Below the pieces are notes generated by a model. The model had not been told where the DNA came from. It was given only the letters and a program-made list of their open reading frames with translations, and did no database searches. This document shows, piece after piece, positions 1 to 64,000 of a stretch of 64,000 nt of DNA. The position numbers were made by a program, and so were the translations under genes. The DNA is from Maricaulis sp. (GTDB taxonomy: Bacteria; Pseudomonadota; Alphaproteobacteria; Caulobacterales; Maricaulaceae), in NCBI GenBank assembly GCA_029251785.1, contig JAQXCQ010000141.1:1-64000 (forward strand), given 5' to 3'. Within the stretch, counting starts at the first letter, position 1; each line of letters begins with the position of its first letter.

Positions 1-585
1 GCTCGCATGACCGTCAATCGCGCCCTTCGTGCTCTGACGGAGAGCCGGCTGATCGTCCGCAAGCGCCGCGCAGGCAGCTTCGTCGCACACCCGCCCTCAC
101 CGTCTGCCATGCTGGAAATCGTTGATATGGCGTCAGCGATACCGGCGCGCGGGCAGCGCTATCAATACGAATGCCTGCGCAATGAAACCGTTGAGGCCGA
201 TTCCGAAACCGCCCGCCGACTGCGCGTCGAACCCGGCGCTCCGTTGCGCCATATCATCTGCCGTCACAGGGCAGACGACGCCATTGTCGAGCTTGAAGAA
301 CGCTGGATCAATCTGGCGCTTTTGCCGGACGCGGCGAACCAGAGCTTTACCGAGACCGCGCCGGTCGCCTGGCTGCTGGCAGCGGCACCCTGGACCGAGG
401 CCGAACACACGGTATCCGCGCGCAATGCGGATGAGCGACTGGCAGAGCTGATAAATACCCAGGCGGGCGCTGCCTGTCTTGTGCTGGAACGTCGTACTTT
501 CCAGGGAGATGCGGTTGTGACGTTTGCCCGACTAACGCATCCCGGTGATAAACATCAGATGACCGAGCGTTTTGTTCCGGAATGA
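1..585 (+). CDS. GntR-family transcriptional regulator with UTRA domain, HutC-like (5' end outside window)
   Basis: Frame open from base 1; HTH tail '..MTVNRALRALTESRLIVRKRRAGSFVA' followed by a UTRA-like ligand domain ending 'TARLTHPGDKHQMTERF'-type sequence. Confidence 0.8.
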   Translation, partial: ARMTVNRALRALTESRLIVRKRRAGSFVAHPPSPSAMLEIVDMASAIPARGQRYQYECLRNETVEADSETARRLRVEPGAPLRHIICRHRADDAIVELEERWINLALLPDAANQSFTETAPVAWLLAAAPWTEAEHTVSARNADERLAELINTQAGAACLVLERRTFQGDAVVTFARLTHPGDKHQMTERFVPE

Positions 586-595
586 CTGGCCGTCG

Positions 596-2614
596 CTAAC
601 CTCGCACCCTCACACCAACACTCAACGCCCGTGGTTCGCCCGGAAAATACCGTTCCGATCCAAAGGCATAATCTGCCCGCGTGGCGTAGCGCTCGTCGAA
701 CAGGTTGCGAACGGTCCCGAATGTCTCGATCTGGTCGGTGATCTGGTAGCGCGCGCGCAAAGCCCAGACATCGTGGCCGGCATAGCTGTGTTCGTTGGCT
801 GCATCGGTGAAGTAGGAACCGACATGGCTCCAGCTAAGGGAGGCGGTTAGAGGCGCGCTCACTTGCCAGTCCATTGATGTGGTCCAGAGCCAGTCTGGTG
901 CTGTGTCGATCCGGTTTCCCGCGGTGATGACCTCACTGGCTCGACCGACATTGCGGTTGAAATCATATTCGTGTCGCGACCAGCTGCCGGCAAAAGATAG
1001 GGCCAACACCTCTGTAAGTTCGTGGCGGGCCGACAATTCAAGGCCTGCATGACGTGTTCGGCCATCGGTGACGTTGAACCCGTCAGCATCGCGGAAGAAG
1101 ACATTGTGTTTGCGCATCACAAAGGCGGCCAATTGCAGGCTCGATCCGGACGGGGTTGAGAACCGCACGCCAGTCTCAAGGCTGTCCAAGGTTTCCGCCT
1201 CAATATCCTCAATTTGCTGGTTGATCTGTAATCGATACAGCTCCGCGACCTGCGGAGCCCTCGCGCCCCGTGCCAGTCGTGCAAAGAGGTTTGTGCCTGA
1301 TGCGACTTGCCAATTCGCGCCAATATGCGGGGTCAGCAACGTAAAGTCATCCGACCGGTTCGGGAGCCGCCAGAACCGACCTGTTGTGTTGGCGGCCAGA
1401 TGGTTTGTGTAGTCAAAGCGCGTGTGTTCGAGCCGTAGGCCGGCGTGCAAAGTCACATACGACACAGGTCGCCAGGCCGCCTGCGCATACAGTGCCGACA
1501 CGCCGGAATTGACCTCGTAATCATAGTGGTCGCCCTGGGTGTAGGAGAAGATCGTTGCGCGTGTTTGCGTCTCCGTCAGATCACCACGGGTCTGCTCATA
1601 ATCGAAACCCAGCGTCACCCGGCCTGCCTCAAAGTCCCGCGACAGCGACGAAATCAGGCCCAGGCTTTGATGGCCGCTTTCTTCCAGCGCCTTGGACGGC
1701 AGGAAGTGCATTCGAAATTTCATTTCGTTGAATCGGGCATAGGGTGTCAGCGAGACCTGCCAGCCATTGTCCAGCAAAGTTCGAAGCTCAACACTGGCGC
1801 GAATTGCGAGCGCATCCCGAAATGCGTCGGGGTCGGAATTGGTCCGGGAGAGTTCGCGGTCTTCGTAGGCGTCGGCGCCGCGGACAAAGCTGGCAGTTTC
1901 CTGGTGGAGGGATACCGCTGAAAGTGTGGCACGCCAGTCCATTGCCCCCGCTTGCCCTTGCGCCCTCAGAAAAGTCACCAGACGATCCAGAGACGACTGA
2001 TCTCGCCAGCCATCCTCATGCAGGCCTGCGATGGCCAGAAGCGCCCGCCCGGAGCCGAAGTCGGTCGGTAAAATGGCCTTGCCCCGGCCACGCCCAAACG
2101 CGCCCAATTCAAGCTCGAGACTCGACAACACATCTTCCGGATTCGGCGTGAGAATGTTGATCGTTCCGTGCAAGGCATTGGAGCCATGCAGCGCCGTTCC
2201 CGGGCCGGGCAGCACTTCGATCGGGGTGGCGATGTCGGCAGTGCTTTCGAACAGGGCATTGACGTTGCCAAAGCCCGCGGCGCGCATGGGGATGCCGTCT
2301 TCCAAATACAGGAAGGAGCCCGCGCCCGCGCCGCCGGTCAGGATCGGGGAGCGGATGGAGGTTAGATGTTCTGCGCCATTGCCCCGGTGAAGGTGCACGC
2401 CCGCCAGCCGGTTTAGCGCCTCCGATGGGTGATGGGCCCCGATCTCATCAAGACGGTCTGCGCCGAGAGTGCCTGTCGCGGTCGATGCGTCAGCCTGATT
2501 TTCACCGCGACGGTCGCCCGTGACGATGATGACGTCCTGGGCTGTCGCCATGGCGGAGAGACCGATCGCACAGAGCACTCCAACTGACACAACGCGATGC
2601 ATACCCGGCTCCAA
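596..2614 (-). CDS. TonB-dependent receptor
   Basis: 672 aa, signal peptide, plug domain (LxRLxGVHLHRGNGAEHL, IEVLPGPGTALHGSNALHGTINI), C-terminal beta-barrel 'NLFDERYATRADYAFGSERYFPGEPRALSVGVRVRG'. Start may be the internal Met at 2602. Confidence 0.9.
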   Translation of the reverse strand: MEPGMHRVVSVGVLCAIGLSAMATAQDVIIVTGDRRGENQADASTATGTLGADRLDEIGAHHPSEALNRLAGVHLHRGNGAEHLTSIRSPILTGGAGAGSFLYLEDGIPMRAAGFGNVNALFESTADIATPIEVLPGPGTALHGSNALHGTINILTPNPEDVLSSLELELGAFGRGRGKAILPTDFGSGRALLAIAGLHEDGWRDQSSLDRLVTFLRAQGQAGAMDWRATLSAVSLHQETASFVRGADAYEDRELSRTNSDPDAFRDALAIRASVELRTLLDNGWQVSLTPYARFNEMKFRMHFLPSKALEESGHQSLGLISSLSRDFEAGRVTLGFDYEQTRGDLTETQTRATIFSYTQGDHYDYEVNSGVSALYAQAAWRPVSYVTLHAGLRLEHTRFDYTNHLAANTTGRFWRLPNRSDDFTLLTPHIGANWQVASGTNLFARLARGARAPQVAELYRLQINQQIEDIEAETLDSLETGVRFSTPSGSSLQLAAFVMRKHNVFFRDADGFNVTDGRTRHAGLELSARHELTEVLALSFAGSWSRHEYDFNRNVGRASEVITAGNRIDTAPDWLWTTSMDWQVSAPLTASLSWSHVGSYFTDAANEHSYAGHDVWALRARYQITDQIETFGTVRNLFDERYATRADYAFGSERYFPGEPRALSVGVRVRG

Positions 2615-2616
2615 AC

Positions 2617-3243
2617 CTATGCGCCGGACGCATTGGCCTTGGCATTTCGCGTCCGCAATTCATCGACAATATCACTCAGTGACACATTCCTTGATTCCAG
2701 CAAAACCATCAGGTGGAAGATCAGGTCTGCGGATTCTCCAATCAGGGCCTCGCGGCTTTCCGACACCGCCGCGATTGCGACTTCGACCGCTTCTTCACCG
2801 ACTTTTTGAGCGGGTAGTTTTGGAGCTTTGGTCAGGAGTCTGCTGACATAAGAATCCTCCGGTGCCTGCCCGGCTCGAGTTTGAATAACCGCTTCGAGAT
2901 GGGCGAGGAAGCCAAGGCCAGGAGCGGGATCATTGCCAAAACAACTGACGGTATTGGTGTGGCAAGCCGGGCCGGTCGGACGAACTTCCACCAACAAAGT
3001 GTCATTATCGCAATCGGCAGATATGGCAGTCAGTGCAAACGTGTTTCCCGAAGTTTCGCCCTTCATCCATAAACATCGTCGGCTTCGGGAATAGAAGTGA
3101 ACGATATTGGATTGGAGTGTCTGCCCAAGGGCTTCTTCATTCATGTAACCGAGCATCAAAACTTGCCGGGTCTGATCGTCCTGGATCACGGCAGGAATTA
3201 AACCGTCGGTCTTGTCCCAATCCAGTTTTTTTGGATCAATCAT
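2617..3243 (-). CDS. hisIE: Bifunctional phosphoribosyl-AMP cyclohydrolase / phosphoribosyl-ATP pyrophosphatase
   Basis: HisI motifs ([34 protein letters not shown]) followed by HisE ([26 protein letters not shown]). Start set at MIDPKK, which gives an ATGA overlap with the hisF stop; ORF track start is 3276. Confidence 0.95.
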
Positions 3244-4004
3244 ATTCTTACCTCCACGCCCTGTGTGGCTAACCATTGCTTGAGCGCTCCGATTTCAATG
3301 ACACCCTTGTGGAACACGCTGGCCGCCAGAGCACCATCAACACCAGTTTGAAAAACCTGGTGGAAATGGGATCGATCCCCGGCGCCACCGGAGGCAATCA
3401 GCGGGGTTGAGCATATGCTCCGGGCAGCGTCCAACTGCTCAAGATCATAGCCGTCACGGACGCCGTCCTGATCCATGCAATTGAGCACGATCTCACCGGC
3501 ACCACGGTCGATGCCCTCGGCGATCCAGTCCAGGGTTTCACGTCCCGCAAAGCCGGACCGATTGGGATCGCCGGTAAATTTATGCACGTGCCAGCACGCA
3601 CCAGTGCGCGCGCTGTCTATGCCCAAAACGACACACTGGCAGCCAAATTCCGCCGCCAGCCGAGAGATCAAATTCGGATCACTCAATGCGGGTGTATTGA
3701 TTGAAATCTTGTCGGCCCCGGCAAATAGCCGAGCCCGAGCGTCATCAATTGAGCGTATCCCGCCGGCGACACAGAACGGGATATCAATGCGTTCTGCGAT
3801 GGCGCTAATCCACGCAGGCTCTACCGCCCGCCCTTCAGGGCTCGCGGTGATGTCGTAGAATACCAACTCGTCGGCCCCCTGCTGGGCATATCGTGCCGCG
3901 AGTTCGACAATATCACCAACATCCTGGTGATCGCGAAAACGCACGCCCTTCACCACGCGTCCATCGCGCACATCCAGGCAGGGAATTATGCGTTTTGCCA
4001 ACAT
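3240..4004 (-). CDS. hisF: Imidazole glycerol phosphate synthase cyclase subunit
   Basis: [23 protein letters not shown]...; TIM barrel; his operon context. Confidence 0.97.
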
Positions 4005-4720
4005 GACAACGCCTCCTCAACCGTGAACCGGCCCTCGTAAACCGCCTTGCCGGTTATCACTCCTGCGACACCTAGGCGTTCGACCGCGCGAATATCTTCG
4101 AGCGATGCGATGCCACCAGACGCCTGCCAGGAAATCTGGGGGTAGCGCGCGACCAAATCCGCGTAGAGCTCAAGATTGGGTCCGGACAACATGCCGTCTT
4201 TTGAAATATCGGTTACCAGCGCGTGTTTAAGGTCGGCGCCAATGTGCAGATCTATGGTGTCGTAGAGATTGGTCGACGCGGTATCGGCCCACCCTTTGAG
4301 CGCCGGCCGATAGGTTCTCCCTACGAGACGAACATCAAACGCCAGACAAATTTTGTCGCGACCAAAGTCTCGGATCCAGCGGCTGACCAAATCAGGCTTG
4401 GATACAGCTAAACTGCCGATCACGACCCGATCGACACCGCCCAAAAAGAGGCGCTCGACATCCTGCACCGACCGGACCCCTCCTCCGGACTGAATACGGA
4501 CACCCTCAGCGCAAATCCTTTGCGTGTCCTCGACTTGCCGTTGACGGCCATCTCTTGCCCCCGACAGATCAACAACATGAATCCACTCCACGCCGGCGCG
4601 ACGATATTCCTTCGCCACTTTCGCCGGGTCGTCATCATAGGTGGTTACCGCGTCGAAGGAGCCCTTATCGAGGCGCACAACTTTTCCGTCGAGGATATCA
4701 ATAGCTGGGTAGACAATCAT
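3986..4720 (-). CDS. hisA: Phosphoribosylformimino-5-aminoimidazole carboxamide ribotide isomerase
   Basis: [20 protein letters not shown]..., [15 protein letters not shown]. Start chosen at 4720 rather than the longer ORF start 4810. Confidence 0.95.
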
Positions 4721-5334
4721 GAGACGTTCACTTCGAGGCTTGGAGCGTGAATGAAATTTTGTAAAATTTTCGCGCCGACGGGACCGGATTTTTCGGGATG
4801 AAACTGGCAACCAACATTGTTGCCGTGACGCACAACGGACGAGAACTTCGTGGCAAACCCAGTGGTGGCACGGGTGTAGGAAGCGATTGGGGCGAAATAG
4901 CCGTGAACGAAATAGACAGACTGCCCCGACTTCATGTCAGCCAACAAAGGCTCGTCGGCATCAATATCGTGCAGGGTATTCCAACCCATGTGCGGCCATA
5001 CGTCTTTCGCAGATGATTTCAGGCGCTCGACGCGCCCTGGGATCAGCCCCAAACCGGCAACGTCACCTTCTTTTGAGTGATCGAACATCAGCTGCATACC
5101 CAAGCAAATACCCAGAAGTGGGCGGGAAGATTGCGCTAAAAACGCGGTCCAACCCGCCGCGGACAATCGCGCCATGGCGGGCCCTGCGGCACCGACACCG
5201 GGCAAAATCAAGCGATCGCCGTCACCGACTTCGTCTGGAGTGGTTACAACGCGAAAGCCGGCGCGTAACCGATCAAGGGCAAAGCCAACGGAGGCGATAT
5301 TCGCGCACCCAGTATCGATTATGGCGATACTCAT
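4717..5334 (-). CDS. hisH: Imidazole glycerol phosphate synthase glutamine amidotransferase subunit
   Basis: PLLGICLGMQLMFDHSKEG (class I GATase nucleophile Cys), FHPEKSGPVG. Confidence 0.96.
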   Translation of the reverse strand: MSIAIIDTGCANIASVGFALDRLRAGFRVVTTPDEVGDGDRLILPGVGAAGPAMARLSAAGWTAFLAQSSRPLLGICLGMQLMFDHSKEGDVAGLGLIPGRVERLKSSAKDVWPHMGWNTLHDIDADEPLLADMKSGQSVYFVHGYFAPIASYTRATTGFATKFSSVVRHGNNVGCQFHPEKSGPVGAKILQNFIHAPSLEVNVS

Positions 5335-7229
5335 GCCAGATACTCCTTGGTCGAAGGCAGTGTCTCGCCGCGCTGCTGAACAGCCTGTCCAAGCGCTCGA
5401 CCAAAGGCCTTAAAACAGGCCTCGACCATGTGGTGTGCGTTCTCACCTTCCACCGTGACGTGGATCGCGGCCCCCAGGGAATCCGCCAGAGAACGAAATG
5501 CGTGCGGTGTCATCTCGATCGGAAACTCACCGATCGCACCCGAAGGGAGTTGGCCGTCAAACCGGGAATAGGCCCGACCGGACAGGTCAATCCAAACACC
5601 GGCGCGACTTTCATCCATTGGTAGCTCGAAGCCAAACCGACGCAAGCCAAGCCGGTTTCCGAGAGCCTCCCGAAGCGCCGAACCCAAGGCAAGACAAACA
5701 TCCTCAACCGTGTGGTGAGCATCGATGTGGAGATCTCCCTCCGCCTTGATACGAATGAATATCTCTGCGTGACGGCCAATTTGCTCGAGCATGTGGTCAA
5801 AAAAGCCATTACCCGTATCGATCGAACACGGCTCGGCCCTGTCTAAGTCTACACTCACCGATATGTCGGTTTCCGCGGTTTTTCGGCGACATGCCGCCGT
5901 TCTGGGCCCCGAAAACTGATTGATTACAGCTGATTTTTCCGCTGCCATACGTCGCGCCGTCATCGCGTTACAGTGCGCATCCAGCCCTTCCATTTTAGCA
6001 AGACGCTCCACTGTGGGGGCCATTCCAACCGCTCCAGCGGAGGTCGAGGTCAGGACGGTTGTTGTCTTTTGGAAGGCCTCAACACCCAATCCGCTACAGG
6101 CCCTGGCAGCACCACCCGTCGGAAGTGTGTGATTGGGTCCCGCTGCGTAATCACCCGCCGACTCGGGAGCCCATTTCCCGACAAAAATAGAGCCGGCATT
6201 GCGTATTTTCCGCGACACACCTTCCGCATCAACGGTTTGTATGACGAGATGTTCTGGCGCATATGTATTAATTATTTCAACAGCCTGTGCGGTGTCATCA
6301 TACAAAATCGCACGTGCATTTAGTAAACTTTTCCGGGCGATTTCCGAGCGGGGAAGAGCTCGCAATTGCACTTCAATTTCAGTCATAACGGAATCGCAAA
6401 CCGCGGACGTCTGGCAAAGCAACACAACTTGGGCCAGCGGGTCATGTTCTGCCTGGCTGAGCAAATCAGACGCAACCAGGGCTGGGTCCGCGGCAACATC
6501 TGCCAGAACCATAACCTCAGACGGACCCGCTGGTAGATCTATCGCACAGCCCCCGGGCAGCGAGGCTACATAGGACTTCGCTTCGGCGACAAAGCTGTTG
6601 CCCGGCCCAAATATCTTATCGACCCGAGGAACGCCCCCAACCCCTGCAGCCATGGCCGCGATCGATTGGGCACCGCCCACCGCATAAATTTCATCAAGGC
6701 CCAGAATGTCTGCGGCGGCCAATACATCCTGGCTTACGCCTGCGTTTGAGCTCGGCGGAACACAAACGACGATCCGCCTCACCCCAGCAAGTTGAGCCGG
6801 GACGCTCAGCATAATCAACGTGGAAACAAGCGGAGCGCTGCCGGCTGGGACATACAAGCCGACGACGTCAATTGGGGAGACTCTCCGCTCAGCTCGAACA
6901 CCGGCCCAAGTCTCTATGCCATAGCTTCGATAGCCCTGCTGAACATGAAATTTCCGGATTGCGTGGGCGGCGGCCTTGATTGCCTCTTCATCAGGTGCAC
7001 CTATTTTCGCTCTCGCCTCCCGAATTTCGGCCTCGCTAACGCGAAAACTATCGGGCGCATATTGATCAAATTTGGTCGCGTATTCGCGCAGCGCCGGACC
7101 ACCGCGCGTGAAGACGTCATCGACAATTTCACGCGCCTTGACGCCGGCACCGGCCGCGTCCACCGGTCGTGCGAGCAAGCGGGTTCGTGTCTCCCGGTCA
7201 GCGGTCGACCATTTTACAAGCTGAAACAT
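5331..7229 (-). CDS. Fused histidinol dehydrogenase / imidazoleglycerol-phosphate dehydratase (HisD-HisB)
   Basis: Single 632-aa frame. Residues about 1-435 are HisD (VGLYVPAGSAPLVSTLIMLSVPAQLAGV, FGPGNSFVAEAK, DLPAGPSEVMVLAD, SAGDYAAGPNHTLPTGGAAR). Residues about 440-632 are IGPD (RKTAETDISVSVDLD, TGNGFFDHMLEQIGRH, HHTVEDVCLALGSAL, FGFELPMDES, HHMVEACFKAFGRAL, ETLPSTKEYLA). Confidence 0.95.
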   Translation of the reverse strand: MFQLVKWSTADRETRTRLLARPVDAAGAGVKAREIVDDVFTRGGPALREYATKFDQYAPDSFRVSEAEIREARAKIGAPDEEAIKAAAHAIRKFHVQQGYRSYGIETWAGVRAERRVSPIDVVGLYVPAGSAPLVSTLIMLSVPAQLAGVRRIVVCVPPSSNAGVSQDVLAAADILGLDEIYAVGGAQSIAAMAAGVGGVPRVDKIFGPGNSFVAEAKSYVASLPGGCAIDLPAGPSEVMVLADVAADPALVASDLLSQAEHDPLAQVVLLCQTSAVCDSVMTEIEVQLRALPRSEIARKSLLNARAILYDDTAQAVEIINTYAPEHLVIQTVDAEGVSRKIRNAGSIFVGKWAPESAGDYAAGPNHTLPTGGAARACSGLGVEAFQKTTTVLTSTSAGAVGMAPTVERLAKMEGLDAHCNAMTARRMAAEKSAVINQFSGPRTAACRRKTAETDISVSVDLDRAEPCSIDTGNGFFDHMLEQIGRHAEIFIRIKAEGDLHIDAHHTVEDVCLALGSALREALGNRLGLRRFGFELPMDESRAGVWIDLSGRAYSRFDGQLPSGAIGEFPIEMTPHAFRSLADSLGAAIHVTVEGENAHHMVEACFKAFGRALGQAVQQRGETLPSTKEYLA

Positions 7230-7236
7230 GGCGACC

Positions 7237-8118
7237 TCAGGACAACATTTTTTCGATTGGAAGCACTAGAATCGCACGTGCCCCTTGTGCCTTCAAAGCT
7301 TCCAGCGTTTCCCAGAACACCCGCTCGCGGCACACAGCGTGCAACGCTACGACGTCATCCCGGCCCGCAATTTGAGCAATTGTCGGCGCATCCGAACCTG
7401 GCAAGAGAGCCGTGATTTCGTCAATCCGATCAGCCGGTGCGTTCAGCATGATGTATTTGGTTTGACCCGACGCGATGACTCCGGCCGCCCGCCGCATCAA
7501 GATTTCCGCTGTCGCCTCAACGTCTGACGACACGCTTTGGGTTCGTCGTATCAGTACGGCCTCGCTTTCAAGGACGGTAGCAAAGGGTTTTAAACCGTTC
7601 GCTTCAAGTGTGGCGCCGCTGGATACCAAATCGCAAATCAAGTCAGAAATGCCCAATCGCGGCGCCACTTCTACGGAGCCGCTCATCTCCACCATTTGCG
7701 CCTGCACCCCCTTTGAGCGCAGAAAATTATCGGTAATTGACGGATAGGATGTGGCGATCCTGAGCCCATTTAAGTCGGCCCAATTATCAACGGCACTGTC
7801 GACCGGTGCTGCCAGTTTTAGCGTGCAGCCTGCAAAGCCCAAATTCATCGCTATCTCAAGCGGTGAATCGGCATCCTGGGCAGGATATTTTTCGCGCAGA
7901 ACATTTTCGCCCACAATGCCATAGTCACAGGCTCCGCTCGCGACAAAGCTTGGGATATCGTCATCGCGTACCAACATGAGATCAACGGGCATGTTTTGGG
8001 CGCTCTGGTGCAATTTATTGCGTCCATAGGAGAAGCGCAGGCCACAACGGGCCAGTAGGTCCAGCCCACCATCGGCCAGACGCCCTTTGCTCTGAACGGC
8101 AATTCTAAGTCTAGTCAT
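7237..8118 (-). CDS. hisG: ATP phosphoribosyltransferase, long form
   Basis: MTRLRIAVQSKGRLADGGLDLLARCG..., about 293 aa with C-terminal regulatory domain (ITALLPGSDAPTIAQIAG...VFWETLEALKAQGARAILVLPIEKML). Confidence 0.95.
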   Translation of the reverse strand: MTRLRIAVQSKGRLADGGLDLLARCGLRFSYGRNKLHQSAQNMPVDLMLVRDDDIPSFVASGACDYGIVGENVLREKYPAQDADSPLEIAMNLGFAGCTLKLAAPVDSAVDNWADLNGLRIATSYPSITDNFLRSKGVQAQMVEMSGSVEVAPRLGISDLICDLVSSGATLEANGLKPFATVLESEAVLIRRTQSVSSDVEATAEILMRRAAGVIASGQTKYIMLNAPADRIDEITALLPGSDAPTIAQIAGRDDVVALHAVCRERVFWETLEALKAQGARAILVLPIEKMLS

Positions 8119-8435
8119 GACGACACTTTCGCTAATCGGTCGAGAATCATGCGGTAACCTTGGTGCGGCTCTTGGGTCACAAACCGCGATACGCGGGTCA
8201 CAGTCGTTGTGCTCGCCCCGGTCATTTCGCTGATTTCGCGATATGAAAACCCGCCCTGATCAAGCAGTCGCGCAACGCGCCAACGCTCGACCAAGGTCTT
8301 GATTTCTCCAGGCGTGAGCAAATCACGCAGGAAACGTTCGCATTCTTCAATGGATTTCAGGGCCAACAAAGCAGCGCTCAATGGTTGCAAGTCAGCAGGT
8401 CCGTTGGATGTGCTCTCTAGATCATTACTCGGCAT
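8115..8435 (-). CDS. TrpR/YerC/YecD-family DNA-binding protein, candidate his operon regulator
   Basis: FLRDLLTPGEIKTLVERWRVARLLDQGGFSYREISEMTGASTTTVTRVSRF: TrpR-type HTH; overlaps the hisG start by 4 nt. Confidence 0.88.
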   Translation of the reverse strand: MPSNDLESTSNGPADLQPLSAALLALKSIEECERFLRDLLTPGEIKTLVERWRVARLLDQGGFSYREISEMTGASTTTVTRVSRFVTQEPHQGYRMILDRLAKVSS

Positions 8436-8462
8436 AAGGCGTCCTCCTGGCGCCGGTATAGC

Positions 8463-8480
8463 GTGTTAGCGCGCTAACAC
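8463..8480. promoter_or_regulatory. Perfect 18-bp palindrome GTGTTAGCGCGCTAACAC, candidate operator of the his operon
   Basis: Sequence equals its own reverse complement; 28 bp upstream of the TrpR-like gene start. Confidence 0.7.
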
Positions 8481-8621
8481 AATAACATATCACACAACAG
8501 CCGAATGTCGCTTTGACGTAGCTCACAACGAACCCAGAACAACTGGGCTTGGACAATTAAAAACCCAACTGTATTTTACGCACTTGGACATTCATCAGAC
8601 TCAAATCAGGAACACGCAGCA

Positions 8622-9488
8622 ATGACTTTCCCAATAGTGAAATCATTTTTTGACGCAGCGACATTTACGGTCAGCCACATTGTCAGTGACCCGGAAACCG
8701 GCCGCGCTGCGATTATCGATTCTGTTCTCGATTTTGATCAGGCCTCCGGCCGCACATCAACAAAGTCCGCTGACCTCTTGATCGCTTATGTGGAAGCGGA
8801 AAAATTGGGAGTGGACTGGATTATGGAAACCCATATCCACGCAGACCATTTGTCTGCAGCCCCCTATCTGCAAGGCAGGGTTGGAGGTCGTATCGGGATC
8901 GGCTCTGCAGTTAGCGATGTTCAAAATGCCTTTGGGGACACCTTCGATGCAGGCCCTTCTTTTGCAAGAGATGGCTCACAATTTGACCACCTGTTTGCGG
9001 ATGGTGAAGCTTTCAAGCTCGGCTCTATCTCGTCAACAACGCTGTCTACTCCCGGGCACACACCGGCTTGTACAGTCTTTGTCATTGGCGATGCCGCATT
9101 CGTCGGCGACACGCTCTTCATGCCAGATTTCGGTACAGCCCGTTGTGACTTTCCAGGAGGAAGCGCGGCAACACTGTACAAATCAATACAGAAAATTTTT
9201 GCCCTTCCCGATCAAACACGTCTGTTCATGTGCCATGATTATAAAGCGCCCGGTCGTGATACATTCGCCTGGGAAACCACTGTGGCGGCTCAAAAAGCCG
9301 GAAATATTCATGTGGGCGAAGGACGCGATGAAGCCGGCTTTGTACAAATGCGATCCGAGCGCGACGCGACCCTGTCTATGCCTCGGCTGATATTGCCCTC
9401 GGTACAGGTCAATATGCGCGCGGGCAATTTGCCCGAGCCCCGTAAAAATGGCCTACGCTACTTGCAGATACCAATTGATGCATTTTAG
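8622..9488 (+). CDS. MBL-fold metallo-hydrolase (persulfide dioxygenase / Blh-like)
   Basis: THIHADHLSAAPYL, STPGHTPACTVFVIGDAAFVGDTLFMPDFGTARCDFPGGSA, MCHDYK. Confidence 0.88.
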   Translation: MTFPIVKSFFDAATFTVSHIVSDPETGRAAIIDSVLDFDQASGRTSTKSADLLIAYVEAEKLGVDWIMETHIHADHLSAAPYLQGRVGGRIGIGSAVSDVQNAFGDTFDAGPSFARDGSQFDHLFADGEAFKLGSISSTTLSTPGHTPACTVFVIGDAAFVGDTLFMPDFGTARCDFPGGSAATLYKSIQKIFALPDQTRLFMCHDYKAPGRDTFAWETTVAAQKAGNIHVGEGRDEAGFVQMRSERDATLSMPRLILPSVQVNMRAGNLPEPRKNGLRYLQIPIDAF

Positions 9489-9627
9489 CGAATAGCTCTG
9501 ACGGCAGCGCTCTGATCTAATCGATTTATTACCAATCTGCGTTTTCGCGCGCGAGCCAATAGCGCGACGCGGAAAATCGTCTAAACTTTCTTTTTTTCCA
9601 AACCGATCACCGTGGAGCTGCAGGCCT

Positions 9628-11580
9628 ATGCCCCTGAATGAAAATATCAAATTCCCGGTGCCTGAAGATTATGCAAAAACAACCCTGATTAATGCAGAAC
9701 GCTACACGGCGATGTACAAGGCGTCGATTGAAAGCCCTGAGCAATTCTGGCGTGAACAGGCTGAGCGGATCGACTGGATTGTCCCCTTTACCAAGATCGA
9801 CGATGTGAGCTGGGACAGGGACGATTTGCACATTCGGTGGTTTGAGGATGGCATCCTTAACGCCAGTGCCAACTGCATTGACCGACACCTTCCTGAACGG
9901 GCGGATGATACCGCGATCATTTGGGAAGGGGATCATCCAACAGTTGATTCTCGCATTAGTTTTAAGCAGTTGTATGAACACGTCTGTCGAATGGCCAATA
10001 GCCTCAAAAAGATGGGGGTCAAAAAAGGCGATCGCGTTACGCTTTATATGCCGATGGTACCAGAAGCGGCCTATGCCATGCTGGCCTGTGCGCGGATCGG
10101 GGCGGTCCATTCTGTTGTATTTGGAGGGTTTTCTCCGGACGCTTTGGCAGGTCGGATCATCGATTGTGCGAGTTCGTTTGTCATTACCGCCGATGAGGCC
10201 GTTCGCGGCGGGAAAACCATCCCTCTCAAGGCCAATGTCGACAGCGCGCTTGAGAAAGCCAAGGATGTCAAAGCTGTCCTCGTCATTCGCCGGACCGGCG
10301 CAGATGTGAACTGGCACGCCGGACGCGATGTCTGGCACCACGAAATGGCCGAAACGGTTTCGAGCGATTGCGACCCTGAACCCATGAATGCGGAAGACCC
10401 GCTCTTCATACTCTACACATCAGGGTCGACCGGAAAGCCCAAGGGCGTGTTGCATACCACGGGCGGTTATATGGTTTGGGCTGCCATGACCCACGAGTCT
10501 GTATTCGATTACCGGCCGGGGGAGATTTACTGGTGCACAGCCGATGTCGGCTGGGTGACGGGCCACACATATATCGTCTACGGGCCACTGGCGAACGGTG
10601 CGACGACGGTGATGTTTGAGGGAATTCCAACCTGGCCCGGGCCCGACCGGTTCTGGCAAGTGGTCGAAAAGCACAAGGTCAATACATTCTACACCGCGCC
10701 GACCGCCATTCGCGCACTGATGCGGGAGGGTGATGAACCCGTCAAAAAGCATGACCGTTCATCATTGCGGCTTCTTGGGACAGTAGGCGAACCTATTAAT
10801 CCGGAAGCCTGGCTTTGGTATCATCGCGTCGTCGGCGACGAGCGGTGCCCCATTGTGGATACGTGGTGGCAGACAGAAACAGGGGGAGCACTGATTACCC
10901 CCCTACCCGGCGCTCACGCACTTAAGCCTGGCTCAGCCAGCCTGCCCATGTTTGGCATCATGCCGGCACTCGTCGATGGTGACGGAAATCGCATACCAGA
11001 CGAAGGCGCCGCGGAGGGAAATCTCATCCTCACCCGATCCTGGCCCGGACAAATGCGTACGGTTTATGGAGATCATGATCGTTTCATAGAAACATATTTT
11101 TCTACGTATCCCGGCTATTATTTTACCGGGGATGGGGCAAAGCGTGATGCGGACGGGTATTGGTGGATAACAGGCCGGGTGGATGATGTACTCAATATTT
11201 CGGGCCACCGGCTAGGTACAGCAGAGATCGAAAGTGCCCTGGTCGCCCATGCTGATGTAGCGGAGGCTGCGGTCGTTGGGTATCCGCATGATATAAAAGG
11301 ACAGGGAATTTACTGCTACGTCACGCTTAATTCAGGCGTTAAGCCAAGCGAAGACGCTGCCGCACAAATGCGCAAATGGGTTCGCCAGGAAATAGGCCCC
11401 ATTGCGACGCCCGACCTGATACAATTCGCGCCAGGCCTCCCAAAAACTCGGTCGGGCAAAATCATGCGGAGAATTTTGCGCAAGATCGCTGAGAACGCGT
11501 TTGGCAATCTGGGAGATACCTCTACACTCGCAGATCCCAGTGTCGTCGATGACCTGATTGCAAACCGGAAGAACCGATGA
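9628..11580 (+). CDS. acs: Acetyl-CoA synthetase
   Basis: 650 aa; [90 protein letters not shown]. Confidence 0.97.
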
Positions 11581-12083
11581 AACGTGTTATTGTTAGTATC
11601 CTCGTCTCCAGCGCGGCACTCGCCGCCTGCGCCACCGATTCAGGCCCGGTTTGTCGCGCTCCGGAAGCACACGAAATGGCGGCGTTTGCGGCTGTTATCA
11701 GTCATAATGAAAACGCGCTTGTCCAGGCCCTGGCTCCTGGAGCAACGCGTGATGCCTTTACCAATAGAGACCCATCCCTTCGCAGTTACCTGTGGGGGGC
11801 GAATGGCGACACGCGGGGATCTGTTGTAGGGCTTTTATCCAGACCACCGCTTTGCATTCTGGACGACCCTGCCTATCCGAGAAATGATTCCACGCGGAAT
11901 ATTCTCGTTTATACGCAAAGTTCGTTCGAACAGACCTCCGCGACCTATGCTGCTACGACAGCGCTCCCCTACGGGGTCATCATGTCTGACTATATGGCCT
12001 GCCGTTTTGAGAATTCGGCGTCGGGTTGGAAGCTTGCGGATATGTGTGGTTATGGCGGCCGAACCCGGTCAGCGGAATACTAG
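11577..12083 (+). CDS. Hypothetical lipoprotein, translationally coupled to acs
   Basis: Lipobox-like LAAC after signal peptide; ATGA overlap with acs stop. Confidence 0.65.
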
Positions 12084-12368
12084 TCGGTTTCGTCTCATTT
12101 TTAAACGAGCGATGCCATTGCGCGCCTGCCGCGTAAGCCAAAGCTGCGCGAATAGCGCAGTTTAAATCCGGCATTCAACGATGCCGATCCTGAGGTGAAA
12201 TCATCGATCTCTCCGCAGCGTCGGCCCGCAGCACTGGCATAACCGGCACTGGAATTTCATTGAGTACGCAGACGATGCCCCTAGTCGTCTTTCACGTCGC
12301 TTTTATGGAGGAGACGCGCAAAGGCTCGCAATCAGGGAAGTCGACCGCTCGCCCCGGAAGCATGCCAA

Positions 12369-14009
12369 TCAGTCGTCAAATTCTGTGAGCCGCATGGGCG
12401 TCCGTCGATCCCCAATAAGTGCTTGATAGGCATCTAGAGTCAAAAACTCCGGGAAATCCTCAGCGGTTACAAGTTGGGTTAAGAGGCGTGTCGCAGTCTG
12501 GCAATTGGTCTGCATCGCGTCATCATGAGGAAGCTCGGCCGTAATGACGTCACCGATTTTGCCGATCAATCCCGTAAGGTAATCGGATGTCAGTTTTACC
12601 CCTTCTGTGGTCACGCAATCAAACTGCCGCCACTGCCACAATTGAGCGCGGGAAATTTCCGCGGTTGCAGCATCTTCCATTAAATTTCGAATAGGGACCG
12701 CCCCTCTCCCTCCAAGCCAGGCTGTCATATAGCGGATCGCCACATCGATATTGTCATGAACGCCCGAATTGGTGATCTGACCATCGGGAGCGTCGATGAG
12801 ATCGCTCATACGTATCAGCCGTGTGTCCATTGGCTTGTGATCAAGCTGATTGGCCGTCGGCATATGCGCATTGAAAACCTCCAGCGCAATGGGGACAAGA
12901 TCTGGGTGAGCGACCCAGGTTCCATCATGACCCGCCTTCACTTCCCGAAGCTTGTCCTCGCGCACCTTATCAAGAGCGATTTGATTGGCTTCTGCGTCAC
13001 CTCGCACCGGGATAAATGCCGACATCCCACCCATGGCGTGAGCGCCACGTCGATGACAGACTTCAATCACCCGCCGCGCGTAATTTTGCATGAATGGTGT
13101 GGCCATAGTGACGGAGGCACGATCTGGCAAAATTCGATCTGGGTGGGTCCGAAAACGTTTGATATAACTGAATATATAGTCCCACCGACCGCAATTCAGC
13201 CCAACGATATTGTCTTTCAATTCATAGAGAATTTCGTCCAACTCAAAACTGGCTGGCAATGTCTCGATCAAGACCGTTGCTCGAATTGTACCGGCGTCGA
13301 GCGCGAGCTCATTCTCAGTGTGCCGGATAACCAAATTCCACAGTCTTGCCTCATGCCGATTTTCGATCTTTGGGAGGTAGAAATAGGGGCCGGTGCCGCT
13401 CTCTTTAAGCGCTTGGTGGTTATGGAAAACGTAAAGCCCAAAATCAAAAAGCGAGCCGGATATCGGTTCCCCGTTAATGTGGATGTGCTGCTCGATCAAA
13501 TGCCAGCCACGCGGGCGCACAATCAATGTCGCTGCGTTTTCATTGATTTTGTAGCGCTTATTGTTTTTTGAATCGACGAAATCGATCTCCCGACGCACGG
13601 CATTCCGAAGGTTTATTTGTCCGTCCACCAAATTTTTCCATGTTGGCGACGTGGCATCTTCAAAGTCAGCCATAAAGCAATGGGCACCGCTATTGAGTGC
13701 ATTGACGACCATTTTTCGATCGACAGGACCGGTGATTTCAACGCGTCGATCCTGCAAGTCAGATGGCGCCGGTCGAACCGTCCATTCACTCGCGCGGATA
13801 TCACTGGTCTCATGGGGAAAGGCCAATTCCATTCCTGCATCAAGTTCCGCCTGACGCTCCCCCCGACGCCGAAGAAGTGACTTGCGCCGTTTCTCGAAGC
13901 GACGATGCAGTCCGGCGAGAAAACCCAACGCATCATGACTGAGGATATCGCGATATCCCGGATCCATATCGCCAAGAATTTCTACGCCTGTCGGGGATAT
14001 ATGCGTCAT
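12369..14009 (-). CDS. aceB: Malate synthase A
   Basis: 546 aa; RPRGWHLIEQHIHINGEPISGSLFDFGLY, GLNCGRWDYIFSYIKRF, GGMSAFIPVRGD. Confidence 0.97.
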   Translation of the reverse strand: MTHISPTGVEILGDMDPGYRDILSHDALGFLAGLHRRFEKRRKSLLRRRGERQAELDAGMELAFPHETSDIRASEWTVRPAPSDLQDRRVEITGPVDRKMVVNALNSGAHCFMADFEDATSPTWKNLVDGQINLRNAVRREIDFVDSKNNKRYKINENAATLIVRPRGWHLIEQHIHINGEPISGSLFDFGLYVFHNHQALKESGTGPYFYLPKIENRHEARLWNLVIRHTENELALDAGTIRATVLIETLPASFELDEILYELKDNIVGLNCGRWDYIFSYIKRFRTHPDRILPDRASVTMATPFMQNYARRVIEVCHRRGAHAMGGMSAFIPVRGDAEANQIALDKVREDKLREVKAGHDGTWVAHPDLVPIALEVFNAHMPTANQLDHKPMDTRLIRMSDLIDAPDGQITNSGVHDNIDVAIRYMTAWLGGRGAVPIRNLMEDAATAEISRAQLWQWRQFDCVTTEGVKLTSDYLTGLIGKIGDVITAELPHDDAMQTNCQTATRLLTQLVTAEDFPEFLTLDAYQALIGDRRTPMRLTEFDD

Positions 14010-14044
14010 GTCACTTTCCTTGATCTTTGGTGTTGCTCGTCAGC

Positions 14045-14077
14045 GGCGAGTGGGCTTTGTATTAAATCCCACTCGCC
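14045..14077. other. Strong intergenic hairpin between aceA and aceB (10-bp perfect stem, 13-nt loop)
   Basis: GGCGAGTGGG-ctttgtattaaat-CCCACTCGCC; no U-tract on the coding strand. Confidence 0.65.
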
Positions 14078-14091
14078 TCAGCTTGGGGGAT

Positions 14092-15381
14092 TTATTCTGC
14101 CGCGACAGTGAATTGTGCAGATTCAGTCGATTCACCCATGGCGGTGGTGGAGGAGGTTCCACCGGTCAAAGCGAGCGATACCTTGTCAAAATATCCCGTA
14201 CCCACTTCGCGCTGATGCCGCGTTGCTGTGTAACCATTTTTTTCGGAACCAAATTCCGCTTGCTGCAACTCAGAATACGCGGACATACCACGGTCCTTGT
14301 ATCCCCGTGCCAACTCGAACATGGAGTGATTGAGACTATGGAAACCCGCAAGGGTGACAAACTGGAACTTATAACCCATGGCCCCGAGCTCGCGCTGATA
14401 GCGAGCAATCGTTTCTTGATCCAGATTAGCTTCCCAATTGAACGATGGCGAACAGTTATATGCCATCATTTTATTGGGGTATTTTGCCTGAATGGCCTCG
14501 GCAAACCGTCGGGCATCGTCAAGATTTGGCGCGGATGTTTCCCACCATAGCAAATCGGCGTACTTGGCATATTCCAAACCACGCGCGATGCAATGATCCA
14601 CGCCAACGCCCTCCTTTATCCGAAAAAAGCCTTCAGGCGTGCGACCGGCATCGTAATCAATGAAGGGTTTGTCGCGCTCATCAATGTCCGATGTGATGAG
14701 TTTAGCACTCTCAGCATCCGTCCGCGCAATCGTCAGGGTTGGCACGCCCATAACATCGGCGGCCAATCGCGCTGATATCAGGTTTTTCTCATGCGCCTGG
14801 GTCGGAATAAGAACCTTTCCACCCAGATGGCCGCACTTCTTCTCAGAAGCCAATTGGTCTTCAAAGTGCACACCGGCAGCCCCGGCCTCGATATAGGCCT
14901 TCATTATCTCAAAACAATTCAGCGGCCCTCCAAATCCGGCCTCGGCATCCGCAACAATCGGAGCAAACCAGTCCATTTGGGCGCCGCCCTCAGAACATTC
15001 AATCTGATCTGCGCGCTGCAGAGTCCTGTTAATTTTACGGGCGAGTTCCGGTCCCGAATTCGCCGGATAAAGTGACTGATCCGGATACATGGCACCCGCA
15101 ACATTAGCATCCGCCGCAACCTGCCAACCTGAAAGATAAATAGCCTTAAGTCCGGCGCGAACCTGTTGCATCGCCTGGTTCCCGCTCATCGCGCCAAGGG
15201 CGTTGATATAGGGCTCTGTTTTTAACAAGTCCCACAGACGATTTGCACCGCGTTCTGCCAAAGTGTGTTGGACCACAACGGATCCGCGTAGTTTGATCAC
15301 ATCCTCCGGTGAATAACCGCGCTCGATTCCATCGAAACGATCTTCTGAGGCATTGGGAATAATATCTGTAAATGTGGTCAT
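14092..15381 (-). CDS. aceA: Isocitrate lyase
   Basis: [58 protein letters not shown]. Confidence 0.97.
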
Positions 15382-15524
15382 AACGGGCTCCGCCAGCTTG
15401 TGTGTTTATCTGTGTCTATTTTGTCAAATCAGTTACCTATCTGTCGAGACACTCTTTTATATAAAGCGGATAGCGTGTAGTGTTTTTACTTTGTTGTTTT
15501 GTTTATTTGTAAATTGGAATACAA

Positions 15525-16961
15525 ATGTCGACACCAAATCCGTTAGAAAAAATCTTCGCAGGTGCCCGGTTGCGCCATCTCAGACGGGAGCGCGGGCTAA
15601 CCCAGAGCGAAGCCGCAGATGCGCTGGGCGTTTCAGCCAGCTATCTGAATTTGCTGGAGCGAAATCAGAGACCTGTCACCGCCCGTGTCTTGCTGGCCTT
15701 GGCGGATGCATTCGAAGTCGATGTTCGGACCTTCGCAAATGATGGTGATCGCCAACTCTTATCTGACCTTAAGGAAGCAGCTTCGGATCCGGTGATCGAA
15801 TCCATAGCGCTTGACCGGATTGAGCTCAATGAACTCGCAGACGCACACCCACGCGCGGCCGAAGCATTTGCAAAGATGTATCAAGCCTATCGTGAAAGCT
15901 CCGCCGCTACCGCCGATCTTGCAACAAGAATGAGCGGGCCTGGAGCCAGCCTTGGCGGGGCCGGAACAATTCTGGAAGACGTCCGCGATGCGATTGATTC
16001 CCGGCAAAATTATTATCCTGAGCTGGAAGATGCAGCAGAGCGACTTAATTCACAAATCGGCGCCAAATCTCGACGGCGCATGGAGGTTCTGTCTGCTCAC
16101 CTCTCTGAAACTCATGGATTTAATGTTCAAATCCTTGATGAGGAGACAATGGCGGGCGCGCGCCGACGCCTTGATTTTCATGGTCGGCGACTGTTGCTTT
16201 CAGAGGCTCTTCCCCTGGAATCTCGCCCTTTTCAGATAGCCCTGGTCATCGCATCACTAGAGCTAAACGATATCCTAGACACGCTTTGCGCATCAGCCGG
16301 CCTGCCGACCGATGAGGCCCGTAAACTGTACCGAATTGGCCTTTGCAGTTATTTCGCCGGTGCAGTCTTGATGCCCTATTCTGACTTTATCACCACCGCT
16401 GAGAGAACCCGGTACGATCTCGACCGACTACAAAGACGCTTTGAGACCAGCTTTGAGCAGGTGTGTCATCGCTTGACCACGCTTCAGCGGCCTGGTGCGA
16501 GAGGTATCCCTTTCTTTATGATCAGGGTGGATCTCGCGGGCAATGTTTCGAAACGATTTGGTGGCGGCATCATTCCTTTCGCGCGATCCGGCGGGGGATG
16601 TCCGAAATGGAATCTCTATGACGCCCTGCGCACACCTCTGCGGATCATGGCGCAATCCTTCGAATTAACCGACGGAACGCGACATCTTTCTATTGCGCGC
16701 GCGCAAAGCAGTCCGGGGCCGAGTGGTCAGCCAGCCCTTCTGCATGCGATCGCCGTTGGATGCGACTGGTCTCATGCCAGCAAAATCTTGCACGCCGACG
16801 CTATTTCCCAATCGGACCCCATGCCTGTCGGAATCTCCTGTCGCCTGTGCGAACGGAGCGATTGCGCTCAACGTGCATTCCCGCCCCTGCGCCGCAAACT
16901 CAGCGTGAATCTGACACAACTTCGCGCCTCTCCGTTCGAGTTCGGCAACGATCAAACGTAA
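15525..16961 (+). CDS. XRE-family / short-chain fatty acyl transcriptional regulator (RamB/ScfR-like)
   Basis: N-terminal HTH LRHLRRERGLTQSEAADALGVSASYLNLLERNQRPV; C-terminal Cys-rich 'GISCRLCERSDCAQRAFPPL' characteristic of the ScfR/RamB type. Confidence 0.88.
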   Translation: MSTPNPLEKIFAGARLRHLRRERGLTQSEAADALGVSASYLNLLERNQRPVTARVLLALADAFEVDVRTFANDGDRQLLSDLKEAASDPVIESIALDRIELNELADAHPRAAEAFAKMYQAYRESSAATADLATRMSGPGASLGGAGTILEDVRDAIDSRQNYYPELEDAAERLNSQIGAKSRRRMEVLSAHLSETHGFNVQILDEETMAGARRRLDFHGRRLLLSEALPLESRPFQIALVIASLELNDILDTLCASAGLPTDEARKLYRIGLCSYFAGAVLMPYSDFITTAERTRYDLDRLQRRFETSFEQVCHRLTTLQRPGARGIPFFMIRVDLAGNVSKRFGGGIIPFARSGGGCPKWNLYDALRTPLRIMAQSFELTDGTRHLSIARAQSSPGPSGQPALLHAIAVGCDWSHASKILHADAISQSDPMPVGISCRLCERSDCAQRAFPPLRRKLSVNLTQLRASPFEFGNDQT

Positions 16962-16985
16962 AAACGGGCCCCTTGGGACCCGTTT
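16962..16985. terminator. Hairpin AAACGGGcCCCTTGGGaCCCGTTT downstream of the XRE regulator
   Basis: Inverted repeat with A-rich/T-rich ends between convergent genes; weak T-tract. Confidence 0.5.
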
Positions 16986-17007
16986 AAACTCAGTATAATC
17001 TGTGTGA

Positions 17008-18096
17008 CTACTCAGCCAATGCCGCGACTGCTTTCACATAGGCCGTGCGCGCATCCACCTGTTCTGCGTCGATTTCCGCCGCAATAGATTCGTCTTGCTT
17101 GGCCAGCTCATCCAGATCCTGATCGGCATAATGCATGACACCCATGTCGATATAGGCTTTTTGGATGCGCGGCCCCCAAAGACCGATATCCTTAACCACC
17201 GGAACGATGCGCTGGAACAACATCGTGCGGAATAGATTCATCATATCAGACTTTTCGACCCAGGCGACACACTCGTCGACCGGCAAGCCCAACACCTCAT
17301 ATGTCTCACGGGCGGAGAAGCGGTCGCGCATCAGATAGCAGGCCTCAACCAAAAACTCTTCGCGCTCATCACGTTCAGCGTCTGTAAGTTGCGGATAATA
17401 GTCCCGCAAAGTGAGGCGCCCGAATGCAACATGACGCGCTTCGTCCTCCATGACGTAGGCATTGACCATCCGGGTTAGAGGATTTTGCGACATATCCCGG
17501 ATTGTGCCAAAGGCGGCCAGCGCCAGCCCCTCGATGACAACCTGCATGGCCAAATAGGTCATATCCCAACGCGGATCCCGAAGAGCCTGATCGACCAAGT
17601 GCTGCAGAGGCTCGGTCATCGGATAAGCGACGTTGAACTTTTGTAGCAATTTTTTGTACGCCTCGACGTGGCGCGCTTCATCCATAGTTTGGGTCGACGC
17701 ATAAAACTTGGCGTCCAGATCTGGAACTTGGGTGACGATTTTTGCAGCGCAAACGAGTGCTGCCTGCTCACCCTGCATGAATTGTGAAATATTCCAGGCC
17801 TGACCATGACGGCGAAGCTCCCGACGCTCCTTCTTGGTCATTTTTTCCCATATCGGAGATCCAAAAAGGGCGTTGGATTCATCTGGTAGCTGCATTGGGT
17901 TATCAAAATCCAGATCCAGATCCCAATCGATGCGACTAACCGCATCCCACTGCATGTCCTTGCCCTTTTGATACAAGTGCATGAGGCTGTTGCGCCCCGG
18001 CCCGTAATCAAAGTCGAAAGCGGCATTAAAATCCTGCGGAACTGTCCAGCAAGGGTCGATTGCTGGGATTGGGTAGAGCTCGCTAAGAGAGGACAT
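17008..18096 (-). CDS. Ferritin-like / di-iron oxygenase family protein (AurF- or R2-like)
   Basis: Two carboxylate/His motifs (TMDEARHVEAYKK and YVMEDEARHVAFGRL) plus helical fold. Confidence 0.75.
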   Translation of the reverse strand: MSSLSELYPIPAIDPCWTVPQDFNAAFDFDYGPGRNSLMHLYQKGKDMQWDAVSRIDWDLDLDFDNPMQLPDESNALFGSPIWEKMTKKERRELRRHGQAWNISQFMQGEQAALVCAAKIVTQVPDLDAKFYASTQTMDEARHVEAYKKLLQKFNVAYPMTEPLQHLVDQALRDPRWDMTYLAMQVVIEGLALAAFGTIRDMSQNPLTRMVNAYVMEDEARHVAFGRLTLRDYYPQLTDAERDEREEFLVEACYLMRDRFSARETYEVLGLPVDECVAWVEKSDMMNLFRTMLFQRIVPVVKDIGLWGPRIQKAYIDMGVMHYADQDLDELAKQDESIAAEIDAEQVDARTAYVKAVAALAE

Positions 18097-18145
18097 GATG
18101 CTTTCCTTATTCTGGGCCTGGCCTTACTTCGGGGCTGACCATTCA

Positions 18146-18160
18146 GTAAACACTGTTCAC
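18146..18160. promoter_or_regulatory. Imperfect palindrome GTAAACACTGTTCAC, candidate operator (site 1)
   Basis: About 50 bp upstream of the di-iron protein start; 12/15 match to sites 2 and 3 when reverse-complemented. Confidence 0.5.
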
Positions 18161-18228
18161 TTTTATAACCTGCTTCATTTTTCAGTCAAATGCAACATGC
18201 AGAGAAGCATATTTGGCCTCCGTCATGA

Positions 18229-19182
18229 CTATTCCGCTGGCGACCCGGGCAATTCAGCGCCCTCTTCGTTAATTGTGGATTTATTCCGCTCCCTCCATCG
18301 ACTGAGAATTTGCTTGGACGTCATGCGGGTTCCATCGGGTGACCATCCAGGGGGGGCCAGTAAATACATCGCCGCATCCCGCAATGTCTTGGCCTTTCGA
18401 ATATCGTCGATGATTGCAAACCACTCATGTGTCGCAATGATGAGAGGGTTATGTGTTCCCAAATTTTTGATGATGCCGTAGCGCGGTTTTTCGTCGTCTC
18501 GTTCGAGTTGAAAAGTTCCAAACATTTTATCCCAAACGATAAAGACGCCCGCATAATTCCTGTCGAGATACAAAGGATTGGTTCCATGATGCACGCGGTG
18601 ATGTGAAGGCGTGTTCATAAGCTTTTCGAACCAAGCAGGACATTTATCGATTGTCTCAGTGTGGATCCAGAATTGATAAATCAGATTAAACGAGCCCACG
18701 ATTGCCAGCATGACAGGATGGAAACCGGTGATGATTAAAATTGATCCCAACCACATGAACTTTAGCGTGAATGGACTTAGCCAGGGCTGTCTCAGCGCGG
18801 TAGTCAAATTGTAATGCTGGGATGAATGATGGACCACATGATCAGCCCAGAACCATCTCACGGTATGAGCAAGACGGTGACTCCAATAATACATGAAGTC
18901 GTACAGAATGAAGGCCAAAACCCAAACCCACCAGGAAAAATCGAGGGTGACCAAACGGTGCTCATAAACAAAGAAATACCAGACCATCAGGATGCCGGTA
19001 AAGACCAGGCTGGACACGTTATTGCCCACCCCCATGGCCAGGCTGGCAAAGCTGTCCCTGGTCTCAAAACGACCCCTTTGCCCGCGTTTGGTTATCCACA
19101 TCTCCATGAAAACTGAAATCGTGAAATAAGGGATCGCCCAGACAATGGGATCAAACCCCTGAATAAACTCTGGAACATTCAT
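18229..19182 (-). CDS. Sterol desaturase / fatty acid hydroxylase superfamily membrane protein
   Basis: Histidine boxes YWSHRLAH, HHSSQHYN, SHHRVHHG with multiple TM segments. Confidence 0.88.
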   Translation of the reverse strand: MNVPEFIQGFDPIVWAIPYFTISVFMEMWITKRGQRGRFETRDSFASLAMGVGNNVSSLVFTGILMVWYFFVYEHRLVTLDFSWWVWVLAFILYDFMYYWSHRLAHTVRWFWADHVVHHSSQHYNLTTALRQPWLSPFTLKFMWLGSILIITGFHPVMLAIVGSFNLIYQFWIHTETIDKCPAWFEKLMNTPSHHRVHHGTNPLYLDRNYAGVFIVWDKMFGTFQLERDDEKPRYGIIKNLGTHNPLIIATHEWFAIIDDIRKAKTLRDAAMYLLAPPGWSPDGTRMTSKQILSRWRERNKSTINEEGAELPGSPAE

Positions 19183-19616
19183 GCTTGTGATTCCTGCATT
19201 CTATTAAGTTTGTCCGCCCAAGTTCTGGCAGCCGAATTGTCGTCAAATTTGATACTGACAGGCCGAAAGGTGAAATCCCGCAATTGAATCGTCAGATCAG
19301 AATTTTCGCCCATGCGCGTCGCCTTGACACTTCCGGGAGTGAGATACCGGATCACGACGCCGTCTCCCATTGCAGCCAACAGACCAATGCTATCCCCAGA
19401 CACTTGCTCGATGAGCGCGACGGCGCGGTCGCGGGACAGCACGCTCGCTCCGCTTTGGAAGCCGACTGAGTCCTGATCCAGCAAGCGCTTGGCCTCATCA
19501 AGATCACTGATCGATGATGGACGAGACAGTTTGAAAAAATGGCACGTCAAAACCATGGCGGAAACGCCGAAGATCGAGATAAGCAGTTTGATGGCTATTT
19601 CCATATTTGGCTCCAA
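19179..19616 (-). CDS. Hypothetical protein with N-terminal TM segment
   Basis: 145 aa; 4-nt overlap with the downstream desaturase-like gene. Confidence 0.6.
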   Translation of the reverse strand: MEPNMEIAIKLLISIFGVSAMVLTCHFFKLSRPSSISDLDEAKRLLDQDSVGFQSGASVLSRDRAVALIEQVSGDSIGLLAAMGDGVVIRYLTPGSVKATRMGENSDLTIQLRDFTFRPVSIKFDDNSAARTWADKLNRMQESQA

Positions 19617-19625
19617 ACAGAAGAA

Positions 19626-19651
19626 GGGCGGAGGCTATACAGCCCCCGCCC
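19626..19651 (-). terminator. Rho-independent-like hairpin downstream of the TonB-dependent receptor
   Basis: GGGCGGaGGCT-atac-AGCCcCCGCCC flanked by A/T tracts; 28 bp past the TBDR stop. Confidence 0.65.
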
Positions 19652-19678
19652 TTTTTCAAAGCAGAATTTAAACGGTGT

Positions 19679-22342
19679 TTACCGGCGAATTCGCAGGGTC
19701 AGACCGTAAGTCTGTGGATCACCAGGATACTGGTTGAAGCTTGTGCCCGGAAGACCCACGGATGGGAAACCGCCTTTGACAAAATCTTCATCCATGATGT
19801 TCCGGCCCCAGGCGCGAAGCTCCCAGCCACCATCAATATCAGCAAGCGCGATGCTCGCATTGTAGAGGGTGAAGGCGTCCTGGTTACCAACTGCGCGCTC
19901 ATCACGACCAGTTACCAGACCATAGCCTGCTGTGTGGAATGCTTCCGCCCGCCACTGCATCTCCATCGAGTCGCCAAGGGAATGTGTGTAGGTCGATGTG
20001 ACACTACTCACAAATTCAGCATTGCCGCGGGAGACATTTGACAGGTTGTTATAGGTACCGAATGGACGCGTCGGATCGGTTGTTCCGGCGGAGTCGATGA
20101 TCGGGAAGCCTGTGTAACAGGTCGCCACTGCAACGTCTGGACAAGGTGCGCCGAAGAATTCGACATACTTGTTTTCAGTCAGAGCGGTGAAACCACCTGT
20201 GACATCCCAGTTATCCAGAATGGCCCAATTGGCCTCAAACTCGATACCATTGACCTGAATTTCACCGGCATTCTGAAGCGCAAAGCCCGAACCAACGAAG
20301 TTGTTAGACTGGAAGTCCTCAACATTCTGCTCGAAGTAAGCGATCGAATACTGGATAGCTCCATCAGGTGTGACACCCTTGGCACCAATTTCAATCGACG
20401 TGGTGTTTTCTTCTTCGAACTCAAAGATGCCAGTGAAGGCAGCGTTGGCAGAAAGGTTGAAACCACCAGGCTTGAAGCCGGTTGAATAGCTGACATACGT
20501 GTTCAGATAATCATTCCAGTCGTGCGCCAGGATCATGTTGTACGAGAAATTATCATCTGTACGTGATCCGCCCGGGAAACCACCGGCAGGCAGTGGTGGA
20601 TTAAGCGACACCGCTGCACCGAACGGGATTAGGAAGTTTGCTGCAGGGTCTTGAGCCAAAGCCAATGGAAGTGGCATCGTTGGATCGATGAGCATTCCAC
20701 CACCAGCAAGAATTGCTGGTACGAGATAGGCGCAAGTATCAGGTATTGCCGGGTTTAAGCATGTACCCGCAGAAACCAAACGCAGATCCTGAGCAAGAGA
20801 CACATAATCGATGGCGGAAATTGCGTCATCGATATTGACTGTCGGTGTCATTGTCTTTTCTTCAGTCGACCAACGACCACCAACTGTAAAGGTGGTGCGA
20901 TCGCTAAGGTGCCAATCCATCGTCGCAAAGAACGATGTTGATTCCGTCTGGTAGTCATAAAACTCTTCGACCAGACCTGAACCGTTTGCGAGGTAACCCT
21001 CTGTCGGAACAGTTGGGAATGGTGAGGCTCCCGTCAGCGACACAAGCGTGCCAAGTGGAAGCGCGCCACCATTGTTCGCGTTGATCATCAGCTCCAGGAA
21101 CGTTGGGAAACCCATTGGTGGAAGACCCAAACCGCCCGTGATCGGTGCCATAAGACCGGTTGTCGCCAGATCGAAGAACGGACGAATGTCCGAACCCAGA
21201 GGCGTATTGTTCCGGAATTGCAGATCGTTATCGTAGTAGAACCCGCCCATCATCCAGTCGATGTCACCACCGCCAGTCGAAGTCAGACGAATTTCCTGCG
21301 TGAAGGAATCGTAAGTCTGCTGGATGCGACGGCGCTGAGCCAAATCGAGGGTCGAGAAGTCAGCATCGATATCCTGATCTTCGTCATAAGTACGCTGAGA
21401 TGTGATGGATGTCAGAGTGAAACCATCAAAATCCCAGTTTACTTCAGCTGACAAACCGGAGTTCGTCAGACCGGTGTTGACACGGCCGTTAGCAGCCAAC
21501 AGGCCTGCGTGTGGGTTCGCAGGAAGGATTGTGGCACCCAACAAGGCCATAGCACCTAGATCCGCTGGATCGTAGGAAGCAAATGGAGCGGCACAGCAAT
21601 TCTCGTTCAGCTCGCTGGAGTCAGCAATAATGCGAACGGTCATGTCGTCGGACGGTGTCCACAGGACCTGACCGCGAACAACCTGACGATCACGATTATT
21701 GATTTCGCGGCCGTCGTAATTGACGAGGAAGCCATCAGCTTCGTTCGTTGTCACATCGAGACGGACTGCGATGTCATCTGTGAGCGCGCCTGTACCGGAA
21801 GCGGACAGAATGCGGGTATTGTAGTTGCCCATGGTAAAGGCAGCTTCAAACCCTGTGTCAAACTGAGGCTCTTGCGTGATGAAGCTCACGACACCTGCTG
21901 GCGTGTTACGGCCAAACAAGGTGGACTGTGGGCCGCGCAGCACTTCGACACGTTCGATGGAGACGAGATCATTGATCGCCGCACCGGAACGTGGGCGATA
22001 AACGCCATCAACAAAGATACCAACGGATGGCTCGAGGCCTGGATTAAAGCTCGACGTCCCCAAGCCGCGCAATGCGAACTCAGTATTCGTCGATGATGCA
22101 AATTCAGCAACGCGCAAGGATGGAACAAGTGTCTGCAGATCCGCGGCGTCGCGGATCGTAGATTGCTCGATCGACTCTGCTGTAACAACAGCAACGGAAA
22201 TCGGAACTTCCTGCAGAGTTTGCTCACGCTTCTGCGCGGTAACGGTAATGGAATCGACCTGTGCAAGAGCACCGGAAGCACCAATAAGCGTCGTTAAAAT
22301 AGCGGTCGTGCCCAGTGTGGCCGCCTTGGAAAACAGTTTCAT
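19679..22342 (-). CDS. TonB-dependent receptor
   Basis: Plug (ITVTAQKREQTLQEVPISVAVVTAESIEQSTIRDAADLQTLVPSLRV, RVEVLRGPQSTLFGRNTPAGVVSFIT), C-terminal barrel; start set at MKLFSKAATLG (ORF track 22411). Confidence 0.93.
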   Translation of the reverse strand: MKLFSKAATLGTTAILTTLIGASGALAQVDSITVTAQKREQTLQEVPISVAVVTAESIEQSTIRDAADLQTLVPSLRVAEFASSTNTEFALRGLGTSSFNPGLEPSVGIFVDGVYRPRSGAAINDLVSIERVEVLRGPQSTLFGRNTPAGVVSFITQEPQFDTGFEAAFTMGNYNTRILSASGTGALTDDIAVRLDVTTNEADGFLVNYDGREINNRDRQVVRGQVLWTPSDDMTVRIIADSSELNENCCAAPFASYDPADLGAMALLGATILPANPHAGLLAANGRVNTGLTNSGLSAEVNWDFDGFTLTSITSQRTYDEDQDIDADFSTLDLAQRRRIQQTYDSFTQEIRLTSTGGGDIDWMMGGFYYDNDLQFRNNTPLGSDIRPFFDLATTGLMAPITGGLGLPPMGFPTFLELMINANNGGALPLGTLVSLTGASPFPTVPTEGYLANGSGLVEEFYDYQTESTSFFATMDWHLSDRTTFTVGGRWSTEEKTMTPTVNIDDAISAIDYVSLAQDLRLVSAGTCLNPAIPDTCAYLVPAILAGGGMLIDPTMPLPLALAQDPAANFLIPFGAAVSLNPPLPAGGFPGGSRTDDNFSYNMILAHDWNDYLNTYVSYSTGFKPGGFNLSANAAFTGIFEFEEENTTSIEIGAKGVTPDGAIQYSIAYFEQNVEDFQSNNFVGSGFALQNAGEIQVNGIEFEANWAILDNWDVTGGFTALTENKYVEFFGAPCPDVAVATCYTGFPIIDSAGTTDPTRPFGTYNNLSNVSRGNAEFVSSVTSTYTHSLGDSMEMQWRAEAFHTAGYGLVTGRDERAVGNQDAFTLYNASIALADIDGGWELRAWGRNIMDEDFVKGGFPSVGLPGTSFNQYPGDPQTYGLTLRIRR

Positions 22343-22552
22343 AGGATATTTCTCCCCTCGTAACGCGGTTATCAACCAACCAGTCCGCGTATATGGATTG
22401 TATTTGAACATTGTCAGACCACGCTGTCAGCCTGTTTGTGTCATATTTGCAAAAAAGATGCCGGTGCTGATGCAAGCATGCCGCACTTTCTAAATTTGGC
22501 GAAGAACACACCCGCCCTCTTTCCAGACCAGTATTGTCTGCTAGGCTGGCCA

Positions 22553-22567
22553 GTGAACAGCGTTCAT
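22553..22567. promoter_or_regulatory. Palindrome GTGAACAGCGTTCAT, candidate operator (site 2)
   Basis: TGAAC-n3-GTTCA; 28 bp upstream of the serine hydrolase start; identical (reverse complement) to site 3. Confidence 0.55.
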
Positions 22568-22594
22568 GCCAACACAACCGGGGAGGAGTTGACG

Positions 22595-23866
22595 ATGATT
22601 ATTCGCAATATTTTCATTGGACTAGCAGCAATCATCACCATTTGCGGAGCGCTCTTTGGCGGTTGGTATTATCGGCCATGGTCGAACTTTTCACCCGCCG
22701 AAATGAGCGCGGCTTCGGCTCCAGACCAGCTGGTGAGCTCATTTCGCCGTATGGACGAAATTTACCCCAACCGCGTGATTCACGCCGATTCTACCGCTAC
22801 TCCGCTCTCTCGAAACGTCGAAAATGCTGATGTTTTGATCAATTGGCTTGACGCCGAGAAGCCGGTTTCCGAATGGCTGCGCGAATCCGACTCAACCGGT
22901 TTGATGGTCCTGCATAATGGTGAGGTCGTGCACGAGGAATATTTCCTCGAGGCGGATGTGGAAACGCGACACACCTCATGGTCAGTCGGTAAAAGCTATG
23001 TTGCGACGCTCATCGCGATTGCCATGCGAGAGGGACATATCAGCAGTCTGGATCAGACGGCGGAAATGTTTGCGCCTCAGTTTGGCGGGACCGACTATGG
23101 CGAAACAACGCTTCGACATCTTCTGATGATGTCCGCGGGCGTCAATTTTGATGAAGACTACGGAAATGTCGATTCAGATATTCGGGTCCTGTTCGCCGCT
23201 CCCGCTATGGGACAGAGCATCGATAATTTGGTCGGTCAGGTCGAGCGCGATCGAGAGCCCGGTGAAGACCTCCATTACGTGAGTGCAAATACACAAGTCC
23301 TCTCGGCCGTGGTTCGGGGTATCTACAACGCACCTCTCGCCGAAATAGTTCAGACGAAAATCTGGGAACCAATCGGCATGGCCGGCGATGCCAGTTGGAA
23401 CCAGAACATCCCAGGCGAAAGCGGCCATGCAATTGGCTATTGCTGTCTCAATGCCCGACTGGAGGAATACGCCCGCTTCGGCCAGTTCTACCTCCAAGAC
23501 GGTGTTTGGAATGATGAGCGAATTTTACCGGAAGGCTGGGTTGAAATGGCGACGCGGCCCAACGCGGACTTTCAGAATGCTGGAGATGATTCCGTTTATC
23601 CTCCGCGCGGTTACGGTCTACATTTCTGGGTACCCAATGATCATGACGGCGAATATTTCATGGCGGGTGTGTTCGGCCAATATGTCTGGGTCGACGAGCG
23701 ACGCAATATTGTAATTGCGCGCACTGCTGCGGATCAGACATGGTCCAACCGAACCCGCGAATCCATTGCTGCGATGCGCGCATTAGCGGCACATTATGGC
23801 GATCCGATTGATGATCTTGCAAACGACGATCTTCCTGCATTAACAGAGGCTGACGCGGATGGATGA
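22595..23866 (+). CDS. Serine hydrolase (class C beta-lactamase / 6-aminohexanoate-dimer hydrolase NylB-like)
   Basis: SxxK motif in HTSWSVGKSYVATLIAIA; LLMMSAGVNFDEDYG; start chosen at MIIRN with upstream GGGGAGGA. Confidence 0.87.
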   Translation: MIIRNIFIGLAAIITICGALFGGWYYRPWSNFSPAEMSAASAPDQLVSSFRRMDEIYPNRVIHADSTATPLSRNVENADVLINWLDAEKPVSEWLRESDSTGLMVLHNGEVVHEEYFLEADVETRHTSWSVGKSYVATLIAIAMREGHISSLDQTAEMFAPQFGGTDYGETTLRHLLMMSAGVNFDEDYGNVDSDIRVLFAAPAMGQSIDNLVGQVERDREPGEDLHYVSANTQVLSAVVRGIYNAPLAEIVQTKIWEPIGMAGDASWNQNIPGESGHAIGYCCLNARLEEYARFGQFYLQDGVWNDERILPEGWVEMATRPNADFQNAGDDSVYPPRGYGLHFWVPNDHDGEYFMAGVFGQYVWVDERRNIVIARTAADQTWSNRTRESIAAMRALAAHYGDPIDDLANDDLPALTEADADG

Positions 23867-25463
23867 TACCGTATTCGACTATATCATTGCCGGTGCTGGA
23901 TCGGCTGGTTGCACAGTGGCTGAACGCCTGTCGCGCGACCGGAATGTAACGGTTTGCGTGCTAGAAGCGGGCGGATCCGATGATAGCCCCATCATTCGCA
24001 CACCGATGTTGCTGCAGTTTGCGGTAACCGGAGAAGCATTCAATTGGGGATATTGGACCGAAAAACAGAAAAACCTCAATGATCGGGAACTTTGCTGGCC
24101 GCGGGGAAAGACGCTGGGCGGATCGTCCTCGATCAATGCGATGCATTATATGCGCGGAGCGCGTCAAAACTTCGACGAATGGGAACAGACCTATGGGGCC
24201 GAAGGCTGGGGTTGGAAAAACGCCCTACCGGCCTTCAAGGAAGTACAAAACCAAACACGCGGTGGCGATGACCTCCATGGAACAGGCGGTCCGCTGTGGG
24301 TGCAGGACATCAATGATCTGAGTCCACTAACCGAGGCCTTCTTCAAAGCTGGGGACCAGCTCCAATACCGCCGAAATGGTGATTTCAATGGACCGGAACA
24401 AGAGGGTTTCGGTCCCTACCAGGTTACCCAGCGCGGCAATAAGAGATGTAGTGCAGCCGACGCGTTTCTTCGACCGGCGCTGGAGCGCGACAATTGCACA
24501 GTGACGACCCAGGCGATGGTGCAACGCGTTATTATCGAGAATGGGCGGGCTACCGGCGTTGAGGTCGACATTGACGGTGAAAGAAAAACCTTCACTGCTC
24601 GCAAAGAGGTCATCCTCTCCGGAGGCGCTATCAACTCGCCACAGACGCTTCTTCTATCCGGAATCGGTCCCGCCAATGAATTGCGTGACGATGGTGTTTC
24701 CGTCGAACATGATCTGCCGGGTGTCGGGAAAAACCTGCAAGATCATCTCGATATAACGGCCCAACTCTGGACCAAGTCCGCTCTCTCAATCGGCAATTCC
24801 CTACGATCCATGCCCAGTCATCTCTACATGGTCGCGCGTTGGGCGATGAGAGGTGATGGACCGTTCACGAACAATCCGGTTCAAGGCGGTGCTTTTATCA
24901 AGTCAGCCTTTGCGGAAGACCTTCCTGACTTGCAGCTCGTCTTTATTCCAGCGATTTCAAACCCCCACGGGATTGAGAAAGCCTGGGGCCACGGCGTTAC
25001 ACTGCATGTCTGCCAGTTATACCCGAAGAGCCGCGGTGAAATCCGTTTAAAAACAACAAACCCTTCGGATCATCCGCTGATACAACCTAATTATTTGGAT
25101 GACGAATTTGACCTGGACGTGATGGTCGACGGCCTAGCCAAGGCGCGTGAAATTCTCGATTCACCCGCCTTTGACTTTGATCGCAAAGCGGAGCGCTTCC
25201 CCGGTCCTGAGGTCCAGACTCGGGCCCAACTCGCTGATGACATTCGTGCGCGTGCCGAGACGCTGTATCATCCGACTTCGACCTGCGCGATGGGTTCCGG
25301 TGAGCTCTCGGTCACGGACAGTCGTTGCCGGGTTAAGGGCATTAATGGGCTTCGTGTGGTTGATGCCTCTGTTATGCCACGTCTTGTCGGTGGGAACACC
25401 AATGCACCTACGATCATGATCGCGACCCGGGCGGCTCAGATGATCGCCGAAGATAACGCCTGA
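23859..25463 (+). CDS. GMC-family FAD-dependent oxidoreductase (choline/alcohol dehydrogenase type)
   Basis: DYIIAGAGSAGCTVAERLS, GKTLGGSSSINAMHYMRG, LSGGAINSPQTLLLSGIGP, YHPTSTCAMG...VDASVMPRLVGGNTNAPTIMIATRAA; overlaps upstream gene by 8 nt. Confidence 0.95.
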   Translation: MDDTVFDYIIAGAGSAGCTVAERLSRDRNVTVCVLEAGGSDDSPIIRTPMLLQFAVTGEAFNWGYWTEKQKNLNDRELCWPRGKTLGGSSSINAMHYMRGARQNFDEWEQTYGAEGWGWKNALPAFKEVQNQTRGGDDLHGTGGPLWVQDINDLSPLTEAFFKAGDQLQYRRNGDFNGPEQEGFGPYQVTQRGNKRCSAADAFLRPALERDNCTVTTQAMVQRVIIENGRATGVEVDIDGERKTFTARKEVILSGGAINSPQTLLLSGIGPANELRDDGVSVEHDLPGVGKNLQDHLDITAQLWTKSALSIGNSLRSMPSHLYMVARWAMRGDGPFTNNPVQGGAFIKSAFAEDLPDLQLVFIPAISNPHGIEKAWGHGVTLHVCQLYPKSRGEIRLKTTNPSDHPLIQPNYLDDEFDLDVMVDGLAKAREILDSPAFDFDRKAERFPGPEVQTRAQLADDIRARAETLYHPTSTCAMGSGELSVTDSRCRVKGINGLRVVDASVMPRLVGGNTNAPTIMIATRAAQMIAEDNA

Positions 25464-25483
25464 GGACGAGCTAGGAGACTATT

Positions 25484-26905
25484 ATGAGCGATGCAGACGC
25501 CAAGCAGATTGAACGCATGAAATCTCTTCTCGCCACGCAAAAATCGGCGTTCCGCGCGGATAGCCATCGGGATGTCAATCGCCGCAAGGATGACCTCGAC
25601 CGGCTAATATCCCTCTGCCAGAAGAATGTCGACGCAATCGCCGATGCGATCTGCCATGACTTTGGAAATCGCGCCCGTCAGGAAAGTGTAATCGCTGAGA
25701 TAGCGTTCACGATTCAGGACGCCAAACACACCAAGAAACATCTCTCCAAATGGATGGCACCCAAACGCAAGCCCCTCCCAATGACACTGCAACCAGGCAA
25801 AGCCTATGTTCGCCGTGAGCCGGTTGGAGTCGTGGGCATAATCGCGCCATGGAATTATCCGTTCCAGATGGCGACGGCCCCACTCGTCGCGGCACTCGGC
25901 GCTGGCTGTCGGGTAATGCTGAAACCCTCCGAGCATACGCCGGCAACTTCGGAATTACTCAAGACGTTGATCGCGGAGCATTTCGAAGAAGATCATGTGA
26001 CCGTCGTGACCGGCGGTCCCGCCGTCGGCGAGGCATTCAGCAAGCTCAAATTCGATCACCTATTCTATACCGGCTCCACGCAAGTGGGCCGACTAATCGC
26101 TTTGGCGGCTGCGGAAAACCTGGTGCCGACGACGCTCGAACTTGGCGGAAAGTCACCCGCGATTCTAACCGATAATTACCCGGTTAGGGCCGCGGCAAAA
26201 TCACTGGGTTGGGGCAAATGTTATAATGCCGGCCAGACCTGCGTTGCGCCGGATTATCTGATGGTTCCCAATGGCAAAGAGCGAGAGGTTGCGGAAGAAA
26301 TCATCCGGGTCGTGCAACACCAGCATCCTGAGGCGGCCTCCGATGACGCCTTTACCGCAATCGTCTCGGACCGCCACTATGAACGCTTGAATGCTATGAT
26401 TGAGGAGGCGCGCTCCGGGGGGGCAGAAATTCTGCAACCCGACCATGATGTCGAGGCCGCCAAGGCTGCGCGGAAAGTTCCGCCAACCATCATCCTCAAC
26501 GCGCCGGACGATAGCAAAATCCTGACCGAGGAAATCTTCGGCCCCATACTCCCTATCATCGGATACACCTCGCTGGATGCAGCAACAAACTATATCAGTG
26601 ACCGCCCTCACCCTCTGGCCCTTTATGTCTATTCTTCGGACAAACAGCAGACTCAACGGGTCCTGAATGCGACACAGTCCGGCGGAGCAGGCGTCAATAT
26701 CAATATCGTCCATCTCTCTGTTCCCGATCTGCCCTTCGGTGGTGTCGGCGCATCCGGCCATGGGGCCTATCATGGCGAATACGGCTTTTTGACCTTCACA
26801 CATGAGCGCGCGGTTCTTGAAACCGGCAAATGGCACCCGTCCAGTCTGCTTGCTCCTCCGTACGGGAAAGTCTACGAGGCGGTCGCAAAGAAGCAGCTTA
26901 AATAG
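25484..26905 (+). CDS. Aldehyde dehydrogenase (coniferyl aldehyde dehydrogenase type)
   Basis: GIIAPWNYPFQMATAPLVAALGAGCRVMLKPSEHTPATS, FTGSTQVGRL, TLELGGKSPAI, NAGQTCVAPDY, EEIFGPILPI. Confidence 0.94.
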   Translation: MSDADAKQIERMKSLLATQKSAFRADSHRDVNRRKDDLDRLISLCQKNVDAIADAICHDFGNRARQESVIAEIAFTIQDAKHTKKHLSKWMAPKRKPLPMTLQPGKAYVRREPVGVVGIIAPWNYPFQMATAPLVAALGAGCRVMLKPSEHTPATSELLKTLIAEHFEEDHVTVVTGGPAVGEAFSKLKFDHLFYTGSTQVGRLIALAAAENLVPTTLELGGKSPAILTDNYPVRAAAKSLGWGKCYNAGQTCVAPDYLMVPNGKEREVAEEIIRVVQHQHPEAASDDAFTAIVSDRHYERLNAMIEEARSGGAEILQPDHDVEAAKAARKVPPTIILNAPDDSKILTEEIFGPILPIIGYTSLDAATNYISDRPHPLALYVYSSDKQQTQRVLNATQSGGAGVNINIVHLSVPDLPFGGVGASGHGAYHGEYGFLTFTHERAVLETGKWHPSSLLAPPYGKVYEAVAKKQLK

Positions 26906-26917
26906 GCGACTGAATTC

Positions 26918-27676
26918 ATGAGCGGATCCCTAACTGGAAAGACAGCCCTGATCACTGGTTCGAGCCAAGGCGTCGGCCTGGCCTGTGCACACACTTTCGC
27001 CCAACAAGGTTGCCAGGTCATTCTGCATGGCAATCGCAGCATGTTTGAAGCTGATAAAGCGGTTCAGGACATCGGCCCGCTCGCGCTCGGAGCGGTCGAG
27101 GCCAATCTTTTGTTACCGGGAGCCGGGCGAGACCTGTACGACCAGGCGATGCGACTTGCGGAAGGTCGTATCGATATTGTCGTCAATAATGCCGGTATCG
27201 ACTGGGACAGCCCCCTTGATGCGTCCGACGAGACCTGGGAGGCTAATTGGGCCGGTGTCTTGCAGGTCAATTTGATGGCTGTTGCGGATATCTGTCGTGC
27301 CGCGATGCCCGGCATGGTGGAGCGCGGCGGAGGGGCGATCATCAACATTTCCAGCCGCGCCGGACATCGCGGCGAAGACCGCGATCATATGGCTTATGCG
27401 GCTTCAAAAGGGGGCGTGCTCGCTCTGACGAAAACGCTGGCGCGACAATGGGGGGCTGACAATATCTTCGCCTATGCCATCGCTCCCGGCTGGATTGATA
27501 CGCGAATGGCCCCTCAGACCGCAACGGCGCGGGCGGCGGCTCACTCAGAAATTCCGATTGGCAAAATGGCCGATCCGAAGGAAATCGCCTCAATGTGCGC
27601 CTTTCTGGCCTCAGGGGCTTGTGTTAGCGCCACTGGATCGTGCGTGGATATCAATGGTGCCAGTTACGTTCGCTGA
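26918..27676 (+). CDS. SDR-family oxidoreductase
   Basis: TGxxxGxG (TGSSQGVGLA), NNAG, YAASKGG motif. Confidence 0.93.
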   Translation: MSGSLTGKTALITGSSQGVGLACAHTFAQQGCQVILHGNRSMFEADKAVQDIGPLALGAVEANLLLPGAGRDLYDQAMRLAEGRIDIVVNNAGIDWDSPLDASDETWEANWAGVLQVNLMAVADICRAAMPGMVERGGGAIINISSRAGHRGEDRDHMAYAASKGGVLALTKTLARQWGADNIFAYAIAPGWIDTRMAPQTATARAAAHSEIPIGKMADPKEIASMCAFLASGACVSATGSCVDINGASYVR

Positions 27677-27692
27677 CGACTTGGCTCGAGGT

Positions 27693-28652
27693 TCACCTCA
27701 CCCAGGAATCCAGGTCGAGAGATGTTGAGCGAGATAAATCTATCAGTTCACGGCGAAACCGTGGGCGAAGTTCATCGATAACGGATTGGCCAAGTTGCGG
27801 TGCCCGCGTGCTGTTTAGACGTCGCGCTTGCTGCATCAAGTATCGCCGCCAATGGCGTGGCAACAGATCGCGCAGGCTGGATTTCAACGCTGATGAATGG
27901 CGAAACCAGCGCTCAATTGCTTGATTTGCAGGCATATGAGACAAGCGGGATGTATCATTGATCCGATCTTCGGAGCGTTGGACTTGATAGTCCCCTACAC
28001 CAACAAATCGACAGATACGCGACATGACCGATTGCGGTGCTGCGACCAGATCGTCATAGCGCAAGGCCAAGCATTGATGCGCCGGGAAACGATTTCGAAA
28101 GCGCGCCCATTGTTGATTATACAGCCCGGCCCGTCGGTAGTGAAAACCCCACCACCAACCCTGTTCGACACGCTCTTCTTCGAGCGCCAGAGCCTGTTGA
28201 AACGCACCGGCAGGCTCGTATCCATCGCGGCGATTGTGCCGATACTGACTGAACGCGCGGGCGACTGGGTCACGGAAAATCGCGATTATTTTCGCGGCCG
28301 GATTGAACCGATGAATCGCGTCTGCTGCGTCCGGATAATACAAATAGGCGGGAGATGCGTCTCCCATTACGTGCGCAACCGGCGCATCTTCATAGAGACC
28401 GGTTTAGGCTCGACGCGTTCTTGTCAAAGTCGAGAGATAGTTGACGTCCATCTCTGATCCGGCAGAAATCTTATCCAAACCTCGAAAGGCGAAGTAGCCA
28501 GGCTCCTTTGTGCTTGGAAAGAAAATTTCGGGGTGGTGGCGTAGCCATTCCCACAAGATCGTGGTGCCAGACTTCGCTGCTCCAACGATGAATAGCGACG
28601 GAAGGCGGGGCATGATGGCACCTTTGCTGGGTACCCATGCAGAAGGGAGCAA
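27693..28652 (-). pseudogene. Sulfotransferase-family protein interrupted by an in-frame TAA
   Basis: N-terminal PAPS P-loop LFIVGAAKSGTTILWEWLRHHPEIFFPSTKEPGYF and C-terminal half MGDASPAYLYYPDAADAIHRFNPAAKIIAIFRDPVARAFSQYRHNRRDG lie in the same frame, separated by TAA at 28406-28404. Confidence 0.8.
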
Positions 28653-29026
28653 ATGTTATTCCGCTATAATTGCCTGTTAGAGACTGAATTTATCGCAAAA
28701 CGCGATGATTTCGATTGGCAGCGTTGCAAATCGCCCGAGATCGGTTTCAATCCCGAATTTGACACACCTCAAATTCACCCATCACCCATTTTCCTATTCC
28801 CGAAACGTTCAAGGCCGAGAAATGTCGATCGCGCGGACCTCCGCGTTAGGATTGTCACGATCGACAGAAAACGGTTTGCATCTCTGATTCATGCGAGGCC
28901 CGAAGCCTTTTAATGTCCAACATCTAAAGTCGGATATCTAAAATCATGTATGGGCACGCCCTCCGGCCAATGGCACACTGGTTGGGTAGAAGATTGAATG
29001 GGCGTAGTGCCCCGGGGGGAAAGCAC

Positions 29027-30196
29027 ATGTCGGCTGCGAAAATTATGCTCGGTGGTTTGGGAGCGGTCTTGGTCGCTTTTTCGATTTGGTTTTTCTGGCT
29101 GCTGCCTGCCCAGATTGATCACGATATGAATGTGGTTACCGCTCACCCACCTTACGTCATTTCACCGGAAGGTGCGGCACTTCACGCAAACCTCAGAGTC
29201 TCGGACCTTCATTCCGACATGTTACTTTGGATGCGTGACCCGAGCGTGCGCAATGACCGCGGCCATACCGACTTGCCGCGACTTCGCGAAGGAGGCGTGG
29301 CGTTACAAATATTTTCCAGCGTCACCAAAACGCCCTCTTCCATGAATTACGAGACCAATACGGCTGAGAGCGACAACATTACCGCGCTTGCCATCGCGCA
29401 GCGTTGGCCATTGGACACGTGGACCTCAATTTTTGCGCGCGCTAAATATCATGCACGACGCCTTCAACGGCTAGAGCACTCTGACAATGAATTCAGCATT
29501 GCACGCACCCGAGGGGATCTCGCGAACGCTCTGGACGCGCGCTCCGCTAACCCGAATGTCCTCGTTGGGGTTCTGGCAACAGAAGGCGGACACCCCTTTG
29601 AGGGCGAACTGGACAATATCGATCGCTTGTTCGACGAGGGATATCGCCTGATCGGCCTGCAGCACTTCTTTGACAACGAACTGGGAGGGTCATTGCACGG
29701 AGTATCCGGCGCGGGCCTGACACCGTTCGGACGAGAGGCTGTGGCCCGTATCATAGAATTGGGCATGTTGATCGATGTCGCGCATTCTTCGCACGCCGTT
29801 GTGCGGGAAGTGTTGTCCATGACCGATAGGCCGTTGATTGTTTCCCACACCGGTGTGCACGGACATTGCGAAATTGTTCGAAATATTCCCGATGAACTCA
29901 TGCTGCAAATCGCCGACGCTGGTGGGCTTGTCGGGATCGGTTATTGGGCAGCAGTCACATGTGATGACAGTCCGGAAGGCGTTGCACGGGCGATTATTGC
30001 CGCGGTCGACTTACTTGGCGTCGAGCATGTGGCACTGGGCTCAGACTATGACGGCACGGTCACAACGACGTTCGACACATCAGAACTGGCCGTCATAACC
30101 GATCGCCTATTATCGCTGGGTATGACTGAGGCAGACATCCAGCTTGTGATGGGCGAAAATGCGATAAGATATTTCTTGGAAAACCTGCCCGAATGA
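29027..30196 (+). CDS. Membrane dipeptidase (renal dipeptidase family, M19)
   Basis: VSDLHSDMLLWMRD, EGGHPFEGELDNIDRLFDEGYRLIGLQHFFDNELGGS, IDVAHSSHAVV, PLIVSHTGVHG, LGSDYDGTV; TM/signal at N-terminus. Confidence 0.93.
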   Translation: MSAAKIMLGGLGAVLVAFSIWFFWLLPAQIDHDMNVVTAHPPYVISPEGAALHANLRVSDLHSDMLLWMRDPSVRNDRGHTDLPRLREGGVALQIFSSVTKTPSSMNYETNTAESDNITALAIAQRWPLDTWTSIFARAKYHARRLQRLEHSDNEFSIARTRGDLANALDARSANPNVLVGVLATEGGHPFEGELDNIDRLFDEGYRLIGLQHFFDNELGGSLHGVSGAGLTPFGREAVARIIELGMLIDVAHSSHAVVREVLSMTDRPLIVSHTGVHGHCEIVRNIPDELMLQIADAGGLVGIGYWAAVTCDDSPEGVARAIIAAVDLLGVEHVALGSDYDGTVTTTFDTSELAVITDRLLSLGMTEADIQLVMGENAIRYFLENLPE

Positions 30197-30260
30197 TGAA
30201 ATCGACCGAGATGGTTGGTGGGTTTCCACCGCATCCGAGCGCCCACCCCCGGGTCCCTAA

Positions 30261-31865
30261 CTAATCAGCGGCACCATCAACGCAAAGCCACCGGCTGCGA
30301 TTGATTGCCACTGGGTTTGCGATCCAGCCTGTCACGCGCGGACCCACAAGATTCTTGGTGTTGATTCTAAAGATCGGAATCATCGCCACCTCATCTATGA
30401 CCAATTGCTCCGCGCGCCCGTAGAGCAATTCTCTGGTGGCCGGATCCGAGCTGTTAACTGCCGCATCGACCCAGGCGTCATATTGCGGGTTTTGCCACCG
30501 CGTGTAGTTCATATCGGCAGCGCGGGTTTCCCATTGCAAAAGATAGGCATAGGGATCATCGAAATCCGGGATCCACCCACCACTACCCGCCTGATAGTCA
30601 CCGGCTCTGAGTGCATCGTAGTGTAGCTGAGTGTCTCGCCCGAGGAGCTCGACTTGGACCCAAGGGGCAATCAGGGCCCAATCCGCCTGGATCACCGGAA
30701 CGATGCGCGGCCAACCACCACCACGATGAAAGTACAGCGAAAATGTAAGTGGGTTATCCGGCCCATAACCAGCCTCTTCGAGTAGAGCACGCGCTTGCTG
30801 TCTTCGCATCTCCATCTGCTCGCCGGCGAAATGCATCCCGACCGACGCATCAGTTCCAGTTATTGCATCTGGCACCACTCTCCATACCGGTGCATCCGCG
30901 CCGGCCAAAACCTGATCGGCAATGAATTGACGATCAATTGTCATCGACATGGCTTGCCGCACTCGCACGTCATCGAAGGGGGCGACGGTCGTGTTGAGTG
31001 TGATTTCATTGACATTCAGCCCCGGGCTCATCCGTATCAGGTCGGGATTATGCTCTTGCAAGAATTCCAGCCGGGTTGCTTCGAACTCTCGATTGGTATC
31101 CAACTCACCGGTCCGAACACGGCGTTCAGCGGATGCTGTGTCCACCGTTGGGTAATAATACACGTCACTCAGACAGACGTCTTCCGCCTCGTAATAAGTC
31201 GGATTTGCTGTGACGTGGATGAAGTTATTGGTTCGCCATTCGACCAGCGAAAATGGCCCGTTTGAAACCAAGTTCTCCGGTCGCATCCAGTCTTCGCCAA
31301 ATTCCGCAATCGCGTGACGCGGAGCTGGTTGCGCCCAAAACATCAATACGGACGGTAAGTAGGGTGCCGGATAACCGAGCTCAAGCTGTACCGTATAATC
31401 GTCGAGCGCAGAAGCACCCAACGATTCGACGGGCATCCGGCCTTGATTGACGGCTTCGGCATTCTCCAACATGAAGAGGGGCGATGGATATTGATTTCGA
31501 GTGTTCGGATCGAGATTTCGTCTCAAACCAGCTACCACGTCGTGCGCGGTTACTGGCTCACCGTCGGACCAAACCGTCCGCCGCATTGAAAATGTCCAGA
31601 TCAGTCCGTCGTCGGAAACGTCTACCGTCTCGGCCAGGGCCGGTTGAGGCGCTCCCTCTGGATTTGCTTCGTATAGCCCGACGAACATATCTGACACGAT
31701 ATTTCGTTCGTCCATGATGACAGCCACATGGGGATCGAGGGTCAATGGCTCGATTCGATTGCCGCGATGCAGGGTGGTTGAATCATCGACAGCCTGGCCG
31801 CAACTGGCGAGACAAGCCATTAATAAAACGAGCCCGACGGGCCGTATCATTTGTTGAATTCTCAT
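30261..31865 (-). CDS. Peptide ABC transporter substrate-binding lipoprotein (OppA-like)
   Basis: Lipobox LASC; HRGNRIEPLTLDPHVAVIMDERNIVSDMFVGLYE, WSDGEPVTAHDVVAGLRR. Confidence 0.93.
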   Translation of the reverse strand: MRIQQMIRPVGLVLLMACLASCGQAVDDSTTLHRGNRIEPLTLDPHVAVIMDERNIVSDMFVGLYEANPEGAPQPALAETVDVSDDGLIWTFSMRRTVWSDGEPVTAHDVVAGLRRNLDPNTRNQYPSPLFMLENAEAVNQGRMPVESLGASALDDYTVQLELGYPAPYLPSVLMFWAQPAPRHAIAEFGEDWMRPENLVSNGPFSLVEWRTNNFIHVTANPTYYEAEDVCLSDVYYYPTVDTASAERRVRTGELDTNREFEATRLEFLQEHNPDLIRMSPGLNVNEITLNTTVAPFDDVRVRQAMSMTIDRQFIADQVLAGADAPVWRVVPDAITGTDASVGMHFAGEQMEMRRQQARALLEEAGYGPDNPLTFSLYFHRGGGWPRIVPVIQADWALIAPWVQVELLGRDTQLHYDALRAGDYQAGSGGWIPDFDDPYAYLLQWETRAADMNYTRWQNPQYDAWVDAAVNSSDPATRELLYGRAEQLVIDEVAMIPIFRINTKNLVGPRVTGWIANPVAINRSRWLCVDGAAD

Positions 31866-32198
31866 AGTGAAATCCCCCCGGTCGCTTTCATCCTTTGTGC
31901 CACAGCCGAAGACGGAATGCGATCCGCGGTGGCGACTTTATTTCGAAGCAGACGTGATCGGGACCTGGTCCCTTCGCGCACCAAGCCCGGTTTCAGCGTT
32001 TCCGGTTACTCTGCCGTTGGGCTTGAAATTTCTGCTGGCTGGATGGTCATGTGGCTATGCCCTGCACGTGTGTCAAAGGCACCTGAATTATCCTGATTGT
32101 GTAGTCGTCCTATTATTGCTCACAGCTCGAGAACAAGGCGATCTATTGCCTATTGCGTAGAACGCCCACTCGCAGCACCGATACCAGCGAACACTCAG

Positions 32199-33977
32199 CT
32201 ACTCCGCAGCGATGTGTCCGGCCCCTCCCGCACGATAGAATTGGCCGGGACGTGTGCCGGTTAGGATGCCATTGACCATAACAACTTCACCCGCAACGAT
32301 GGTTGCGGTGTAACCGGTCGCCCCTTGTAGCAAACGCTGTCCACCTGCCGGAAGATCACGAACCATATGCGGCGGCTCCGCCTGTAACGTCGCCATATTG
32401 ATGACATTGAGGTCGGCCTTGAGGCCAACCTTCACGTATCCGCGATCCGACATACCCAAATAATCGGCCTGGGTACCGGTGAGCATTCTCACCGCTTTTC
32501 CCAGCTCGATTTGCCGACCGCGGGTCCGGTCCCGTGTCCAGTGCGTTAGCAAATATGTTGAATTGGAAGCGTCGCAGACCGTACCGACATGGGCCCCGCC
32601 ATCCGACAAACCGGCGATGGCCTGTGGATGCTCCATCATTGAGAGCACGTTTTCATAGCTCATTTCAGTGTAATTATAGATCGGGAAATAGATCAATTCC
32701 TGCCCATCCCGTTCCAGCATTGTATCATAAAGATATTCCATCAACGGAATATCCGCCGCCTTGGCTCGCGCGCCAATGGAGTGATCCGGCGTCTGCTCGT
32801 AATCCGGCGGGGAACCCAGCTGGAAAAACTTTCCCGCAGCCATGTCGATGAATTCCATCAACATGTCGACCAGCGGAGGCACCGAGGACCCCTCACCGGC
32901 CATCGGCACATGTTTTTCGCTGAGAATTTGGCGCTTGAATTCGGGGTCCCGGAATTTGGCAACACGCTCTTCAAGACTGAGCTCGGCAATCGGCTGATAG
33001 CTTGGGTAACCGACGAAGGGGTGGAAGGTGCACTGCAGGCCGAGAAACACTCCAATTCCACGCGGTGCAACCTGCATTCTTATATCGACACCTTCCGCCT
33101 TCAACGCCTCAGAACGCTCTATCAATTTAAGCCATTGCTGGGGTGCAAAATCTCGCTGCATCAGTGAGAACGAAAACGGTCGCCCTGATGCCTTGGCATA
33201 GTCGGCAACGATCGACCATTCATCGTCGAAATCCTCTTCCCCGCGTTCCAGATTAAAATCGCTGACCGCCTGAACGACCCCGTAATCGAGACCGTCGAAG
33301 GCTTCCGCGATACCCGTAAGCTCGGCACGTGTGGCCTCGGAACCCGGAGTCCATTCACCCTCCGAAGATCGATGCACGTCTGACCGTCCCGTCGCGAAAC
33401 CGATCGCACCTGCGAGTAGCGCTTCACGAGTCAGGCGCCGCATTTCTGCGATATCGCTATCATTTGCCGGTTCGGAGAAGACGGCTCGATCGCCCATCAC
33501 ATATACTCTCAATGGGTCGTGCGGCACCATCGCGGCGATATTAATCGTTCGAGGCATAGCGGCCAGGGCATCCATATATTCTGGAAAGCTCTCCCAATCC
33601 CAGGTCAATCCTTCGTGCAAGGCTGTTCCCGGAATATCTTCAACGCCCTCCATCAAGGACACCAATTTATCGTGGTCCTCGACACGAACAGGAGCAAAAC
33701 CAACACCGCAATTCCCCATAACCGCGGTTGTGATTCCGTGGTTGATTGAGGGCTGTAACTCTTCGTCCCAACTGGCCTGGCCATCATAGTGAGTATGAAT
33801 GTCGATAAATCCCGCGGTGACGATCTGCCCCGCAGCATCAATCGTTTGTCTTGCAGGACCGGGACATTCGCCAATATCGACGATGAGGCCATCTTTGACC
33901 GCAACATTTGCGAGCATGCCTGCTTCACCACCGCCGTCGAAAACAGTGCCACCGACAATTTTCAGATCATAAGTCAT
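32199..33977 (-). CDS. Amidohydrolase family protein (N-acyl-D-amino acid deacylase-like)
   Basis: MTYDLKIVGGTVFDGGG..., GFIDIHTHYDGQASWDEELQPSINHGITTAVMGNCGVGFAPV, LSDGGAHVGTVCDASNSTYLLTHWTRDR. Confidence 0.92.
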   Translation of the reverse strand: MTYDLKIVGGTVFDGGGEAGMLANVAVKDGLIVDIGECPGPARQTIDAAGQIVTAGFIDIHTHYDGQASWDEELQPSINHGITTAVMGNCGVGFAPVRVEDHDKLVSLMEGVEDIPGTALHEGLTWDWESFPEYMDALAAMPRTINIAAMVPHDPLRVYVMGDRAVFSEPANDSDIAEMRRLTREALLAGAIGFATGRSDVHRSSEGEWTPGSEATRAELTGIAEAFDGLDYGVVQAVSDFNLERGEEDFDDEWSIVADYAKASGRPFSFSLMQRDFAPQQWLKLIERSEALKAEGVDIRMQVAPRGIGVFLGLQCTFHPFVGYPSYQPIAELSLEERVAKFRDPEFKRQILSEKHVPMAGEGSSVPPLVDMLMEFIDMAAGKFFQLGSPPDYEQTPDHSIGARAKAADIPLMEYLYDTMLERDGQELIYFPIYNYTEMSYENVLSMMEHPQAIAGLSDGGAHVGTVCDASNSTYLLTHWTRDRTRGRQIELGKAVRMLTGTQADYLGMSDRGYVKVGLKADLNVINMATLQAEPPHMVRDLPAGGQRLLQGATGYTATIVAGEVVMVNGILTGTRPGQFYRAGGAGHIAAE

Positions 33978-34948
33978 GACGTCTTCCCCAGTGCCATCTT
34001 CCGATTTCGACTCAGATCGATATAGCGGAAAATTCCGACCAGCGCGCCGCCGGCGATCAGGTGCCAGATGCTCCAGATTGCCGTTAGCGCCGTCGCGCCA
34101 CCTACACCATCAAACTGGTCAAGCAATATAATCAATCCCAAACCCGCATTCTGAATACCAACTTCGAATGTCAGCGAGCGCCGACGACCCGTGTCCAGCT
34201 TCAAGACCCTGCCGGTAATCGCGCCCAAACCAAGGGCGCTTGCATTGTGCAGCACCGCAATCGGGATGACGAGCGCGCCGACGGTCAGGACGATATTCCA
34301 ATTTCCGACAACGCCAGCGACAATGATTGCCATGAGCGTCAAAATGGAGAGCGGTGTCAAAATGCGACGCAATTTTTCGGCGAATATCGGAAGCTTGGCG
34401 GACACAATCATGCCGATCAACATCGGAATTGCGAGCAAAGCGGCGGTTTGAATCAAAAACATCCACGGGTCGATATCAAGCGATTCAACGAGATCGGCGG
34501 TTGGCCTGTAAAGATTTGACCAAAAAAGGATCGAGACGGGTGTCAGGATTGCGGCCGTCACACTCGATATCGCAGTTAACGACACTGAATAGGCGGTATT
34601 ACCGCGCGCGAAATGTGTGAGAATATTAGACATATTGCCGCCCGGGCAGCTCGCAACCACAAACATTCCCAGGGCGATGCTGGCTGTCGGATTCAAGACA
34701 AATACCAGCATAAAAGTTAGCAAAGGCAAGCCAAAAACCTGCGCCATCACCCCACCCAGTATCCTCAGCGGTTGGTTTTGCAAGGCCTTGAAATCATCAA
34801 GCTTAAGCGACAATGCGACGGTAAACATCATACCTGCCAGTATGCCTGACATGGCGAGACGGGTCGTTTCATCCAAAACCACCCGAACGTCGTCGAGATC
34901 CACAGCTTCCATTAATGATCCCACATTCAGGTTGTATATCAAACACAA
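33974..34948 (-). CDS. Bile acid:sodium symporter (BASS) family transporter
   Basis: SLKLDDFKALQNQPLRILGGVMAQVFGLPLL, ASCPGGNMSNILTHFARGNTAYSVSLTAIS; start may be internal. Confidence 0.88.
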   Translation of the reverse strand: MCLIYNLNVGSLMEAVDLDDVRVVLDETTRLAMSGILAGMMFTVALSLKLDDFKALQNQPLRILGGVMAQVFGLPLLTFMLVFVLNPTASIALGMFVVASCPGGNMSNILTHFARGNTAYSVSLTAISSVTAAILTPVSILFWSNLYRPTADLVESLDIDPWMFLIQTAALLAIPMLIGMIVSAKLPIFAEKLRRILTPLSILTLMAIIVAGVVGNWNIVLTVGALVIPIAVLHNASALGLGAITGRVLKLDTGRRRSLTFEVGIQNAGLGLIILLDQFDGVGGATALTAIWSIWHLIAGGALVGIFRYIDLSRNRKMALGKTS

Positions 34949-35193
34949 TAACTCGCTCGAGCGCGCGAAGAAATCTCGCCTTCTGAGGCAAGAAAACTCT
35001 CGCCAAATCTCGCCGACTCTGTCACGTATACCTCGATACTCGAAGTCGGCTAATCGTCGTTCCGCGTATAATTTGAAGTCCGAAATGGACCGTTATCTTG
35101 ATCGTACAGAGTGACACAAACATTTGAACAAGCAATTCGAGTGTTTTTCTTGGGAAAGCGGCCTCTGCCGCAAAAAATTTGGGGAATACAGTT

Positions 35194-35661
35194 ATGGGGC
35201 GTAAACGCTTTGATGAAATGCCTTGCGCAATTGCGCAGACACTCAACCAAGTCGGCGACTGGTGGACCCTGCTCATCGTCCGCGATGCCATGAAGGGCGC
35301 ACGCCGATTCAGCGACTTCCATGAAAGTACCGGTATCGCAAAAAATATCCTGACAGACCGCCTTAACAAGCTCGTCGAAAACGGTGTGATGGAGCGCGAA
35401 GAAGTCGGTGTGCGGGGCCAGCGCCAAGAATATATCCTGACCGAACGCGGCGAGGAATTATTTCCGGTTTTGATGGCCATGCAACAATGGGGCGATAAAT
35501 GGATCTACGGCGAAGCGGAAGCGCCGATCGTCGTTATCGACACCGATACTGGAGAGGCTCTCGCACCGATTAAAGTGGTCAATGAAAGCGGAACGGTACT
35601 GACGCACCGCGACGTTACCCGGAAGGCCGGTCCCGGTCTGGAGTTAAAAGCCGTAGGCTGA
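35194..35661 (+). CDS. HxlR-family winged-helix transcriptional regulator
   Basis: CAIAQTLNQVGDWWTLLIVRDAMKGARRFSDFHESTGIAKNILTDRLNKLVENGVMER. Confidence 0.94.
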   Translation: MGRKRFDEMPCAIAQTLNQVGDWWTLLIVRDAMKGARRFSDFHESTGIAKNILTDRLNKLVENGVMEREEVGVRGQRQEYILTERGEELFPVLMAMQQWGDKWIYGEAEAPIVVIDTDTGEALAPIKVVNESGTVLTHRDVTRKAGPGLELKAVG

Positions 35662-35700
35662 GCCAAAATATTTGTTGATTGTTGCGCTTGCGGCATCGAC

Positions 35701-35715
35701 ATGAACGCTGTTCAC
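35701..35715. promoter_or_regulatory. Palindrome ATGAACGCTGTTCAC, candidate operator (site 3)
   Basis: Exact reverse complement of the 15-mer at 22553-22567; lies 37 bp upstream of the beta-helix gene start. Confidence 0.55.
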
Positions 35716-35751
35716 CCGGTAGTCTGGCCGAGACTGCCGGGAGAGACAGAT

Positions 35752-37005
35752 ATGACATTCAAGACATCAGTGGAATTCGTCAGGCGCTTTGCCTGCCTGA
35801 CCATCAGCGTTGGCCTTGTGGCTTGCGGCGAAACCAGCGAGCGGGACCTCGCGGGTGCCGATCGTGTTTTCCAGACGCAATTGATCGAGCAACTCATCGA
35901 TGCCCAACCTGGCGATATCATCGAGATTCCGGAAGGAATATTTGCCTTCGACCGCAGTCTCAGCCTGATCGTTGATGGTGTCACATTGCGCGGCCAGGGT
36001 ATGGATCGCACCATTTTATCCTTCCAAAATCAAATCGTTGGCGCGGAAGGTCTGATCGTGACCGCAAGCGACTTCACACTGGAAAACCTTGCTATTGAAG
36101 ACACTGTTGGCGATGGCGTGAAGGTCAATGAGGGCAATAATATTGTCATTCGTGGCGTCCGCGTTGAGTGGACGGCCGGTCCGCGAACCGAAAACGGCGC
36201 CTACGGCCTCTATCCCGTGCAGACAACGAATGTGCTCTTGGAAGATAATATCGTAATCGGAGCCTCTGATGCTGGCATCTATGTCGGCCAGTCTGAAAAC
36301 GTGGTTGTACGCCGGAATCGAGCCGAGCGAAACGTCGCAGGAATAGAAATTGAAAACACATTCAATGCTGATGTCTATGACAACGTAGCGACTGAAAATA
36401 CCGGTGGCATACTCGTTTTTAACATGCCGAACCTGCCGCAACGCGGTTATCAAACCCGGGTCTTCGACAATCAAATCTTTGCCAATAATACGGGCAATTT
36501 TGGCCATGCCGGGACACCCGTCGCCTCCGTTCCCGCCGGTTCTGGCATTGTGATCAATTCAAATGATGATGTCGAAATTTTCAATAATGAGATTTCCGAC
36601 AATCGAACGGCCAACATTATTATTTCCAGTCTGCATTCTGCGAATTATGCCGGCTATGCTGCGCAGGATAATTTTGACCCCTATCCGGAGGGCATACATA
36701 TCCATGGGAATACGTTTTCGGGTGGTGGTAATGATCCGGACGGATTGGATCTGCAAGCGCTCAAATTACTGTTAGTCGGCCCGCTCGGGCGGATGCCGGA
36801 CGTGGTCTGGGACGGATATTTTGATGCCGACAAGTTGATCGACGGGACCATGCCCGACGCGCTGCGAATTTGCCTCGATAATAGCGATGCGGGCTTGGTG
36901 AATGTGGATGGACCCAATGATTATGCGTCCCCTGAGATCGTTACTGACCAGCATCAATGCAGCCTGGCACCCTTACCGGCTGTTGAGCTGGCAGCAGCGC
37001 GTTGA
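35752..37005 (+). CDS. Parallel beta-helix repeat lipoprotein (TIGR03805-like)
   Basis: Signal plus lipobox-like LVACG; repeated right-handed beta-helix patterns (NIVIRGVRVEWT, NVLLEDNIVIGASDAGIYVGQSENVVVRRNRAERNVAGIEIENTFNADVYDNVATENTGGILVFNMP). Confidence 0.9.
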   Translation: MTFKTSVEFVRRFACLTISVGLVACGETSERDLAGADRVFQTQLIEQLIDAQPGDIIEIPEGIFAFDRSLSLIVDGVTLRGQGMDRTILSFQNQIVGAEGLIVTASDFTLENLAIEDTVGDGVKVNEGNNIVIRGVRVEWTAGPRTENGAYGLYPVQTTNVLLEDNIVIGASDAGIYVGQSENVVVRRNRAERNVAGIEIENTFNADVYDNVATENTGGILVFNMPNLPQRGYQTRVFDNQIFANNTGNFGHAGTPVASVPAGSGIVINSNDDVEIFNNEISDNRTANIIISSLHSANYAGYAAQDNFDPYPEGIHIHGNTFSGGGNDPDGLDLQALKLLLVGPLGRMPDVVWDGYFDADKLIDGTMPDALRICLDNSDAGLVNVDGPNDYASPEIVTDQHQCSLAPLPAVELAAAR

Positions 37006-38123
37006 AGATCCGTCTCCTGCTTGGCGCTTTGACGCTGCTGGTTGCGGCCTGCTCGCCACCGCAGATGGCTCCGACCTTTATTAGCGAGGGCAATCCAGCA
37101 CTGCTGAGCGAGTGGGGAATGATGCAGTCTGATGGGTCGCGCCTGACCCTCTCCGACGGCGTCATGGCCTTTGATCTCAATACGCCCTTGTTTACCGATT
37201 ACGCCCATAAGCAGCGCACAATCTGGATCCCAGATGGCCTGCAGGCCGAATATCGGGAGGGTGAAGTCCTCGACTTTCCTGTGGGAACGGTCATCACCAA
37301 AACGTTTTATTATCCGCGTGGTGAGAATAGCGATGAAGTTGTCCGCACAAATCAGAGGGCTGATGGGTGGCGTTCGGATGGACTCGTTCTGACCGACCTT
37401 CGTTTGATGGAAACGCGCATTTTGGTTCATCGCGAAGACGGCTGGACCGCCCTTCCCTATGTTTGGAATGCCGAACAGACCGACGCCCACCTCTCTCGGG
37501 CTGGACACATTCAGCGACTGACCCTGCTTTCTGATCGCCAGAACAGCCAGGATTTCGCCTATGTTGTACCGAATGCCAATCAATGTGCAGGCTGTCACGC
37601 CGTCAATAATACCACGCGGGAATTACTCCCCATCGGACCGGCCGCACGGCATTTAAACCGTGTCTATGAATACCCAGAAGGACCGGCAAACCAGCTGCAG
37701 ACACTCGTCGATGCAGGATATCTCGACACCTGGCCTGGCGGGGACCAAACACCTCGAGCCGCCGCTCTTTTTGACGCTATGGCACCACTCAACGAACGGG
37801 CGCGCAGCTATCTCGATATCAATTGCGCACACTGCCACAATCCTGTCGGCCCAGCGGACACGTCTGGACTGCACCTCAATTTCAACGCGCCACTTAATGC
37901 GAATCTCGGACTGTGCAAATTACCAATAGCGGCGGGCGGTGGAACGGGTGGCCGACACCACACGATCGTTCCCGGCCAACCAAACCTCTCTATCCTATTG
38001 TACCGTATGGAAATTATGGACCCCGCTTCGCTAATGCCCGAGCTTGGTCGGTCTACAGTACATGATGAGGGGGTCGCGCTGATTTCTGAGTGGATCTCAT
38101 CCCTCGAGGGAACTTGCGCGTAA
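37002..38123 (+). CDS. Di-heme c-type cytochrome lipoprotein, SO2930/HNE_0200 family (TIGR03806-like)
   Basis: Lipobox VAAC; two CxxCH sites (CAGCH, CAHCH); PIGPAARHLNRVYEY; overlaps the beta-helix gene by 4 nt. Confidence 0.9.
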   Translation: MKIRLLLGALTLLVAACSPPQMAPTFISEGNPALLSEWGMMQSDGSRLTLSDGVMAFDLNTPLFTDYAHKQRTIWIPDGLQAEYREGEVLDFPVGTVITKTFYYPRGENSDEVVRTNQRADGWRSDGLVLTDLRLMETRILVHREDGWTALPYVWNAEQTDAHLSRAGHIQRLTLLSDRQNSQDFAYVVPNANQCAGCHAVNNTTRELLPIGPAARHLNRVYEYPEGPANQLQTLVDAGYLDTWPGGDQTPRAAALFDAMAPLNERARSYLDINCAHCHNPVGPADTSGLHLNFNAPLNANLGLCKLPIAAGGGTGGRHHTIVPGQPNLSILLYRMEIMDPASLMPELGRSTVHDEGVALISEWISSLEGTCA

Positions 38124-38141
38124 ATCCGCTCGATCAAGGAC

Positions 38142-38170
38142 AAAAAATCGCGTCACAGGCGATATTTTTT
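38142..38170 (+). terminator. Candidate terminator after the di-heme cytochrome gene
   Basis: AAAATCGC-gtcacag-GCGATaTTTTTT; short stem with one bulge followed by T-tract. Confidence 0.5.
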
Positions 38171-38403
38171 GTTTTCAGACATTGAGGGCGCGAGGAAGTA
38201 TGGTTAGTCTTCGCGCCGGCGCATAGGGGAAGACAGTGTCGGCGGCTCGATATCAAGCGGCCTCAAAGCCTGCCCTCCCTATAAGAACGAGCTGTCCAAA
38301 TGCCCGGTATCAGGCAGTTGAGCGGGCCGCTTACATAAATCGCTATCGGGCGAAGTGTTTCGCCTGGTTTTCTATTGGTCGATATTATCTGGGGAAGATA
38401 ACA

Positions 38404-38727
38404 ATGACACTGACGACCCTCATGGCCTCCGCGGCCCTTTCATTCATGATTCACGATCCCGCTATGGACACATTGATCGCCAATGCGATCCAGGTTCAGG
38501 CCGGTGACGTGACCTACACCACATTCTTCGAGTCTGATGGCAGCTACACAACCGATGTCGGCATTACCGGCACCTGGCATGTGGATGGCGATCAGTTGTG
38601 CATCCAGCGCTCTAGTGGCGAGGGTGGTTGCCAGCCGCTGCAAGCTGATCTCAATGTTGGCGATAGCTGGTCAGGCATCAATGCCGCAACTGGTGCCACT
38701 GTGACCTACACCATCGTCACACGCTAA
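38404..38727 (+). CDS. Small hypothetical secreted protein
   Basis: MTLTTLMASAALSFMIHDP..., GTWHVDGDQLCIQRSSGEGGCQPL; start chosen at 38404. Confidence 0.65.
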   Translation: MTLTTLMASAALSFMIHDPAMDTLIANAIQVQAGDVTYTTFFESDGSYTTDVGITGTWHVDGDQLCIQRSSGEGGCQPLQADLNVGDSWSGINAATGATVTYTIVTR

Positions 38728-38752
38728 TATTCAGCCCCGCACTGACAATAAG

Positions 38753-38781
38753 CCGGCAATCGAGAGATTGCCGGTTTTTTT
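38753..38781 (+). terminator. Rho-independent terminator
   Basis: CCGGCAATC-gaga-GATTGCCGG followed by TTTTTTT. Confidence 0.9.
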
Positions 38782-38788
38782 GTTTCGT

Positions 38789-40135
38789 CTATTCAACAAT
38801 ATTCTCGTCGATCTCGCGCGCAATCCGGATACCGATACTACTGGCTTTTGTTGTTAGCCCAATAGAGGAGCGGTTGGCTGATCGCGACACTTGCGGCGTA
38901 TCAAGCCATGAGCCGCCGCGCTGGACGCGGCGCGTGCAATCTCCGTTGCGGCGGGCACCGCCATTATCTGGCGCGCGGCGGTAATCATTCGCCCAGCAGT
39001 CCAGCGTCCATTCCCAGACATTGCCATGCAGATCAAATAAGCCAAATGCATTGGGTGCGAAGCTGCCCACCGGAGCCGGGCTGTAATGATCATCATCACA
39101 TTCGGCGCGGTCTTCATTGTCGGACCCGACCTCATCGCTGAAGGCGTCATCGGCGACATTGCCCAATTGGCAATCCCAGTCATTATTACCCGACCAGGCA
39201 TGATCGCTGCCGGCACGGGCCGCGTATTCCCATTCCGCTTCGCTGAGCAGGCGGTAGCGTTCTCCGGTATGGCCAGACAACCAGTCCACATAAGCCTGGG
39301 CATCATCCCAACTCACGCACGTTACCGGGTGATTGGCGGTCTGAATATGCCCGGGATCCTGCCACGTCACCGAGCGCTCATCCGTCCAGACATTATCGGC
39401 CCAAGTCTGACAACCCTCAGACATTCTGTAACGTGCATCATCGACAAACCGTTCGAATTCGCCGACCGAAATTTCGTATTTTCCGACGGCAAATGACGAA
39501 GCGAGAGGGACAGTCCGAACTGGCCCCTCATCACTGTCACGCCCGTATTCAGACCGACGGGAACCCATGGAAAACTCCCCGGCAGGCAAAACCACCATTT
39601 CCGGGCAATCTTCGCAATCGTGAAAGCTGGAGCCGACCGGTGTGCCGGTTTCCGCAAGGGTCTCAAAATCTGGGAGTTGATTGAGCTCGGCATTGCGCCG
39701 ATCGATCACGGCCTGCTGCTCAACTGCCTCTTCGGCGCGATGCTGACGGGTCGCTGGATCGCGATCCGCCTCGTCGTAAAATGCCAATGCCTTGTGATAG
39801 ACCTCGCCCTCACTTCCGGCGCGTTCAATGTAGTCGGCCAGCGGAGCCAAGGCCGCATACGCCTGCCCGGCTCGCAGCAGAGCCTTACCTTCGAAAAAAC
39901 TCAACATTGGTGGCAGCGGCTCATCGCGCTCGATATCATTGAGCTCGATTATGGTTTCTAGCACTAACGGCCAGTCCTCGTCGCCGTCGGCCAGCTCCAC
40001 GCGGCCAGACAACATGTCGAAACGCGCTTCATCGGAGAGCTGGGCGTGCGTGTTCGCCGGAGACAGCCACAACGTCAATGCCAGTGCCGATACGCTGATA
40101 GATTTGCTGGTGAAACTTGTTCCCATTATACGCAC
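38789..40135 (-). CDS. Secreted SUMF1/formylglycine-generating-enzyme-fold protein
   Basis: MVVLPAGEFSMGSRRSEYGRDSDEGPVRTV, HPVTCVSWDDAQAYVDWLSGHTGERYRLLSEAEWEYAARAG, NAFGLFDLHGNVWEWTLDCW, RRVQRGGSWLD; N-terminal signal peptide. Confidence 0.92.
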   Translation of the reverse strand: MRIMGTSFTSKSISVSALALTLWLSPANTHAQLSDEARFDMLSGRVELADGDEDWPLVLETIIELNDIERDEPLPPMLSFFEGKALLRAGQAYAALAPLADYIERAGSEGEVYHKALAFYDEADRDPATRQHRAEEAVEQQAVIDRRNAELNQLPDFETLAETGTPVGSSFHDCEDCPEMVVLPAGEFSMGSRRSEYGRDSDEGPVRTVPLASSFAVGKYEISVGEFERFVDDARYRMSEGCQTWADNVWTDERSVTWQDPGHIQTANHPVTCVSWDDAQAYVDWLSGHTGERYRLLSEAEWEYAARAGSDHAWSGNNDWDCQLGNVADDAFSDEVGSDNEDRAECDDDHYSPAPVGSFAPNAFGLFDLHGNVWEWTLDCWANDYRRAPDNGGARRNGDCTRRVQRGGSWLDTPQVSRSANRSSIGLTTKASSIGIRIAREIDENIVE

Positions 40136-40348
40136 TCCCGGTCGCTGATCAGATGATCAGTTTGCGGCGGGTATCAAACCCTGACTCCGGCATTGTCGGC
40201 AAGCTGAGGAAGATTGGCGGGCAGCCGGATGGTTGCGCCTCAAATATTGGTCGACCCAATTCAATCCCAACCAAGACCGCACCATGTCCTTGTTGCTGGC
40301 ACATCGGGAGCTCAGCTACAGCGCCCGGTTACAATCCGGTGGGGGCGT

Positions 40349-40699
40349 TCAAACTTCAAACCCCGGCATTCTCGCCCACTCAGCTAGAGCATAAAATCCG
40401 GCTCCCATCGTCCCAGCTACTGAGAAGAACAGCCATCCCCAGAAGCCAAATTTGAATTCTTTCCGCCGCCACTCAAATTGAGTCTCACAAAACAAATGCA
40501 AGTAGAAAAACAAGGTCAAGGTCCAAACCCATCCAAGGAGAACTTCACCGACCCCAAGCCCAAACTTGAAGAGGATGAAATACGCTTCAAGTAGGACAAC
40601 GACAAAACACAAAACCGATAATATGAATTGACGAAAATTTGGGGGCGCGAATATGTGCCGAAATTCCTTAGGACTTTGATCAAGTTCCGGCTTGTTCAC
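40349..40699 (-). CDS. Hypothetical small membrane protein
   Basis: Three hydrophobic segments; starts 3 nt after the M28 peptidase stop. Confidence 0.55.
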   Translation of the reverse strand: MNKPELDQSPKEFRHIFAPPNFRQFILSVLCFVVVLLEAYFILFKFGLGVGEVLLGWVWTLTLFFYLHLFCETQFEWRRKEFKFGFWGWLFFSVAGTMGAGFYALAEWARMPGFEV

Positions 40700-40702
40700 T
40701 CC

Positions 40703-42106
40703 CTACTCCCCAAACGACCCTGCAGCGCCCGGGAAGACCACCGGCGTCTCCGACCCATCCAGCGCCACCGCTGAGACACCGAAATAGTAATTATCAATCA
40801 CCACATTCTCGAGCGTCCAGGTGTCGATCTGGCCGACGAAGCGGCTGTGGGTCCATTGATTGCTGTCGGTCAGGCGCCAGTGGACGCGGTAGCCGGCGAG
40901 GTTTTCTGCTGCCTCTCCGGTCGCCAGGGTCCAGCTCAGCGTCGTGGAGGGCTGCACAGCGCCTTCAATGGTGACGTTGGCGGGAAATGGCGGGGCATTG
41001 GCGATCTGGGCCATGACGGCGACGTTAAGGGATGTGAGCTTGGCGTTGTAGTCGAAATCTACACCGTCAATGGTGTCGCCATAGGTGATGCCGTCCTCAG
41101 TGCGCAAATCCTGGTGCTGACGGTTATAATGTTCGTGGGTTTCCATAATGCGGACACCGGGAATTCCCACCGCGTTAAACGGGCGGTGGTGACCGCCGCG
41201 ACCGAAACGGTCGAGGCGATAGACCATCATCACGTCCAGATTGGGAATGTATTGGTCGGCCGTGATGTCGACAAAGCGCGCCAGATTGCGCGATGGGCTG
41301 TCGACTTCGCCACCGGTGAAGCGGCGGGCACGGGCTTCTTCGGGCGTCTCAACATCGCGTGTTCCCTCTGAGAAGACGCGGGCGGTGGAATTGTCGATGA
41401 CGCCGTCAATGCCGGAGATATTGCCGATCATATCATTATTGAGCACAGCCTTGATGCGCCAGCCTTGCTCCAGCGCGTGGGCGGCAACGATCTGGCCGCC
41501 AAACAACCCCTGCTCTTCCCCCGCCAGACCGGCATAGATGATTGATCCGTCAAATTCAGATTGGCTGAGCACCCGCGCGGCTTCGATCACACCCGCCATA
41601 CCGGAGGCATTGTCATTGGCGCCGGGTGACAGGTCTGTGGAATTCATCGGGTCGGTGACGCGGCTATCTATATCGCCGGACATCACCACGTAGCGATCCG
41701 GATCAATACGCCCGCGCTGGATGGCGATGACGCTTACAACGTCAACCGGGTCAGGGATGCGCCGCTCTCCGGAAATAGTGTCGCTGACATACATAACCTC
41801 CAGGCAGCCACCACAAGCGGCGGAGATTCGCTCGAATTCCTCAAAAATCCAGGTTCGCGCAGCACCGATGCCCTGGGTTTCACTGACCGTGTCGGACGCG
41901 GTATGACGCGTGCCAAAGTCGACCAGGGTCTGGACATCTTCGTGCAAGCGATCCGCGGAGACGGCCGCGACATAATCATGTACAGCCAGCACTTCGGATG
42001 GCGGCGCAACACGACGCTCCTGCGCGTCGGCTCCACAGGCCGCCAAAACGGTCGCGGCACTCAGCATCAGAAATTTACGCAAGATCATCTCCCCAGAATA
42101 TTGCAA
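40703..42106 (-). CDS. M28-family metallopeptidase with C-terminal fibronectin type III-like domain
   Basis: SPGANDNASGMAGVIEAARVL, AGLAGEEQGLFGGQIVAA, NNDMIGN; C-terminal 'AAENLAGYRVHWRLTDSNQWTHSRFVGQIDTWTLENVVIDNYYFGVSAVALDGSETP'. Confidence 0.92.
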   Translation of the reverse strand: MQYSGEMILRKFLMLSAATVLAACGADAQERRVAPPSEVLAVHDYVAAVSADRLHEDVQTLVDFGTRHTASDTVSETQGIGAARTWIFEEFERISAACGGCLEVMYVSDTISGERRIPDPVDVVSVIAIQRGRIDPDRYVVMSGDIDSRVTDPMNSTDLSPGANDNASGMAGVIEAARVLSQSEFDGSIIYAGLAGEEQGLFGGQIVAAHALEQGWRIKAVLNNDMIGNISGIDGVIDNSTARVFSEGTRDVETPEEARARRFTGGEVDSPSRNLARFVDITADQYIPNLDVMMVYRLDRFGRGGHHRPFNAVGIPGVRIMETHEHYNRQHQDLRTEDGITYGDTIDGVDFDYNAKLTSLNVAVMAQIANAPPFPANVTIEGAVQPSTTLSWTLATGEAAENLAGYRVHWRLTDSNQWTHSRFVGQIDTWTLENVVIDNYYFGVSAVALDGSETPVVFPGAAGSFGE

Positions 42107-42349
42107 ATTGGATTTGCCCGCAGTGTTTCGTGCGAGGCAGATGAGGTCAAGCCAGATGACCGGGACCCGCGGTCATCGAAATCAAGGTAAAACGCGGGCG
42201 AAAAGGTGAATTTGAAACTTGGCGCGCACGATCGCCGAACGTCCGACTCTCCTGTCTACGAAAGTGAAGTCGAAGAAAATGGGTCGGCCATGATTTAGAA
42301 TTACTCTGGATTGTAAGCCCGAAGCGAATTCGTGTAGGCGGCGCAAAAC

Positions 42350-42739
42350 ATGCAAATGGGGATAAATATGGATTTCATGGAAGCCGTTAGATCGGCATTG
42401 AAAAATTGGAATAATTTCCACGGTCGGGCACGCCGGAGCGAATTCTGGTGGTGGTATTTGGCAAGCATTCTAATCAGCATCGCCGCCGGTTTCCTGGATG
42501 GATTATTGGGCGGGAGCTTCATCATTGTTGCCGTGGTTTCGCTGGGTCTCATTGTCCCAAGTATCGCGATGTTCTTCCGCCGACTGCATGATACGGGGCG
42601 ATCCGCTTGGTGGATGCTGATCGGATTTGTACCACTCATCGGTTTGATTTTGCTTTACTTCTATATTCTCGACAGCGACGCTGGCGACAACGCCTATGGT
42701 CCCAGCCCAAAACCAGCAGCGCCAGGCGACCAGAGCTAA
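42350..42739 (+). CDS. DUF805 (YhaH-like) inner membrane protein
   Basis: MDFMEAVRSALKNWNNFHGRARRSEFWWW..., FFRRLHDTGRSAWW; start may be 42368. Confidence 0.93.
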   Translation: MQMGINMDFMEAVRSALKNWNNFHGRARRSEFWWWYLASILISIAAGFLDGLLGGSFIIVAVVSLGLIVPSIAMFFRRLHDTGRSAWWMLIGFVPLIGLILLYFYILDSDAGDNAYGPSPKPAAPGDQS

Positions 42740-42768
42740 CCACGCTATTTTGACCTTTGAACAACGGG

Positions 42769-42803
42769 CGGGAGCGAAAATCAGGCATTTTCGCTCCCGT
42801 TTT
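42769..42803 (+). terminator. Rho-independent terminator (12-bp stem)
   Basis: CGGGAGCGAAAA-tcaggca-TTTTCGCTCCCG followed by TTTT; between convergent genes, so could act in both directions. Confidence 0.88.
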
Positions 42804-42816
42804 ATTTGCGTCCGCC

Positions 42817-43791
42817 TTAGGGTGTAATAATCACTTTGCCGATCGCCTTCCGACCGGAAAGCTGGCCGAAAGCGCCGAGAAAGTCACTCAGAGGATAGGA
42901 CCCGGCTACGTGGGGCTTGATTTTCCCGTCCTCGAACATCTCAAACAGCTCAGACATATTGTTGTAATGCGCCCCTGGGTCGCGCATCGCCCAGGCGCCC
43001 CAAAAGACACCCACGGCTGACGCGCCCTTGAGCAGGGTCAGATTAAGCGGGAGCTTGGGAATATCGCCGGCGGCAAAACCGATAACAAGGAAACGCCCTT
43101 CCCAGGCGATAGATCTGAAGGCCAGCTCGGCCAGATCACCGCCGACAGGGTCATAAATGACATCCGCACCCTGCTTGCCTGTCAGCTCTTTCATGCGAGC
43201 CTTAAGATCTTCCGTGGTGTAATTAATGCCCTCATCCGCGCCGTGGGCCTTTGCCGCGGCCAGCTTCTCGTCGCTGGAGGCGGCTGCGATGACTTTGGCT
43301 CCCATCGCTTTGCCGAGTTGAACGGCTGCTAGGCCGACCCCCCCTGCCGCGCCAAGCACCAGAAGCGTCTCGCCGGGCTGGAGCTTTCCCCGCTGTTTGA
43401 GCGCGTAATAAGTGGTGGCGTAAACCACGGTCAGGCCTGCACCTTCTTCGAAGGCCATGCTGTCAGGAATTTTTATGACGGCGCCAGCGGGCGCGGCGAC
43501 TTGTTCGGCAAAGGCACCCGTCAGTCCGTTGAAACAGACCCGGTCACCGACACTGACGTTTTTGACCCCGTCTGCGACGGCGGTGACGATCCCGGCCCCC
43601 TCACCGCCGGGTACAAAGGGAAGCGGCGGTTTGAACTGGTACTCGCCGCGCACGCAAAGCAGGTCCGGGAAGTTAAGCCCGGCCGCTTTCACATCGACCA
43701 TCACATGGGCGTCTGGCAGAAGCGGTGAGTCGATCTCTTCGACTTTCATGTCGGCCTCGGGACCAAATTCTCGGCAATACAGCGCTTTCAT
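42817..43791 (-). CDS. NADPH:quinone oxidoreductase family zinc-type MDR
   Basis: MKALYCREFGPEADMKVEEI, FVPGGEGAGIV, VLGAAGGVGLAAVQLGKAMGAKVIA; ORF track start 43815. Confidence 0.92.
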   Translation of the reverse strand: MKALYCREFGPEADMKVEEIDSPLLPDAHVMVDVKAAGLNFPDLLCVRGEYQFKPPLPFVPGGEGAGIVTAVADGVKNVSVGDRVCFNGLTGAFAEQVAAPAGAVIKIPDSMAFEEGAGLTVVYATTYYALKQRGKLQPGETLLVLGAAGGVGLAAVQLGKAMGAKVIAAASSDEKLAAAKAHGADEGINYTTEDLKARMKELTGKQGADVIYDPVGGDLAELAFRSIAWEGRFLVIGFAAGDIPKLPLNLTLLKGASAVGVFWGAWAMRDPGAHYNNMSELFEMFEDGKIKPHVAGSYPLSDFLGAFGQLSGRKAIGKVIITP

Positions 43792-43860
43792 AGTCAAATT
43801 CCTCGTTGGTCGCATCTTTGAACCGCAAAACCGGTTCCCACTTTTTCTGAAGCCGCTCGG

Positions 43861-45063
43861 TTAGGCGACTTCAAACAGGCCGGCAGCACCCATGCCACCC
43901 CCCACACACATCGTGCAAATCACGTATTTCACGCCACGACGCTTGCCCTCGATGAGGGCGTGGCCGACCAGCCGTGCGCCGGACATGCCATAGGGATGCC
44001 CGATCGAAATCGCTCCGCCATCGACGTTGAGGTTTTCATTGGGAATTCCCAGCTTGTCGCGGCAATATATCACCTGCACAGCAAAGGCTTCATTGAGTTC
44101 CCACAGGCCGATATCGTCCATGGTCAAGCCATTGGCCTTGAGCAATTTGGGAATGGCATAGACCGGGCCGATGCCCATTTCGTCTGGTTCTAGGCCCGCA
44201 ACAGCCATGCCGCGATAAATCCCCAATGGAGCCAGGCCGCGGCGTTCCGCGTCCTTGCGCTCCATCAGTACCGAAGCGGAGGCGCCGTCGGATAGCTGGG
44301 ACGCATTGCCTGCGGTGATGAATTTCCCCTCCTGGACCTTCATTCCGTCGTTGAAGACAGTTCGCAGTCCGGCGAGGTTTTCTGCCGACGTGCCGGGGCG
44401 GTTGCCCTCATCTTTTTCCAACGTCACGTCGATATCGGTGACTTCCTTGGTTTCTTTATTGAAAAATTTCATCGTGGATGGCAGCGGCACGATCTCGTCA
44501 TTGAAGCGTCCTGCTTCCTGGGCCGAATGAGTGCGGGCCTGCGACTGGGCTGAATATTCATCCATGGCTTCGCGTGTTATTCCATAGCGATCGGCCACGA
44601 TCTCGGCCGTCTCGAGCATCGACATGTAGAGGTCCGGCTTGTTGGCCTTGATCCACGGGTCCGCGGCGCGATGGTTATTCATGTGTTCGTTCTGGACGAG
44701 GGAGATGCTCTCCAATCCCCCGCCGACCGTTACTGTCATGCCATCAGATATGATTTGCTTGGCGGCGGTCGCAATCGCCATCATCCCTGAGGCACACTGG
44801 CGATCCATGGACATGCCGGCGACCGAGGCGGGAATGCCGGCGCGGATCAGGCTGTTACGGGCGGGATTGCGACCGCTAGAGCCTTGCTGCATGGCGCAGC
44901 CCATGACCACATCATCAATCTCGGCCGGATCAATGCCCGCGCGTTTAACCGCATGAGAGATAGCGTGCCCCCCCAATTCGGGTGCGGATGTGTCATTGAA
45001 CGCACCGCGATAGGCCTTGCCAATCGGCGTGCGGGCGGTTGAGACGAGGACGGCTTCGCGCAT
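43861..45063 (-). CDS. Acetyl-CoA acyltransferase (thiolase)
   Basis: [60 protein letters not shown]. Confidence 0.95.
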
Positions 45064-45071
45064 GATAATTC

Positions 45072-45902
45072 CTATCCTGTTGCAGCGACGGATTCAGCCG
45101 TCGCTTTGTACCAGACGATTTGTTGGGTGGTGGCCAGCAAGCATCCGCTACGGCTCCACATACGGGCATGTTGATCATAAAACCCGCGATGCCCGCGGGC
45201 ACCGTCGGCTTCAATCAGCATGTAATCTTCACCGGCGGCTTCAAAGTCTTCGGTCGTCGCATGGACATAAACTGTCATCGAGACGGTCGCGAGCATGCCC
45301 GGCTTGCCCGTCGCGAAGAACAGACGCGGCGCGGGCGTGTCGGCCAAGGTAACAAGGGCTGCCGGATCGAGCGATCGACCGGGATCTATACGGACCCAGG
45401 CCGAGGATTGCATGGGCTGTTTGGATTGCTGGAAAGGCGGATTGACGGCCGGTCGGATTTCCAGGGTTTTGGTCCAGGGCATAGGAAGCTGGAAGCGCTG
45501 GCACGTCTCCGGCTCCGGGGCGTCGGGACGGGTGTGTTCCGTCCAGCTGACGGTCTCCCTGCGACGAGACAATACGGCCGTTGCGCGATTACCCAAAATG
45601 GTTCCATCTGCCGATTCAAGGCGGGCAGACCAAAATTGTGTATTTCGACCGCCACCGTCGCAATGGGTGATAATCCGAACCGGCCCCTCTTCGAGTCCGG
45701 CGATGAAGTCCGTCGTAACGGAAACTAATTCCATCCCGTCACCGGCAGCCTCGAGCAAGGCCTTGGTCAAAATACCCGCGCTCCAGCCGCCGAAGGGACC
45801 GATCAGGTTTTTGAATTCCGCACTGGCATCGGCGGCAAAGGTGACGGATTCATCCCCTCCACCTATGCGTTCGAGCGCCATGGATTGGTCGAGCAAATGC
45901 AT
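45072..45902 (-). CDS. Acyl-CoA thioesterase family protein (hot-dog, TesB-like)
   Basis: [17 protein letters not shown], double hot-dog layout, neighbourhood. Confidence 0.78.
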
Positions 45903-45904
45903 AA

Positions 45905-46825
45905 TCAGCTCAGGGAGACACCGAGATGGGCCGCGGCCTTGGTCAGGAATTTGATTCCCTGCTCGCCACCTTGCTGAGACTCATTTTGGCCCTCAGGGCT
46001 AATGATAGCGTCGAAATTGGCCGCGACGCCTTCAGGGGTCTGCTCTTCCGGCGGAAGATAGATGCCTTCGGTTTCGTAAATTTTAGTCGCGGCATAACCA
46101 CCCGCACCGGCGCACAGCACCACACGGGACGGCCCATCATCACTGACCAGATAGACCAGGCCCGCCGTGACACATTCTGGCTTGAGCATGTCGAGCATCA
46201 CTGGCGGCATGATGTTCTCCGTCATACGGGTCGCGGCAACCGGGGCCAAAGCATTGACCTTGATGCCATATTTGGCACCTTCCAGATGCAGCACATTCAT
46301 GAAACCGACGAGGCCCATTTTAGCGGCCCCGTAATTGGACTGACCAAAATTGCCGTAGATTCCCGATGAGGACGACGTCATCACAATGCGTCCGTAATTG
46401 GCCTCGCGCATGATCTCCCAAACGGCCTTGGTACAAATCGCCGAGCCCATCAAATGGACCTCATTGACCAGGCGGAAGTCGTCCAGTGTCATCTTGGCGA
46501 ATGACTTATCGCGCAATATGCCGGCATTATTGACCAGAATGTCGATCCGGCCCCATTTCGCCATTGTCTGCGCGACCATATCCGCGACATCAGCTTCAAC
46601 GGTTACGTTGGCGCGATGCGCGATCGCCTCTCCGCCAGCGGCCACGATCTCTGCGGCCACATCTTCGGCTGCAGAGCCGGAGCCCGATCCGTCGACTGAG
46701 CCGCCCAGATCGTTGACCACGACTTTGGCACCCCGGGCTGCCAGCTCAAGTGCGTGCGAACGACCGAGACCATGACCTGCTCCAGTTACGATTGCGACGC
46801 GGTCATCAAAGCGAATATCGGTCAT
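45905..46825 (-). CDS. SDR-family 3-hydroxyacyl-CoA dehydrogenase-like (HSD17B4/MFE-2 type)
   Basis: TGAGHGLGRSHALELAARGAKVVVNDLGGSVDGSGSGSAAEDVAAEIVAAGG, NYGAAKMGLVGFMN; start chosen at MTDIRFDD. Confidence 0.93.
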   Translation of the reverse strand: MTDIRFDDRVAIVTGAGHGLGRSHALELAARGAKVVVNDLGGSVDGSGSGSAAEDVAAEIVAAGGEAIAHRANVTVEADVADMVAQTMAKWGRIDILVNNAGILRDKSFAKMTLDDFRLVNEVHLMGSAICTKAVWEIMREANYGRIVMTSSSSGIYGNFGQSNYGAAKMGLVGFMNVLHLEGAKYGIKVNALAPVAATRMTENIMPPVMLDMLKPECVTAGLVYLVSDDGPSRVVLCAGAGGYAATKIYETEGIYLPPEEQTPEGVAANFDAIISPEGQNESQQGGEQGIKFLTKAAAHLGVSLS

Positions 46826-46826
46826 G

Positions 46827-47297
46827 CTACTTGTCTCCACCCAAAATACTCATTGTCAGCCATTGTGCGATCAAGGCCGGTTTGTCCTCGCCCTCGATTT
46901 CCACAACCAATCCCTGCTTTAACAGCCACTGCCCCGGCTTTTTCTCGATCGCGCTTTCAAGCGTAAAACGACCACGCACGCGCTTACCTGCTCGGACGGG
47001 TTGCAGAAAACGGATTTTGTCGAAACCGTAATTGATACCCATAACCGAGCCTTCGAGACCAAAGGCGACATCAATTGCCATGGCCGATGCCAGCGAAAGC
47101 GACAGAAATCCATGGGCAATCGTACCGCCGAAAGGCGTTTCGGCGGCGGCGCGTTCGGGGTCGATGTGAATGAATTGCGGGTCTTCAGTGACCTCGGCAA
47201 AGACATCGATCCGGTCCTGCTCGACTTCGATCCAGCGGGAGACGCCGATTTCCTGACCGATATGGGAGGAAAGATCTTGCGGGTTAATGGCGGGCAT
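46827..47297 (-). CDS. MaoC-family enoyl-CoA hydratase
   Basis: FAEVTEDPQFIHIDPERAAAETPFGGTIAHGFLSLSL hydratase-2 motif. Confidence 0.94.
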   Translation of the reverse strand: MPAINPQDLSSHIGQEIGVSRWIEVEQDRIDVFAEVTEDPQFIHIDPERAAAETPFGGTIAHGFLSLSLASAMAIDVAFGLEGSVMGINYGFDKIRFLQPVRAGKRVRGRFTLESAIEKKPGQWLLKQGLVVEIEGEDKPALIAQWLTMSILGGDK

Positions 47298-49009
47298 CAG
47301 ACAGTCTCTCCGGTTTGCAGAAGCATTTTGCGCAAGGTGGGTTTGTCAACCTTGCCTGTGCCACCGCGCGGCAGCGGGGCCTTCATGCGCCAATAGTGAT
47401 CAGGACGCTTGAAAGATGCCAAGTGCGGTTTGAGAAACGCCTCAATATCATCATCGCTGAGATCAGCGCCCTCACGAACCAGGATCGCTGCGCCAACGCG
47501 TTCACCCAGCCGCTCGTCGGGAATGCCGATAATGGCGGCTTCGAGGATGTCCTCGTGTTTGGCCATAGCTCCCTCAACTTCGAGACAGGACACGTTCTCA
47601 CCGCCCCGGATCACCATATCTTTCAAGCGATCAACGATGGTCAAAAAACCCAATTCGTCGAGCGTGCCGACATCACCTGTTTTGAACCAGCGGTCCTTGG
47701 TCAATACATCGGCAGTCGCTTCGGGTTGATTGAGGTATTCCCGGAATACGGCCGGGCTACGAATCCAGACTTCACCGGGGTCACCAGTCGCGGCGTCGCT
47801 TCCATCTGATTGGACAATGCGTAAATCGGTCACGGCCGGCACGGCTCGTCCACAGGACCCGGGATTGGCTTGATAATCATCCAACCCATTATAAGTGCCC
47901 AGGGCATTGGTCTCCGTCAATCCATAGCCGGAGCTAGACCACGCCTGTGGGAAGGTTTGGTTTAGACGCTCTACATGGGCTGCGGGACGCTTTGCCCCAC
48001 CAGAACCCATGTCCATCAACGTATCGAGATGGGTGCCACGACGGTCAGCCTCCATCGTGATTTCGTGAGACATGGTGGGAACGCCGACGACATTGGTGAT
48101 TTTTTCCGCCTCGATCAAATCGACGGCATCACCGGCATCCCATTTGCGCATCAAGACCATTTTTCGTCCTGCCATCAGCGACATCATGAAGACCGCGTGC
48201 GATCCTGTGCAATGGAAAAGCGGTACGGCGACAAGCACCGCCGGATCGCTGCCGAAGAAATCCTCACCACCATTTGCCAATTTGAGCGCCGCGCCAATTA
48301 AGGTGAACGATAAGACTGTCGTTACGACACCGCGATGGGTTAGCACCGCCCCCTTGGGCGCGCCGGTAGAACCGGACGTGTAGAAAATGGCGAAATCACT
48401 GTCCGGGTCGATTTGCAGGTCCGGCGGTGGCTTTCCCGCGCCCGTTTCGATCACGGACTTAAGCGTATCGGCTACGCCCGGGACGTCGCCGCGTCCACTA
48501 ATAATGGTGAGACCGAGTTCATCCACCAGCGGCATCAGACGTTCTGCTTGTCGATAGCCCGCGATCACCAGCTTCGCCTGACAATCCTTCAGGCCAAAGC
48601 CCATTTCTTCGCTGGTCCACCAGCCGTTCAACGGAACGACTACCCCGCCGGCCGCAATGATTCCCATGAAGGATGCCATCCATTCCGGGCTGTTGCGCAT
48701 GGCAAGTGCGATGCGCGTGCCCGGCGTGACGCCGTGACGTTCAATCAGACCGTTGGCCACGGCGACGGACTTGGCCACCAATTCGCCATAGGTCCAGCGT
48801 TGATCGTCAAATACCACTGCGGTCTTATCCGCATGCTCCATTGCCATCATCAACAGGAAACGCAAATCCGGCGGCGCATTGACATATCCGCGCTGTTTGA
48901 TGCCGAAATTTTCAATTTCGCCAATGGCAAAGGTCGGCTCGTTTTCGAGCACGGCCATGACCAATTTTTCGCGTGTTTCACGCGGTGGTGCGGATTTGCG
49001 GTCTGCCAT
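47297..49009 (-). CDS. Class I adenylate-forming acyl-CoA synthetase
   Basis: FYTSGSTGAPKGAVLTHRGV, GYGLTETNALG, WFKTGDVGTLDELGFLTIVDRLKDMVIRGGENVSCLEVE, PRGGTGKVDKPTLR. Confidence 0.94.
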   Translation of the reverse strand: MADRKSAPPRETREKLVMAVLENEPTFAIGEIENFGIKQRGYVNAPPDLRFLLMMAMEHADKTAVVFDDQRWTYGELVAKSVAVANGLIERHGVTPGTRIALAMRNSPEWMASFMGIIAAGGVVVPLNGWWTSEEMGFGLKDCQAKLVIAGYRQAERLMPLVDELGLTIISGRGDVPGVADTLKSVIETGAGKPPPDLQIDPDSDFAIFYTSGSTGAPKGAVLTHRGVVTTVLSFTLIGAALKLANGGEDFFGSDPAVLVAVPLFHCTGSHAVFMMSLMAGRKMVLMRKWDAGDAVDLIEAEKITNVVGVPTMSHEITMEADRRGTHLDTLMDMGSGGAKRPAAHVERLNQTFPQAWSSSGYGLTETNALGTYNGLDDYQANPGSCGRAVPAVTDLRIVQSDGSDAATGDPGEVWIRSPAVFREYLNQPEATADVLTKDRWFKTGDVGTLDELGFLTIVDRLKDMVIRGGENVSCLEVEGAMAKHEDILEAAIIGIPDERLGERVGAAILVREGADLSDDDIEAFLKPHLASFKRPDHYWRMKAPLPRGGTGKVDKPTLRKMLLQTGETV

Positions 49010-49010
49010 T

Positions 49011-50255
49011 TCAGCCTTCCAATGATTGATTGACGTAACGCTTGAGTTCCTGACGCGCGATCACCATGCGGTGAACCGCATCAGGACCATCGGCCAAGCG
49101 AAGCGTTCGGACCCAGATCCACATCTGAGCCAGAGGTGTGTCCTGGGAAACGCCAAGGCCTCCATGCATCTGCAGCGCTTCATCAATGGTCTCCAGAGCG
49201 ACACGCGGTGCGATCACCTTGATCTGTGAGATATACGGTGCAGCGGCTCGTGGATCACCCTGGTCCATCATCCAGGCCGCTTTCAGGCATAGCAAACGCG
49301 CCTGCTCAATCGCCATACGGCGCTCCGCGATGATATCGCGATTGGCACCCAGTCGAGCGAGCGGCTTGCCGAAAGCTGTCCGGGATACCGAACGCTGGCA
49401 CATCAGCTCCAAGGCCCGTTCAGACTGACCAATTGCCCGCATACAATGATGAATGCGGCCAGGCCCTAACCGCCCCTGGGAAATTTCAAAGCCACGACCA
49501 CGACCCAGGATAAGACTGTCAGCGGGAATGCGCACATTGGTGAAGCGCACATGCATATGGCCGTGCGGCGCGTCATCATGCCCGAACACCTGCATGGGAC
49601 GCAGGATTTCGATACCGTCCGTTGATGCGTCCACGAGAAATTGCGAATGCTGACCATGACGCGGGGCGTCATCACCCTCGGTCTTGGCCATCAAGATGTA
49701 GATGGCACAGCGCGGGTCACCGGCACCGGAAGCCCAGTGCTTTTCACCGTTGAGCACCCACTCATCTCCATCGAGACGAGCATCGAGGGCGATATTGGTC
49801 GCATCAGACGATGCCACATCCGGCTCGGTCATCAGATAGGCGGAGCGGATCTCACCCTTGAGCAAGGGCTTAAGCCATTTTTCTTTTTGCGCCGCATTAC
49901 CGTAGCGCTCAATAACTTCCATATTTCCCGTATCGGGCGCGGCACAATTGAAAATTTCCGGAGCCAAGTTGGCCCAACCCATTTGCTCGGCCAGATGGGC
50001 ATACTCGACCGTTGATAGACCGTAGCCACGATCGCTGTCAGTAAGCCAGAAGTTCCACAGCCCGCGCTCACGTGCTTTGGCTTTCAATGTTTCCCGGATC
50101 TCCGTCTGACGGTCAGTGAAGGTGAAGCGATCACCGCCGGGGGCCTTGCCGACCTCGGCATGATATTCGGTATCTGCATCCATGATTTCGTCGCGCACCA
50201 TGGCACGAACTTGATCGATAAGCGGCTTGACCCGTTCGGAAATACCCAGATCCAT
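49011..50255 (-). CDS. Acyl-CoA dehydrogenase family protein
   Basis: AYLMTEPDVASSDATNIAL, LNGEKHWASGAGDPRC, QMHGGLGVSQDTPLA. Confidence 0.94.
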   Translation of the reverse strand: MDLGISERVKPLIDQVRAMVRDEIMDADTEYHAEVGKAPGGDRFTFTDRQTEIRETLKAKARERGLWNFWLTDSDRGYGLSTVEYAHLAEQMGWANLAPEIFNCAAPDTGNMEVIERYGNAAQKEKWLKPLLKGEIRSAYLMTEPDVASSDATNIALDARLDGDEWVLNGEKHWASGAGDPRCAIYILMAKTEGDDAPRHGQHSQFLVDASTDGIEILRPMQVFGHDDAPHGHMHVRFTNVRIPADSLILGRGRGFEISQGRLGPGRIHHCMRAIGQSERALELMCQRSVSRTAFGKPLARLGANRDIIAERRMAIEQARLLCLKAAWMMDQGDPRAAAPYISQIKVIAPRVALETIDEALQMHGGLGVSQDTPLAQMWIWVRTLRLADGPDAVHRMVIARQELKRYVNQSLEG

Positions 50256-50291
50256 TATGCTCTCTCTTCCATCATTCGAATTGATTTTAAA

Positions 50292-51089
50292 TCAGACAGG
50301 TCGGCCGCGTTGTTCCACGACGACGCGACGAAATTTGCGCATCCCTCCCAGCCAGCGATCCCGTTGGGAGGCCCGGGCATTTTCATAGCCGGCAACAGAC
50401 GCATGCGGCAGAGCCAAAAATCGTTTCTCTTCAATCGCTGCCATCATTTCATGAGCAACATCCGCCGGCTCGACAATGCCATCAGCGCCGGCGATGCCGC
50501 CATCTTCACTGTCGCCCAGCATGTCGGTACGTACCGCTTGGGGGCAGACACAGACTACCTGCAGCCCCTCGTCACCATGGGCGATGGACAGGCTCTCGGC
50601 GAAGGATACGGCTGCGTGTTTTGTCGCCGTGTAGGATGAGGCTCCGATCTGGGCGAGAAGCCCGGCGGCGGAAGCAACAAGGACAAACACTCCGCCCCCA
50701 TTGGCCTTCATACCCGGCCAAACCTGACGCGCGCTGCGAACCGCGCCCATCACATTGACCTCGAAGGAGGCTTGCCATGCCGCGTCATCGGCGCCCGCAG
50801 CGTCCCAGCTCGGCGCATCAACCCGCAATATGCCGGCATTGGAGACAAACACATCGATAGGTCCAAGTGTAGATGTGACCATCTTTACGAAGCTCTCAAT
50901 CTGAGCTTCATCGGTAACATCAACATGAGCCCCGTAGCCGGAAAACTCGACGGCGGCTTCTGCTGCCCCCTCCAAATCCGCAAGGGCGATCTTTGCGCCG
51001 GCCTTATGGAACGCACGGGCCATGGCAAGACCGATACCGCGTGCACCACCGGTAATGGCGACGACCTTGCCGTTATAATCCATGCTCAT
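50292..51089 (-). CDS. SDR-family oxidoreductase
   Basis: ITGGARGIGLAMARAFHKAGAKIALADLE, SNAG, SSYTATKHAAVSF. Confidence 0.93.
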   Translation of the reverse strand: MSMDYNGKVVAITGGARGIGLAMARAFHKAGAKIALADLEGAAEAAVEFSGYGAHVDVTDEAQIESFVKMVTSTLGPIDVFVSNAGILRVDAPSWDAAGADDAAWQASFEVNVMGAVRSARQVWPGMKANGGGVFVLVASAAGLLAQIGASSYTATKHAAVSFAESLSIAHGDEGLQVVCVCPQAVRTDMLGDSEDGGIAGADGIVEPADVAHEMMAAIEEKRFLALPHASVAGYENARASQRDRWLGGMRKFRRVVVEQRGRPV

Positions 51090-51091
51090 CT

Positions 51092-52231
51092 CTAGTATTT
51101 CCGCAGACGGGCGAACTTGTCAGTATGAAAATTGGCATCACCATACAGAGCTTCCGCAACCCGGACGCGCTTGATGAAAAACCCGATGTCATACTCATCC
51201 GTCATACCAATACCACCGTGCATCTGGATCGCTTCCTGAGCCGATAATTGAGCCACGTGCCCCAATTTGGATTTTGCGGCTGATATCATCATCGTTGCAT
51301 GTTCGGGAGCTGCGTCGAGAGTCTGCAGCGCTTTGAGAACGATCGACTTACCAAGCTCTATTTCTGTGTACAGGTGCGCGGCACGATGCTGCAGACCCTG
51401 GAATGTGCCGATAATTTCCCCGAATTGCTTGCGCTCTTTGAGATAATCCACGGTCTGATCAAGGCAGGCTTGCGCGGAACCGGACATCTCGGCGGAGAGG
51501 CCCGCCCGACCGGCATCGAGCACTTGCTCAAGCGCTGCAAAGCCTCCGTCGATTTCACCTAGAACAGCATCGGCATCCAATTCAACATTGTCGAACTTGA
51601 TGTCGGAGGCCAGGCGGGAGTCGATCATTGTGTCGACCTCAACACTGACCCCGTCAGCCTCACGCGGGACCAGGAAAAGTGTGATTCCATCGGCATCACT
51701 CTCTTCGCCCGACGTCCGGGCCGAGACAATCATCATGTCTGCGATATGTCCGTCGGCAACGAAACTCTTGGCACCGTTGAGCTTGAAGCCGTTCCCAGAA
51801 CGCTCGGCTGTCGTGGTGACCGTGGACGGTGCGTGCTTGCGAGCCTCATCGACCGCGACGGCCGTAATGGCGTCACCCGATGCAATTTTGGCCAGCCATT
51901 CGCTCTTTTGAGAACCGGTCCCGAAGCGTGACAGGGCGGTCGCTCCCATGATGGCTGTCGAGAGAAATGGCGATGCTGTGAGTGTCCGCCCCATCTCCTC
52001 GGCGATAACGCCCGCGGCCACATGCCCCATGGCCACACCACCAAATTCTTCAGGAACCAAAACGCCAGTCATGCCCATTTCGGCCATTGACTTCCAGGTG
52101 TCCCGGTCGAAACCGTCCTTGTTTTCTTCGTCACGTAGCCGACGCAATTGCGAGATCGGTGCGTTATCAGTCATGAACCCCTTGGCGGCGTCCTTGAGCA
52201 TGTTTTGTTCTTCATTCAGTACCATAGCCAT
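51092..52231 (-). CDS. Acyl-CoA dehydrogenase (candidate small subunit of a heteromeric enzyme)
   Basis: GVIAEEMGRTLTASPFLSTAIM, LNGAKSFVADGHIADMMIVSART, EAIQMHGGIGMTDEYDIGFFIKR. Confidence 0.93.
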   Translation of the reverse strand: MAMVLNEEQNMLKDAAKGFMTDNAPISQLRRLRDEENKDGFDRDTWKSMAEMGMTGVLVPEEFGGVAMGHVAAGVIAEEMGRTLTASPFLSTAIMGATALSRFGTGSQKSEWLAKIASGDAITAVAVDEARKHAPSTVTTTAERSGNGFKLNGAKSFVADGHIADMMIVSARTSGEESDADGITLFLVPREADGVSVEVDTMIDSRLASDIKFDNVELDADAVLGEIDGGFAALEQVLDAGRAGLSAEMSGSAQACLDQTVDYLKERKQFGEIIGTFQGLQHRAAHLYTEIELGKSIVLKALQTLDAAPEHATMMISAAKSKLGHVAQLSAQEAIQMHGGIGMTDEYDIGFFIKRVRVAEALYGDANFHTDKFARLRKY

Positions 52232-52261
52232 GGCTATATATCCTCAAATAACGGTTTTAGC

Positions 52262-53437
52262 TCAGGCTGTTGGGAGGCCGAGAATACGCTTGGAAATGAT
52301 ATTGAGCTGGACCTCGGAGGTCCCGCCCTCGATGGAGTTGGCTTTGGTGCGCAGCCACAAGCGGGCCACATCGCCTTCTCCATCCCACGCCAAAGCATCA
52401 TGCCCCGCACTGTCCATCATCAACTCCAGACGGCGTTTGTTGAGTTCGGTGCCGTAGTATTTGAGCATCGAAGAATTGGCACCCACGCCACTACCCGCTT
52501 TTGCTTCATCGATGACACGTTCCATCGTCGATAGAAATGCTAGGCCATCAATCTCAGAGCGCGCGACATCAACACGTAGAACCGGATCGTCGAGCTGACC
52601 ACGATCGTCCAAGCCCAATTGTTGAACGGCAATATCGCCCATCGGACGGAGCGCACCGGAACCGGCCCCTGATCCACCGATCATCTCGCGCTCATGGGTG
52701 AGCAGATATTTGGCGATTGTCCAACCTTTATTGATTTCACCAACAAGATCAGATTTCTCGCATCGTGCATTATCCAGGAAGGTTTCACAGAATGGGGACT
52801 TTCCGGAAATCAACTTGATGGGCTTGGTGGTGACCCCGGGTTGATCCATGTCGACCAGGACGAAAGAGATGCCTTCGTGCTTCTTCGCTTCGAAATCGGT
52901 TCGGACAAGGACGAAAATCCAATCCGCCTGATCGGCGTAGGACGTCCAGACTTTCTGACCCGTGACTGAGTAATGATCACCCATGTCTTCGCACTTGGTC
53001 ATGAGAGACGCCAAGTCGGATCCAGCGTTAGGCTCTGAATAGCCCTGCGCCCAGCGAATTTCTCCGCGGGCGATTTGCGGCAAATATTTGAGTTTTTGCT
53101 CTTCATTCCCGTATTTCAGCAATGCCGGACCAAGCATCCAGATACCAAATGACATCAGAGGCGAACGCGCCTTGATGGCTTTCATTTCCGCTTTAAGAAT
53201 TTTGGCTTCATCTTTGGACAATCCGCCGCCGCCGTACGCTTTGGGCCATTCCGGTACGGTCCAGCCCTTGGACGCCATGGCATCCAGCCACACTTTCTGT
53301 TGGGGGTTCTTGAAAGTTGGGTTGCGGCCGCCCCAGACCGCATCGCTTTCATCCTTCATCGGCAGGCGCATTTCGGCTGGGCAATTAGCCTCAAGCCACT
53401 CCCGCGTTTCGCTGCGGAATTTTTCCAAATCGGACAT
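52262..53437 (-). CDS. Acyl-CoA dehydrogenase (candidate large subunit)
   Basis: WAQGYSEPNAGSDLASLMTKCEDMGDHYSVTGQKVWTSYADQADWIFVLVRTD, GGTSEVQLNIISKRILGLP; start chosen at MSDLEKF. Confidence 0.93.
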   Translation of the reverse strand: MSDLEKFRSETREWLEANCPAEMRLPMKDESDAVWGGRNPTFKNPQQKVWLDAMASKGWTVPEWPKAYGGGGLSKDEAKILKAEMKAIKARSPLMSFGIWMLGPALLKYGNEEQKLKYLPQIARGEIRWAQGYSEPNAGSDLASLMTKCEDMGDHYSVTGQKVWTSYADQADWIFVLVRTDFEAKKHEGISFVLVDMDQPGVTTKPIKLISGKSPFCETFLDNARCEKSDLVGEINKGWTIAKYLLTHEREMIGGSGAGSGALRPMGDIAVQQLGLDDRGQLDDPVLRVDVARSEIDGLAFLSTMERVIDEAKAGSGVGANSSMLKYYGTELNKRRLELMMDSAGHDALAWDGEGDVARLWLRTKANSIEGGTSEVQLNIISKRILGLPTA

Positions 53438-53465
53438 ATTTCTCCCCAATGAGATCAGCATGACG

Positions 53466-53481
53466 TTGACGTTTAGGTCAA
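53466..53481. promoter_or_regulatory. Palindrome-like TTGACGTTTAGGTCAA, candidate operator of the acyl-CoA cluster
   Basis: TTGAC-n6-GTCAA inverted repeat 29 bp upstream of the first gene of the cluster. Confidence 0.45.
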
Positions 53482-53629
53482 GCATGCGGTCAAAAAATTA
53501 CGCCGCCAATGTCACGCTCAAACAGGCGTAGATATCAGCAACGCGAATAGGCAACGCAGAGTAAACGCCGCAATGCGCGCCCACACAATCATTACTTTCC
53601 GTACCATCGACATTAAGGACGGTAGGGTC

Positions 53630-53655
53630 AAATCACCGCTTTACGTGGGTGATTT
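53630..53655 (-). terminator. Hairpin downstream of the sensor kinase gene
   Basis: AAATCACC-gctttacgtg-GGTGATTT, 8-bp perfect stem; modest U-tract. Confidence 0.45.
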
Positions 53656-53690
53656 ATTTAAAAACACCTCTTATGAGGGAATTTCTCTAT

Positions 53691-55685
53691 CTACGCGACC
53701 GGTAATTTGATGAAAAAAGAAGCCCCTATTCTCTCATTTCCCTGCGCCCATATTTCACCCTTGTGGCGCGCGATTATTCTTTGACACAAGGCGAGTCCGA
53801 TGCCCGTGCCGGGAAATTCACCACGGGTATGCAAGCGTTCAAAAATCTGGAAAATACGTTTCTCGTACTTGGCTTCAAACCCAATTCCATTGTCGCTGAC
53901 TATCACAAGCCAATCATTGGTGGCGGTTTCAAAACGAGCCGTGACTTCGATATACGGATCCGCATCCCCCCGATACTTCAACGCATTGCTTATCAAATTT
54001 TGAAAAACCTGCCGTAACAAACCCGCATCTCCTCGAACAACCGGCAGGTTGCTACCGCTCAGAGTCGCAGAAACTTCCTCAAGTTGAACGCCCAGTGTCA
54101 GGCGCACATCCTCTAGAAGCGCCGCCAGGTCGACATCCGTTGTCACCATCTCGGTATTGCTAGATTTTGAATAGGCCAGAAGATCGACGATCAATTGCTG
54201 CATGCGAGACGAGCCATCGACCATGATATCGACAATTTCACGCCCCCCTTCATCAAGAACATCGCTGTAGCGATCCACTAAAATGTCGCCAAACGCGGAT
54301 ATTTTGCGCAAGGGTTCTTGAAGGTCATGCGATGCCGCCATCGCGAAACTCTCCAATTCCGTATTGGTCCGCTCGAGTTCCGACGCCTGCTCCCGCAACT
54401 TGTCTTCTGCGCGCTTGACGTCGGTGATGTCATACAGGGAGCCCGCCATACGAAGAGGCTTCCCGTCGGAATCCCAAATTGCCTGCCCGCGTGTTCGCAC
54501 CCAGATATATTCACCATCGCCATGCCGTATGCGATATTCTACAGAATATTCCTCCCCGGACTCCAGATGACGAGACCCTGCCCGCACGACATCGCCCACA
54601 TCGTCGGCATGTATTGCCCGTGCCCAAGCCTCGAAGGACGGTTTGAAGGATTCTTTGTCGAAACCGAGAATAGTCATCAGTTGTGGAGACCAATAAAGCT
54701 TATCGGTTACGGGATCCCAATCCCAGATCCCGACACTGGCCCCCTCCACGGCAAGCTGGTAACGTTCCTCGCTTATCGCCAAAGCTTCGCGTTCAAGCTT
54801 CTGCGCCGTAATATCCTCGATTGAGCCCGCCATTCGAACGGCCTGCCCGTTTTCGTCCCAGACGGCTTGCCCGCGGGCTCGAATATCAACCCATTCAGAA
54901 CCGCGCTTAACTCTGTATTCGATATCCATCGGCATATGGCTATCTAGGTGTTCGCGCTGGCTGTCTCGAATCCGATTTAGATCATCGGGATGCACGCGTC
55001 GGCGGTAATCCTCGGCACTCGGTTGATGGTCGGGATCTGAAATGCCCAATATTTCAAGATGCCTGGGGGACCAATAAAGTGCATCCGCGCGAATGTCCCA
55101 ATCCCAGATGCCAACATTGGCTCCGGAAATTGCCAAGTGAAACCGTTGCCGTGCTTCGTCCAAGGACAACAACAAACTAATTTGCGAGATCGCAACTTCG
55201 AGGACCAATTCATCGTCATCATCGAACGATTTGCTGCGTGCACTCGACCCGATCAGACCGAGTGTACCGAAAACCCGACCTGCGACGGCCAACCGACCGC
55301 CAATATAGCATTCAACCCCATGCTTTGTCCGGAATGGATGGTCGCGATATTGGCTTGATGCAAGATCGGGAATCCATAGGGGTGCCTCCCCGCCCACAAC
55401 CTTGCTGCAAAACACTTCAGATCGCGGCAATTGTGCGCCCGGACGGGTTTCGACCGCCTGTCCGGAGACATATTCAAACAAGCAGCTATCAATATCAGTG
55501 CGACTAATCACCGCTTGTTGCAGGCTGAAATATCGCCGCAATTGGATTAATATTCGATCGAGTGAAACGCGAATATCAGACTCGTCCACGCGTGCGCAGG
55601 CCAATAAATCGTGGACGATTTGGCGCGTTTGCCCGGACTTAGTGCCAGGAAGGCCTTCATTCTTAGAGTTTTGGAGCGTCGACAT
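53691..55685 (-). CDS. GAF-PAS-PAS sensor histidine kinase
   Basis: Two PAS/PAC repeats (VGIWDWD..LYWSP..; VRMAGSIEDIT / LRMAGSLYDIT), SHDLQEPLRKISAFGD H-box, N/G boxes (NLISNALKYRG, VSDNGIGFEAKYEKRIFQIFERLHTRGEFPGTGIGLALCQRI). Confidence 0.95.
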   Translation of the reverse strand: MSTLQNSKNEGLPGTKSGQTRQIVHDLLACARVDESDIRVSLDRILIQLRRYFSLQQAVISRTDIDSCLFEYVSGQAVETRPGAQLPRSEVFCSKVVGGEAPLWIPDLASSQYRDHPFRTKHGVECYIGGRLAVAGRVFGTLGLIGSSARSKSFDDDDELVLEVAISQISLLLSLDEARQRFHLAISGANVGIWDWDIRADALYWSPRHLEILGISDPDHQPSAEDYRRRVHPDDLNRIRDSQREHLDSHMPMDIEYRVKRGSEWVDIRARGQAVWDENGQAVRMAGSIEDITAQKLEREALAISEERYQLAVEGASVGIWDWDPVTDKLYWSPQLMTILGFDKESFKPSFEAWARAIHADDVGDVVRAGSRHLESGEEYSVEYRIRHGDGEYIWVRTRGQAIWDSDGKPLRMAGSLYDITDVKRAEDKLREQASELERTNTELESFAMAASHDLQEPLRKISAFGDILVDRYSDVLDEGGREIVDIMVDGSSRMQQLIVDLLAYSKSSNTEMVTTDVDLAALLEDVRLTLGVQLEEVSATLSGSNLPVVRGDAGLLRQVFQNLISNALKYRGDADPYIEVTARFETATNDWLVIVSDNGIGFEAKYEKRIFQIFERLHTRGEFPGTGIGLALCQRIIARHKGEIWAQGNERIGASFFIKLPVA

Positions 55686-55802
55686 TCAGCCCTTTCCCGG
55701 GCTTGGAGAGAAGACCAACGAACACACTTCTGGCGCGGTGATTCGTCGTCGATACGACCGATATTTTAGGGCCAAGTGGATTGATTCAGCAAATGTGGAT
55801 GA

Positions 55803-56276
55803 TCATTGCTCCGCAAAATTGGTGGCCAAATATTCAACCAAACGGGTGCGCTCTTCAACGGTGGGGGCGGCCATGCCTTGGTGGTCCACCATCCAATCAA
55901 TCATATCAGACCAGCCCTGGGCTGTTTTTGATTGCTGCATAACCAACCGCAGACTGTGACAGGATGCGCAAGTATACAGGACGTCCTCATAGCCCGGCGT
56001 CCGCGGCAATCCCCAATACTCGTCACGGGCATTGAAAGCAGCGTTCGGCGCGATCGCCCCGGGTTGTATGCTGGGATCAAGCGCGTCAAAGCCGGTGAAA
56101 TAGTTCACACTTCCGGACCAATCATCCGCCATCGCAACAACCACATCCGCTGCCTCCGGCGCATCAAGCGATGCGATAGCAGAAGCCGGCTCATCCTCAA
56201 TCTGAGCCGGCACATCATCGGATGCGGAGCAGGCGCCCAAAGCCAGTAAAAACGCAAAGGGTGCACCCTGCCTCAT
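55803..56276 (-). CDS. c-type cytochrome subunit associated with sulfite dehydrogenase (SorB-like)
   Basis: CASCH heme motif, signal peptide (MRQGAPFAFLLALGACSA); start set at 56276, ATGA-type junction with sulfite oxidase stop. Confidence 0.85.
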   Translation of the reverse strand: MRQGAPFAFLLALGACSASDDVPAQIEDEPASAIASLDAPEAADVVVAMADDWSGSVNYFTGFDALDPSIQPGAIAPNAAFNARDEYWGLPRTPGYEDVLYTCASCHSLRLVMQQSKTAQGWSDMIDWMVDHQGMAAPTVEERTRLVEYLATNFAEQ

Positions 56277-57544
56277 AATACGAATACCGCGACACGATGC
56301 TGCATATTGTTGAGATAACCCTTGGGGTTCCATCCGGGTGTCGTCGCGGGTTGGCTGGTGCCGTTCTGATCAGTCGCCCGCGCCCAAACCTCGTAATAGC
56401 CGCGCTCGGGAATCGTCAGCTGCGCTTGCCAACGGCGCCAGGCATATCGGTTGCGAGCCGCTGGCATTTCCACGGCTTGCCAGCTCGCCCCGAAATCGAT
56501 TGAGATTTCCATCGATTCAACGGCCACATCACCGGACCACGCGCTCCCACGGATCATCATCGGTTCGCCGGCATTCACGCGGGCACCGGTCTCAGGAAAG
56601 GTAATCAACGATTTGATAGGCATGGAATTAATGGTGATCATGTCCTCATTCGGAACACGTGTTCCGGGCGCAACGGGATAAGCCGGCATCCGGTAGGCCG
56701 TACCGAGCATTTTCTCACCGTCATGCACCTGATCGCGAACCCAGATACGATTGAGCCATTTTTGCGAACAAGATCCCGGCCAGCCCGGGATGATCAGGCG
56801 CAAGGGGTGGCCATTCAACTCTGGCATAGGCTCGCCATTCATCGCCCAGGCAATGATCGAGTGCTCCTCGAGCGCTTTTTCTATTGGAACACCGCGGGAA
56901 ATCGCATCGCGATCGGGATCGCCGCTCAGATGAGTATCGGCGCCATAGTGCCCGGTGTGAACTGCGGTATCGCGAAGACCCGCGGCCTGCAAAACATCCC
57001 GCAGGCGAACCCCGGTCCACCGCGCGCACCCGACAGCGCCGAATGTCCATTGATTTCCAGAGGCTGCGGGCTGGTGAAAGGCGCGACCATTGCCACCGCA
57101 TTCGACCACAAGATCCAGCTCGACGGTCGCGAAGCGTGATTTTAGCTCCGTAATGGTCAGTTCCAGCGCGCGTTCGACCTCGCCGTCGATCCGCAGGGTC
57201 CAGGCATCATCCGAGGTATCGACACCGATCGGCGGCTGCCCGTTATTGCGTACGAAAAATCGATTATTGGGTGTCAGCGCATCATCTAGGAGATGTGGAG
57301 GCGTCTCCATATTGACCGGGCGGTCTCCCAATAATGTCAGCCCCGGTTTCGCAACGGCGAGTGTGCCGACATCCTGGGCCAATGCGACGGGAATAAAACC
57401 GGCGGGCAGATCACCCGCAAACGGGATTGGCAATCCAAGCGCCGCGGTGAAGGCCGCCGCACCCGTCAAAAGATTGCGCCGGCTCAACTCTGGTCCGAGG
57501 TGTGTGGCCTCTCCCACGTCGCGCGATGCTTTTTGGTCGATCAT
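56273..57544 (-). CDS. Molybdopterin-dependent sulfite oxidase/dehydrogenase (SorA/SoxC-like)
   Basis: Tat-type SRRNLLTGAAAF; VVECGGNGRAFHQPAASGNQW, ARWTGVRLRDVLQAAG, WPGSCSQKWLNRI. Confidence 0.93.
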   Translation of the reverse strand: MIDQKASRDVGEATHLGPELSRRNLLTGAAAFTAALGLPIPFAGDLPAGFIPVALAQDVGTLAVAKPGLTLLGDRPVNMETPPHLLDDALTPNNRFFVRNNGQPPIGVDTSDDAWTLRIDGEVERALELTITELKSRFATVELDLVVECGGNGRAFHQPAASGNQWTFGAVGCARWTGVRLRDVLQAAGLRDTAVHTGHYGADTHLSGDPDRDAISRGVPIEKALEEHSIIAWAMNGEPMPELNGHPLRLIIPGWPGSCSQKWLNRIWVRDQVHDGEKMLGTAYRMPAYPVAPGTRVPNEDMITINSMPIKSLITFPETGARVNAGEPMMIRGSAWSGDVAVESMEISIDFGASWQAVEMPAARNRYAWRRWQAQLTIPERGYYEVWARATDQNGTSQPATTPGWNPKGYLNNMQHRVAVFVL

Positions 57545-57724
57545 GATTCTCTCCTCGCTGGGCGCATGATGGCATTTTCAGAGGTTGCAGCAAGAGACTG
57601 ACGTCAAAAACAGCATTTATCTGTAAAAACAGCACGATTTATCGAAAGTCGCGATAGACGCGGCCTGACTATTACGCGACGGTAATGTTACCGAACCTTC
57701 AATTTACGGCCTGGGGAGGCGTCG

Positions 57725-57958
57725 ATGCGAAGTGAGTATATAGCGCTGTTGCTTGCAGCAGGAATCGGGCTTGGCATTGCTGTCAGCCCAACCTCAATCA
57801 AAACAGCCGTGGCAGAACGCGTTGCCGTTCCGGAAAATGTCGTCGCGGAATTATCACGACAGATGAACTTTTTTGCGAGTTGGGCAAACCAGGACGGTCA
57901 GGCACCGGACGCGAACGAGGACGATTCCATCATTGTGGTTGAGGAAGCCGACGCTTAA
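57725..57958 (+). CDS. Small hypothetical protein with N-terminal hydrophobic segment
   Basis: 77 aa; RBS-like GGGGAGG upstream; stop codon overlaps the ccmI stop on the other strand. Confidence 0.5.
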   Translation: MRSEYIALLLAAGIGLGIAVSPTSIKTAVAERVAVPENVVAELSRQMNFFASWANQDGQAPDANEDDSIIVVEEADA

Positions 57959-58788
57959 TTATCCGAGCCGGGTGATGCAGCCTGGCTAGCGTCCAGCTGG
58001 TTTTCTATCATCACCCGAAACGGTTCGCCGACCGGCAATCCCTGCGCTATATCCGCCCAACTTTCGCGTGCGCGCTCTGTTTCTCCATTCTGATACCAAG
58101 CGAGTGCCAGAAAAAATCGCGCGCGTGGGAGCTGCGGCTGCAACTCCAATGCATTTTCAAAGGCATCGCGCGCTATCGGAAGCACTAATCCCTGATTCGC
58201 TGCCAACTGTGCTTCACCAAAGGCTGTAAACAGGTCGGCATTTGGTGGAGCCAGTGTGATCGCCTGATCAAACGCAAAGGCAGCTTCCTCATATTGGCGC
58301 GTGGACATGAAGTATGGCCCAAGCAATAGCCATCCTTCCAAATCATCAGGGTCTTCTGCCAAGCGATCGATCAGCTCGTCGACCGCCGCCAGAACTGATG
58401 GGTCTTCCGGCAAATTCACACTCTCAACTCGCGGCGCCGGAGGAGAAGAGACCAATAACGGGCTGCCGATTTGCAAATAAATAGCGACGGCCACGAGAGC
58501 AGGTAACCCCATCGACAAGACGGCCACACGACGTAGCGAGTGCAAAGGCGCTTCATCGTACTCTATGGCATCAGAAGCGGAGAGCAGCCGGCGACTAATT
58601 TCTAATCGGGCGGTTTTTGCCTCCTCGTCACTGATTAGATCAAGTGCTTGGTCGCGCTCCAATTCATCGAGCTGACCGGCAAAGACCCCCAATCCATCGC
58701 TCATATCCTTTGGTTTACGCGATAGAAGCGGTGCAAGGAGGATGACGCTGATCAGAGCACTGATAACCAAAATAACGAGCCAGATCAT
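57955..58788 (-). CDS. ccmI: Cytochrome c biogenesis protein CcmI (TPR)
   Basis: Two N-terminal TMs, 'LLSRKPKDMSDGLGVFAGQLDELERDQALDLISDEEAKTARLEISRRLL', TPR region; ccm context. Confidence 0.9.
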   Translation of the reverse strand: MIWLVILVISALISVILLAPLLSRKPKDMSDGLGVFAGQLDELERDQALDLISDEEAKTARLEISRRLLSASDAIEYDEAPLHSLRRVAVLSMGLPALVAVAIYLQIGSPLLVSSPPAPRVESVNLPEDPSVLAAVDELIDRLAEDPDDLEGWLLLGPYFMSTRQYEEAAFAFDQAITLAPPNADLFTAFGEAQLAANQGLVLPIARDAFENALELQPQLPRARFFLALAWYQNGETERARESWADIAQGLPVGEPFRVMIENQLDASQAASPGSDN

Positions 58789-59276
58789 TCCTGCCCCTCC
58801 TCGGCCAGCAGCTCGGCAAGCCGTGTTTCTTCCGCTGGATCAAGGGTTTCCTGGGTGCCGGAATTGGCCCGAATATTTTGTTGCCGCAGGAAGAGAAAAA
58901 TTCCGATACCGCCCCCAATTAGCAATAAGCCGGGCATCAGCCACAGGATCATCGTATTGCCCTGAAGGGGGGGGAGCATGAGAACATAATCGCCATAGCG
59001 AACCTGCATGTAGTCCAGAATTTCCTGATTGCTCTGCCCCGCCAATAAGCGATCGCGAACCACGCCACGCATGTCCGCGGCCAAGGTCGCGTTGGAATGC
59101 GCAAGGCTTTGACTTTGACAGACCACACAACGCAATTGGCCGTATAACTGGGTCGCTCTAGCCTCCAAATCCGGATCCGGCATGATTTCATCTGGTCCAG
59201 GGGACACCGCGAACGCTCCGCCTGACACGGGTCCAGCCAGCGATAGGAACAGAGATAAAAACAAGACGCGGATCAT
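58785..59276 (-). CDS. ccmH: Cytochrome c-type biogenesis protein CcmH
   Basis: QLRCVVCQSQSLAHSNATLAADMRGVVRDRLLAGQSNQEILDYMQVRYGDYVLM. Confidence 0.96.
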   Translation of the reverse strand: MIRVLFLSLFLSLAGPVSGGAFAVSPGPDEIMPDPDLEARATQLYGQLRCVVCQSQSLAHSNATLAADMRGVVRDRLLAGQSNQEILDYMQVRYGDYVLMLPPLQGNTMILWLMPGLLLIGGGIGIFLFLRQQNIRANSGTQETLDPAEETRLAELLAEEGQE

Positions 59277-59803
59277 GAGTTCTGCAGCTCCCGGATCATC
59301 GGCAATAATGTCTCATTCCAGTTTTCCTGGGTGATGATACCGATGTGGTGATAACGCACGCGTCCTTCGCGATCGAGCAGGAATGTTTCCGGGGCTCCGG
59401 TGACGCCCAGATCGATCGCGGCGTGGCCATCAGCGTCATTGCCGACCAAACGATACGGGTCACCGCGCCGCGCTAACCATTCTGTGCCAGCCCCGGGCTG
59501 GTCACGCCAGTCAATTCCATAAATCGGGACAATTTCTGTGCGTTTGATCAACATCAGCATTGGATGTTCGACAACGCAGGGCGCGCACCAGGTTCCAAAC
59601 ACATTAACCAGGCTGACATGCCCTTGAAGGTCTTCGTTACTCAGGCCGAATTCTCGCCCCTCAAGAGCCGGGAGGTTGATGATGGGGAAAGGTTCATCGA
59701 TCAATTGCGATGGAATACTCGACGGATCTTGCCGCAGGCCAAGTCCAAAATAGATCGCCATGACGACAAAGCCGATCAAAGGCAGGAAGGAATACCAGCG
59801 CAT
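59273..59803 (-). CDS. ccmG: Thiol:disulfide interchange protein DsbE/CcmG
   Basis: VNVFGTWCAPCVVEHPML, YGIDWRDQPG, GVTGAPETFLLDREG. Confidence 0.96.
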   Translation of the reverse strand: MRWYSFLPLIGFVVMAIYFGLGLRQDPSSIPSQLIDEPFPIINLPALEGREFGLSNEDLQGHVSLVNVFGTWCAPCVVEHPMLMLIKRTEIVPIYGIDWRDQPGAGTEWLARRGDPYRLVGNDADGHAAIDLGVTGAPETFLLDREGRVRYHHIGIITQENWNETLLPMIRELQNS

Positions 59804-59806
59804 GGT

Positions 59807-61810
59807 TCAGCCCTTCCCTGCCGGTTTCGATAGGCCAGAAACACCGGACCGGGGCGTGCCCAGTGACCGTCGACCGCGATCGGCTATAGAGAGTACACCA
59901 CCGAGTGATGCAACGCCCCCGCCGATCCATAACAAGAGGGCAAACGGGTATAAATAGATATGAACGGGCCAGCCTCGTCCTGGGACTTCCGGACCAATCG
60001 TCGCGTACACATCTCCCCACCAGCGAGTGGCGATGGCTGATTCCGTCGTGGGCATCTGGCGAACCGGATAAAACCGTCGTTCGGCGGTCATCGTTTCAAG
60101 AACACGCCCGTTTCGGGACAGCTCAAGAACGCCCTCATCGCCGATATAATTTTCACGCCGCAAATCTCGCACCTCAACCAGCGTTATATCGTAACCGGCG
60201 ATTTGAAGTGTTGAAGACGCGTCACGACCGGTTTGTAAAAACGCACGCTCTTCCTGGTTCCAGGCACTCACGCCCGTGATGGCAAACACGATCATCGCCA
60301 CACCCAGATGGGAAACAAACATACCCCAGATACCCAACGGCAGATTGCGCAAGCGTGCCATGCTGGCCGCAAACGGGATTTGGGCGAGCTTGATGCGCGA
60401 AGTGATATCCAAAACGACACCGACACCGATCCATAACGCCAGCCCGGCGCCCATCGCACCGGCGAGACTGCCCGTGAAGGACAGCCAGAGTGCTAGTGCT
60501 ACAGCAATGAGTGCGATGAGAAGTGCTGGCAGGAGTTTGCGCAGAATTGGCCCGAGTTTGCCGCGTTTCCAAGCCAGCATTGAACCAATGGGCAAGAGCA
60601 CCAATAAGGCCGCCAGCATTGGATTGAAGGTTCTGTTGTAAAACGGTGCCCCAATGGAAATCGTCTGATCGCTGACCGTCGTTATAAAGAGTGGATAAAA
60701 GGTGCCGAAGAAAACCAGTGCACAGGCGGAGGCCAGCACCAGATTATTCAACAATAAGGCACTTTCCCGACTAATCGTGGAGAAAACGCCAGTTGGTTTG
60801 AGCGTGTGCGCCCTCAGCCCGTAGAGCGTTAATGCGCCGCCAATGACCGCGATCAAAATTGCAAGAATGAAAACGCCTCGCTGCGGGTCCACAGCGAAGG
60901 AATGCACGGATGTGAGAACGCCCGAACGGACCAGGAATGTCCCGGCCAAACTGAGGGAAAAAGCCAAAATCGCCAACAGGATCGTCCAACTCTTTAGCGT
61001 GTCCCGCTTCTCCATCACCCGCAAGGAATGGATAAATGCTGTGCCCGCTAGCCAAGGCAGGAGCGAGGCGTTTTCTACCGGATCCCAGGCCCACCAGCCG
61101 CCCCAGCCCAACTCGTAATAGGCCCAACTCGCACCCAGCATGATGCCGAAGGTCAAAAAGCTCCACGCGGCTAATGCCCATGGGCGCACGATCCGGGCCC
61201 AACGCGCGTCTGCACGCCCCTCAATGAGAGCGGCAACAGCGAAGGCAAAGGTGATCGAAAAGCCGACATATCCCGCATAGAGCATCGGCGGGTGTGATGC
61301 GAGCCCCGGATCTTGCAATAACGGATTTAGATCGCGACCATTTTCAGGTAAAAAATCAAGACGTTCGAACGGATTGGATGTGAAGAGTAGAAAACCGATA
61401 AATGCAGACGTCACTGCTGATTGAACGGCAAATGTGAGTGTGATCAGGCGGGGGGCGACCTGTTTCGCCGTCAACGCCAACGCGGCAGTATAGCTGGTGA
61501 GAATCAACACCCAGAGCAACATGGAGCCCTCGTGATTGCCCCAGACGCCCGTCAATTTGTAGAGAAATGGCTTGCTGGTATGCGAGTTTTCCGCGACCAC
61601 CAGGACAGAAAAATCCGACACAGCGAAGAGCCAGGTCAGGCAAACGAAGGCCGCGGCAATCAGCGCGAATTGGGCCAGCGCCCCGGCCCGCGCCACAGAA
61701 TGGAAGACAGGATCGCGCGCACGCAGACCTGCGGCCAGCAAGATGGGTTGGCTTATCGCCACACAAAAGGCGAGGATCAGAACGAATTGGCCAATTTCAG
61801 CAATCATCAC
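59807..61810 (-). CDS. ccmF: Cytochrome c biogenesis heme lyase CcmF
   Basis: VWGNHEGSMLLWVLILTSYTAALAL, WAYYELGWGGWWAWDPVENASLLPWLAGTAFIHS. Confidence 0.97.
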   Translation of the reverse strand: MMIAEIGQFVLILAFCVAISQPILLAAGLRARDPVFHSVARAGALAQFALIAAAFVCLTWLFAVSDFSVLVVAENSHTSKPFLYKLTGVWGNHEGSMLLWVLILTSYTAALALTAKQVAPRLITLTFAVQSAVTSAFIGFLLFTSNPFERLDFLPENGRDLNPLLQDPGLASHPPMLYAGYVGFSITFAFAVAALIEGRADARWARIVRPWALAAWSFLTFGIMLGASWAYYELGWGGWWAWDPVENASLLPWLAGTAFIHSLRVMEKRDTLKSWTILLAILAFSLSLAGTFLVRSGVLTSVHSFAVDPQRGVFILAILIAVIGGALTLYGLRAHTLKPTGVFSTISRESALLLNNLVLASACALVFFGTFYPLFITTVSDQTISIGAPFYNRTFNPMLAALLVLLPIGSMLAWKRGKLGPILRKLLPALLIALIAVALALWLSFTGSLAGAMGAGLALWIGVGVVLDITSRIKLAQIPFAASMARLRNLPLGIWGMFVSHLGVAMIVFAITGVSAWNQEERAFLQTGRDASSTLQIAGYDITLVEVRDLRRENYIGDEGVLELSRNGRVLETMTAERRFYPVRQMPTTESAIATRWWGDVYATIGPEVPGRGWPVHIYLYPFALLLWIGGGVASLGGVLSIADRGRRSLGTPRSGVSGLSKPAGKG

Positions 61811-61866
61811 GCGGTGTTCTTACACCCTGCCATCAAGGTCAAGGCGCAAGCTGTCGCACCGGTCGT

Positions 61867-63336
61867 TTATGCCCGTGCGCGTGTACGCCCGATCCACAGC
61901 AATATTAGTGGTAGGATCCATGGCACAACGCGTTCAAAGGGGTCACCGGGCAGGCGCGCCAGATCTGCGAATATCACCAATGAACTTCCGGCATCTGGGG
62001 TGATCTGACCCATCGTGTTGAAAAAGACCGTCATGGCAAATCCACTGATCATTGCCAGCAAGATGAAAACGCCGGACGATTCCAGTCCCAGAACCCGCAT
62101 GACGACGATAGGCCCAAAAGCGGCCCCCAATGCCGCCCAGGCGAACAAGACGCGGGCGAAAATCGTGCTTTCAACAGTCAATGTCAGCCAGACAGCCAGT
62201 CCAGCGATGGCGACCATGACCAGACGCGAAATCATTACTTCACTGCCCGGCATAAGGCGATTGAGCCCCATATCGTGGGAGATCGCCGCAGAGGCAGAGA
62301 GCAGAATGGAATCAACCGTCGACATAACGGCCGAAAGAACCGCGGCGATGACAATGCCGGCCAGAATCGGCGGCAGGAGATCATTGGCCAATTGGTAGAA
62401 CAACGCCTCACCATTGCTGCCGCCGCCGATGATTGCACGGCCCGACAGGGCCAGAACCGTCATGCCGCAGAAGACGATCACAGCCCAGCTCATGGCGATG
62501 GCAAAGCCGCGAATACGAGCGCCCTCATCTTTAACCGCCATCAAGCGGGCCAATAAATGGGGCTGTCCGAGAGCGCCGAGACCGACACCCCAGACGCCCA
62601 GTACAAATCCGATAATCAAGAATCCAGGATGTGCGCTGGTGAAGCTGAGATAGTGCTCCGGAGCAGTCTGGGCGAGCGTTGCGAAGACCTGATCAAACCC
62701 GCCAGCGGCGATCAGAGCAGCGACCGGGAGTGTGATCGCGACGATCGCCATCAGAAAGCCTTGCAGCATGTCGGTGACACTGACGGCCCAAAAGCCACCC
62801 AGAAGCGCATAGGCCAATACGACCGCTGCCCCGATGAAGACGGATTCCGTTGTTGCGAGCCCGAACTGAGTTTCAAAGGCCGTCGCGGCGGCACCAAACT
62901 GTGCGGCGATATAGAAGACAAAGCAAAAAACGATGAACAGCGATGCGACGATGCCGATCACGGCTTTCATTGAACCCGATGTTCGGTCCGTGATGAAATC
63001 GGTCAGGGTGAGATGCCCCCTCTCCGCGGTTTCTTCCCGCAGTCGACGTCCAAAGAACAGCCAGACCGCCACATAGCCCATCCAGACCCCGGGGATCATC
63101 CACAAGGCAGACAATCCGTTGACGTAAACAAAGCCGGTAAAACCCAGCAACACCCAGGCCGAGGAGGTAGATGCCGCATAGCTCAGCCCGGCAACCCACG
63201 GGCCAAGTCCTTGCCCGGCCAAAAAGAAATCGGATTCGGTCTTGTTGCGGCGCGACGCCCAGACACCCACAGCGATCAAAACCAGCTTGTAAGCCACCAG
63301 CGTCGCCAGAACGATCATCGTATTATTGTCCATCAT
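61867..63336 (-). CDS. Sodium:solute symporter (PutP-like SSS family)
   Basis: DFFLAGQGLGPWVAGLSYAASTSSAWVLLGFTGFVYVNGLSALW...; about 13 TM segments. Confidence 0.92.
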   Translation of the reverse strand: MMDNNTMIVLATLVAYKLVLIAVGVWASRRNKTESDFFLAGQGLGPWVAGLSYAASTSSAWVLLGFTGFVYVNGLSALWMIPGVWMGYVAVWLFFGRRLREETAERGHLTLTDFITDRTSGSMKAVIGIVASLFIVFCFVFYIAAQFGAAATAFETQFGLATTESVFIGAAVVLAYALLGGFWAVSVTDMLQGFLMAIVAITLPVAALIAAGGFDQVFATLAQTAPEHYLSFTSAHPGFLIIGFVLGVWGVGLGALGQPHLLARLMAVKDEGARIRGFAIAMSWAVIVFCGMTVLALSGRAIIGGGSNGEALFYQLANDLLPPILAGIVIAAVLSAVMSTVDSILLSASAAISHDMGLNRLMPGSEVMISRLVMVAIAGLAVWLTLTVESTIFARVLFAWAALGAAFGPIVVMRVLGLESSGVFILLAMISGFAMTVFFNTMGQITPDAGSSLVIFADLARLPGDPFERVVPWILPLILLWIGRTRARA

Positions 63337-63457
63337 GCCCTCCCCCGGCCGATGTACACCAAACGCAGCAAATCAGCGTCTGGGGACTTGATTGAATGGG
63401 TGTTAGCTGGTTTCGCTCTTGCCTCAAAGTCTGCTCTCACAATTGTGTTGAACACGA

Positions 63458-64000
63458 ATGCCAACGTCGAACGATACAGACCTCTCCATCACGCTGACCG
63501 GCCCGGTCGCGGAATTGCTGATCAATCGGCCCGACAAGCGCAATGCGCTGCGTGAGGACATGTGGGCGGCTTTGCCTGACTTGCTGGCAGATGTTGCGGA
63601 CAAATGCCGCGTCTTGATTGTTCGCGGAGCGGGCAAGACGTTTTCCGCCGGAGCGGATATTTCAGAATTTGCCGAGATTTACGCGACACCCGAACGTGGT
63701 TCCGAAAATTCGGCCCATATCTCGACCGGCCTGAACGCACTGGCAGAGTTCCCACATCCGACATTGGCGGCCGTGCGTGGGTCCTGTGTGGGTGGCGGCT
63801 GTGCGCTGGCTTTGGCCTGTGATTTCCGGTTCGCCGATGAAACCGCCAAATTTGCTATCACACCGGCCAAGATGGGCCTGTTGTTTCCGTTTAATGACAC
63901 CAAGCGATTGATCGACACGGTTGGGCCGGCGCGCGCCAAGGACATGCTGTTCAGTGCGCGTGTTCTTGCTGGGCGCGAAGCCCTGGAGGCCGGCCTCGCA
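63458..64000 (+). CDS. Enoyl-CoA hydratase/isomerase (crotonase family), 3' truncated by window edge
   Basis: Own translation from ATG 63458: MPTSNDTDLSITLTGPVAELLINRPDKRNALREDMWAALPDLLADVADKCRVLIVRGAGKTFSAGADISEFAE...GSCVGGGCALALACDFRFAD. Not in the ORF track because no stop lies in the window. Confidence 0.93.
   Translation, partial: MPTSNDTDLSITLTGPVAELLINRPDKRNALREDMWAALPDLLADVADKCRVLIVRGAGKTFSAGADISEFAEIYATPERGSENSAHISTGLNALAEFPHPTLAAVRGSCVGGGCALALACDFRFADETAKFAITPAKMGLLFPFNDTKRLIDTVGPARAKDMLFSARVLAGREALEAGLA

Follow-up and report, generated by a model that had tools for sequence, protein, structure and literature searches.

Two families of envelope proteins, a right-handed beta-helix lipoprotein (TIGR03805) and a diheme c-type cytochrome (TIGR03806, which now carries the NCBIfam name SO2930-family diheme c-type cytochrome), are known to be encoded in tandem, and the locus described here raises the question of what such a pair does. 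The locus lies in a stretch of 64,000 nucleotides of Maricaulis sp. DNA (contig JAQXCQ010000141.1), referred to below as the window. Among named relatives, those of highest identity to the genome are Maricaulis. A literature search returned no described function for the TIGR03805/TIGR03806 pair and none assigned to TIGR03806, and publications on SO2930, SO2929, HNE_0200 and TIGR03805 held passing mentions only, with no functional work on the pair. This agrees with a preliminary description of the same DNA, which had named the two as tandem families lacking a defined function. It had also listed two ORFs overlapping by 4 nt, their signal peptides and lipoboxes, two CxxCH sites, an upstream HxlR gene and two palindromes, all of which were found where it had placed them (Table 1). 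The window genes themselves are a typical case of the known gene pair; the novelty lies in the evidence bearing on how such a pair works.

Both proteins exceed the NCBIfam cut-offs of their families. The beta-helix protein scores 446.9 bits against TIGR03805 (cut-off 141.5; model positions 1-313 of 314), and the cytochrome, with its two CxxCH sites, scores 384.9 bits against TIGR03806 (cut-off 313.3; model positions 2-314 of 314). As expected of the tandem pair, the genes are neighbours on one strand with the beta-helix leading, and the two frames share the sequence TTGA. The beta-helix gene is taken to start at the ATG at 35752, which has GGGAGAG just 5′ of it and at which the signal peptide begins; an alternative, longer frame from an ATG at 35701 would engulf the palindrome. 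Downstream of the pair, positions 38236-38727 encode a small secreted protein of unassigned family that is found directly 3′ of the pair or of a lone beta-helix gene in six Maricaulis loci. It is followed on the opposite strand (38789-40135) by a PvdO-like protein with an FGE-sulfatase domain (242 bits, short of the cut-off of 500).

Table 1. Features of the window (positions in the 64,000-nucleotide stretch)
Feature	Position	Strand	Remarks
AurF-like diiron oxygenase	17008..18096	-	PF11583; same predicted regulon
One-mismatch palindrome TAAACACTGTTCA	18147..18159	.	51 bp before AurF-like gene (-)
Fatty-acid-hydroxylase-superfamily protein	18229..19182	-	PF04116; same predicted regulon
TonB-dependent receptor	19679..22411	-	PF00593/PF07715; divergent from operon, shares site 22554
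Reverse complement of palindrome TGAACGCTGTTCA	22554..22566	.	between TonB receptor (-) and esterase-GMC-ALDH-SDR operon (+)
Beta-lactamase-fold esterase-like protein	22595..23866	+	PF00144; first operon gene; ORF listed from 22436
GMC oxidoreductase, choline-dehydrogenase-like	23859..25463	+	PF00732/PF05199
Aldehyde dehydrogenase (ALDH)	25484..26905	+	PF00171
Short-chain dehydrogenase (SDR)	26918..27676	+	PF13561
HxlR-family regulator	35179..35661	+	PF01638, 83 bits; present in part of genus only
Predicted palindromic operator TGAACGCTGTTCA	35702..35714	.	37 bp before beta-helix ATG; conserved in relatives
TIGR03805 right-handed beta-helix lipoprotein	35752..37005	+	417 aa; NCBIfam, Pfam Beta_helix
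Lipobox LVAC of beta-helix protein	35815-35826	+	signal peptide
TIGR03806 / SO2930-family diheme c-type cytochrome lipoprotein	37002..38123	+	373 aa; TTG start; NCBIfam
Lipobox VAAC of cytochrome	37041-37052	+	signal peptide
Heme-binding motif 1, CAGCH	37584..37598	+	residues 195-199; C195, C198, H199 invariant in alignments
Heme-binding motif 2, CAHCH	37824..37838	+	residues 275-279; C275, C278, H279 invariant in alignments

Whether the two proteins belong together can be judged from their occurrence in other genomes. In a family search of 101 related genomes each family was present in 66, and the two lay side by side in 64, more often than chance would give; two further beta-helix copies among these relatives are unpaired (L061 and L062). 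Adjacency also holds in most canonical Bacteroidota loci, and TIGR03806 itself was detected in 42 of 399 sampled Pseudomonadota genomes and in 39 of 396 sampled Bacteroidota genomes. Five Pseudomonadota genomes encode the two as a single chain (L274 and L275, 881 aa; L276, 909 aa; L277, 1000 aa; L278, 1019 aa), and all five fusions examined run beta-helix first, then cytochrome; genome G784 has a frame as long as those of L274 and L275, which stands outside this count. A second cytochrome gene lies immediately 3′ of the fusion in L274, an arrangement that resembles the neighbouring Shewanella genes SO_2930 and SO_2931, listed as outer-membrane or extracellular cytochromes in a study of electron transfer (PMC4837345), and with which L274 may be identical.

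The lipid anchors of the two proteins switch together. Both partners are lipoproteins in 106 pairs and neither is in 16, and in the 9 pairs that the script scored as mixed, visual inspection reveals a lipobox; a Fisher test on the unadjusted script counts, in which related sequences are not independent, gives p 4.5e-13. Unanchored pairs occur in alphaproteobacteria, including Novosphingobium, and in Bacteroidota. The two unpaired beta-helix genes differ in their fate. L061, of genome G015, has lost 17 of 57 family-invariant residues, among them K124, Y151, Y154, P155, D173, Y177 and E199, compared with at most three in the other sequences, and L062 has kept all invariants in a genome that also has a complete pair elsewhere. 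The decaying L061 gene (8889-10160) is situated between an SBF gene and the small downstream gene. Adjacency, natural fusions, joint switching of anchors and the decay of L061 therefore support the view that beta-helix and cytochrome are one functional unit, in keeping with the link that the preliminary description had drawn between them.

The part played by the cytochrome is suggested by its conserved residues and by its other partners. Residues invariant across 120 sequences include both heme motifs and M345-P346, together with D66, K70, R72, K100, E137, T138, R139, Y153 and W155. M345 is likely the distal (sixth) ligand of heme 2. The same alignments contain no invariant His or Met that could be the sixth ligand of heme 1; position 217, a His in the window protein, is occupied by H, N, Q or Y, and by N, Q or Y in the fusions. 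The N-terminal half forms a beta-rich domain (AF2 pLDDT 92), for which a PDB sequence search gave no credible match, as did a PDB fold search with the cytochrome (best Foldseek E 0.11).

A sixth position of heme 1 that is open would be expected if the cytochrome were itself the catalyst, a RoxA-like heme oxygenase or peroxidase for a hydrophobic substrate, with the beta-helix serving only to bind a polymer. This we consider improbable. The variability of position 217, the presence of charged and aromatic invariants in an N-domain without a PDB fold match, and the ALDH genes that adjoin the pair in several loci all suit such a catalyst, but Lys, Tyr or Asn could still ligate heme 1. Moreover, the window cytochrome matches no Pfam family at E<=0.001 and so has no CCP_MauG-type domain, which places it outside the di-heme peroxidase, MauG and RoxA families, and the same cytochrome domain elsewhere follows GSDH, a dehydrogenase that needs an electron acceptor.

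GSDH (PF07995) has the fold of the PQQ glucose/sorbosone dehydrogenases. In Bacteroidota and Pseudomonadota there are seven proteins (L227-L229 and L279-L282) with the cytochrome domain directly after GSDH, and some of them also contain F5/F8C modules, starch-binding CBM26 modules or a T9SS (type IX secretion) tail. L280, L281 and L282 are giant secreted proteins of 2038-2369 aa in which GSDH and the TIGR03806 domain are combined with carbohydrate-binding modules, and two of the three also bear planctomycete-type PSD/PSCyt domains. A second TIGR03806 subfamily, from Flavobacteriia-like genomes (L230-L242 and L246), occurs without the beta-helix, and in most of these loci the next gene encodes a secreted, propeller-like FG-GAP/UnbV_ASPIC protein that bears a T9SS tail. 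Across these partner types D66, K70, R72, K100, E137, R139, Y153 and W155 of the N-domain are largely retained. Because the extracellular partner domains are exchangeable and at least one of them is a dehydrogenase, domain comparison supports reading the cytochrome as an electron-acceptor module, and the fusion to GSDH backs the earlier suggestion that it may take up electrons. PF07995 is absent from the window pair, which is thus not a GSDH-cytochrome quinohemoprotein; GSDH genes near the pair in Pseudomonadota were seen in L075 and L126 only, by estimate not above chance.

The AF2 model of the partner protein is a confident right-handed beta-helix (pLDDT 93). Its nearest PDB folds are the A-modules of the alginate C5-epimerases AlgE4 and AlgE6 (Foldseek E 1.3e-8, TM about 0.53), followed by polysaccharide lyases and fructotransferases. 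Residues W140, Y151, Y154, P155, D173, Y177, Q180, E199, E201 and N202 are conserved across phyla, and W140, Y151, Y154, D173, Y177, Q180, E199 and E201 are retained in the fusions wherever they are aligned. From the fold we infer that the conserved residues form one groove, which would be the working site. The YGxxP motif (Y151-P155), which we take to recall the YGFDPH motif of AlgE4, reads YG(I/L)YPV in nearly all sequences at the aligned positions; as the Asp and His of the epimerase are absent, the protein falls outside the AlgE epimerase family.

No redox cofactor site was recognised in the beta-helix. Since it occupies the same place before the cytochrome as GSDH does, the beta-helix most likely holds the substrate that is being oxidised. 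It is rather unlikely that the beta-helix is itself the oxidoreductase, with an unrecognised cofactor or radical site among the invariant W140, Y151, Y154, D173, Y177, Q180, E199 and E201, replacing the PQQ propeller and handing electrons to the attached diheme domain. A beta-helix electron-transfer dehydrogenase has not, to our knowledge, been described, and a protein of this kind would be an oxidoreductase of a new fold class.

Against the NosD model (TIGR04247) the beta-helix scores 37.6 bits, with a cut-off of 300, and there are no nos genes among the annotated window genes. A NosD-type copper-binding reading of the beta-helix was set aside on this score. It is also very unlikely that the two proteins help to assemble or mature some other envelope enzyme, in the way that NosD serves nitrous oxide reductase: the NosD/CASH-type fold would fit, but beyond the pair itself no neighbouring gene is conserved across genera, and the interchange of beta-helix and GSDH before the cytochrome is better suited to substrate handling.

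The regulation of the pair ties it to other genes of the window. Exact copies of TGAACN3GTTCA occur in the window at 35702 and 22554 only. The genome contains 11, where about 3 are expected in 3.16 Mb (ten fixed bases, uniform base composition), and none of a reversed control pattern. The window and 40 neighbourhoods, 789 kb altogether, hold eight exact palindromes and no control pattern, and all eight are located at the start of a beta-helix gene (the window, L043, L046, L053, L058, L074, L075 and L076); L085 and L096 are further cases. The preliminary description had named absence of the palindrome upstream of orthologues as grounds for abandoning its proposal, and the survey found it present there. 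The sharing with the catabolic operon at 22.6 kb, also pointed out earlier, proved real, the palindrome preceding the esterase-GMC-ALDH-SDR operon in five Maricaulis genomes (G000, G001, G010, G013 and G015). Outside the window genome it is also found upstream of the fatty-acid-hydroxylase gene in G001, G010, G013 and G015 and of the AurF-like gene in G001, G015 and G059, with exact copies in G001 and G015 in the latter case.

By its distribution, the shared palindrome is a conserved predicted operator of a regulon. That it is merely a common operator, whose presence at the 22.6-kb operon would be meaningless for the pair, appears very unlikely; some of the 11 genome sites are at genes without an obvious catabolic role (a TolC-type OEP, a VWA protein and a TPR protein), but the 8 sites in the 789 kb surveyed around the pair all mark the start of a beta-helix gene, and the same palindrome recurs at the orthologous operon in five genomes. 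The palindrome also stands at the start of a gene in L163 (G000:C17, 4983-7013) for a lipoprotein of alkyl sulfatase type, which fits an alkyl/alcohol theme for the regulon.

A general role for the HxlR regulator, whose upstream position had been noted earlier, is not supported, for its gene and the palindrome vary independently: the palindrome-bearing loci L053, L058, L074, L075 and L076 have no HxlR gene next to the pair, whereas the palindrome-lacking loci L061, L062 and L079 do. HxlR was accordingly rejected as the likely reader of the palindrome. A candidate master regulator is the TetR protein (TetR_C_33) of G000:C120 (L167, 151-2062), whose gene diverges from that of a fatty-acid hydroxylase, the intervening stretch containing two TGAACN3GTTCA sites. 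A search at E<=1e-15 turned up no homologue of it in G022 (a g5 genome) or G025 (a g8 genome), and since members of these genera (G059, G025 and G041) do carry palindromes, its role as the regulator is not established. In L047, L048 and L050, which have a convergent TetR gene (N12), a different palindrome, AACAGAA-n-TTCTGTT or AGAAAC-n-GTTTCT, is located upstream of the pair.

Positions 17008-38123, from the AurF-like diiron oxygenase to the pair, have the appearance of a catabolic island under one operator. Between the AurF-like gene and the operon are the fatty-acid-hydroxylase-like protein and the TonB receptor; the esterase, GMC, ALDH and SDR genes are followed by a sulfotransferase-like gene (27693-28367), an M19 dipeptidase and a peptide-binding protein, and a D-aminoacylase-like amidohydrolase and an SBF transporter come before the pair. 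Glyoxylate shunt genes adjoin the island, positions 12369-16961 encoding malate synthase A, isocitrate lyase and a short-chain-acyl-CoA regulator (ScfRs).

The GMC protein of the window operon has its FAD motif from residue 6 and no signal peptide, so that it cannot pass electrons directly to the cytochrome and would act after uptake; as direct electron donor it was rejected for this reason. In other genomes GMC and ALDH genes are directly upstream of the pair (L075), or a GMC gene lies 2.4 kb upstream on the same strand (G050). The earlier idea of an extracellular or periplasmic oxidation tied to this catabolism is still conjectural.

A further link is to uptake. One subfamily of TonB-dependent receptors is encoded at most 3 kb from the pair in Xanthomonadaceae, Burkholderiales, Kordiimonas, Hyphomonas and Maricaulis. 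It is present in 7 of 61 relatives searched, most of which hold many TonB receptors, and is immediately beside the pair in all seven. In the genome of the window itself, none of the 16 candidates scored out of 22 belonged to this subfamily; in the window a different TonB receptor (Table 1) shares the palindrome. In the Bacteroidota loci L149 and L160 the gene directly 3′ of the pair encodes a carboxypeptidase-regulatory-domain protein of about 795 aa.

A receptor beside the pair could also be read as part of a surface metal reductase and uptake system, in which the cytochrome would send electrons outward to Fe(III) or Cu(II) on a NosD-like beta-helix and the receptor would import the metal. 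The best matches of the adjoining receptor are siderophore-type models, all under cut-off, the beta-helix has its weak similarity to NosD, and SO_2930 is listed at the outer membrane or exterior (PMC4837345). The reading is nevertheless unlikely, as the NosD score is far short of the cut-off, the genes that adjoin the pair or share its predicted operator are catabolic (GMC, ALDH, SDR and esterase), the natural joining of the cytochrome with a sugar dehydrogenase suggests that electrons flow inward, and the regulators near the pair are of AraC, LysR, TetR and HxlR types, with no iron or copper regulator found beside it.

The reading we prefer, and to which we give about an even chance, is that the pair is an envelope redox unit that oxidises a substrate outside the cell or in the periplasm, with electrons entering the cytochrome and the product being imported. 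The two subunits would be held in the cell envelope by their lipid anchors, probably at the outer membrane, because the lipobox +2 residues are Gly (LVAC-G) and Ser (VAAC-S) and not Asp; a +2 residue other than Asp is the criterion in Lol sorting, and no +2 Asp occurs in the lipoprotein relatives. The beta-helix would bind the substrate, probably carbohydrate- or alcohol-like, in the groove lined by W140, Y151, Y154, D173, Y177, Q180, E199 and E201. Electrons from its oxidation would reach the respiratory chain by way of the diheme cytochrome, and the product would be taken up through the TonB-dependent receptor and, in Maricaulis, be processed by the co-regulated cytoplasmic alcohol and aldehyde dehydrogenases.

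The carbohydrate-type nearest fold was counted in favour of such a carbohydrate or alcohol oxidation unit. Counted against it were the unrecognised cofactor site in the beta-helix, the cytoplasmic location of the neighbouring GMC enzyme, the lack of clear enrichment of GSDH genes nearby, the failure to find the receptor subfamily in the window genome, and L062, unpaired yet intact. With the fusions and the exchange with GSDH, a pair of unassigned function becomes a proposed extracellular oxidation module that can be tested. Its cytochrome family was detected in roughly one in ten of the genomes sampled from each of two phyla, and the dedicated TonB receptor and the operator provide handles for finding the substrate.

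Among known systems, the window genes match the TIGR03805 + TIGR03806 pair (HNE_0200 / SO2930 family) in cut-offs, order, overlap and lipoprotein signals, and differ from other such pairs in their HxlR/SBF/amidohydrolase context under a predicted regulon operator. NosD, a periplasmic copper-binding protein, has CASH-type beta-helix repeats as in the window protein, which however scores far below its cut-off, with no nos genes found nearby. AlgE-type mannuronan C5-epimerases and PL6 lyases share the right-handed beta-helix fold, but the window protein has 18% identity to the AlgE-type enzymes, is without the catalytic Asp and His of their motif, and is partnered by a cytochrome. SusC/SusD and peg-type uptake systems likewise link a TonB receptor to an envelope lipoprotein and to alcohol and aldehyde dehydrogenases, whereas the linked lipoproteins are here a beta-helix and a cytochrome and not SusD. 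In the GSDH-cytochrome quinohemoproteins (PF07995 + TIGR03806 domain), which have an analogue in the AA12 pyranose dehydrogenase-cytochrome b fusions of fungi, a sugar-type catalytic domain is followed by a cytochrome acceptor domain in a secreted or surface-displayed protein. The window pair differs in having the beta-helix in the place of the PQQ propeller and in its split genes, and by analogy it appears to work like a split quinohemoprotein dehydrogenase, although it has no PQQ domain and so is not a member of that group.
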